Virus record (IMG/VR): IMGVR_UViG_3300042988_000489
Location: 1-28,183 of that record
Strand: one strand, 5' to 3'
Source: a virus
DNA length: 28,183 bases
Shown piece after piece: positions 1-28,183 of this stretch (positions are counted from its first letter, which is position 1; every line of letters begins with the position of its first letter). Position numbers and translations under genes: made by a program. The notes beneath the pieces are model-generated. The model was not told the origin of the DNA, searched no databases, and worked only from the letters and a program-made list of their open reading frames with translations.

Positions 1-1
1 C

Positions 2-91
2 ATGGCGCCGACCGTGGACAAGCTCCAGCTGCGCGACTTCAGCAGGCGCCTGTTCAACCAGCCATGGAAGCACGTAGCGGCTACCACCTGA
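2..91 (+). pseudogene. C-terminal fragment of an unidentified protein (window edge)
   Basis: An open frame entering from the left edge ends at a TGA at 89-91 and encodes a basic 29-residue tail that finishes with FNQPWKHVAATT. It may be the end of a longer gene cut by the window, possibly a transposase because imperfect repeats follow at once. I do not recognise the family. The first visible ATG at position 2 need not be the true start. Confidence 0.3.
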
Positions 92-118
92 AGCCGAACT
101 TGAATTCCGCGACACCCC

Positions 119-152
119 TGTCCGGTAACAGCGACGCCACTGTCCGCTAACA
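119..152 (+). repeat. Pair of imperfect 12-bp direct repeats, possible mobile-element end
   Basis: TGTCCGGTAACA (119-130) and TGTCCGCTAACA (141-152) differ at one base and start 22 bp apart, two helical turns. Spaced repeats like this are typical of recombinase or transposase binding sites at the ends of some insertion sequences. They lie between the truncated reading frame at 2-91 and the start of the IntI-like gene. No matching inverted copy was seen in the window, so the assignment to an element end is tentative. Confidence 0.35.
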
Positions 153-164
153 CAAGCCACCACC

Positions 165-1166
165 ATGGAAGCCGCGCCAGTTATCACGACACCGACCGCG
201 ACCAAGCCTGCGCGATTGGAGGACCAGATCCGCGCAGCCTGTCGTGTGCGGCACTACAGCCTGGCCACCGAGCGGGTCTATGTGTCCTGGTACAAGCGGT
301 TCGTGCGGTGGGCCGGGTTGAAGCATCCGGCCACGCTGGGCGGTGACCGCGTGGAGGCGTACCTGTCGCATCTGGCCACCGAATCGCAGGTGTCTGCGAG
401 CACGCAGCGCCAGGCCCTGGCCGCGCTGCTGTTCTTGTACCGCCAGGTGCTGTGCATGCAGCTGCCCTGGCTGGACAACGTCACCCGCGCCAAACAGCCG
501 CAGCGCCTGCCCTGCGTGCTGAGCGTCGACGAGGTGCGGCGCCTGCTGGCTGCCCTGCCGCGCACCAGCGCCGGCCTGGCGCTGTCGCTGGCCTACGGCA
601 CCGGCATGCGGCTGATGGAAGTGCTGCGCCTGCGCGTGAAGGACGTCGACTTTGAACGCCGCGCCATCACCGTGCGAGGAGGCAAGGGCGACAAAGACCG
701 GGCCACCATCCTGCCGCAGGGCCTGGAGGCCGGCCTGCGAGCCCAGTTTGACCGCCGTCGCCGCCAGCATGATGTCGACCTGGCGCGCGGCATGGTCGAC
801 GTCGAGCTGCCGCACGCGCTGGCCGTCAAGTACCCCAACGCGCCGCGCGAGTGGGGATGGCAATGGCTGTTCGCTGCCAGCGACTACAGCACTTGCCCGC
901 GCACCGGCGCCATCCGCAGGCACCACCTGCATCCGAAGACGCTGCAGCGCACCATGGCGCGGGCGCGCGCCGCGGCCGGCATTGCCAAGCCAGTGACGGT
1001 GCACACCCTGCGGCACAGCTTCGCCACGCACCTGCTTGAGCAGGGCCGCGACATCCGCACCATCCAGACGCTGCTCGGTCACTCCAGCGTCGAGACCACC
1101 ATGATCTACACCCACGTCGCCAGCACCGGCGCCACAGGTGTACGCAGCCCGCTGGACGCGCTGTGA
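165..1166 (+). CDS. intI: Integron-integrase-like tyrosine recombinase (IntI type)
   Basis: The gene encodes a 333-residue site-specific tyrosine recombinase of the integron integrase group, the enzymes that recombine attI and attC sites. All catalytic residues are visible: R149 in GTGMRLMEV, K174, H280 and R283 in HTLRHSFATH, H306 in LLGHSSVE and nucleophile Y315 in TMIYTHV. Between the first Arg and HxxR lies the insertion that separates IntI from other tyrosine recombinases, roughly residues 217-262, with LPHALAVKYPNA, EWGWQWLF and the RRHH motif. The protein ends with the family's usual GVRSPLDAL, so it looks intact. The ATG at 165 has no clear Shine-Dalgarno. No GTTRRRY core or attC-like site was seen around it, so no cassette array is visible. 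Its stop overlaps the start of the next gene by four bases. Confidence 0.87.
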   Translation: MEAAPVITTPTATKPARLEDQIRAACRVRHYSLATERVYVSWYKRFVRWAGLKHPATLGGDRVEAYLSHLATESQVSASTQRQALAALLFLYRQVLCMQLPWLDNVTRAKQPQRLPCVLSVDEVRRLLAALPRTSAGLALSLAYGTGMRLMEVLRLRVKDVDFERRAITVRGGKGDKDRATILPQGLEAGLRAQFDRRRRQHDVDLARGMVDVELPHALAVKYPNAPREWGWQWLFAASDYSTCPRTGAIRRHHLHPKTLQRTMARARAAAGIAKPVTVHTLRHSFATHLLEQGRDIRTIQTLLGHSSVETTMIYTHVASTGATGVRSPLDAL

Positions 1167-1462
1167 ACCTTGTCACCACCGAGGCCATAGCCTCCAGCCT
1201 GGGCGTGAGCGCGCGGCAGGTGCAGCGCCTGCGCGCCGCCGGCATGCCGTGCACTGCGGTGGGCGCAAGGTCCGTCCGCTACGATGTGGCCGCCTGCCTG
1301 GCCTGGTTGCAGGCCAACACCGAGCGAGTCACCGCATGCCTGTCAGCCGCACGGCCTCCGGCCGTTACGAGGTCTCTGTCTGCGTCCGCGGCTGCCGCCT
1401 ACACCGACGCCTGCCGCCGGGCGCAACTGCGAGTGACGCCAAGCGCCTCGAGTCCGAGCTGA
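1163..1462 (+). CDS. Excisionase-like helix-turn-helix protein
   Basis: The GTG at 1163 overlaps the TGA of the IntI-like gene (GTGA), which suggests translational coupling. Residues 3-50 form a MerR/AlpA-type winged helix-turn-helix (HTH_17-like), with a helix pair around EAIASSLGVSARQVQRLRAAG and a wing around VRYDVAACLAWLQ. Small proteins with this domain beside an integrase usually act as recombination directionality factors or as regulators. The last 40 or so residues, rich in Ala, Ser and Arg, overlap the integrase gene by 127 nt in another frame and look less protein-like. The functional unit may be only the N-terminal domain. The excisionase role is inferred from domain and position. 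Confidence 0.6.
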   Translation: MNLVTTEAIASSLGVSARQVQRLRAAGMPCTAVGARSVRYDVAACLAWLQANTERVTACLSAARPPAVTRSLSASAAAAYTDACRRAQLRVTPSASSPS

Positions 1463-2337
1463 GGATCGCGGCCGACCGAGCTGCAGGCCAGCGCCGGCCG
1501 CAGATTCCCGGCGACCCGCTGCTGACCGACGTGATGGCCGCCTACGTGCTCGACGCCAAACACCTGCGCAGCCCGGCCACCGCCAAGCACCACGCCCAGC
1601 GCATTGGCGCCTGGGTCGAGCGCTACCGCGCCAGCGATGCCAGGCGCTGCGCAGCGCACATCGTTGCCGACATGCGCGGCCACTACGCTGCGGCCACGAT
1701 CAATCGCAGCCTCGGAACCCTGAAACGAGCGCTGCGCGTGGCCTGGCAGCGTGGCGTCTGCGCCGAGGACTGGAGCGGGCACGTCCAGCGGCTGCCCGAG
1801 CACAACGCGCGCGACGTCTACCTGACCGTCGACCAGGTGGGCCAGATCGCGCAGCACGCGAGCGAGGCCACACGCGCCGCAATCTGGATCGCGCTGCTAA
1901 CCGGCTGCCGCCGCGGCGAGGTGCTGGCCATCACGCAGGCTGACATCGGCCCCGACAGCATCACCATTCGCGCCGGCAACACCAAGACCCTGCGCACCCG
2001 CACCGTGCCCATCGTGCCGGCGCTGCGGCCATGGCTGGCGCATGTGCCGGTGCCGCTTACCTTCGAGGGCCTGAAGTCAGGATTTCGGCGGGCGCGCGAG
2101 GCGGCCGGCATGCCGCATGTGCACTATCACGACCTGAGGCACTCGTGCGCCACGATCCTGCTGGCGCTGGATGTGCCGCTCGACGTGGTGCGCGACATCC
2201 TTGGGCACTCGACCATCAAGGTCACGGAGCGCTATGCGCACGCCCTGGTGCACCGGCAGCGGCAGGGGCTCGCAGCCCTCGGCGCGCTGGTTGATTTGCA
2301 CCACGGCCTTACACCAGGGTCCGCGGAGGCCGCATGA
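1336..2337 (+). CDS. int: Phage-type tyrosine integrase
   Basis: This 333-residue tyrosine recombinase should integrate and excise the element at the tRNA-Val core 20 bp downstream. A short arm-binding-like N-terminus starts MPVSRTASGRYEVSV. It is followed by a SAM-like core-binding domain (about 60-150) and a catalytic domain with R192 in LLTGCRRGEVL, K217, H265 and R268 in YHDLRHSCAT, H291 in ILGHST and nucleophile Y300 in TERYAH. The ATG at 1336 is chosen because the family's usual N-terminus begins there. The frame is open further upstream to 1138, but that extension is antiparallel in style to the helix-turn-helix gene and is poor protein. It is clearly different from the IntI-like enzyme: the KYP...RRHH insertion is absent. 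Confidence 0.88.
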   Translation: MPVSRTASGRYEVSVCVRGCRLHRRLPPGATASDAKRLESELRIAADRAAGQRRPQIPGDPLLTDVMAAYVLDAKHLRSPATAKHHAQRIGAWVERYRASDARRCAAHIVADMRGHYAAATINRSLGTLKRALRVAWQRGVCAEDWSGHVQRLPEHNARDVYLTVDQVGQIAQHASEATRAAIWIALLTGCRRGEVLAITQADIGPDSITIRAGNTKTLRTRTVPIVPALRPWLAHVPVPLTFEGLKSGFRRAREAAGMPHVHYHDLRHSCATILLALDVPLDVVRDILGHSTIKVTERYAHALVHRQRQGLAALGALVDLHHGLTPGSAEAA

Positions 2338-2356
2338 GCCGCGGCCGTTTTACCTA

Positions 2357-2404
2357 TGGTGGGCGGTGCAGGGTTCGAACCTGCGACCCCTGCCGTGTGA
2401 AGGC
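2357..2404 (-). other. att: Attachment core: 3' half of tRNA-Val(CAC)
   Basis: Read on the minus strand this is the 3' half of a tRNA: anticodon loop TTCACAC (2395-2401, anticodon CAC), anticodon 3' strand GGCAG, a T-arm GCAGG-TTCGAAC-CCTGC (2368-2384), acceptor strand ACCGCCC (2361-2367), discriminator A and encoded CCA (2357-2359). The 5' strand of the anticodon stem is already mismatched at 2405-2406 and no D-arm or GGGCGGT acceptor strand follows. It is therefore a partial copy, the classic form of a phage attachment core. It lies between the integrase stop (2337) and the terminal lysis-side genes. Confidence 0.8.
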
Positions 2405-2443
2405 GACTGGCGCGAGCCGTCACCTACGGCGTGCCAGGCAGAT

Positions 2444-2686
2444 TCACGCCTTGGCGGGGTCTGTCGGGCTGCCGATTACACCAGAGCCTGCACCAGCACT
2501 CAGCATGACCAGCGGCACCAGCTCGCCGTGATGCGCGGCCGCGTAGGCTTCGGCCAACGCACGGTCGGCGAAGTAGGATTCCCGCGGCTCCGGCGAGCGC
2601 CACCTGACGAGCCAGCGGCCGGGCTGCGCCTGAACGCGGCAGATGCCGGGCGGGCACTGGCAGGCGCGCTCAGGGCAGGCCAACAT
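2444..2686 (-). CDS. Small conserved-looking phage protein, unknown function
   Basis: This 80-residue product starts at ATG 2686, one base after the stop of the upstream DUF2188-like gene. Its N-terminus carries four closely spaced cysteines (MLACPERACQCPPGICR), which could bind a metal or form disulfides. A basic, tryptophan-containing stretch and an amphipathic segment around YFADRALAEAYAAAHHGE follow. No signal peptide or membrane segment is visible. It is the last gene before the attachment core, where accessory or lysogenic conversion genes often sit. Family not recognised. Confidence 0.55.
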   Translation of the reverse strand: MLACPERACQCPPGICRVQAQPGRWLVRWRSPEPRESYFADRALAEAYAAAHHGELVPLVMLSAGAGSGVIGSPTDPAKA

Positions 2687-2687
2687 G

Positions 2688-2930
2688 TCAGCCCCGGCTG
2701 CGCCTCGGGTCGCTGCTGCGCGGGTAGGTGTCGCGCCGCTTGATCGTGCCGTCTCGGCCGTAGACGACGACCTCGGCATGCCCGCCGCCCGACAGATGCT
2801 CAAGCGCGAGCACCTTGGCCCTCACGCCGGCCATGTACTGGGATCGCGCAGGGAGTTCGAGCCCACCGACGCGCACCCACCAGCCCCCGCGCCCTTCGCG
2901 CCGCTGCACGCGGATGGTGATTCGCTTCAT
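2688..2930 (-). CDS. DUF2188-like small protein
   Basis: This 80-residue protein starts at ATG 2930, overlapping the Rz stop in an ATGA. The end of the sequence, with VVVYGRDGTIKRRDTYPRSSDP, matches the pattern of DUF2188 proteins (a short strand-rich fold ending in V-x-GRDG-I-x-x-R-D-x-Y). The first half has the expected GGWWVRVGGLELP strand pair. The molecular role of DUF2188 is unknown; members are common as small phage and bacterial proteins. Family assignment rests on motif memory only. Confidence 0.6.
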   Translation of the reverse strand: MKRITIRVQRREGRGGWWVRVGGLELPARSQYMAGVRAKVLALEHLSGGGHAEVVVYGRDGTIKRRDTYPRSSDPRRSRG

Positions 2931-3454
2931 GGCTTCACCCCCCCACTCGCGGGCCAGGCCTTGAGCAGCGCCCGAACGTCGGCACTGCAAGATTCAGCCG
3001 CTTCGACAACTGTTCGGAAGTTTCGCAGTAAAGGATCCACCACGTCCCCGAGCTGGGCGGTTCCTGCACCGGAGGCGGCGCCGGTATCGCCGGGGCCTGC
3101 ACTGGAGGCGGTACAGGTGTAGGTGTTGAGTTGGTCGCGCAGCCGGCCAGCATCGCCAGCAGCAGCAGCAGCGCGGGCAGCAAGCGCCGCGCGGTCCCGG
3201 GTGAGCACATCGGTTGCCTCCTGCATGCGGCGAGTCCATGCCGCTTCGGTTTGTCGGTGCGCCTCAGACTGCGCCAGGGCAGCGCTGGCAGCGCGTGAAA
3301 CTGCGGACGCATGGTCGGCCTTCGCCGTCGCAAGATCGGCCCGCAGCGCCTCAATTTGGGCTCCTGCGCGCCATCCTCGCAGCGTCCATCCGGATGCGGC
3401 GCCGATGGCTGCGGCGGCTAGGGCGGCGATGATGGGCAGGGGAATCGGGATCAC
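2927..3454 (-). CDS. Rz: Rz-like inner-membrane spanin (i-spanin)
   Basis: The 175-residue protein starts at a GTG at 3454 that overlaps the holin stop (GTGA). An N-terminal signal-anchor (PIPLPIIAALAAAAIGAASG) is followed by a long Ala/Arg/Glu-rich coiled-coil region, the usual make-up of a type II membrane i-spanin. With its outer-membrane partner it fuses the two membranes in the last step of lysis. The whole Rz1 frame lies inside this gene, shifted in phase, which strongly supports the call. The open frame extends further upstream to 3535, but that would bury it in the holin gene. Confidence 0.8.
   Translation of the reverse strand: MIPIPLPIIAALAAAAIGAASGWTLRGWRAGAQIEALRADLATAKADHASAVSRAASAALAQSEAHRQTEAAWTRRMQEATDVLTRDRAALAARAAAAAGDAGRLRDQLNTYTCTASSAGPGDTGAASGAGTAQLGDVVDPLLRNFRTVVEAAESCSADVRALLKAWPASGGVKP
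2935..3210 (-). CDS. Rz1: Rz1-like outer-membrane lipoprotein spanin (o-spanin)
   Basis: A 91-residue frame starting at ATG 3210 is fully nested in Rz. It has a basic n-region (MCSPGTARR), a leucine-rich h-region and the lipobox LAGC, giving lipidated Cys24. A strikingly proline-rich stretch follows (TPTPVPPPVQAP, IPAPPPVQEPP), the hallmark of o-spanins. The mature protein would be held in the inner leaflet of the outer membrane and pair with Rz. The nested layout resembles that of lambda, although here Rz1 runs almost to the end of Rz. Confidence 0.82.
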   Translation of the reverse strand: MCSPGTARRLLPALLLLLAMLAGCATNSTPTPVPPPVQAPAIPAPPPVQEPPSSGTWWILYCETSEQLSKRLNLAVPTFGRCSRPGPRVGG

Positions 3455-3633
3455 GGCTGTTTGCCCTCCAGCGCCTTCTGCGCCACGTTCGCGGCCGGGT
3501 AGCCCAGCAGCGCCGCCAGCATCACGGATTCCCACGCGCCATCGGCGATCAGCCCGCGCCAGCGAAGAAAGCAGGCGAGCAGCATGCCTAGCACGGCGAC
3601 GATGAGTTTTCGGGATAGGTAGCGGTCGGTCAT
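3451..3633 (-). CDS. Small holin-like membrane protein
   Basis: This 60-residue protein has two predicted membrane segments, about residues 10-24 (LIVAVLGMLLACFL) and 34-51 (WESVMLAALLGYPAANVA), with a basic N-terminus and a charged C-terminal end (QKALEGKQP). Size, topology and position directly before Rz/Rz1 fit a class II-type holin that times lysis. Its ATG overlaps the stop of the upstream 51-residue gene in an ATGA, and its stop overlaps the Rz start. A non-holin membrane protein cannot be excluded from sequence alone. Confidence 0.7.
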   Translation of the reverse strand: MTDRYLSRKLIVAVLGMLLACFLRWRGLIADGAWESVMLAALLGYPAANVAQKALEGKQP

Positions 3634-3785
3634 AGCTTCACCCTATCCAACCAAGCCCGCAGCCGCTGCACGCCGATAGCCTGCAGCTTCTCGCGCTGCG
3701 CAGGCGTCAGCCGCACGGGCACAACCACCAGTTTTTCGGCTGGCGGAAGGGCCGGGCGGCCGGGCTTGCGTTTGGGGGCGGTCAT
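3630..3785 (-). CDS. Short basic phage protein (51 aa), unknown function
   Basis: The ATG at 3785 opens a 51-residue frame with a basic, proline-rich start (MTAPKRKPGRPALPPAEK), then a strand-like VVVPVRLTP and a helix around AQREKLQAIGVQRLRAWLDRVK. The strand-then-helix pattern recalls short ribbon-helix-helix-like DNA-binding proteins, but the second helix is missing. It is tightly coupled: its start overlaps the previous stop by one base (TGATG) and its stop overlaps the holin start. A possible role as a small regulator of this cassette is conjecture. Confidence 0.6.
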   Translation of the reverse strand: MTAPKRKPGRPALPPAEKLVVVPVRLTPAQREKLQAIGVQRLRAWLDRVKL

Positions 3786-4063
3786 CAGGCGTTCAGCCAC
3801 GAGAAAGGCTCGGCGCCTTCGATGTCCCAGCCGTCGCCGGCCGTCACGATCGCAGAACCGTCGGCGAAAACGTGGCGGATCGGGTCGCCGCTGATGTAGC
3901 CGTAGACGTTGCCAGCCTTGTAAATGTTCTGGCCGTTGTCGTCGCGGCCGATGCGCTGGCTGTACTCGCGGCGGGCGCCTGCTGCGTCGATCAGGTCGTC
4001 GAAGCCGTCGAAGTTTTGGCCGTTGTTTGCGAGCTTGGCGGCGATTTGCTGGGCGGTGGTCAT
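3785..4063 (-). CDS. Hypothetical protein, first gene of the late lysis cassette
   Basis: This 92-residue acidic product starts at ATG 4063 with a good Shine-Dalgarno (GGAG, 8 bases upstream). It is the first gene behind the promoter at 4109-4137. It begins with a helix (TTAQQIAAKLANNG) and then has a glycine/aspartate-rich body with DGSAIVTAGDGWDIE, giving the look of a small beta-rich fold. No signal peptide, membrane span or catalytic motif is visible. Function unknown; its place suggests an accessory or anti-host role rather than lysis itself. Confidence 0.65.
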   Translation of the reverse strand: MTTAQQIAAKLANNGQNFDGFDDLIDAAGARREYSQRIGRDDNGQNIYKAGNVYGYISGDPIRHVFADGSAIVTAGDGWDIEGAEPFSWLNA

Positions 4064-4102
4064 TTGGGCTCTCCGGTTTGTTGCTGCGCGTCGTGCTGCA
4101 GT

Positions 4103-4137
4103 GGTGTTAATGTAATACCGGAATGCTTCACCGTCAA
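4103..4137 (-). promoter_or_regulatory. Sigma70-like promoter with overlapping palindromic operator
   Basis: On the minus strand TTGACG (4132-4137) and TACATT (4109-4114) are separated by exactly 17 bases, in a short AT-richer gap between the endolysin gene and the 92-residue gene. The inverted repeat GGTGTTAATGTAATACC (4103-4119) has half-sites GGTnTTA/TAAnACC and covers the -10 element. This is a plausible binding site for a dimeric repressor. Transcription would serve the holin-spanin cassette down to the attachment core. Confidence 0.65.
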
Positions 4138-4177
4138 GCGGTTAGCGAATCTTTTTTGTAACACCGAAACGCTGCGT

Positions 4178-4675
4178 TCATCCCCGCGCTCCCAACGTCG
4201 CAGGCGCCTCGCTGCGCCCCTCGCACAACTTGCGTTCTGCAGCGCGCCGGTTTGCCAGTCCCTGCACCCGCTTGCCGCCAGCCATCACCCAGCGATCAAG
4301 CTCGGCGCACGCCGCCAGCCACTGGCCGGCGTTGAGCCGCTGCATGAGCGTCGAGCGGCACGCGGCATCCGTGCCCACGTTGTACGCCCACGAGAGCACA
4401 GCCGCCCGCACATGCAGGGGCACATCGGGCCGGGTGATGCAGCGCGACAGCTCGCCATCGAACTGCGCCAGGCGCTGCATCAGCATGGCCGAGCACTCCG
4501 CGTCGCTGTAGCGCCGCATCTGGACGCCGTGTGTCTCGCCGTAGCAGACGGTCCACACGCCCACGATGTCGCGGTACGGGTCATTCTCGCGGCCCTCCCA
4601 CAGCATCACCACGGGCGCCGCCAGCGCGATGACGCCAGCGGCAGCACCTACGGCAACGCGCGGATTGACCTTCAA
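4178..4675 (-). CDS. GH24 lysozyme endolysin with SAR-type N-terminus
   Basis: This peptidoglycan-cleaving lysozyme of the T4 type has a catalytic triad with exactly the T4 spacing: E27 (LWEGRE), D36 (YRDIVG) and T42 (WTVCYGET). A weakly hydrophobic Ala/Gly-rich N-terminus (VAVGAAAGVIALAAPVVM, about 7-24) looks like a signal-anchor-release segment, so export may be Sec-dependent with release on membrane depolarisation. I chose the TTG at 4675, which overlaps the upstream stop (TTGA) and gives 165 residues beginning MKVNPRVAVG. The upstream ATG at 4732 would add 19 unlikely residues inside the previous gene. Cys44 next to the active site and other cysteines may serve SAR-type control. Confidence 0.85.
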   Translation of the reverse strand: MKVNPRVAVGAAAGVIALAAPVVMLWEGRENDPYRDIVGVWTVCYGETHGVQMRRYSDAECSAMLMQRLAQFDGELSRCITRPDVPLHVRAAVLSWAYNVGTDAACRSTLMQRLNAGQWLAACAELDRWVMAGGKRVQGLANRRAAERKLCEGRSEAPATLGARG

Positions 4676-5127
4676 GGCGCCGGCCCCACGCCGCCCCCAG
4701 GCGGCCCGCGGAACAGCGTCACCAGCTGCCACAGACCCACGATTCCCGCACCCAGGCCCCCGAGCCAGACAACGATGCTTCTGATCGTGCGGCCGGTCGT
4801 CTTAAGGCGCGCGATGTCCTCGGTGATGGCCGTGTTGTCGTCCACCTTGCGCTCGATCTGCGCCGCCCTGGACGCGCTGGCCTGCACATGCTCCCGCAGC
4901 GCCCGGCCCATCTCGCGCATCTCGCCGGCCAGCTGGCCCATGTGCTGATCGAGCCGGCGCTGCGTGACGGTGATCTCGGCCACCTGTGCAGCGGTGTGGC
5001 GCATGTGCGCCATGAGCACGCCGATTTGCTTGTCGCGGTAGGTGTCGGCGGTGTCGTGATCGTCCATTGGCGCGGTGATGGTCGTCGGCACGCCGGCCGT
5101 CTGCTGCTGGTCAGTCGTGCTGTGCAT
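4672..5127 (-). CDS. XhlA/hemolysin-like coiled-coil membrane protein
   Basis: This 151-residue protein starts at ATG 5127. It has a polar N-terminus, a long helical coiled-coil region (about 30-110, rich in Gln, Arg, Glu and Met) and one C-terminal membrane span (IRSIVVWLGGLGAGIVGLW, about 115-139). This layout matches phage XhlA-like proteins and some holin partners located directly before endolysin genes. It probably anchors to the inner membrane and helps lysis, either as holin or as pinholin-type partner of the SAR endolysin. A role in tail assembly is less likely. A second start at ATG 5067 (MDDHDT) is possible. Confidence 0.65.
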   Translation of the reverse strand: MHSTTDQQQTAGVPTTITAPMDDHDTADTYRDKQIGVLMAHMRHTAAQVAEITVTQRRLDQHMGQLAGEMREMGRALREHVQASASRAAQIERKVDDNTAITEDIARLKTTGRTIRSIVVWLGGLGAGIVGLWQLVTLFRGPPGGGVGPAP

Positions 5128-5134
5128 GCTTGCC

Positions 5135-5602
5135 TCAGTCGTGCTGTGAGTAGAAGACCCGCGGCGTGCCATGACGCCGGATGACGGCAACGGCGCTGGC
5201 CACATCAAAGCGCCAGCCGTCGGGGTAGCCCCATGACTCCATGAACGCTTCGCTGCACCACATGGCCCGCAGTGCGCCCTTGATGCGCCTGAACAGGAAG
5301 CCGGCCAGACCCCACAGGTCGTAGCTCCAGCCCTCGCGCTCCTGCCACCAGGCCCACACCGCAGCGCGGTCGGCGGGCACGTCCCAGCAGTCGTGCATCG
5401 AGGGCGACCAGTAGCGCCAGGCGGTGTGCACGCCGTGCCACAGCGTGGCCTCGGAAATCAGCGCCTTGTCGCCATCGACCTCCCACACCACCATCAGGTG
5501 CGACCAGTCGCAGCGCTGCCACCAGGCGAGCGCGCGACTCGTCAGCCGGCCGGAGTGGCGCCCGCGGTAAGCTGCTGCGGTGATGGTGTTGCCCACGATC
5601 AC
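5135..5602 (-). CDS. Permuted papain-like (YiiX/YebB-type) hydrolase
   Basis: This 155-residue protein starts at a GTG (5602) overlapping the stop of the receptor-binding candidate (GTGA). Three features fit the circularly permuted NlpC/P60 fold: His35 in DWSHLMVVW, Glu51 in ISEATLWHGVH, and Cys116 in WCSEAF. The order His...Cys, with Cys near the C-terminal side, is the permuted arrangement. The central CWDVPADRA and GWSYDLWGLAGFLF stretches also fit. Such enzymes hydrolyse peptide or amide bonds in peptidoglycan or lipids. Placed right after the tail fibre-like gene, it may aid entry or act as an accessory lysin. Tryptophan content is very high. Confidence 0.72.
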   Translation of the reverse strand: MIVGNTITAAAYRGRHSGRLTSRALAWWQRCDWSHLMVVWEVDGDKALISEATLWHGVHTAWRYWSPSMHDCWDVPADRAAVWAWWQEREGWSYDLWGLAGFLFRRIKGALRAMWCSEAFMESWGYPDGWRFDVASAVAVIRRHGTPRVFYSQHD

Positions 5603-7026
5603 GCCCAAGGCTTCAGGGGCCGCGCAAACGCCGCTGTCTGCCGCGGCCAGCTGCGTGTGAGCCGCCAGCGCTGCATGTGCCCCGCAAAGGCGTAGTTGCT
5701 GCCCGCGGTGTCTCCCAACTCCACGTTGCCAACGATGATTCGGCTGTTGCCGCTGGGCCGGTACGTGGTGTTCGAGGTGCCTAGCAGCGCGCCATCCTGG
5801 AACAGGTAATAGTTGGTCAGGTCGTTTGCAACTCGGATGTAATACCAGGTGCCCGTGCTGATTGCGCTGCCAGAGATCCTCACGTCTGCGTTTCCGTTGG
5901 CCGTCACGGTGTAGAACGACAACGCACCAGAGATGAGCAGCAGACTCAGCCGCATGAACTGCCCGCTCCCCCACTCGAAGATGTGCGGCGTGTTGGCGGT
6001 GCTGCTGGCGTAGATCCACACGTCCAAAGCCCACGGCGCCGATGGGTCCAGGTCGGCGCTGGTGCTGCTGGTGTAGCGCTCCGTGGAGCTGTCGAACAGC
6101 GTGCTTGTGGTCGCGTAGCTGGCACTCACGCTGCTGAGCGCCTGCGCGCTGCTGGCCGTCGGCGTGCCGGTCTTGGTCCAGGTGATGGCAGTGTTGGAGT
6201 CGACCCACGGGTCCGCTTCCATGGTCACGCTGCTGACGATCAGATCGCGGCCAGGGTCGCCCACTCCGCGCAGGCCGATCAGCGTGATGGCCAGGCCCTC
6301 GGCGCTGGTGCCAGCGCCGTCGATGTCGACCGTCAGCAGCGCATCGTCAGCGATGACCGCACCGCCATCCGTGAACGCGAACGCCGCTGCTGCTGTAGTG
6401 CTGGTCTTTTCGTTGGCGTCGATGGTCAACTTGGTGCCGAGGATGGTCTGCCCGCCATCGTTGATGTCGATGGTGACCGCGCCGCTGGTGCTCTCGCCGA
6501 ACAGCGACGCGCGAACGTCTGTCAGCAGCATGGCGCACGGCGCGCGCATGTAGGCCTTGTCGGTGCCGGTGGTGAGGCTGGTGCTCAGGTCGGAGCTGAC
6601 CGGCAGCCGGTACTCCACGCGCGCGCACTCGGCCGTGCCGAACAGCCGGCCCCAGATGCCAAGCTGTGCGAAGCGCCAGTCTTCCCAGCTGCTGGGCGTG
6701 AGCGTGCCGCACGTCACCTTGTAAAGCCGCGCGTAGGTCTGCGGCGTGCACCAGTTGGCCGCGTTGGTGCTGGCGCTGACCGCAAACGTGGTCAGGTGCA
6801 CGACGACATAGTTGATGCGGCTGGCCGTGAGCGTGACGGTGCCGTCAGCCACGCTGCTGCCGTTGACAGGCCCGCCGTAGTAGCCCCACACCAGCTGGTC
6901 GGTGGTGGTCTGCCGGCGCCCGAAGGTCAACGCAGCCGATGCCGCATCGAACAGGCCATTAATGGCCGCTTCCTTCTGGGCCTGGCTGGCGCTGACGGTG
7001 TCGAGGTGCGTGGTGCTGTTGGCCAT
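5599..7026 (-). CDS. Tail fibre / receptor-binding candidate with C-terminal LamG domain
   Basis: This 475-residue beta-rich protein begins with a short helical attachment-like segment (SASQAQKEAAINGLFDAAS) like that of DUF2793-type phage tip proteins. A Ser/Thr-rich middle follows. From about residue 290 it is a concanavalin-A/laminin-G-like fold (ALDVWIYASSTANTPHIFEW, GTWYYIRVANDLTNYYLFQDG, AFAGHMQRWRLTRSW). Such domains bind sugars or other surface ligands. Position directly after the tail hub gene supports a role in host recognition. The C-terminal LamG end is the likely variable, specificity-determining part. Four bases separate it from the preceding stop. Confidence 0.75.
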   Translation of the reverse strand: MANSTTHLDTVSASQAQKEAAINGLFDAASAALTFGRRQTTTDQLVWGYYGGPVNGSSVADGTVTLTASRINYVVVHLTTFAVSASTNAANWCTPQTYARLYKVTCGTLTPSSWEDWRFAQLGIWGRLFGTAECARVEYRLPVSSDLSTSLTTGTDKAYMRAPCAMLLTDVRASLFGESTSGAVTIDINDGGQTILGTKLTIDANEKTSTTAAAAFAFTDGGAVIADDALLTVDIDGAGTSAEGLAITLIGLRGVGDPGRDLIVSSVTMEADPWVDSNTAITWTKTGTPTASSAQALSSVSASYATTSTLFDSSTERYTSSTSADLDPSAPWALDVWIYASSTANTPHIFEWGSGQFMRLSLLLISGALSFYTVTANGNADVRISGSAISTGTWYYIRVANDLTNYYLFQDGALLGTSNTTYRPSGNSRIIVGNVELGDTAGSNYAFAGHMQRWRLTRSWPRQTAAFARPLKPWA

Positions 7027-7029
7027 GTG

Positions 7030-8085
7030 TCAGGCTCCTGTGGTGACGCGCGCGGCGGTGCCGTTGCCGACCGTGGCGCTGATCTGCGCCACCTGCAGCA
7101 CGCGCTCCTCGTAGCCGTCGGCCAGGGTGTAGGTGTTGGTGGTGGTCTCGGTGTCGAGCACCGCATCGGCCACGCCGCCCAGGCCGGCCTGCACGATGCG
7201 CAGGCTGTAGCGCTCGGTGGCCTCGCCGAGCGGCGCATCGGAGCCATCGGCCAGCGGTGCCGCGTAGCGGGTGCGCCACGTCCAGCGTACCGACTGGCCA
7301 CCGGTGGCAATGGGCGCCAGGTTGACGTTGATCGGCGCCAGCGGCAGCAGGCTGACGAAGCGCAGCGGGTTGATGGTCTGCACAGGCCCCTGAGTCACCT
7401 GGTCGCCCAGCGCCACGCAGCGGTATCGCATGGCCTTGCCGCGGTCGCCCAGCTGCTCGGGCAGGCGCACGACGGCCTCGTCAAGCAGCACAAACCGGTC
7501 GGTCTCGGTGTGCGTGCCCTGCGCCTCCTCGGTGCCCAGCCGGCCGCGCAGGAAGCCACTCAGCCGGTAGCGCCCGGCGCTGAGCAGCGTGGCGCGGCGA
7601 AAGTGCACCACCTCGTCGCCAATCAGCGCACGGTTGCCGCCTTCCAGCAGCGCCGCAGCGGTGATGGTCTCGAGCTCGCCCGACACCACCACGTCGACCC
7701 AGCTGCTCACGTCGATCTGGTTGCCGCCCTCCCAGTCGCCCAGCACCGACTCGCACCGGCCCAGCGTGGCCGCGGTGTTGAGCTGCGCGGCCTCGGTGTA
7801 GGTGGTGCCGCCGTCGCGGCTGCGGTAGACCACAGCGCCGCGCCAGGTGCCGATTGCCGGAGCCGCGGCCACGTAGATGCCCGGAGCGTCGTCCTCCTGA
7901 GCAAGCAAGGGGATGTCCATTGCCTCGAACTGCAGCGCGGTGACGCCGACCATGCTGCCCGGCACCGGGCCTGCAGCGCCGTCGGCCGTGCTGGCGAGCA
8001 CGCTGCCGTCGTAGTCGGCCGCGCGCCAGGTGATGACGCCGCCGTCCTCGGTCTTTTCGAGCAGGCGCAGGCTATAGGTCGTCAT
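7030..8085 (-). CDS. C-terminal part of the tail-tip hub protein (separate frame)
   Basis: This 351-residue frame continues the phage tail_3 / GTA gp15-like hub protein whose N-terminal 745 residues lie in another frame (8072-10309). It starts at ATG 8085, 14 bases inside that gene. The opening TYSLRLLEKTEDGGVITW fits directly after LEPTDVVTVSDD of the upstream frame, as in a single protein. The rest contains VSSWVDVVVSGELE, GRYRLSGFLRGRLGTE and a terminal fibronectin/Ig-like segment (about 245-350). It could be made by reinitiation (GGTGAG just before the ATG) or by ribosomal frameshift, or it may reflect a mutation or sequence error. Confidence 0.75.
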   Translation of the reverse strand: MTTYSLRLLEKTEDGGVITWRAADYDGSVLASTADGAAGPVPGSMVGVTALQFEAMDIPLLAQEDDAPGIYVAAAPAIGTWRGAVVYRSRDGGTTYTEAAQLNTAATLGRCESVLGDWEGGNQIDVSSWVDVVVSGELETITAAALLEGGNRALIGDEVVHFRRATLLSAGRYRLSGFLRGRLGTEEAQGTHTETDRFVLLDEAVVRLPEQLGDRGKAMRYRCVALGDQVTQGPVQTINPLRFVSLLPLAPINVNLAPIATGGQSVRWTWRTRYAAPLADGSDAPLGEATERYSLRIVQAGLGGVADAVLDTETTTNTYTLADGYEERVLQVAQISATVGNGTAARVTTGA

Positions 8086-10309
8086 CGCTCACCGTCACAA
8101 CGTCGGTCGGCTCGAGGTGCGCCCAGGCAAGCGTGGTGGTGAAGCTGCGCACGTTGCGCGCCACCCAGCCGCCGTACAGGATGATGTCGGCCAGCTGCCG
8201 CGCGTGGTCGTCGGTGAGCACCACCGGCACCTCGACGGTGGAGAGCTGGTCGGTCTCACCACCCTGGCGGCGGGCTTCCTGCGCGCCTACCGCGTAGTCG
8301 AGCGCGTAGCTGCGGTAGAGCACGGTCACCGAGCGCGGCAGCTCCTGCTCCTGGCCGCGCTCATGAGCCATGGCGTGCTCGGCCGCCTCGTCCACCTGCG
8401 CGCCCAGGTCGTTGCCCGTGAGCGTGGCCACGCTGCTGCGCACCCGCTTGCGCCAGGCGATCTTGCCGTCGCTCTCGACGCCATCGAACTGGTAGCACAG
8501 CCGCAGCGGCTCCAGCGCCTGCCGGGCGGCCATGCGGCTGGCGCGGCTGTAGCCGATTACCTCGTCGGTCAGCTCGGTGACGTCGATGTCGCTGGCGCTC
8601 AGGCCTGCGGCCTCGCAGATGTGCGTGACGATGGCGCTGAGCAGCACGGTGCCGTCTTGCACGCTGGTGACGTCCGGCCCGCCGTCGCTCTCGGCCCAGC
8701 TGGTGACCGTCACAGGCGTGACGATGCTGGCGTCGTCGCGCAGCGTGCCGGCTGCGATGGCTGCTGCGCGGGCTGCGTCCCAGTAGGCGGTGTTCGAATA
8801 GTTGGGGTCACCCGGCAGCAACACGGGGCCTAGCGCGTTCTGGTACAGCCCGCCGTCGCGGTACTCCACGCCGGCCAGTTGCTTGGCGGTGCCGGTGACG
8901 ATGGTCCACGCGCGATTGGGCACCACCTGGCCGTCGAAGGTCACGCACCACTCGGGGTCGCTCGGCGCCTCGGCCATGCCCAGAGCCTGCGCGATCTGCT
9001 GGTTTCGCGGGCTGTCGGCGGCATAGCAAGTCTTGGCCGGGTGCGTGGCCACGCGGTTGCTCTTCAGCTCGAGCGCGTAGGACATCCAGCTGATATCACC
9101 CTGCGGGTACTGGTCATAGTCGGCCGAGTGCACGATGGTGTACTCGCCAGGGTATGGCCCGCTGTTGCCAATCTCGCGCCGCAGCATGACCGGGGCGTCA
9201 TAGGTGAACGTGCCACCCTGGTCGTAGTACGGCCAGTTGAGCCGTCGGTCGTAAAACGGCGTTGTCGCCGCCCAGACGTTCTGGGGCACGGTTGGTTTGA
9301 CAGGCGCCGGCCCGTACTCAACATCGCCCAACTTGAGCACGTAGTAGCTGTGCAAAACGCTGACGTACTGCGGATCGCCCGGAGTGCCCGGCATGTGCAG
9401 TGTGTTGAGCACAGCAAAGGGCCGCGGGTTGCCCTGCCAACTCCAGAAGTACCCTGAAAAGTTGTAGGCGCCCTTGGCTGCATTGGGGTGCAAAAACGAA
9501 CTCGACGCCTCGAAGTCATCAGCCTGGGCTACGGCCATTGCCGCAAACCCTACAGCGCCTCCAGCTGTTGGCGACGACATAGCCTGGTAGTACGTGTCGC
9601 CGATGGCGTGCACCGGCATGCTGTCCTCGTTGTAGACCCAGGGGTAGACCTTGAGCGGCTCCAGGATGTCGGCCGTTGGTGTGGTGTCCTCCGTCTCCTG
9701 CGTCAGCTCAAACGAGAAGCTCGGGATCCGGTTGCCGTAGTCGCCCAGCGGCAGGTTGGTGAAAACCACGTAGCAGGTGCCGCGGTAGGCCTCGACGTTG
9801 CCGGCGCCCTCCACCGCCTCAATCGTTGCGTCGGGCTCCTGGGTCTCGCTGCCGGGGTAGAGCGTCCAGAACTGGCGGAACTTGGCGTTCTGCACGGCGA
9901 TGGGGTCTTCGCCACCGACGCGCGCGTCATACACCAGCTTGGTGTCGGCCCAGATGCGGCGAACGGCGCCCACCTCGCCGTCGCCGATGGCCACCGCGAA
10001 CGAGCAGGTGTAGGAATAGGTGGTGACCTTCGGGCCACCCTTGCCGCCTTGCTTGTGCGCGGTCTCTACGAAGTCAGCCGCCCAGATGAGCACGCCGGCC
10101 ACGCGGTCGGTGCCGTAGGTCTTCGGGATCGGAGCGCCGAAGCTGCTGATCTGCACCTTGAGGTCTTCGACCCGCGGCCCGTGCTGGCGGGGCGCGTCGA
10201 TCGAACTGCCCACGGCAGACCCCAGCGCCCAGCCGACCTTGGCTCCCATCGGGCCGCCGATGGCAAAGCCAATCGCAGCGCCAGCGGTGGCGACGAGGAG
10301 CTGTGCCAT
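8072..10309 (-). CDS. Tail-tip hub protein, N-terminal part (phage tail_3 / GTA gp15-like)
   Basis: The 745-residue protein corresponds to the first two thirds of the tail hub or host-specificity protein that crowns the tail tip and holds the fibres. The Ala/Gly-rich start (ATAGAAIGFAIGGPMGAK) is a hydrophobic segment common in this family. It is followed by VQISSFGAPIPKTYGTDRVAG, a canonical motif of these hubs, and YSYTCSFAVAIGDGEV. The phage tail_3-type region lies near 560-745 (LSTVEVPVVLTDDHARQLAD, AWAHLEPTDVVTV) and stops abruptly where the family normally goes on. The start at ATG 10309 abuts the NlpC/P60 gene. Stop and next start overlap by 14 bases. Confidence 0.82.
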   Translation of the reverse strand: MAQLLVATAGAAIGFAIGGPMGAKVGWALGSAVGSSIDAPRQHGPRVEDLKVQISSFGAPIPKTYGTDRVAGVLIWAADFVETAHKQGGKGGPKVTTYSYTCSFAVAIGDGEVGAVRRIWADTKLVYDARVGGEDPIAVQNAKFRQFWTLYPGSETQEPDATIEAVEGAGNVEAYRGTCYVVFTNLPLGDYGNRIPSFSFELTQETEDTTPTADILEPLKVYPWVYNEDSMPVHAIGDTYYQAMSSPTAGGAVGFAAMAVAQADDFEASSSFLHPNAAKGAYNFSGYFWSWQGNPRPFAVLNTLHMPGTPGDPQYVSVLHSYYVLKLGDVEYGPAPVKPTVPQNVWAATTPFYDRRLNWPYYDQGGTFTYDAPVMLRREIGNSGPYPGEYTIVHSADYDQYPQGDISWMSYALELKSNRVATHPAKTCYAADSPRNQQIAQALGMAEAPSDPEWCVTFDGQVVPNRAWTIVTGTAKQLAGVEYRDGGLYQNALGPVLLPGDPNYSNTAYWDAARAAAIAAGTLRDDASIVTPVTVTSWAESDGGPDVTSVQDGTVLLSAIVTHICEAAGLSASDIDVTELTDEVIGYSRASRMAARQALEPLRLCYQFDGVESDGKIAWRKRVRSSVATLTGNDLGAQVDEAAEHAMAHERGQEQELPRSVTVLYRSYALDYAVGAQEARRQGGETDQLSTVEVPVVLTDDHARQLADIILYGGWVARNVRSFTTTLAWAHLEPTDVVTVSDDDL

Positions 10310-10755
10310 CAGCGCACCCCCGGCATGCGGTACGCCTGCACCGTGCGCCGCTGCCAGAGCGGGTCGAGCCGATGCTCGATCACCCGCCCGATGGCCTCGT
10401 AGGCATGGATGAGCGAGCGCCCGCCGTGGTCGCCAACGATGGCCACATGCTGCGGCTCGCGCGCAAAGCGCATCAGCAGCACGTCGCCGGGCTGCGCGTC
10501 ATCGGTGCGCGCCATGAACGACTCGCACACCTGCTGCAGCATGCCATGCGCCGGCTGCCGGCCGTAGCCGCCCCAGCGCGCATCGAAGGTGTCGCGCCAC
10601 CAGTCGGCCGGCACGATGCCGAGCGCGACCGCCACGCCACCCACGAGCCCGCCGCAGTCGCAGCCGACAACACGCGTGCGGCCCTGGTGATGAAACGGCG
10701 TGCCCAGCCAGCGCCGCGCCTCGGCCACCACGGCAGCGCGCGACACACCGCTCAC
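10309..10755 (-). CDS. NlpC/P60 cell-wall peptidase of the tail tip
   Basis: This 148-residue cysteine peptidase starts at a GTG (10755) overlapping the DUF2163 stop (GTGA). Cys34 in VGCDCGGLVGG, His103 in PQHVAIV and probably His117 (SLIHAYE) make the NlpC/P60 triad. The substrate would be the stem peptide of peptidoglycan, and the enzyme probably rides in the tail tip to open the cell wall during DNA entry. Its place between DUF2163 and hub genes is the same as in gene transfer agents (orfg14) and related siphophages. Confidence 0.88.
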   Translation of the reverse strand: MSGVSRAAVVAEARRWLGTPFHHQGRTRVVGCDCGGLVGGVAVALGIVPADWWRDTFDARWGGYGRQPAHGMLQQVCESFMARTDDAQPGDVLLMRFAREPQHVAIVGDHGGRSLIHAYEAIGRVIEHRLDPLWQRRTVQAYRMPGVR

Positions 10756-11597
10756 TGATTGCTCCCGATGGCCAGCGCCCGGTCAGGCCCTGGCACGAAG
10801 GAGAAGCCTCGGAAGTTGTCGAGGTTGTTGAACGTGACCTTGCACGCCGCCTTGCTCTTGTTGCACCCGGCCACAGCGCTGAGCGTGTCGCCGACCTGGA
10901 TGTCAAACGGCATGGGCAGCTGCAGCACCACCACGCCCGAGCCGTTGCCGGTCTTGACGTCCATCACCAGACCGTTGTTGTCGCCGCCCGTCCACGTCAC
11001 CTTGCCGAAGTCGAAGTAGCCCGCGGCCTGCGTGAGCGCTGACGCCGTGAACTGCCGGCGCGAGCTGACCGCCGTGACGGTGGCCGAGTGGGTGAAGGAC
11101 GTTAGCACCTTGCCGCAGCGCGTGTCGCCGAGCTGCGCGTCGCACGTCGGCTTGACCTCGCGGCCGATGTTGTTCTGCAGCGCCTGCATCAGCCCGCGCA
11201 GCTCAGCCACGTACAGCGGCCCGCGGCGCTGGGCCTTGCCGAGCCAGCCCTTGCGCACGATCTCGGCGCCGTCGCTCAGGCTGGCCCAGTTGACGCGGTA
11301 GATGATGATGCTCGCGCCGTCCCACAGGCCCGCCTCGATGTCGGCCGCGGTGATGCCATCGGCGTCCAGCAGGCCCTCGAGCTCCAGGTCGTCGACGTTG
11401 AGCTCGGCCCGCGTGGCCACGGCGCTGGCACTGAACACGCTGCTGGGCGTGTAGGTGGTGCCGCTGACGATGAGCGGCTCGTCGTGGTCGGTGAAGCCGT
11501 ACACGGTGCCATCGAGGCGCGTGACCTTCCAGCAGTGCGCCACGGTAAGCGCACTGCCGGCCATGTGCGTCTTGAGCGCGCTGGCGGTGCCTTTCAC
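10752..11597 (-). CDS. DUF2163 / phage BR0599-family distal tail protein
   Basis: The 281-residue product starts at a GTG (11597) that overlaps the stop of the DUF2460 gene. HCWKVTRLDGTVYGFTDHDEPL near the N-terminus, with its D-H-D motif, is typical of DUF2163, and CDAQLGDTRCGK and CNKSKAACKVTFNNLDNFRGF match the BR0599 C-terminal part (a cysteine-rich segment that may bind a metal or cluster). In gene transfer agents the counterpart (orfg13) is a distal tail component next to the hub. The longer upstream start (11630) would overlap the preceding gene by 37 bases and is less likely. Confidence 0.85.
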   Translation of the reverse strand: MKGTASALKTHMAGSALTVAHCWKVTRLDGTVYGFTDHDEPLIVSGTTYTPSSVFSASAVATRAELNVDDLELEGLLDADGITAADIEAGLWDGASIIIYRVNWASLSDGAEIVRKGWLGKAQRRGPLYVAELRGLMQALQNNIGREVKPTCDAQLGDTRCGKVLTSFTHSATVTAVSSRRQFTASALTQAAGYFDFGKVTWTGGDNNGLVMDVKTGNGSGVVVLQLPMPFDIQVGDTLSAVAGCNKSKAACKVTFNNLDNFRGFSFVPGPDRALAIGSNQ

Positions 11598-12214
11598 AGG
11601 CGGAGCTCCACCAAGGGCACGCCCTCCCACTGTTGCAAGATGCCGCGACTCGGCGTGCGCGCCAGCACGCGGGCCTGCATGTCGTCGGTGTCAAAGCGCA
11701 CCGGCACGTCGAACTCACCGGACCATGTGAGGTTGGCCGCGGTGCGGCTGGTGGTGGTGGTGACGATGCCGGTGGTCGCGTCGAGCGTGTAGTCGGTGGT
11801 GAGCGTGAGCGTGGTGCCGCTGTTCTTCAACTCGAACCCGCTGGCGATGGGCTTGACGATCTTGCGGTCGGTGGTCTGCGAGCCGCTGGTGTAGCGTTTG
11901 ACGAGCTGAAACGTCGTGCTGGTCAGGCCGGTGACCTTGCCGTCGGTGTGCGTGGCGCTGTAGTCGGTCCAGTCCTTAAACCGGAAGCCGTGCAGCCGGC
12001 CGCGTGCGTTGATGAAGAACGCCCGCAGCGTGGCGTGATCGGCCGGCGCATTGATGCCGGCGCCGACCTCGTAGCGGTGCAGCGGGTAGGCCCACTTGCT
12101 GAGGCGCGACTCGTGGCCGCTGATGGTGCGCACCACCTCGGTCTCCCACGCGGGGCCACCGACCGCACCCATGGCGATCAGCTCAGGGAAGCGGGGCGAC
12201 TCGTAGAACGCCAT
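11594..12214 (-). CDS. DUF2460 tail protein (distal tail-like)
   Basis: This 206-residue product begins MAFYESPRFPELIAMGAVGGPAW, which is the usual start of DUF2460 proteins. The following HRYEVGAGINAPADHATLRAFF and GRLHGFRFKDWTDYSA carry the most conserved parts (F-R-F-K-D-W-x-D-Y). The family corresponds to orfg12 of gene transfer agents and forms part of the distal tail ring between tape measure and hub. It overlaps the next gene by four bases and follows the tape-measure gene after ten. Confidence 0.88.
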   Translation of the reverse strand: MAFYESPRFPELIAMGAVGGPAWETEVVRTISGHESRLSKWAYPLHRYEVGAGINAPADHATLRAFFINARGRLHGFRFKDWTDYSATHTDGKVTGLTSTTFQLVKRYTSGSQTTDRKIVKPIASGFELKNSGTTLTLTTDYTLDATTGIVTTTTSRTAANLTWSGEFDVPVRFDTDDMQARVLARTPSRGILQQWEGVPLVELRL

Positions 12215-12224
12215 GCGTCAGCCC

Positions 12225-14150
12225 TCAGTTGCCGCGCTGGTGCGCCATCTGCACCCCGCGCATGGCCGCCGCGGCGATCTGCTGCTGCGTGCGGCGATCG
12301 ACAGGGCCGGCGATGGTGAAGTGATTGGTGACGGACATGCCGCCCGCCGGCCGCACGGTGACGCCTGTGCGCCCGCCGAAGATCGGCTCGGGGCCGCGCT
12401 CACCGGTCATGCCCCACCTGCCCGGAGCGATGAAGCCGCCGTCGGCGAAGCCGCCTGCGAACAGGCTGCCGAACCAGCTGCCGATGCCGGCGAGGAACCC
12501 GCCGCCGCCGCCCGCACCACCACCGCCACCCAACATGCCGGTGAGCGCGTTGCCCAGCGGCTCGGTGATGAGCTTGCGGGTGACGATGCGGATGATGTCG
12601 GCCTCCAGGCCCTTCAACACGTCGCGCAGACTGTTGCCGCCAACGATGGCATCCTCGAAAGCCGACGTGAAGCTCAGGCCCAGCTCCTCGCCGAGGCTCT
12701 TGGTCTTGCTGGCCTGGTCCTTCACGCCCGTTGCCGACTTGTCGAAGCGCTCCTGCGCGTCGAGCTGGGCGCGGGTGTAGGTGTCCCAGTCGATAGCGCC
12801 TGCCTGCAGCAGCTTGTTGAGCTTGTCGATCTCAGCCGCCAGCAACTCGGCCGGCGTGCGCGTGGCCTCAAACACGCGGCGGCCCTCCTCGCCGATGGAC
12901 TCGCGCAGCTTGCGCGCGGCCTCGTCGGCTTTGGCCTGGATCTGCGTCAGGAGCTTGTCGGTTTCCTCGTAGTCCTTCTCGGCCTTGAGGAATGCCGACT
13001 TGTAGGACTCTTGCGCGTCGGTGATGGCAAAGGGGATGTCGACTTTGCCGGCTTTGCCTGCGCCACCCGCAGCGGCCGGAGGCAGCAGCGGCAGCGATGG
13101 CCGGCCGGTGTTGCCACCCGTGCCACGGCCACCGCCAGCGCCACCAGCGTTGACCATGCCGCGGTACAGGTCGGCCAGCTTGCCCACTTCTTCCCGGTTG
13201 GCGCGCAGGGCGTTGAGCTTGTTGCTGTCGGCCAGCGCGCCCAGCGGACCGCCGTCGGGGTTGGCCTGAATGGCCTTGATCTTGCCGTCGATCTCGGTGA
13301 GCTTGGCCGAGTAGAAGTCGAGGGCCTTCTGTGGGGTGTCGAAGCTCTCGCCGCGCAGCTTCTGCCCAAAGGCTGCGGCCAACACGCCGCCGAAGCCGCC
13401 GAGCTTGTCGCTGGCCAGCGTCAGCCGCTCGATGAGCTGATTGATCGGCCCCAGCAGATCGCCCGCAATGGCGCGCGCCACGTCGGTGATGTTTTTGCTC
13501 AACCGGGCCATGGCCTTCTCGAACTTCTCGGCCTCAGCCGCCTGCTGCGCGGTCACGGTGGCGTTGAGCTTGCCGCTCTCGGCCAGGTCTTTGAGCAGCG
13601 GCGCCACTTCGCGCGTGCTCTTGCCAAACAGCGCGTAGCTGATGCGGGCCTTGTTGCCGTTGTCCTCGAACTGCGCCAGCGCCTGCGCGGTTTTCAGCAG
13701 CGCCTCGGCCGGGTCAATCGCGGCCAGCTCCTTCGCATTCAGCCCGATCAGCTCGAACACCTTCGCAGCCTCGGTGCCCGGCCGCAAGCCCTCTTGGATC
13801 TGCGCGTTGAACTTGATGAGCGCACCGCTCACGGTCTCCACGCTGCCGCCCGTGCGCCGCGCGATGTCCTCCAGCGCGCTGGCGTTTTCGACGCTGGTGC
13901 CGGTGGCATCGGCGAAGTCGTTCAGCGCGTCGATGCCCTTGATGGTGGCTGACGCGATCTGCGTCATCGCACCCACCACCACCGTGGCACTGATGGCGCC
14001 CAGCGCTGACGTGATCTGCCGGCCCGCAGCCGCAAAGCTGCGCTCCATCTGCCCGGCGCTGCGCTCCACCAGCTTGGTGGCGCGCGACATGTCCTGCTCA
14101 AGCCGCGCCAGGCGGGCTTCCAGGTCAATTGACAGGGTAGCGGTGGCCAT
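12225..14150 (-). CDS. Tail tape-measure protein
   Basis: A 641-residue, largely helical protein that sets tail length and is ejected into the cell. Residues 1-50 are coiled coil (LEARLARLEQDMSRATKLVERS). A hydrophobic stretch near 50-75 (ALGAISATVVVGAMTQIASA) follows, then long amphipathic helices with GSVETVSGALIKFN typical of phage tape measures. A glycine-rich linker lies at about 340-375. The C-terminal part has a glycine stretch and AGGFADGGFIAPGRWGMTGERGPEP, the conserved tail end of lambda-like tape measures. The length corresponds to a tail of roughly 95 nm at 1.5 angstrom per residue, a rule-of-thumb estimate. Confidence 0.88.
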   Translation of the reverse strand: MATATLSIDLEARLARLEQDMSRATKLVERSAGQMERSFAAAGRQITSALGAISATVVVGAMTQIASATIKGIDALNDFADATGTSVENASALEDIARRTGGSVETVSGALIKFNAQIQEGLRPGTEAAKVFELIGLNAKELAAIDPAEALLKTAQALAQFEDNGNKARISYALFGKSTREVAPLLKDLAESGKLNATVTAQQAAEAEKFEKAMARLSKNITDVARAIAGDLLGPINQLIERLTLASDKLGGFGGVLAAAFGQKLRGESFDTPQKALDFYSAKLTEIDGKIKAIQANPDGGPLGALADSNKLNALRANREEVGKLADLYRGMVNAGGAGGGRGTGGNTGRPSLPLLPPAAAGGAGKAGKVDIPFAITDAQESYKSAFLKAEKDYEETDKLLTQIQAKADEAARKLRESIGEEGRRVFEATRTPAELLAAEIDKLNKLLQAGAIDWDTYTRAQLDAQERFDKSATGVKDQASKTKSLGEELGLSFTSAFEDAIVGGNSLRDVLKGLEADIIRIVTRKLITEPLGNALTGMLGGGGGAGGGGGFLAGIGSWFGSLFAGGFADGGFIAPGRWGMTGERGPEPIFGGRTGVTVRPAGGMSVTNHFTIAGPVDRRTQQQIAAAAMRGVQMAHQRGN

Positions 14151-14153
14151 GCG

Positions 14154-14740
14154 TCAGCGTCCCAGGGTGTCGGGTTTGTGCATCTTGATCATCAGCAGCC
14201 GCTCGGTGAGCAGGTCCAGATCGGTGCAGCCGTAGAACTCGGCGAACAGCGGCACGGCCGGCCAGTCGATGCCGCCCATGCCGTTGGCGCAGGCGTTCCA
14301 CACATGGATGGCCGCGCGCTCGTCGTTGGTGGCCTGGGGTGGTCCGCCCTCATGGTCGATGCCGGCCGCTACATCGAGGAGGGCTGCGAGTTTCCCCGTG
14401 TGGCCTCGCGCTTGGCCATGTGATCGGTGATGAGCTGCGTGACGTGTGCAGCCACCAGCGCGGCCCACTCGGCGTGATCGGCAACAGCCTCAGCCCACAC
14501 GCCCGCATCGAACGGCACGTAGTTCTCGCTGCCGCCGTCGAACAGGTCGCCCTCGGTGATGCCGTCCCATGCCACCACGCAGTCGCACAGCTTCTCGAGC
14601 GTGGCGCCACCACCGGCCAGCTGGCGCATGGCCAGCTCGCCCGGGCGCCGCACCTTGACGCGCTTGCCCGGCGCCAGATCGCACCACGACTCGCGCGCCT
14701 GCTGGATGCGCGCGATGTAGTCGGCTGCGGTGGTGCTCAC
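14154..14740 (-). CDS. Tail assembly chaperone GT-type fusion made by -1 frameshift
   Basis: The G frame (14369-14740) and a second frame ending at 14154 are joined by a -1 slip at G_GGA_AAC (14390-14396). The fusion has 117 residues from G and 78 from the second frame, 195 in all. The T part (HVWNACANGMGGIDWPAVPL, TDLDLLTERLLMIKMHKPDTLG) has no convincing start of its own, as expected for a frameshift product. In lambda-like phages G and GT coat the tape measure before tail-tube polymerisation. Position just before the tape-measure gene fits. Confidence 0.78.
14369..14740 (-). CDS. Tail assembly chaperone (G-type)
   Basis: The 123-residue zero-frame product begins MSTTAADYIARIQQARESWCDLAPGK and has a conserved-looking core (VRRPGELAMRQLAGGG). 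It is the more abundant of two chaperones that share this N-terminus. Its ATG at 14740 overlaps the stop of the tail-tube gene. The six residues after the slip site (SQPSSM) are specific to the unshifted form. It acts in the cytoplasm on tape measure and tail tube and is not part of the virion. Confidence 0.75.
   Translation of the reverse strand: MSTTAADYIARIQQARESWCDLAPGKRVKVRRPGELAMRQLAGGGATLEKLCDCVVAWDGITEGDLFDGGSENYVPFDAGVWAEAVADHAEWAALVAAHVTQLITDHMAKREATRGNSQPSSM
14390..14396 (-). promoter_or_regulatory. -1 ribosomal frameshift slippery heptamer GGGAAAC
   Basis: In the zero frame the heptamer reads G_GGA_AAC, a perfect X_XXY_YYZ site and close to lambda's GGGAAAG. Twelve bases downstream a 6-bp stem (TCGATG 14372-14377 with CATCGA 14356-14361, minus strand, 10-base loop) could stimulate slippage. 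The zero-frame stop TAG lies in its loop. Confidence 0.82.
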
Positions 14741-15378
14741 AGGTTGGGCTTCACGGCCCAGCCTGCGCCGAGCACGTTGAACTGGCCGGTGGCCAGCGCG
14801 CCGGCCTGCAGACTCTCGCCCGGCACACTGGGCACGCCGTAGTACACGCGCAGCACGGTGGAGCCCTGGCTGATGCGGAACAGGCAGCTGGTGCTGTTGC
14901 GCGCCGCGGCCTCGATGAAGGCCATGGCCGTGCCGTGTGCCACGCCGTTGCGCACGTCGATGGTGATGTCTTGCGGCGCCAGCAGACCGGCCACGTTGCG
15001 GGTCTTGACGTCCAGCAGCCGCGTGTCGTCCAGCGCATTGGCGGCGCCACCGCCCACGGCGTAGCTGGCGGCCTCGCTCAACGTACCCCAGGTGCTGGCC
15101 GGCGTGAGCGTGCCCGACGCATAGGTGCTGTACTGCGTGGTGTCCAGACCGTTCATCGTGAACGTGTTGGCCGACGTGTCCATGATGTGCACGGCCTGGC
15201 CGTCGAGCTCGACCATGCCGCTGGTTACGGTCCAGTAGCCGACGTCGTTGTCAGACAGGGTGTGGCTGGTCAGCGTGCCGACAGCCGGGTTGGCCTTGGT
15301 GCACGCGGTGGGCGACACGGCCGAGGCGAAGGTGAGCGCGACCTCGACTTTGACGTTGCGCCCGACGATGGTGGTCAT
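14737..15378 (-). CDS. Major tail tube protein
   Basis: The 213-residue protein has the look of a siphophage tail-tube subunit: MTTIVGRNVKVEVALTFA at the start, an Ala/Thr/Gly/Val-rich beta pattern, DVKTRNVAGLLAPQDITIDV in the middle and FRISQGSTVLRVYYGVPSVPGESL towards the end, features of the TP901/GTA-type tube family. It has a strong Shine-Dalgarno (AAAGGACATCACCATG) and is preceded by a terminator, in line with separately tuned high expression. It precedes chaperone and tape-measure genes, the canonical order. The fold is inferred from position and composition. Confidence 0.8.
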   Translation of the reverse strand: MTTIVGRNVKVEVALTFASAVSPTACTKANPAVGTLTSHTLSDNDVGYWTVTSGMVELDGQAVHIMDTSANTFTMNGLDTTQYSTYASGTLTPASTWGTLSEAASYAVGGGAANALDDTRLLDVKTRNVAGLLAPQDITIDVRNGVAHGTAMAFIEAAARNSTSCLFRISQGSTVLRVYYGVPSVPGESLQAGALATGQFNVLGAGWAVKPNL

Positions 15379-15410
15379 GGTGATGTCCTTTCAATGCTGG
15401 GCGCAGGCCC

Positions 15411-15437
15411 AAAGAAAAAGGGCTCCGGTTGGAGCCC
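15411..15437 (-). terminator. Intrinsic terminator upstream of the tail-tube gene
   Basis: On the minus strand GGGCTCC-AACC-GGAGCCC (15420-15437) is a perfect 7-bp stem with a 4-base loop followed by TTTTTCTTT (15411-15419). A second hairpin with GCAA loop (CGGCC-GCAA-GGCCG) lies just before it. It sits between the DUF3168 gene and the tail-tube gene and should reduce read-through from the head genes. Confidence 0.85.
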
Positions 15438-15479
15438 TGCGGCACGGCCTTGCGGCCGGGTTTCGGTGCTGTGCAGCGC

Positions 15480-15836
15480 TCAGACGATCCAGCGCTGCAC
15501 GGTGAGATTGACGGCATCGAGCGCCAGCTCCTCGTCGTAGCCGCCTGAGCGTGCGGTGACGAGGTAGTCGGCATCGGTGGCCACAGCGCCAGCCACGGCA
15601 TCGGCCACAGCCTCGGCACCGGCTGCGGTGGTGGCGTAGCACTGCACCGAGTGGGTGACGCTGGTGCCGTGCAGGGTGTTGTCGAGGCCGTAGTCGCTGT
15701 CGTGCTGGCTCACGAACACGACGAGCGGAAACGCGCTGTCTTGCGGCACTGCATTGGCCGCGATGCGCGTGCTCACCAGCGCGGTCAGCGCCGCGTGCCC
15801 GGCCAGCAGCGCGCGGAATTCGGTGTCGGCACTCAT
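15480..15836 (-). CDS. DUF3168 tail completion protein
   Basis: The 118-residue product starts at ATG 15836 and overlaps the upstream gene by four bases. Features of DUF3168 are FRALLAGHAALTALVSTRIAAN, then FPLVVFVSQHDSDYGLDNTL and HSVQCYATTAAGAEAVADAV. The family forms the tail terminator or completion ring at the head-proximal end (orfg8 in gene transfer agents). It is the last gene before the terminator. Confidence 0.85.
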   Translation of the reverse strand: MSADTEFRALLAGHAALTALVSTRIAANAVPQDSAFPLVVFVSQHDSDYGLDNTLHGTSVTHSVQCYATTAAGAEAVADAVAGAVATDADYLVTARSGGYDEELALDAVNLTVQRWIV

Positions 15837-16348
15837 GGCGCTGGCGCTTTTGGCCTGTTGAGCTTGGCGATGGCCAGCGGCAGTCGCCGGTTGAACTCAG
15901 CCAGCGCCGCACCGAGCATGGCCGCGCCAGCCTTGAGGATGTTGCGGCCGGGCTGCCGTGGGCCGCGGGCGGGCGTCCAGCCGCGATCCAGCCACCTCCA
16001 GTAGAACGGGTCGCGAAAACTCTTGGCACCGGCCTGGCCGCGCTTGGCGGGCTTGACGTTGACGAACACGCCGACGTTGCCCTGCCGCCGCGCGAGCTTG
16101 CTGGTGCGCACGCTGATGGCGCGCTGCACGGTGCCGGGCTTGCGGTAGCCCTTGCGGTAGGCCGCGGCGCTCCACTCTTTGGACAGATCCAGCATCGGCG
16201 TGGCCTTGCGCGCGGCGCGCTGCACCAGGCGCGCACCGGCCGCCAGCGCGTTGCGCAGGGCTCGCACCTTGAGCTTCGGCGCCACACCCAGCAGCGCAGC
16301 GCGCAGGTCTGGCAGGCCCTTGACTTCGGCGCGCAGTCCGTCGTTCAT
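15833..16348 (-). CDS. HK97 gp10-like head-tail protein
   Basis: A 171-residue basic protein starts at ATG 16348 (ATGA overlap). It contains GLRAEVKGLPDLRAALLGV and a helix-rich Ala/Arg/Lys start, followed by AISVRTSKLARRQGNVGVFVNV and FYWRWLDRGWTPARG, the motif E/W-F-G-T/W-x-x-x-P-A-R-P seen in the HK97 gp10 family. This family joins head and tail. The upstream in-frame extension (16447) is low-complexity Arg/Ala text lying in the neighbouring gene and is ignored. Confidence 0.8.
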   Translation of the reverse strand: MNDGLRAEVKGLPDLRAALLGVAPKLKVRALRNALAAGARLVQRAARKATPMLDLSKEWSAAAYRKGYRKPGTVQRAISVRTSKLARRQGNVGVFVNVKPAKRGQAGAKSFRDPFYWRWLDRGWTPARGPRQPGRNILKAGAAMLGAALAEFNRRLPLAIAKLNRPKAPAP

Positions 16349-16680
16349 CGCCCGTCCCTCGCGGCGGTGGAGCACATCAGCTCGAGCACCTCCTGCCCGG
16401 CGCGCGGCTCGATCACGCTCACGATGTCGTGCGGCACGCTGCGCCACAGCACGCGCATGGTCGGCACGATGCCCTCGCGCCAGCGGATGCGCATGCGCAC
16501 ATCGACAGCGCTTTGCACCTGGCCGGCCGCGAAGTATTCTTTGCCGCGCAGGGGCTCGACGCTGGCCCAGCAGGTGATGTGCGTGCTCCAGGTGGCGGAC
16601 TCCTGGCCGAGCGAGTCCACACCAGACGCGCGGGTCTGGATGGTGATGCGCTCGCGCATGTCACCGGCGTTGATGGGCAT
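16345..16680 (-). CDS. Head-tail adaptor / head-closure protein (SPP1 gp16-like)
   Basis: A 111-residue small beta-barrel-like product opens with NAGDMRERITIQTRASGVDSLG, the signature start of the phage head-tail adaptor family. WSTHITCWASVEPLRGKEYF and MRIRWREGIVPTMRV follow. It closes the head after DNA packaging and gives the tail its docking surface. The stop overlaps the gp10-like gene in ATGA. Confidence 0.9.
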   Translation of the reverse strand: MPINAGDMRERITIQTRASGVDSLGQESATWSTHITCWASVEPLRGKEYFAAGQVQSAVDVRMRIRWREGIVPTMRVLWRSVPHDIVSVIEPRAGQEVLELMCSTAARDGR

Positions 16681-16686
16681 GGTGGC

Positions 16687-17271
16687 TCAGCCGCCGTAGT
16701 GGATGGTGTACGGGTCGAGCAGCCGGTCGTAGAAGCGCTGGCCGAGCTGCGTGACGGACTGGCCCACCACCGTGCCGCCGCGGTGCTGGTACAGGTCGGC
16801 GATGCGCATCTTGATCCACGTCTTGACGGCTGCCGGCACGTCGCTGGCCGCGCCGTAGCCGCTGACGAAGCGCACGCGCACGGCGTTGGCCGTGTCGTAA
16901 GTGGTTGGCCACTGGTAGCCGTAGGCGGGCAGCACCCAGCCCGGTGGCATGGCACTGTCGAGCACGTAGGCCGAGCTGCTCAGTGTGACCTCGGTGCCGG
17001 TGGTGTCGTAGTAGTACACGCCGGTGATGCTGGCGACCTTCGGCATGCCGAGCTCGAGCTCCAGCAGCGGGAAGGTGTCGACCACGCGCTCCCAGGTCTG
17101 CGTGATCAGCGCGCGGCCGGTCAGGTGCTCGCACTCCTGCCGGGCCGAGGTGATCAGCGCGTCGATCAGGTCATCGTCGGTGGTGATGTCGCTGTCGACG
17201 CGGCACTGCAGCTTGGCCTCGGCGCGCGTGACCGGCTCGGAGGCCGGCGCGGTGAACAGTCGGAGGGTCAT
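16687..17271 (-). CDS. Head-tail connector (gp6-like)
   Basis: The 194-residue product starts at ATG 17271. It has the standard N-terminus of the phage connector family (RLFTAPASEPVTRAEAKLQC and DDDLIDALITSARQECEHLTGR), then WERVVDTFPLLELELGMPKV and WIKMRIADLYQHRG near the end. It forms the ring directly under the portal. A far longer in-frame extension upstream, to 18243, is antisense-like low-complexity text and is rejected. Four-base overlap with the repeat protein gene. Confidence 0.87.
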   Translation of the reverse strand: MTLRLFTAPASEPVTRAEAKLQCRVDSDITTDDDLIDALITSARQECEHLTGRALITQTWERVVDTFPLLELELGMPKVASITGVYYYDTTGTEVTLSSSAYVLDSAMPPGWVLPAYGYQWPTTYDTANAVRVRFVSGYGAASDVPAAVKTWIKMRIADLYQHRGGTVVGQSVTQLGQRFYDRLLDPYTIHYGG

Positions 17272-17894
17272 CGTGTGCGCCTGCTGATGTTGGCCATTCG
17301 CCGCCCGAGCTGCAGGCTGCGCATGCCCAGCGCCGGGCCGTGGCCGATGGGGGCGGCTGAGAGTTGCGCCGCCACCGCCTCGCCGCTGTACGTCAGCGTG
17401 GCCGCCTGGCCGGTGAGCACGTAGGTGCCGCCGTCGGCGGTCATGATGATCGTGCGGGTAAGCGTGGCGGCCTGGCCGGTGAGGGAGTAGGTGCCGGACG
17501 CCGCAGCGAGGCTGTACGTGCCGGCGGGCGTGTAGGTCAGCGTGGCAGCCTGGCCGCTCAGGCTGTAGCTTCCCTGCGCGGCCGGCAGTGAGTAGCTGGC
17601 CAGCAGGCCGGCAGCCTGGCCGGTCAGGGTGTAGGCACCCTGCGCGGCGGTGATGGCGCGGGTGGCGGTGATGGCTGCGGCTTGGCCGGTGAGGCTGTAG
17701 GTGCCGCAGATGGCGGTTAGGGTGTAGAAGACTGCTCCAACAGTCTTTGGCGGCCCTTGCAGCATCTGCACATTGCCCGGCACCCCAGACAACGCCGAAC
17801 CGAGACGACGCCTGACGGTCTGCGTCGCATTGCCAACCGACGGCAGCGCCACCACCTGTGCCGGCGTGCTGCGAAACTGCGGATACCTGCGCAT
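17268..17894 (-). CDS. Repeat protein with five GxYxLTGQAA motifs
   Basis: The 208-residue product starts at ATG 17894 (one-base overlap with the hydrolase stop). After an N-terminal head of about 60 residues with MRRYPQFRSTPAQVVAL, it contains five motifs: GTYSLTGQAAAIT, GAYTLTGQAAGLL, GSYSLSGQAATLT, GTYSLTGQAATLT and GTYVLTGQAATLT, spaced 22-26 residues. Each unit should make a strand-turn-strand hairpin, so a beta-solenoid or beta-sandwich rod is plausible. The C-terminus is basic (MRSLQLGRRMANISRRTR). Function unknown; head or neck surface fibre is a guess from context. Confidence 0.72.
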   Translation of the reverse strand: MRRYPQFRSTPAQVVALPSVGNATQTVRRRLGSALSGVPGNVQMLQGPPKTVGAVFYTLTAICGTYSLTGQAAAITATRAITAAQGAYTLTGQAAGLLASYSLPAAQGSYSLSGQAATLTYTPAGTYSLAAASGTYSLTGQAATLTRTIIMTADGGTYVLTGQAATLTYSGEAVAAQLSAAPIGHGPALGMRSLQLGRRMANISRRTR

Positions 17895-18646
17895 CACACG
17901 CTCCGGTGCGACATCGTGCGCGCCACAAAGCAGCGAGCCAGGAAGTCGCTGACCTCCTGCGGCACGAAGTGGCTGGCGTCGCCGTGGTCGCCGGTGCACA
18001 CGGTAAGGTCAGACTCGGCCATTGAGCCAGCCACCACGGCGCGCATGGCGTCAGTGTTGGCGGCCTTGTTGACCACGGTGTCACCAGCGCTGGCCCAAAA
18101 CCGCATCGGCAGCCGATCAAACAGCGACGAAGACAGAAGCGCAGGATCGAAGCCCGCCGTTTTGGTGGAGTAGTCCGACCCGTTGGCTGCGATGCCGTAT
18201 GCCGTGCGGATGTCCGCCGCGAAACTGCCTGCGTTGCCGTCAAACATGTCGGCCAGACTGCACACGGGATAGATGCCGAACCAGCCCGCGTAGCCGCCCT
18301 GTGATGCTGTCAGCAGCCCTGTGCACCCGCCCATGCTCTGCGAAAAGATCGCGGTTGCCGTGGGCGCGTAGTTCGTGGCGATGTACGCCTCCAGCGCTGC
18401 ATAAGCATCAAGCCCGGCTTGGTTGCCCCAGTTGTTGCCGGCCGCGGTTGACGACGCCATCAAATAGCCGTCGTCGGTAATGCGGTTGACCACATCGGTT
18501 TTCCGCGTGTCGGTGGTCAGCGACGCGGCGGTTTCACCGGCACCGTGGTGGTAAATCACGCACTTGCCGCCGTTGCTCCATCCGCTCGGCACCAAGATGC
18601 GAACGGCGTAGCCGCCGACTGTGGTGTCAACGGTCGAATAGGCCAT
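17894..18646 (-). CDS. Alpha/beta-hydrolase (esterase-like)
   Basis: The 250-residue protein has a complete catalytic set: oxyanion region HHGAGE (residues 33-38), nucleophile elbow SQSMGG with Ser104, Asp189 in SAGDTVVNK and His226 in GDASHF. Order and spacing fit an alpha/beta hydrolase of esterase, lipase or peptidase type. I chose the ATG at 18646 (MAYSTVDTT); a TTG at 18670 is possible. It lacks a signal peptide. Placed between structural genes of the head, it may be a virion-bound enzyme acting on surface polymers (for instance O-acetyl groups) or a moron. The substrate cannot be told from sequence. Confidence 0.75.
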   Translation of the reverse strand: MAYSTVDTTVGGYAVRILVPSGWSNGGKCVIYHHGAGETAASLTTDTRKTDVVNRITDDGYLMASSTAAGNNWGNQAGLDAYAALEAYIATNYAPTATAIFSQSMGGCTGLLTASQGGYAGWFGIYPVCSLADMFDGNAGSFAADIRTAYGIAANGSDYSTKTAGFDPALLSSSLFDRLPMRFWASAGDTVVNKAANTDAMRAVVAGSMAESDLTVCTGDHGDASHFVPQEVSDFLARCFVARTMSHRSV

Positions 18647-18815
18647 CGGTCTGCTCTGCTTTGCATCCAATGCCTGCTGCTGCCAGCATGTTCTGAAAGA
18701 TCAGAACTACCAAGCTCTCATCCGAAATCTCCCCAGCAAGTCCAAGCGCAAAGACTCCGGCCTCGATCATCGAGGCCGTAACTTCCACCGATCCCGTTGC
18801 GTCCGTCATCATCAC
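18627..18815 (-). CDS. Small hypothetical protein
   Basis: A 60-62 residue acidic, mostly helical protein, with alternative starts at GTG 18815, ATG 18812 or ATG 18809. The earliest two overlap the stop of the upstream gene (GTGATG). The stretch VEVTASMIEAGVFALGLAGE and LVVLIFQNMLAAAGI is amphipathic, not a clear membrane span. Its stop lies 20 bases inside the hydrolase gene. Family and function unknown. Confidence 0.55.
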   Translation of the reverse strand: MMMTDATGSVEVTASMIEAGVFALGLAGEISDESLVVLIFQNMLAAAGIGCKAEQTDGLFDR

Positions 18816-19564
18816 GCCACGTAGGTGACGATGCGCTCGAAGGTGTCGTCGCAGGCGGTCGCGGTGGCGCGCAGGATCACAGTTTTGCCGTTCAGGTCGC
18901 CCGCGCCGAAGTCCACCGAGTAGATGCCGACACCAACCTCGGTGACGCTGGACAGCGTGCCCGCGCCGAACGCGCCGCCGTCAATGGAGCGCGTCACCGT
19001 CACGGTCTTGCCCGTGGCCGGCGCGTGGTTCGTGCTGTCCGTCATCATGAACGTGAAGCCGGTATAGGCCGCGTTCGTCTTGATGTTGCCCTTGATGGGC
19101 ACGGCGCCGCTGGACAAGTTGACTTCGCCCGTTCCGGTGCCGACCTTGAGCGTGACAGCCGGATAGCCCGCAGTAGCAGGCGATGCGACTGCGGTGCCGG
19201 TCCACTGCGTGACGCTCACGTCGAGCACGTCGCCGCTGCCGATCAGCGAGTCATAGACGTTGGCCGCCAGGACCACCAACTCATGCCGCACAGCCAGTGC
19301 CCCGGACACCTGCACCACGATGACCAGCGACCCCAGCGTGTCGGTGTCGGTCGAGTCCAGCACGGCGTAATAGTTGCCGTTGCTGATGTGCGTGGCCCCT
19401 CCGCTGTTCTTGTTGGCCAGCGTTGTCGCGCCGGCCTTGTGCAGCTTGATGTCCGTGTTCGCGATGGTCAGCGCGGTTTCTGCGGTGTTGCCGTCCGTGG
19501 CGTCCACGAAGGGGCCGAGCAACACCTCCTGCGAGGCGGTCGATTGCTTGACGAAGATGGTCAT
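18812..19564 (-). CDS. Beta-rich virion structural candidate with duplicated domain
   Basis: A 250-residue protein starts at ATG 19564 (MTIFVKQSTASQEVL). It has few charged residues and many Thr, Gly, Val and Ala. Two halves look related: around 18-90 (PFVDATDGNTAETALTI ... NGNYYAVLDSTDTDTLG) and around 160-250 (FMMTDSTNHAPATGKTV ... GVGIYSVDFGAGDLNGK), each with D-x-T at the start and G-x-Y-x-V-x-x-x-x-x-D-x-x-G at the end. Such modules occur in phage baseplate/fibre proteins. Its exact place in the virion is unknown. Confidence 0.65.
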   Translation of the reverse strand: MTIFVKQSTASQEVLLGPFVDATDGNTAETALTIANTDIKLHKAGATTLANKNSGGATHISNGNYYAVLDSTDTDTLGSLVIVVQVSGALAVRHELVVLAANVYDSLIGSGDVLDVSVTQWTGTAVASPATAGYPAVTLKVGTGTGEVNLSSGAVPIKGNIKTNAAYTGFTFMMTDSTNHAPATGKTVTVTRSIDGGAFGAGTLSSVTEVGVGIYSVDFGAGDLNGKTVILRATATACDDTFERIVTYVA

Positions 19565-19566
19565 GA

Positions 19567-20268
19567 TCAGGCCCTTGCCAGCATGCGGCGATACGTGGAA
19601 ATTGCAGCGATTGAAGATCCGCCACCAGCCTCGTCGGCATACAGCCTCAGGATGGTGGACGACGAGGCGGACACCTGACTGAGCCACAGCCCGGGCCGCC
19701 CGGCGTCCGTGATGCTGCTGTCGGTAGCGCTCAGGCAATTGGTCTGGCCAGACTGCCAGGAGCCCGATGAATTGAGCCAGTTGGAATCCGACGAACGCTG
19801 CACACGCAGCGCAATCGTGGTGCCGGCTACGTCAAGCGTGCAGGAGTACGTCACGCCGCTGGTGATCGTGGGGGTGCTGCCAGTGCCGGCCACCTTCGTA
19901 AGAGTGGTCGCCACGTACTTGAAGATGGCGAATCTGTCGGAAACGCCGCTCGCCTGGTTGAACAGGAACCCGAAGTAGCCTGTTTGCGCGCTGGTCGAAA
20001 GCCTGGCGCCTGGGCCTGCAATGGCGTCGCCGCCACCGTTGAAAAGCACTTCTGCGGTGACGGTGTAGTCGGCAGATGCCGGCGTGCCTGATGCGTACCA
20101 AAGCCCGTTCGCGCTGGCGCCCGTGCCAGGGTCCAGCGCGTTGCTTTGAATCGTCGGCGTGTCACCGTTGCCGGCCAGCGCCGTCCACGTCGCACCCGTC
20201 TCTCCGGTATGCGCCGAAATGGCGGTGCCGTTGGTGTCGGTGAACGTGTCGTTGACGAACTGCGCCAC
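19567..20268 (-). CDS. LamG/concanavalin-like domain protein
   Basis: The 233-residue protein starts at a GTG (20268), three bases after a 12-codon ORF. It opens with FVNDTFTDTNGTAISAHTGETGATWTAL in two parts, the usual entry of a jelly-roll (LamG-like) domain, followed by VTAEVLFNGGGD, GYFGFLFNQAS, TYSCTLDVAGTTIALRVQRS and AGRPGLWLSQVSASSSTILR. It may bind glycans or decorate the capsid or neck. It is not obviously homologous to the LamG domain of the fibre at 5599-7026. Ligand unknown. Confidence 0.7.
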   Translation of the reverse strand: MAQFVNDTFTDTNGTAISAHTGETGATWTALAGNGDTPTIQSNALDPGTGASANGLWYASGTPASADYTVTAEVLFNGGGDAIAGPGARLSTSAQTGYFGFLFNQASGVSDRFAIFKYVATTLTKVAGTGSTPTITSGVTYSCTLDVAGTTIALRVQRSSDSNWLNSSGSWQSGQTNCLSATDSSITDAGRPGLWLSQVSASSSTILRLYADEAGGGSSIAAISTYRRMLARA

Positions 20269-20271
20269 GGA

Positions 20272-20310
20272 TCAGGCTCCGACGATGATGCGCTTCCAGT
20301 ATTCCCACAT
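20272..20310 (-). CDS. Twelve-residue leader ORF with strong ribosome-binding site
   Basis: ATG 20310 follows GGGGAGGTAGCC, the strongest Shine-Dalgarno in this region, and encodes MWEYWKRIIVGA before a TGA. The GTG of the LamG-like gene lies three bases further on. It may serve to bring ribosomes to that weak GTG by coupling. It could also be a remnant of a longer gene. Confidence 0.45.
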   Translation of the reverse strand: MWEYWKRIIVGA

Positions 20311-20312
20311 GG

Positions 20313-20558
20313 CTACCTCCCCGCCGCGCGTGCGCGCTCAATGGCCGGCGCCAGGATGCGGATGTCGCGCTTGAGCGCCAGCCAGGCCTCGCGCCCGCGG
20401 TTGTCGTCGATCTGCGCAGCGATCTCGGCTGCGCGGATGCGCAGCGCCTCGCCATCGGCACACACACGGGCCAGCTCGGCCTCGAGCGGCGCATTGAGGG
20501 CGTTGACGTGATCGCGCTTTGCGCACAGCTCGTCGTATTGCGTTTCCAGGCTGCTCAT
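20313..20558 (-). CDS. Short coiled-coil protein
   Basis: The ATG at 20558 overlaps the previous stop (ATGA) and opens an 81-residue helical protein (MSSLETQYDELCAKRD, then LEAELARVCADGEALRIRAAEIAAQIDD). Heptad-like spacing of Leu, Ala and Ile points to a coiled coil. The C-terminus is basic (LKRDIRILAPAIERARAAGR). Similar short coil proteins act as scaffold or packing factors in phages, but the role here is unknown. Confidence 0.65.
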   Translation of the reverse strand: MSSLETQYDELCAKRDHVNALNAPLEAELARVCADGEALRIRAAEIAAQIDDNRGREAWLALKRDIRILAPAIERARAAGR

Positions 20559-20797
20559 GCGTGCCCTCGCTCTCGGATGGTCTGGTAATGGATCAGGTCT
20601 TGCATGCCGCGAGCCAGCAGGCGCGCACCGTGCTGCACGATGGCTGGCTTGCCCTTCAGCGGGGCGCCGTTGTCGTCGAGCCAGACCACGCTGACCTCGC
20701 TGCCGTCCGTGCACGCGATGCGCAGCTCGTGGCCGTTGGTGAGCACGTCGGCCACGGTCTTGCCGCGCACGCGCATGGAGATGGCGCCGTAGGTCAT
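20555..20797 (-). CDS. Small hypothetical protein
   Basis: An 80-residue product with a beta-rich first half (VRGKTVADVLTNGHELRIA, SEVSVVWLDDNGAPLKGKP) and a helical end (ARLLARGMQDLIHYQTIRERGHA). No known motif. It is four bases downstream of the 141-residue gene and overlaps the coiled-coil gene by four bases, so it is part of the same operon. Confidence 0.65.
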   Translation of the reverse strand: MTYGAISMRVRGKTVADVLTNGHELRIACTDGSEVSVVWLDDNGAPLKGKPAIVQHGARLLARGMQDLIHYQTIRERGHA

Positions 20798-20801
20798 GAC
20801 G

Positions 20802-21227
20802 TCAGGCCAGCTGCCACAGGCCGTTGGTGGCGTCGAAGTCGATGGTGAACGACTCGCCGGCCGCCAGCGTGATGCTGCTGCCGTAGTCGTAGAACGCGAC
20901 CAGCGGATCGGCCGGGCTGGTGGGCGTGTCGTTGTAGATGCTGACGTAGCGCAACGGCCCGATGGAGCCGCCGCTGGCCGTCAGCACCTCGTCGGCGATG
21001 GTCACCTTGGCCGTGCCGCTGGTCTCGCTCAACGTCACGGTGTCGAGCGTCATACCCCCCGCGCTGTAGCCGTTGCCGGCGCTGATCTCGGTGAGGTTGG
21101 CGAACACCGTGTTGGTGTTCACCGGCGCCGTGTTGGTCGCCGCGCCCTTGAACGTGTGGCTGGACCAGTTGTGGACAGCCTTGTTGAGCTGCTCCACGTA
21201 GTCGAGGAACTTGGTGTAGGTGGCCAT
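20802..21227 (-). CDS. Virion-like beta-rich protein (decoration candidate)
   Basis: A 141-residue protein begins with a helix (MATYTKFLDYVEQLNKAVHNW) and then is an Ala/Thr/Gly/Val-rich beta domain (GGMTLDTVTLSETSGTAKVTI, RYVSIYNDTPTSPADPLVAF and the terminal ESFTIDFDATNGLWQL). The last segment is typical of phage structural proteins. A Shine-Dalgarno AGGACACCACCCATG is shared in form with other virion genes. It lies just after a terminator. Exact role unknown, capsid decoration or head fibre likely. Confidence 0.65.
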   Translation of the reverse strand: MATYTKFLDYVEQLNKAVHNWSSHTFKGAATNTAPVNTNTVFANLTEISAGNGYSAGGMTLDTVTLSETSGTAKVTIADEVLTASGGSIGPLRYVSIYNDTPTSPADPLVAFYDYGSSITLAAGESFTIDFDATNGLWQLA

Positions 21228-21250
21228 GGGTGGTGTCCTGTGCGCGGCGG

Positions 21251-21281
21251 AAACGAAAAGGCCGCCCGGTGAGGGGCGGCC
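21251..21281 (-). terminator. Intrinsic terminator after the capsid block
   Basis: On the minus strand the 8-bp stem GGCCGCCC (21274-21281) and GGGCGGCC (21260-21267), with a 6-base loop, is followed by TTTTCGTTT (21251-21259). It follows the 168-residue gene and precedes the 141-residue gene, so it should end most transcripts from the capsid genes and set a step in expression. Confidence 0.85.
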
Positions 21282-21320
21282 CTTGATGTCTCAGCCGCTG
21301 GCATCGCCAGCGGGCGAGGA

Positions 21321-21827
21321 TCAGTCGGCGATGGCCTCGGCGGCCGTGGCGCCGCTGTAGCGCTTGCCGTAGAGGTTGTAGATCACCACGCAGCCGCGCG
21401 ACGCGGTGGCCGCGTGGCCGGTGCCGTCGACGCGGAAGCAGTCGAAGCCGTTGGCCGTGTCCAGGTCGGACGCCAGCACATCGATGATGTACAGGCTGTC
21501 CTTGCTGTTGGTGGTCTGGGTGGTGAACGTGTTGGACGTCACCGCGGTCTCGGTCATGGTCTTGCTGGCCGCGTAGTCGGTGTTGGCCAGCATGCGCGTG
21601 AAGGCCAGCGCCTTCTCGCCGGTGCCGGCCACCGCAGTGGCCTGCTTCAGCGTGATGGTGCTGCCCGTGACGGTGGTGCCGTCGGCGATGCTGATGATGA
21701 TCTGCGCCCGCGTGTAGCCCTTCATCGACACGTAGGTGGTGTCGCCGAGGGTGGACGTGAGCAGCAGGCCGGCAGCGGCCACCACGGTGGTGACTTGCTC
21801 GTCCATGCGAGCGTTGGTGCTGATCAT
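21321..21827 (-). CDS. Capsid-associated structural candidate
   Basis: A 168-residue protein starts at ATG 21827 after a strong AAAGGATCATCACC leader and 31 bases after the capsid stop. It is Thr/Ala-rich with regular beta strands (VSMKGYTRAQIIISIADGTT, GSTITLKQATAVAGTGEKAL, DSLYIIDVLASDLD, GCVVIYNLYGKRY). Position and strong translation suggest an abundant head decoration or cement protein. No motif proves this. Confidence 0.65.
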   Translation of the reverse strand: MISTNARMDEQVTTVVAAAGLLLTSTLGDTTYVSMKGYTRAQIIISIADGTTVTGSTITLKQATAVAGTGEKALAFTRMLANTDYAASKTMTETAVTSNTFTTQTTNSKDSLYIIDVLASDLDTANGFDCFRVDGTGHAATASRGCVVIYNLYGKRYSGATAAEAIAD

Positions 21828-21858
21828 GGTGATGATCCTTTCAGTCGATGGGTTGGGA

Positions 21859-23178
21859 TCAGCGCGCCTGCAGCGTCACGAAGTGCGACAGCGTGTTGCT
21901 GCCGTTCTTGCGAGCGATCGGAGCCGAGAGCCAGGGCTGGCCGGTCATGCGCATCCGGAAGCGGAACGCGGTGAGGTTCTGGTCGAACCACAGATGCATC
22001 GAGGTGTCGGACTCGATGCCGGTGGACTTGACCAGCGCCAGGTACTGCGACAGGTCGCCGAGGATGATGTCGCCCAACGAAGACAGCGCCGATGCCGCCT
22101 CGGTGAACACCACGGGGCGCCCCATCAGCCGGTAGTCGGGGCCGGTCAGCGTGCTGGGGCCGTCGAACTGGATGGGGATGCCGCCGACGTTCTCGCTGCC
22201 GGCGACGTTCTTGATCGGCGTCGACAGCGAGCCCAGCTGCGGCAGGATGTCCTGGTTGGCGATCCACACGGCGTTGCGGAAGTTCCGCGCCGGCATGCGG
22301 GCCATCATCTTCAGGATGTTCTGCGCCAGGATGGTGTTGGCCGCCTGGCTGGTCTCCTTGGTCACCGTGACCAGGGCCGGCGACGCCAGGATGCCGAGGG
22401 GCATGCCGACGCCGTTGCCGTTGACGATGGCGTCGGTGACCTTGAACGCGATCTTCTGCGGCGCCTTGCGCGACACGTAGGCCGCCATCAGCGAAGCGTC
22501 CTGCAGCAGCTCATCGGTCATCGGCACCAGGGCCGTGACGCGGTTGAGCTTCAGCGACAGCTCCTTCAGGCTGGGCTTGCTCTGGGTCATGGCCGCGGCC
22601 TCGTTGTCCCAGTAGGCCAGGATGCCGCCGCTGGTCTGGTGCGAGGTCGTCTCATCGACGGGCAGCGTCATGTTGTTCGACTCGCTGGGCATGACGTCGC
22701 AGCGCGGCAGCAGCTCGGCGTCATCCATCACGACGGTCATGATCTGCTGGCGCCACACCGGCGGCACGGGGAAGCCACCATCCGCGCCCGACGACTCGTT
22801 GCCGTAGGTCGTGGCCGATGCTGCGCTCATCTGCAGCAGGCGATCATCGACGGCCTGGGGCCGCAGCACGGCCTCCTTGACCTTGACCGCGAATTCGCCG
22901 AGCGACGAGAAGCCGCGCGCCGGGTCGGACTCGATGACGGGCGCAGCGTTGCCGATGCGCGCGCCAGCCGGCAGCTCGAGCGAACGCTCGGCGTCGATGG
23001 CGGCCTGCACCTGCTCGATGCTGGCCTGCGCCGCGGTGGCGTCGGCCTGGGCTGCGGCGAACTGCAGCGCCTGCTCGGCGCTCAAGTCTTGGCCGTCGGG
23101 AGTGGATGCCGTGATCGTCTTCATGGTTTCGACGGCCGCGGCCTTGCGCTGCTGGAGCGCACGGAGTCGCTTGATCAT
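21859..23178 (-). CDS. HK97-fold major capsid protein
   Basis: The 439-residue product has the two-part make-up of HK97 capsids. A coiled-coil delta/scaffold domain spans about 1-100 (MIKRLRALQQRKAAAVETMK, AAQASIEQVQAAIDAER) and is probably removed by the upstream protease. The shell domain carries GGFPVPPVWRQQIM, ALVPMTDELLQDASLMAAYV, AIVNGNGVGMPLGIL and RNAVWIANQDILPQLGSLS. The C-terminal half has GRPVVFTEAASALSSLGDI and LWFDQNLTAFRFRMRMTGQP, standard for the family. It starts at ATG 23178 after AAAGGCAAGC. Confidence 0.93.
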   Translation of the reverse strand: MIKRLRALQQRKAAAVETMKTITASTPDGQDLSAEQALQFAAAQADATAAQASIEQVQAAIDAERSLELPAGARIGNAAPVIESDPARGFSSLGEFAVKVKEAVLRPQAVDDRLLQMSAASATTYGNESSGADGGFPVPPVWRQQIMTVVMDDAELLPRCDVMPSESNNMTLPVDETTSHQTSGGILAYWDNEAAAMTQSKPSLKELSLKLNRVTALVPMTDELLQDASLMAAYVSRKAPQKIAFKVTDAIVNGNGVGMPLGILASPALVTVTKETSQAANTILAQNILKMMARMPARNFRNAVWIANQDILPQLGSLSTPIKNVAGSENVGGIPIQFDGPSTLTGPDYRLMGRPVVFTEAASALSSLGDIILGDLSQYLALVKSTGIESDTSMHLWFDQNLTAFRFRMRMTGQPWLSAPIARKNGSNTLSHFVTLQAR

Positions 23179-23265
23179 GATGCTTGCCTTTCGTGCAATG
23201 CGTGCGGCCCGCTCGCGGCGGGCCTGGTTGGTCTGCTGTTGACTGGTGCGGCCGTCGGGCCGCCA

Positions 23266-23285
23266 GGGCAGGCGTGGGCCTGCCC
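23266..23285 (-). other. GC-rich hairpin between protease and capsid genes
   Basis: GGGCAGGC and GCCTGCCC pair into an 8-bp stem with a 4-base loop, followed by a smaller hairpin in the 123-base gap before the capsid gene. There is no T-tract, so it is probably an RNA processing or stabilising element rather than a terminator. Confidence 0.45.
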
Positions 23286-23301
23286 CAGGGACTGGAGCCA
23301 G

Positions 23302-24210
23302 TCAGGTCTCCAGGATCTGGATCTGCCGCTGCGCTGCAGCGGTGCTCATGCCACGCCGCACGCGGCGGGCCTTGGCGATGACGTCATCGAGCGTGGCGAT
23401 GCGGTCGGCCATGCCGGAGGCCACGGCGTCGCTGGCCAGCTTCATGCGGCCCTCGCCGAACGCCGGCCCGCGCACCACGTCAACCGGCACGCCCCGGCCC
23501 TTGGCCACGGCGCGGGTGAAGGCGTTGCCGTAGGCGTCGACCATGGCCTGCAGGTAGCCGCGGGTGTCGTCGCTGAGCGGGCCGCTCATGCCTTCGCTCT
23601 TGTACTTGCCGTAGCTGATGTACTCGCGCTTGATGCCCTCGCGGGCCTGCGCCTCGCTGTCGTCGGTGTAGGGCATGCGAACGCCGATGCTGCCCACCAT
23701 GCCGCTGGGCGTCACCACGATCTCGCTGGCCTGGCTGGCCACCCAGTAGGCAGCGCTGGCCGCTTCGGCGTTGGCCACGGCAATGACCGGCTTGACCGCG
23801 CGCGCCGCGGCCACCACGTCGGCGAGCTCGGCGGTGCCGCTGACGCTGCCGCCCGGCGAGTCGATGTCGAGCACGATGGTGCCCACCTCGTCGCTGGCCA
23901 TGGCCTGGCGGATCTGCGCGGCCACCGCCTCGGTGCTGGTGAGCGGCCGCGAGGCGTTGTTTGCCGCGTAGGCGCGATGCGTCATGACGCCGTAGATGGG
24001 CACCACCTGCACGCCGGCGCCGCTGGCAGCCTGGGCCTGCGCGCGGCGCTGCACGGCAGCCTCTGGCGCGTCGCCGACGGCCTCGGCGATCTGCAGGGCG
24101 TCGAGGCGCACGCCGGAGGACCAGCGCACCAGCACGCCCTCCATGGCGCCCCAGGCCTCGTCGGTGACAGCCCACGGCTGCGAGTAGAAAGCGGAAAGCA
24201 GGCGCAGCAT
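23302..24210 (-). CDS. S49-family capsid maturation protease
   Basis: This 302-residue SppA/ClpP-fold serine protease has its nucleophile Ser152 in EAASAAYWVAS and its likely general base Lys204 in YGKYKSEG. The conserved strand TIVLDIDSPGGSVSG lies at residues 111-125 and VGSIGVRMPY follows the active site. It cleaves scaffold and capsid domains during prohead maturation. It starts at ATG 24210, one base after the portal stop, and lies directly before the capsid gene, the usual order. Confidence 0.92.
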   Translation of the reverse strand: MLRLLSAFYSQPWAVTDEAWGAMEGVLVRWSSGVRLDALQIAEAVGDAPEAAVQRRAQAQAASGAGVQVVPIYGVMTHRAYAANNASRPLTSTEAVAAQIRQAMASDEVGTIVLDIDSPGGSVSGTAELADVVAAARAVKPVIAVANAEAASAAYWVASQASEIVVTPSGMVGSIGVRMPYTDDSEAQAREGIKREYISYGKYKSEGMSGPLSDDTRGYLQAMVDAYGNAFTRAVAKGRGVPVDVVRGPAFGEGRMKLASDAVASGMADRIATLDDVIAKARRVRRGMSTAAAQRQIQILET

Positions 24211-24211
24211 G

Positions 24212-25708
24212 TCAGGCCCCCAGTCGGATGATGTAGGCCGCTCGCGCGGTCGTGAAGTCTTCGCCGGTCATGCGGCCAGCATTCAGGCGGGTGCGCTCGA
24301 AGACAGCCTGCAGATCGGCAGCGTAGGCGGCGGCGTCCAGCGCCGGAGCGCCCATGACCTCAGCCACCCAGCGCCCGTGCTCAACGGTGGCAGCGTCGCC
24401 AGCGCGGAACATGGCCAGCTCTTTGCGCGCCACGCGGTCGGCCGTGGCGGTCAACAGCGCCACCATGCGCTCGCCGCTGACAGCCGGCACCGATGCCGAT
24501 GCAGCCGCAGGCGGCGGCTCCGGCAGCTGGGCCGGCGCAGCGCCGACCGGCTGCATGTTGAGCGGCTGCAACGGTGCGTCGAGCCCGTCGAGCGGGTTCA
24601 GGTTCTCCATGCTGCGCGCCTCGTTGCGCGTCAGCCAGCCGTCTTGGATGCCCTTGCCGTAGGCCTCGAACCGGGTGCGGGTGTCGCCGCGCAGCAGCAC
24701 GTCGAGCTTGTGCTCGGCATAGTGGATGCCGTCGTCGCCGATGCCCAGGTCGCGCAGCAGCGCCTGCTCCCAGGCGATGCACGACGGCATGATGGTGTCG
24801 GTCGAGAAGTCGAGCTGCTGGTGCTCGATGTTGCCCCAGGTCGCCCTGTCCAATATGCCGATCTTGTGCGGCGGCATCCTGAATAGGCCGGCGATGTCCA
24901 CATCGCTGTACTTGCGCAGCTCGAGGAACTGGGCGTCGCTGTTGTTGACCTGGATGGCCTGCAGCTCTTTGCCGTCCTCCATGACGGGGATTCGGCCGCT
25001 GTTCATGCCGCCGAAGCCGGCGGCGAAGTCGCTGGCGTACTTGCGGCGGTCTTCGGCGCTGGCGAACTTGCCGGCCATCTTGATCCACATCGGCGGCCTG
25101 GCGCTGTTGGCGAAGTAGCGGGCGCCGTAGTCGCGCGCTGCGATGGCCGCGCCGATGGCTTCGCGCTCGGCCTCGATGGGGTTCATGCCCTGGTAGCCGT
25201 CGAGCGACAACGATGCGACGTGCAGCAACTCACCGAACACATACACCCGCCGCGTGCCGTCGGGCATGGTGTAGGTGTAGCGCGGCGCACCGCTGGCGGT
25301 GACCTCGAGCTGCATCTTGTCGGGGTGCAGCGGCAGCAGCATGTCGACGCGGCCGGCACCGTCGGTGACGATCTGCGCGTAGGCGTTGCCGCGCAGGTCG
25401 AGGTGCGCCTGCATCATTGCGCGCAGCCCCATCGCCGTCATCCACGGGTTGGGCTGGTCGTGCAGCAGCCGGTAGGCCCAGTGGTCCGTGGCGCGTTCCT
25501 TGCCGCCGTCGGGCAGACGACGGTAGACCATGAGCGGCAGCATGCCGATGGTCTCGGCCCGCACGCGGACGCACTTGTAGACCGTGCTGAGGCGCATGGC
25601 CGAGTCGGCCGACACCGGCACGCCGGCCAAGGCGCCCACACCGACGGACGAAAACCAGAAGTCGTCAGCCGGGCCACGGGATGCGCCGATGTTGGTTGCC
25701 AGGAACAT
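24212..25708 (-). CDS. Portal protein (HK97 type)
   Basis: The 498-residue product starts at ATG 25708, which overlaps the stop of the small membrane protein by one base. Family features are STVYKCVRVRAETIGMLPL, WAYRLLHDQPNPWMTAMGLR, LDLRGNAYAQIVTDG and GILDRATWGNIEHQQLDF. It makes the dodecameric ring through which DNA enters and leaves. The C-terminal 100 residues are Ala/Pro-rich (LPEPPPAAASASVP) and then helical. A longer in-frame start at 25921 is ignored because it overlaps the membrane protein and the terminase. Confidence 0.93.
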   Translation of the reverse strand: MFLATNIGASRGPADDFWFSSVGVGALAGVPVSADSAMRLSTVYKCVRVRAETIGMLPLMVYRRLPDGGKERATDHWAYRLLHDQPNPWMTAMGLRAMMQAHLDLRGNAYAQIVTDGAGRVDMLLPLHPDKMQLEVTASGAPRYTYTMPDGTRRVYVFGELLHVASLSLDGYQGMNPIEAEREAIGAAIAARDYGARYFANSARPPMWIKMAGKFASAEDRRKYASDFAAGFGGMNSGRIPVMEDGKELQAIQVNNSDAQFLELRKYSDVDIAGLFRMPPHKIGILDRATWGNIEHQQLDFSTDTIMPSCIAWEQALLRDLGIGDDGIHYAEHKLDVLLRGDTRTRFEAYGKGIQDGWLTRNEARSMENLNPLDGLDAPLQPLNMQPVGAAPAQLPEPPPAAASASVPAVSGERMVALLTATADRVARKELAMFRAGDAATVEHGRWVAEVMGAPALDAAAYAADLQAVFERTRLNAGRMTGEDFTTARAAYIIRLGA

Positions 25709-25863
25709 CAGCGGGCGCTCACGGCGCGAGCGCCGAAGATGGTGACAGCCAGCACCAGCACGCCCGCGGTGATGAGCCCGGCCGGCAGGTAGACCAGGCC
25801 CGCGCCAATGCTGGCCAGGGCCACACCGGCCAGGATGGAGGCGTTGTAGACGTAGCGGTGCAT
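25708..25863 (-). CDS. Small two-span membrane protein between terminase and portal
   Basis: A 51-residue frame, ATG 25863 to TGA 25708-25710, encodes MHRYVYNASILAGVALASIG and a second hydrophobic segment (GLITAGVLVLAVTIFGA), with a basic C-terminus. Two spans are likely (about 8-27 and 29-45). Small membrane proteins between large terminase and portal are common in HK97-like phages, with unknown function. It starts five bases after the terminase stop and runs into the portal start (TGATG). Confidence 0.65.
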   Translation of the reverse strand: MHRYVYNASILAGVALASIGAGLVYLPAGLITAGVLVLAVTIFGARAVSAR

Positions 25864-25868
25864 GAGCG

Positions 25869-27596
25869 TCAGACGAAGGCGATGGAGTCTTCGGGCCCGT
25901 AGTGCTCGACCTTGGCCTCACCGGCGCCGACCATGGCGCGGCTCATGGCCAGGATGGTGGCCACGGCCGCGTCGATCTTGTTCTCGGGCTTGGCTTTGCG
26001 CGGAAAGATGTTGTCGTTGCGGTCGACCATCACTTCCACGTTGGCCAGCATCCACAACATGGCGGGGTTGCCGTCGGTGTGGAAGCGGCCGGCGTCGACC
26101 AGCGCGGCGATGAGCTTCATCGGCTCGCTGAGGTGCCGCGTGGTCATGGGCACGTCGACGACGGTGAAGCCGCCGGCCTGCAGCGCCGGCGCGATCTCGC
26201 GGCTGCCCCAGGCATCCATGGCGATCTCGCGCACGACGTGGCGCTCGGACACCTGCTCGATGTGGTCCTGGATCAGCCGCAGGTCGATCATGTTGCCCGG
26301 GGTCTGCACCAAATGACCCTGCTGAGCCCAGGCGCGGTAATGCTGGTTCTCCGGCCGCTGCACGGCGGCCTCGGGCAGCCAGTTTGCGCTGATGGCCCAG
26401 TAGTGCCACTGGCCGTCGATCTGCCGGCGCCAGACGCGCACGGCGCTGGCGATGTCTTGCTTGCTGGCCAGGTCGGTGCCGATCCAGCATTCTTCACCCG
26501 TGAACTCGTCAGCGGTCAGCGTGGCGTCAGCCGTGCGTTGCAGGGCTTCAAGGTTGAGCCAGGGGCTGGCGCTGTTCACCCAGACGTTCAGGTGCTTGGT
26601 CTTGAACACGGCAGCCTTGCGCGGGTCGCGCACGGCTTCGGCTTGCGACGCCAGCAGGCTGTCGGCGTTGACGCTGACGGCATAGTTGGGGTTCGCCTTG
26701 GCCAGCGCGGCGGGCTGCGTCCAGTCGTCGCCGACGTCGATGCCGTAGACGATGCCCCAGCGGCGGTCATCGGTCACCAGGCCCTCGAGCACGCGCTGCA
26801 GATCCTGCTGGTGGGCGTAGCACGGCCCGCCGATGTTGCTGCCGGCCGTGGTGATGACCAACAGCAGCGGCTGCGACCGCGCGCCCATGCCGGTGGCCAT
26901 GGTGTCGTACAGCTCGGACGTGGCGTGCTCGTGGTACTCGTCGACGATGCTGCAGCTGGGGCTGGCGCCGTCGCCGGGCTTGCCGATCAGCGGCTCGAAC
27001 TTGCTGTTGGTGTCGAGCACCAGCAGCTTCGAGGCGTTGGGCAGCACGCCGTAGTGCGCGCGGAACTCCGGCGAGGCCATGGCCATCAGGCGCGCGGGGC
27101 GAAACACCTCATGCGCCTGGTCACGGCTGGTGGCGCCGCTGTAGACCTCGGCACCGAACTCGCCGTCGGCCGTCAGCATGAAGTTGCCGATGACGCTGCC
27201 GATGGTGCTCTTGCCGTTCTTCCGGGGGATGAACAGGTCGGCGCGGTGGAAGCGGCGCAGGCCGGATTCACCATGCACCCAGCCGAAGATGCTCACCAGG
27301 GCGAAGACCTGCCAGCCGGCAAGCTGGATGCGCTCGCCTCGGGCGGCCCAGTCGCCTTTGATGTGCGGCATGAGCTCGGCGAAGCGGCAGATGCGCTCCG
27401 CGGGGCGGTAGCGCTTGCCTTGGGCGTCAACCAGCTCGGGGTTGAAGCGGTACGGGAAGGCGGTGTCGCTCTCCTGCCGCTGCAGGTCGCGCCGGTGACG
27501 CTCGCAGGCCAGGCGCTCCCACTTGCACGCGGGGCGCACGCCGGTAAGCACTTCGTCGACGTAGCGCTCGGCGATGGCGAGGTAGTCGCGGGTCAT
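25869..27596 (-). CDS. terL: Large terminase subunit
   Basis: A 575-residue packaging motor with Walker A RKNGKST (125-131) and Walker B SIVDE (216-220), then a C-terminal RNase H-like nuclease with acidic residues in IGTDLASKQD, IAMDAWGSRE and NKIDAAVATI. The ATPase drives DNA into the prohead through the portal, and the nuclease cuts concatemers. The family resembles Terminase_1 of HK97-like phages, with GWQVFALVSIFGW upstream of the P-loop as adenine-binding motif. Ten bases separate it from the small subunit gene. Confidence 0.94.
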   Translation of the reverse strand: MTRDYLAIAERYVDEVLTGVRPACKWERLACERHRRDLQRQESDTAFPYRFNPELVDAQGKRYRPAERICRFAELMPHIKGDWAARGERIQLAGWQVFALVSIFGWVHGESGLRRFHRADLFIPRKNGKSTIGSVIGNFMLTADGEFGAEVYSGATSRDQAHEVFRPARLMAMASPEFRAHYGVLPNASKLLVLDTNSKFEPLIGKPGDGASPSCSIVDEYHEHATSELYDTMATGMGARSQPLLLVITTAGSNIGGPCYAHQQDLQRVLEGLVTDDRRWGIVYGIDVGDDWTQPAALAKANPNYAVSVNADSLLASQAEAVRDPRKAAVFKTKHLNVWVNSASPWLNLEALQRTADATLTADEFTGEECWIGTDLASKQDIASAVRVWRRQIDGQWHYWAISANWLPEAAVQRPENQHYRAWAQQGHLVQTPGNMIDLRLIQDHIEQVSERHVVREIAMDAWGSREIAPALQAGGFTVVDVPMTTRHLSEPMKLIAALVDAGRFHTDGNPAMLWMLANVEVMVDRNDNIFPRKAKPENKIDAAVATILAMSRAMVGAGEAKVEHYGPEDSIAFV

Positions 27597-27606
27597 GGTG
27601 CGGAGG

Positions 27607-28143
27607 TCAGATGGCGCCGAAGCCTTGCTGCGCAGGGTCGGATTCCATGCCGGGCAGCTTGTACTGGGCGTCGTTGCGCGAGGCGGTGACGCGCGAGCGG
27701 GCCGATGGGCTCATGCCGAAGCTGGCCAGGTAGCGGTCGACCTCACGGCTGAGCTCGGCGGCCTGGCGGGACAAGATTGATTCGCGCTGGAAACCCGTGG
27801 GCGTGTACTGGATGAGCGCTTCGGTCACGTCGCCGCCGTCCTCTATCGCCTGCTGCTGCCGCGCCCACAGCGCGCGCTCGACCTGCTGCAGCCGGCCGTA
27901 GGCGCGCACGTAGAGCTCCAGCGCGGTGCGGTCGATGCGGGTCAGCAGGCCCAGCTCGAGCAGCTCGGGCGTGACGCGCTTCCACTCGGCCCGGGCCTCG
28001 CGGCTGAGGTGCTTCGGCATGTCCGGCAGGCCGACTTCCGGATGCACGCCATCGCTCAAGTCAGCGGCACGCAGTGGCCGCGTGCGGGCGCCCGTGAACG
28101 CCTTGACGTTCTCAGGCAACGGCTTCGGACCCCTCAAACCCAC
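27607..28143 (-). CDS. terS: Small terminase subunit (P27 family)
   Basis: A 178-residue protein begins MGLRGPKPLPENVKAF, the signature start of the P27 small terminase family. It continues with SREARAEWKRVTPELLELG, IDRTALELYVRAYGRLQQVE and SRQAAELSREVDRYLASFGMSPSAR in shorter parts typical of the helical oligomer. It binds the packaging site and regulates the large subunit. The start is a GTG at 28143 with GAGG about 11 bases upstream; the real start could lie beyond the window only if another codon is used. The remaining 40 bases hold no gene. Confidence 0.9.
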   Translation of the reverse strand: MGLRGPKPLPENVKAFTGARTRPLRAADLSDGVHPEVGLPDMPKHLSREARAEWKRVTPELLELGLLTRIDRTALELYVRAYGRLQQVERALWARQQQAIEDGGDVTEALIQYTPTGFQRESILSRQAAELSREVDRYLASFGMSPSARSRVTASRNDAQYKLPGMESDPAQQGFGAI

Positions 28144-28183
28144 AGGAAAAAACCCTCAAAACCCATTCACGCGAGAAATCGAC

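Follow-up and report, generated by a model that had tools for sequence, protein, structure and literature searches.

A possible exchangeable adhesion and enzyme cassette between the capsid and head-tail connector genes of a viral late operon

Results and Discussion

Between the capsid genes and the head-tail connector gene of the window (the whole stretch of 28,183 nucleotides that was analysed, from an IMG/VR virus record) lies an accessory block of about 4 kb, which is exchanged as a unit between close relatives. We judge the chances to be evenly balanced that this block is an exchangeable adhesion and enzyme cassette of the late operon, anchored by a C-terminal tag at the head-neck boundary.

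Organization of the locus

All of the block genes are on the minus strand, in the late-operon order of major capsid protein, 168-aa gene, block, and connector. The left boundary is a major capsid protein of the HK97 type (21859..23178, minus strand; phrog_10, E 5.9e-41), and the right boundary is a gp6-like head-tail connector (16687..17271, minus strand; phrog_442, E 1.7e-25), whose membership of PF05135 is given by a score of 26.6 bits against a cut-off of 21.2. The original prediction placed the block between the capsid gene and the connector; its presence ahead of the connector is confirmed, but the gene immediately following the capsid gene encodes a 168-aa protein (21321..21827, minus strand; alignment of 14 sequences; phrog_28483, of unknown function), and the insertion is therefore between this gene and the connector, running from 21227 down to 17268 on the minus strand. 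The 168-aa gene follows the capsid gene in nearly all of the related loci surveyed, and its product, which has no significant relative in the PDB, is perhaps a head decoration protein.

The distance between the 168-aa gene and the connector, measured from the stop codon of the former to the point where the match to the connector profile begins, varies from 25 bp to 7.4 kb among 52 related loci de-duplicated by hand (14 duplicate or overlapping loci were removed before both these and the hairpin counts). It is greater than 700 bp in 25 of the 52, greater than 1 kb in 24, and at most 200 bp in 15; the 52 exclude many loci with the 168-aa gene but no connector match, some of which have 4.7–10 kb of downstream sequence (e.g. 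L062, L068, L074 and L075). Intervals above 1 kb are found in only 4/85 loci between the capsid and 168-aa genes, 3/37 between the connector and Hc1, and 6/45 between TerL and the portal. The capsid-partner/connector interval is thus an insertion hotspot, far more variable than the neighbouring junctions, and the cassette is dispensable across the wider family, as seen from the 15 short intervals.

Exchange of the cassette between close relatives

That the block might be swapped as a unit was borne out twice by comparison of gene neighbourhoods. First, the window and a sister phage (L017) share TerL, the 168-, 141- and 81-aa proteins, the connector and MTP at 97–99% identity, with identity ending at 20271 and the segment 20270–17740, from the gene originally called LamG-like to the hydrolase gene, replaced. 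Secondly, L040 and L041 are 99.7% identical up to 64 nt beyond the 168-aa gene, contain blocks of 3.95 and 3.77 kb with no match to each other, and become identical again for the final 35 codons of the ORF that closes the block, remaining so into the connector. A tail-fibre identity was considered for the 362-aa protein replacing the swapped genes in the sister phage, and no Pfam, PHROG, phage tblastn or PDB match was found; we call it unrelated and nothing further.

The block begins with a conserved 141-aa protein (20802..21227, minus strand; phrog_644, E 6.8e-11), which has a 59% identical homologue in the podovirus ctVRi840. It is followed on the same strand by an 80-aa protein (20555..20797), 92.5% conserved in the sister phage, and a highly charged 81-aa protein (20313..20558), 98.8% conserved there, for which a coiled coil had been suggested; a heptad test did not support this, with 399 of 2000 shuffles scoring equally well. 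A 12-codon open frame (20272..20310, minus strand), similar to one in L017, is the final conserved stretch ahead of the swapped segment.

The swapped segment opens with a 233-aa low-charge protein (19567..20268, minus strand) that is absent from the sister phage. Its proposed LamG-like character did not hold up, as there is no LamG profile or fold match (nothing in Pfam at E≤1, in NCBIfam or in the PDB); the AlphaFold model (pLDDT 31) is unusable, and a scan of viral contigs gave no relative. A 385-aa protein of ctVRi840 that looks similar by eye gave a BLASTP E value of 0.15, and homology is not claimed. A LamG domain is instead located by Pfam in the tail-end protein at 5599–7026. The next gene encodes a 250-aa low-charge protein (18812..19564, minus strand) with relatives of its N-terminal half: residues 1–155/175 are 72–75% identical in two other viral contigs, and residues 1–123 are 80.5% identical in a Microcystis phage, where the gene is downstream of a lytic transglycosylase. 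PDB matches of this protein to viral fusion glycoproteins (E 0.05–0.4) are attributed to chance. A 62-aa open frame (18627..18815, minus strand), for which no relatives were found, may not be a gene. The low charge ascribed to the block proteins applies to the 233-aa, both 250-aa and the 208-aa proteins, but not to the 80- and 81-aa proteins.

The second 250-aa protein (17894..18646, minus strand) was correctly recognized as an alpha/beta hydrolase, and is of the esterase type. Its Ser104, Asp189 and His221, which we take from general knowledge of the fold to be the catalytic triad, are invariant in all six aligned sequences, the window's included; Ser104 lies within SMGG, a GxSxG-like nucleophile elbow. 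There is no Pfam match; a profile of the protein matches a PET hydrolase (E 3.4e-5). The protein is 32–40% identical to proteins of Arthrobacter phages (ArV2, Seahorse and Faja), and its relatives are found as the C-terminal domains of larger proteins whose annotations are virion structural, tail fibre or esterase. An apparent fusion of Hc1, a neck protein, to the hydrolase in phrog_10356, matched by the window's Hc1 at positions 1–103 and by its hydrolase at 675–851, is discounted: the ArV2 protein matches only 357–852 and the sister phage only 1–103, and unrelated proteins may therefore have been combined in this profile.

These relationships bear on whether the block encodes fibres or spikes assembled on the tail tip or baseplate, with the site being merely where such adhesins are encoded, which we consider unlikely. 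In ArV2 and Seahorse the hydrolase homologue forms the C-terminal domain of a longer protein, whose gene lies toward the tail-fibre end of the tail genes, whereas the window encodes it on its own where the capsid and neck genes meet; the position of the Microcystis phage gene is similarly consistent with a tail fibre, and where a gene lies need not tell where its product is mounted in the virion. However, a tail-end LamG protein already occupies the usual place in the window, the tag described below is tied to the connector-adjoining gene, and the same site is used in a podovirus, which has a different type of tail.

Counterparts of the block in related phages

The genes that relatives carry at this site fall into classes typical of the adhesins and surface-acting enzymes of phages. 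They include LamG domains (L010, L041 and L054), right-handed beta-helices (L043 and L026, with L014 below the cut-off), collagen (L014 and L187), a GDSL and sialate-acetylesterase carbohydrate esterase (L201), and weak matches to polysaccharide lyases. In ctVRi840 (MW202742), a pectate lyase is accompanied by homologues of the 141-aa protein and of the repeat protein, all between the capsid gene and phrog_394, the first neck-tail gene. This arrangement resembles that of the window in having both homologues between the capsid and first neck-tail genes, but differs in the enzyme and the neck protein, and the podoviral repeat protein has RRRRD at its C-terminus and lacks the motif with Asn.

Together with the swapping of the block, these domain classes are as expected for the module of adhesive and enzymatic parts originally predicted; its assignment to head or neck is presumptive, because in other phages two of the parts have relatives at loci resembling those of tail fibres. 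In the arrangement that we envisage, the repeat protein would form a fibre stalk whose basic C-terminal tag docks on the portal/connector or the adjoining capsid. The 233-aa protein, the 250-aa protein and the hydrolase would be carried by it or mounted beside it, and may bind or de-esterify surface glycans, thereby aiding attachment to, or passage through, the outer polysaccharide of the host before the tail-end LamG protein engages.

Hairpin and regulation

The terminator said to precede the block is present as a terminator-like GC-rich stem-loop followed by T-rich sequence (21257..21284, minus strand), dividing the capsid genes from the block. A stock terminator scanner missed this hairpin. 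Hairpins occur at the capsid/block position in 34 of 85 loci (a count that still includes the near-duplicates L058–L063), compared to 94 of 1105 positions after other ORFs.

The hairpin argues against a role of the block proteins, or of the repeat protein, in covering the shell rather than the neck, since if working it would lower rather than raise their copy number. Such capsid-surface decoration seems improbable to us for the further reason that the recurring tag goes with the connector and not with the capsid protein, although the block comes after the genes for the capsid protein and its 168-aa partner, relatives have collagen-like proteins in their blocks, and the head spikes of RcGTA, as described in the cited passages (PMC7296036), provide a precedent for glycan-binding head fibres.

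The original prediction would have failed had the block been unrelated cargo with its own regulation. No promoter-like site was found in 15000–23500 with a scan for the sigma-70 type, and the reading frames of the block overlap on into the connector. The hairpin does not constitute separate regulation, because it also precedes the connector in phages lacking a block (L016, L045 and L056); it lies upstream of the block, and the promoter and terminator of its own that define a moron are not seen. The missing promoter-like site, the overlapping frames, and the adhesin- and depolymerase-like domain classes of the relatives speak against moron-like, non-virion cargo at a permissive junction, for example for lysogenic conversion or modification of the host surface. 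We regard this as rather doubtful, even with the lower GC content of the window's swapped segment (0.638 compared to about 0.69) in its favor. By eye, the intervals of L029 and L013 hold genes resembling glycosyl-/acetyl-transferases or methyltransferases, ordinary cargo that fits this explanation and counts against the cassette-adhesin interpretation. A plasmid search with the block DNA gave a single match of 50 bp.

The repeat protein and its C-terminal tag

The last gene of the block encodes a 208-aa protein (17268..17894, minus strand) with a basic N-terminus, a putative stalk of GxYxLTGQAA repeats (about 17735–17396) and a C-terminal tag (17348–17271). The repeats noted at the outset are genuine, with a best 60-residue self-match of 0.42 compared to at most 0.28 in 60 shuffles. 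The AlphaFold model is beta-rich and gives no usable fold (pLDDT 49.5), and Foldseek returned nothing with it at E≤0.001. Tandem repeats are present in 15 of 64 connector-adjacent ORFs but in only 5 of 698 others, using a threshold of 0.40 that was set after the set 2 values were seen; that the gene bordering the connector often encodes a protein of tandem repeats is a new observation.

An Arg-rich C-terminal tag, R-x-x-N-[ILVA]-[QSN], is shared by one subset of the phages including the window. The pattern was written post hoc from five sequences; in set 1, likewise post hoc, it occurs in 6 of 1437 ORFs, all connector-adjacent, with the window's own ORF missed by the ORF picker. In set 2 (80 loci kept out of the tag definition, four of them without an upstream ORF, and retaining the near-duplicates L120/L121 and L184/L186) it ends 6 of 76 connector-adjacent ORFs and none of 934 others, the strict tag being absent from the other 70. 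A tag HMM placed connector-adjacent tails at ranks 1–5 among 1010, four with E≤6e-8. The Arg-rich end is missing in 6 of 14 hand-listed proteins from long-interval loci. Because the tag codons vary, as does the distance from the ORF to the connector start (from overlap to 56 nt), selection looks to be at the protein level. A ribosome-binding-site constraint was rejected as the cause on the same codon variation, and because in L010, L055 and L124 the stop codons lie 10–56 nt before the connector start.

Comparison with known systems

The block may work like lactococcal neck fibres or the head spikes of gene transfer agents, without necessarily belonging to either kind. In the passages cited, the neck passage structure (NPS) of lactococcal 936 and P335 (TP901-1) phages is a non-essential collar at the neck, located there by immunogold for Phi15. 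Its accessory gene occupies a hotspot among the structural genes, next to mtp or after bppL; it has a constant N-terminal BppU-like anchor, a helical coiled-coil stalk and swapped carbohydrate-binding ends, some of them like pectin/alginate enzymes or with carbohydrate-esterase modules (PMC6669499, PMC4759559, PMC4493119). A constant anchor with a swapped adhesive part is also seen in the window at the sequence level, with the anchoring itself presumed. However, the constant part of the window is C-terminal and no BppU-like Pfam or PHROG match was found; there is instead a short Arg-rich tag, a stalk of small-residue repeats, and a site before the connector, and whereas the NPS has been seen in virions, the window block is known from its genes.

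The RcGTA spikes Rcc01079/Rcc01080 are glycan-binding fibres present on the particle besides its tail fibres; an N-terminal Leu/Gly peptide fastens the fibre to a pentameric jellyroll base at the capsid vertices, according to the portions cited (PMC7296036). On reading, the window's repeat protein begins MRRYPQFRSTPAQ rather than with such a peptide, and no RcGTA relatives are among the PHROG, Pfam and PDB matches of the block proteins. In the titles, abstract openings and cited passages of the literature we found nothing on the tag motif or on adhesin cassettes sited between the genes for capsid and connector, which is no proof of absence.

The tail tip is where the exchange of siphophage adhesins is generally looked for. 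We tentatively suggest, with somewhat less than even confidence, that R-x-x-N-[ILVA]-[QSN]-[TAR] and its Arg-rich surroundings could be a conserved docking peptide that mounts unrelated adhesin or stalk modules at the neck in siphophages whose connector is of this type, and whose coding sequence, being directly against the connector gene, may also be where recombination joins the exchanged cassettes. If so, neck fibres of this kind, defined by the plug rather than by the stalk or head, would form a class not yet described. With a second site of exchange, on the neck side and marked by a plug sequence that can be recognized, host-interaction genes of metagenomic phages would be revealed by position and a short motif, even where the adhesin and stalk have no detectable relatives, and neck attachment in such phages would be directly testable. 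Some relatives have adhesin, stalk and tag joined in a single polypeptide, as in L010 with its LamG domain, repeats and tag, whereas in the window the parts are separate genes.

Organization of the late operon and its accessory block

The late operon of the 28,183-bp IMG/VR virus record lies on the minus strand, in the order TerS, TerL, portal, S49-type protease, MCP, a 168-aa protein, the accessory block, the gp6-like connector (16687–17271), Hc1, a Neck1-type protein and MTP, followed by the tape measure, tail-assembly and NlpC-like proteins, a split tail protein and a tail-end protein with a LamG domain. The block (21227 to 17268, minus strand) encodes proteins of 141, 80 and 81 aa, a 12-codon frame, proteins of 233, 250 and 62 aa, a 250-aa alpha/beta hydrolase and a 208-aa repeat protein, whose gene, the last of the block, shares an ATGA overlap with the connector start. 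A hairpin with a T-rich tail (21284–21257) separates the capsid genes from the block, and no promoter-like site was found in window 15000–23500.

The original prediction saw here an accessory block, proposed to decorate the head or neck with adhesive and enzymatic parts; that observation is real, and wider in reach than could be seen from the one sequence. Two of its labels are sound: the 208-aa protein does contain repeats, and all six aligned sequences of the hydrolase share Ser104, Asp189 and His221, with the hydrolase profile matching a PET hydrolase in the PDB (E 3.4e-5). The coiled-coil label is not supported, and neither Pfam, NCBIfam nor the PDB supports a LamG domain in the 233-aa protein, for which a structural model was useless.

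Three other features of the window deserve mention. A 149-aa frame (15391–15840, minus strand) with 28% Lys+Arg is probably the wrong frame of a tail-terminator gene, and a tRNA-Ser call at 23040–23137 (plus strand), antisense within the MCP gene, is probably a false positive. At the end of the record is an integron integrase (165–1166, plus strand; TIGR02249, 439 bits against a cut-off of 265), adjoined by a second tyrosine recombinase (frame 1138–2337); the prophage may lie next to an integron in the chromosome, or else an IntI-type gene belongs to the phage itself.

Exchange of the block between close relatives

Swapping of the block as a unit is seen in two phage pairs. First, the window and its sister phage L017 (IMGVR_UViG_3300044825_001298) share 97–99% identity in TerL, the 168-, 141- and 81-aa proteins, the connector and MTP, with DNA identity ending at window 20271, three bases ahead of the 233-aa gene, and resuming near 17739, within the repeat array. 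In place of the swapped segment, which has a GC content of 0.638 compared to ~0.69 in the capsid and tail genes, L017 has genes encoding 362 and 135 aa, and its 220-aa repeat protein has an N-terminus unlike the window's. Secondly, L040 and L041 are 99.7% identical until 64 nt beyond the 168-aa gene, and diverge over 3.95 and 3.77 kb respectively; identity then resumes for the final 35 codons of the last ORF and continues into the connector. These last ORFs have different stalks but the same tail. The MCPs of the window (21859–23178) and L017 share just 60% identity, compared to 96–97% for the flanking genes on both sides, which suggests that an exchange has also affected the capsid protein.

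An insertion hotspot between the 168-aa gene and the connector

The 168-aa gene is to be grouped with the capsid genes: in the loci surveyed it comes after MCP, with the two profile hits a median of 108 nt apart (n=85). Its distance to the connector varies from 25 bp to 7.4 kb among 52 de-duplicated loci with both genes, with 15 at ≤200 bp, 12 at 200–700 bp and 25 at >700 bp, including 13 at ≥3 kb. Intervals longer than 1 kb occur at 24/52 of these junctions, compared by the same measure to 4/85 between MCP and the 168-aa gene, 3/37 between connector and Hc1, and 6/45 between TerL and portal; the 168-aa gene/connector junction is a hotspot. A hairpin lies 3′ of the 168-aa gene in 34/85 loci, as against 94/1105 after other ORFs, and because it is kept in loci without any insert (L016, L045 and L056) it is part of the junction and not of the cargo. 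Between the window hairpin (21257–21284) and its L017 counterpart, a G-C to C-G change affects both sides of one pair and the stem is kept.

A connector-linked C-terminal tag

Seven connector-adjacent ORFs in the first set of loci (the window, L010, L017, L040, L041, L051 and L055) have a stalk of tandem repeats and an end that is rich in Arg and poor in acidic residues, and these ends share the motif R-x-x-N-[ILVA]-[QSN], with one or two x. The pattern was written from this set and tested on 80 further loci retrieved by connector, where it ends 6/76 connector-adjacent ORFs and 0/934 others (Fisher p = 1.5e-7, one near-duplicate pair included). A profile built from the first set only places connector-adjacent tails at ranks 1–5 of 1010, four of them at E ≤6e-8, and recovers a tail (L116) that the pattern missed. 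Tandem repeats are present in 15/64 connector-adjacent ORFs compared to 5/698 others. As the strict pattern is absent from 70 of the 76 connector-adjacent ORFs, the tag marks one subset. Its codons are variable, including in the AT-rich phage L124, and its position ranges from overlapping the connector start to ending 56 nt ahead of it; the constraint therefore looks like one on the protein rather than on ribosome binding. No description of such a tag was found in the literature searched.

Cargo at the same site in relatives

Other phages carry LamG domains at this site (L010, L041 and L054, by Pfam), right-handed beta-helices (L043, L026 and, below the cut-off, L014) and collagen repeats (L014 and L187). 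In L201 (phage ctUhy936) the site holds a GDSL plus sialate-acetylesterase protein, and in L013 there is a weak, below-cut-off polysaccharide-lyase match; none of the other proteins among the 24 from relatives run against Pfam had a hit at E≤0.01. In the podovirus ctVRi840, a pectate lyase and homologues of the repeat protein and the 141-aa protein (59% identity) lie between MCP and the first neck-tail gene. Counting against a purely adhesive reading, some genes in the L029 and L013 intervals look by eye like transferases or a DNA methyltransferase. Collagen-like GxDGxDG proteins immediately precede the connector in L187, L190, L170 and L156; Pfam, run on L187 only, confirms collagen there and gives a weak CBM5/12 match. 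L112 may have this insertion site too, in a different type of phage: as read by eye, its 2451–9559 region has a T7-type scaffold and capsid gene and, after them, proteins of fibronectin and LamG type together with one related to the 250-aa protein of the window.

A putative exchangeable adhesion device

The block probably works as an exchangeable adhesion device. The repeat stalk would be held near the connector by its basic C-terminus, with both the anchoring partner and the stalk fold being presumed, and exchangeable binding domains and an esterase would be mounted on it or come with it. Those encoded as separate proteins (the 233-aa and 250-aa proteins and the hydrolase) may assemble onto the stalk. 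The particle would thereby gain a second adhesion device next to the tail-end LamG protein, and recombination with endpoints in the conserved genes on the capsid side and in the tag or connector on the other would replace the whole device in one go. Relatives of the hydrolase and the 250-aa protein occur at tail-fibre-like loci, which supports an adhesion role at a place on the virion that may be head, neck or tail.

By analogy, the nearest counterpart is the lactococcal neck passage structure. This is an accessory structure in which the anchor is constant while the ends that bind carbohydrate vary, with pectin-, alginate- and esterase-like classes among them, and immunogold places it at the collar in Phi15 (PMC6669499, PMC4759559, PMC4493119). 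Its anchor is N-terminal and BppU-like, whereas the constant part in the window is a C-terminal tag, so the block is not a member of that group, although it may work like one. RcGTA head spikes are glycan-binding head fibres of another lineage (PMC7296036), with an anchor different from the window's.
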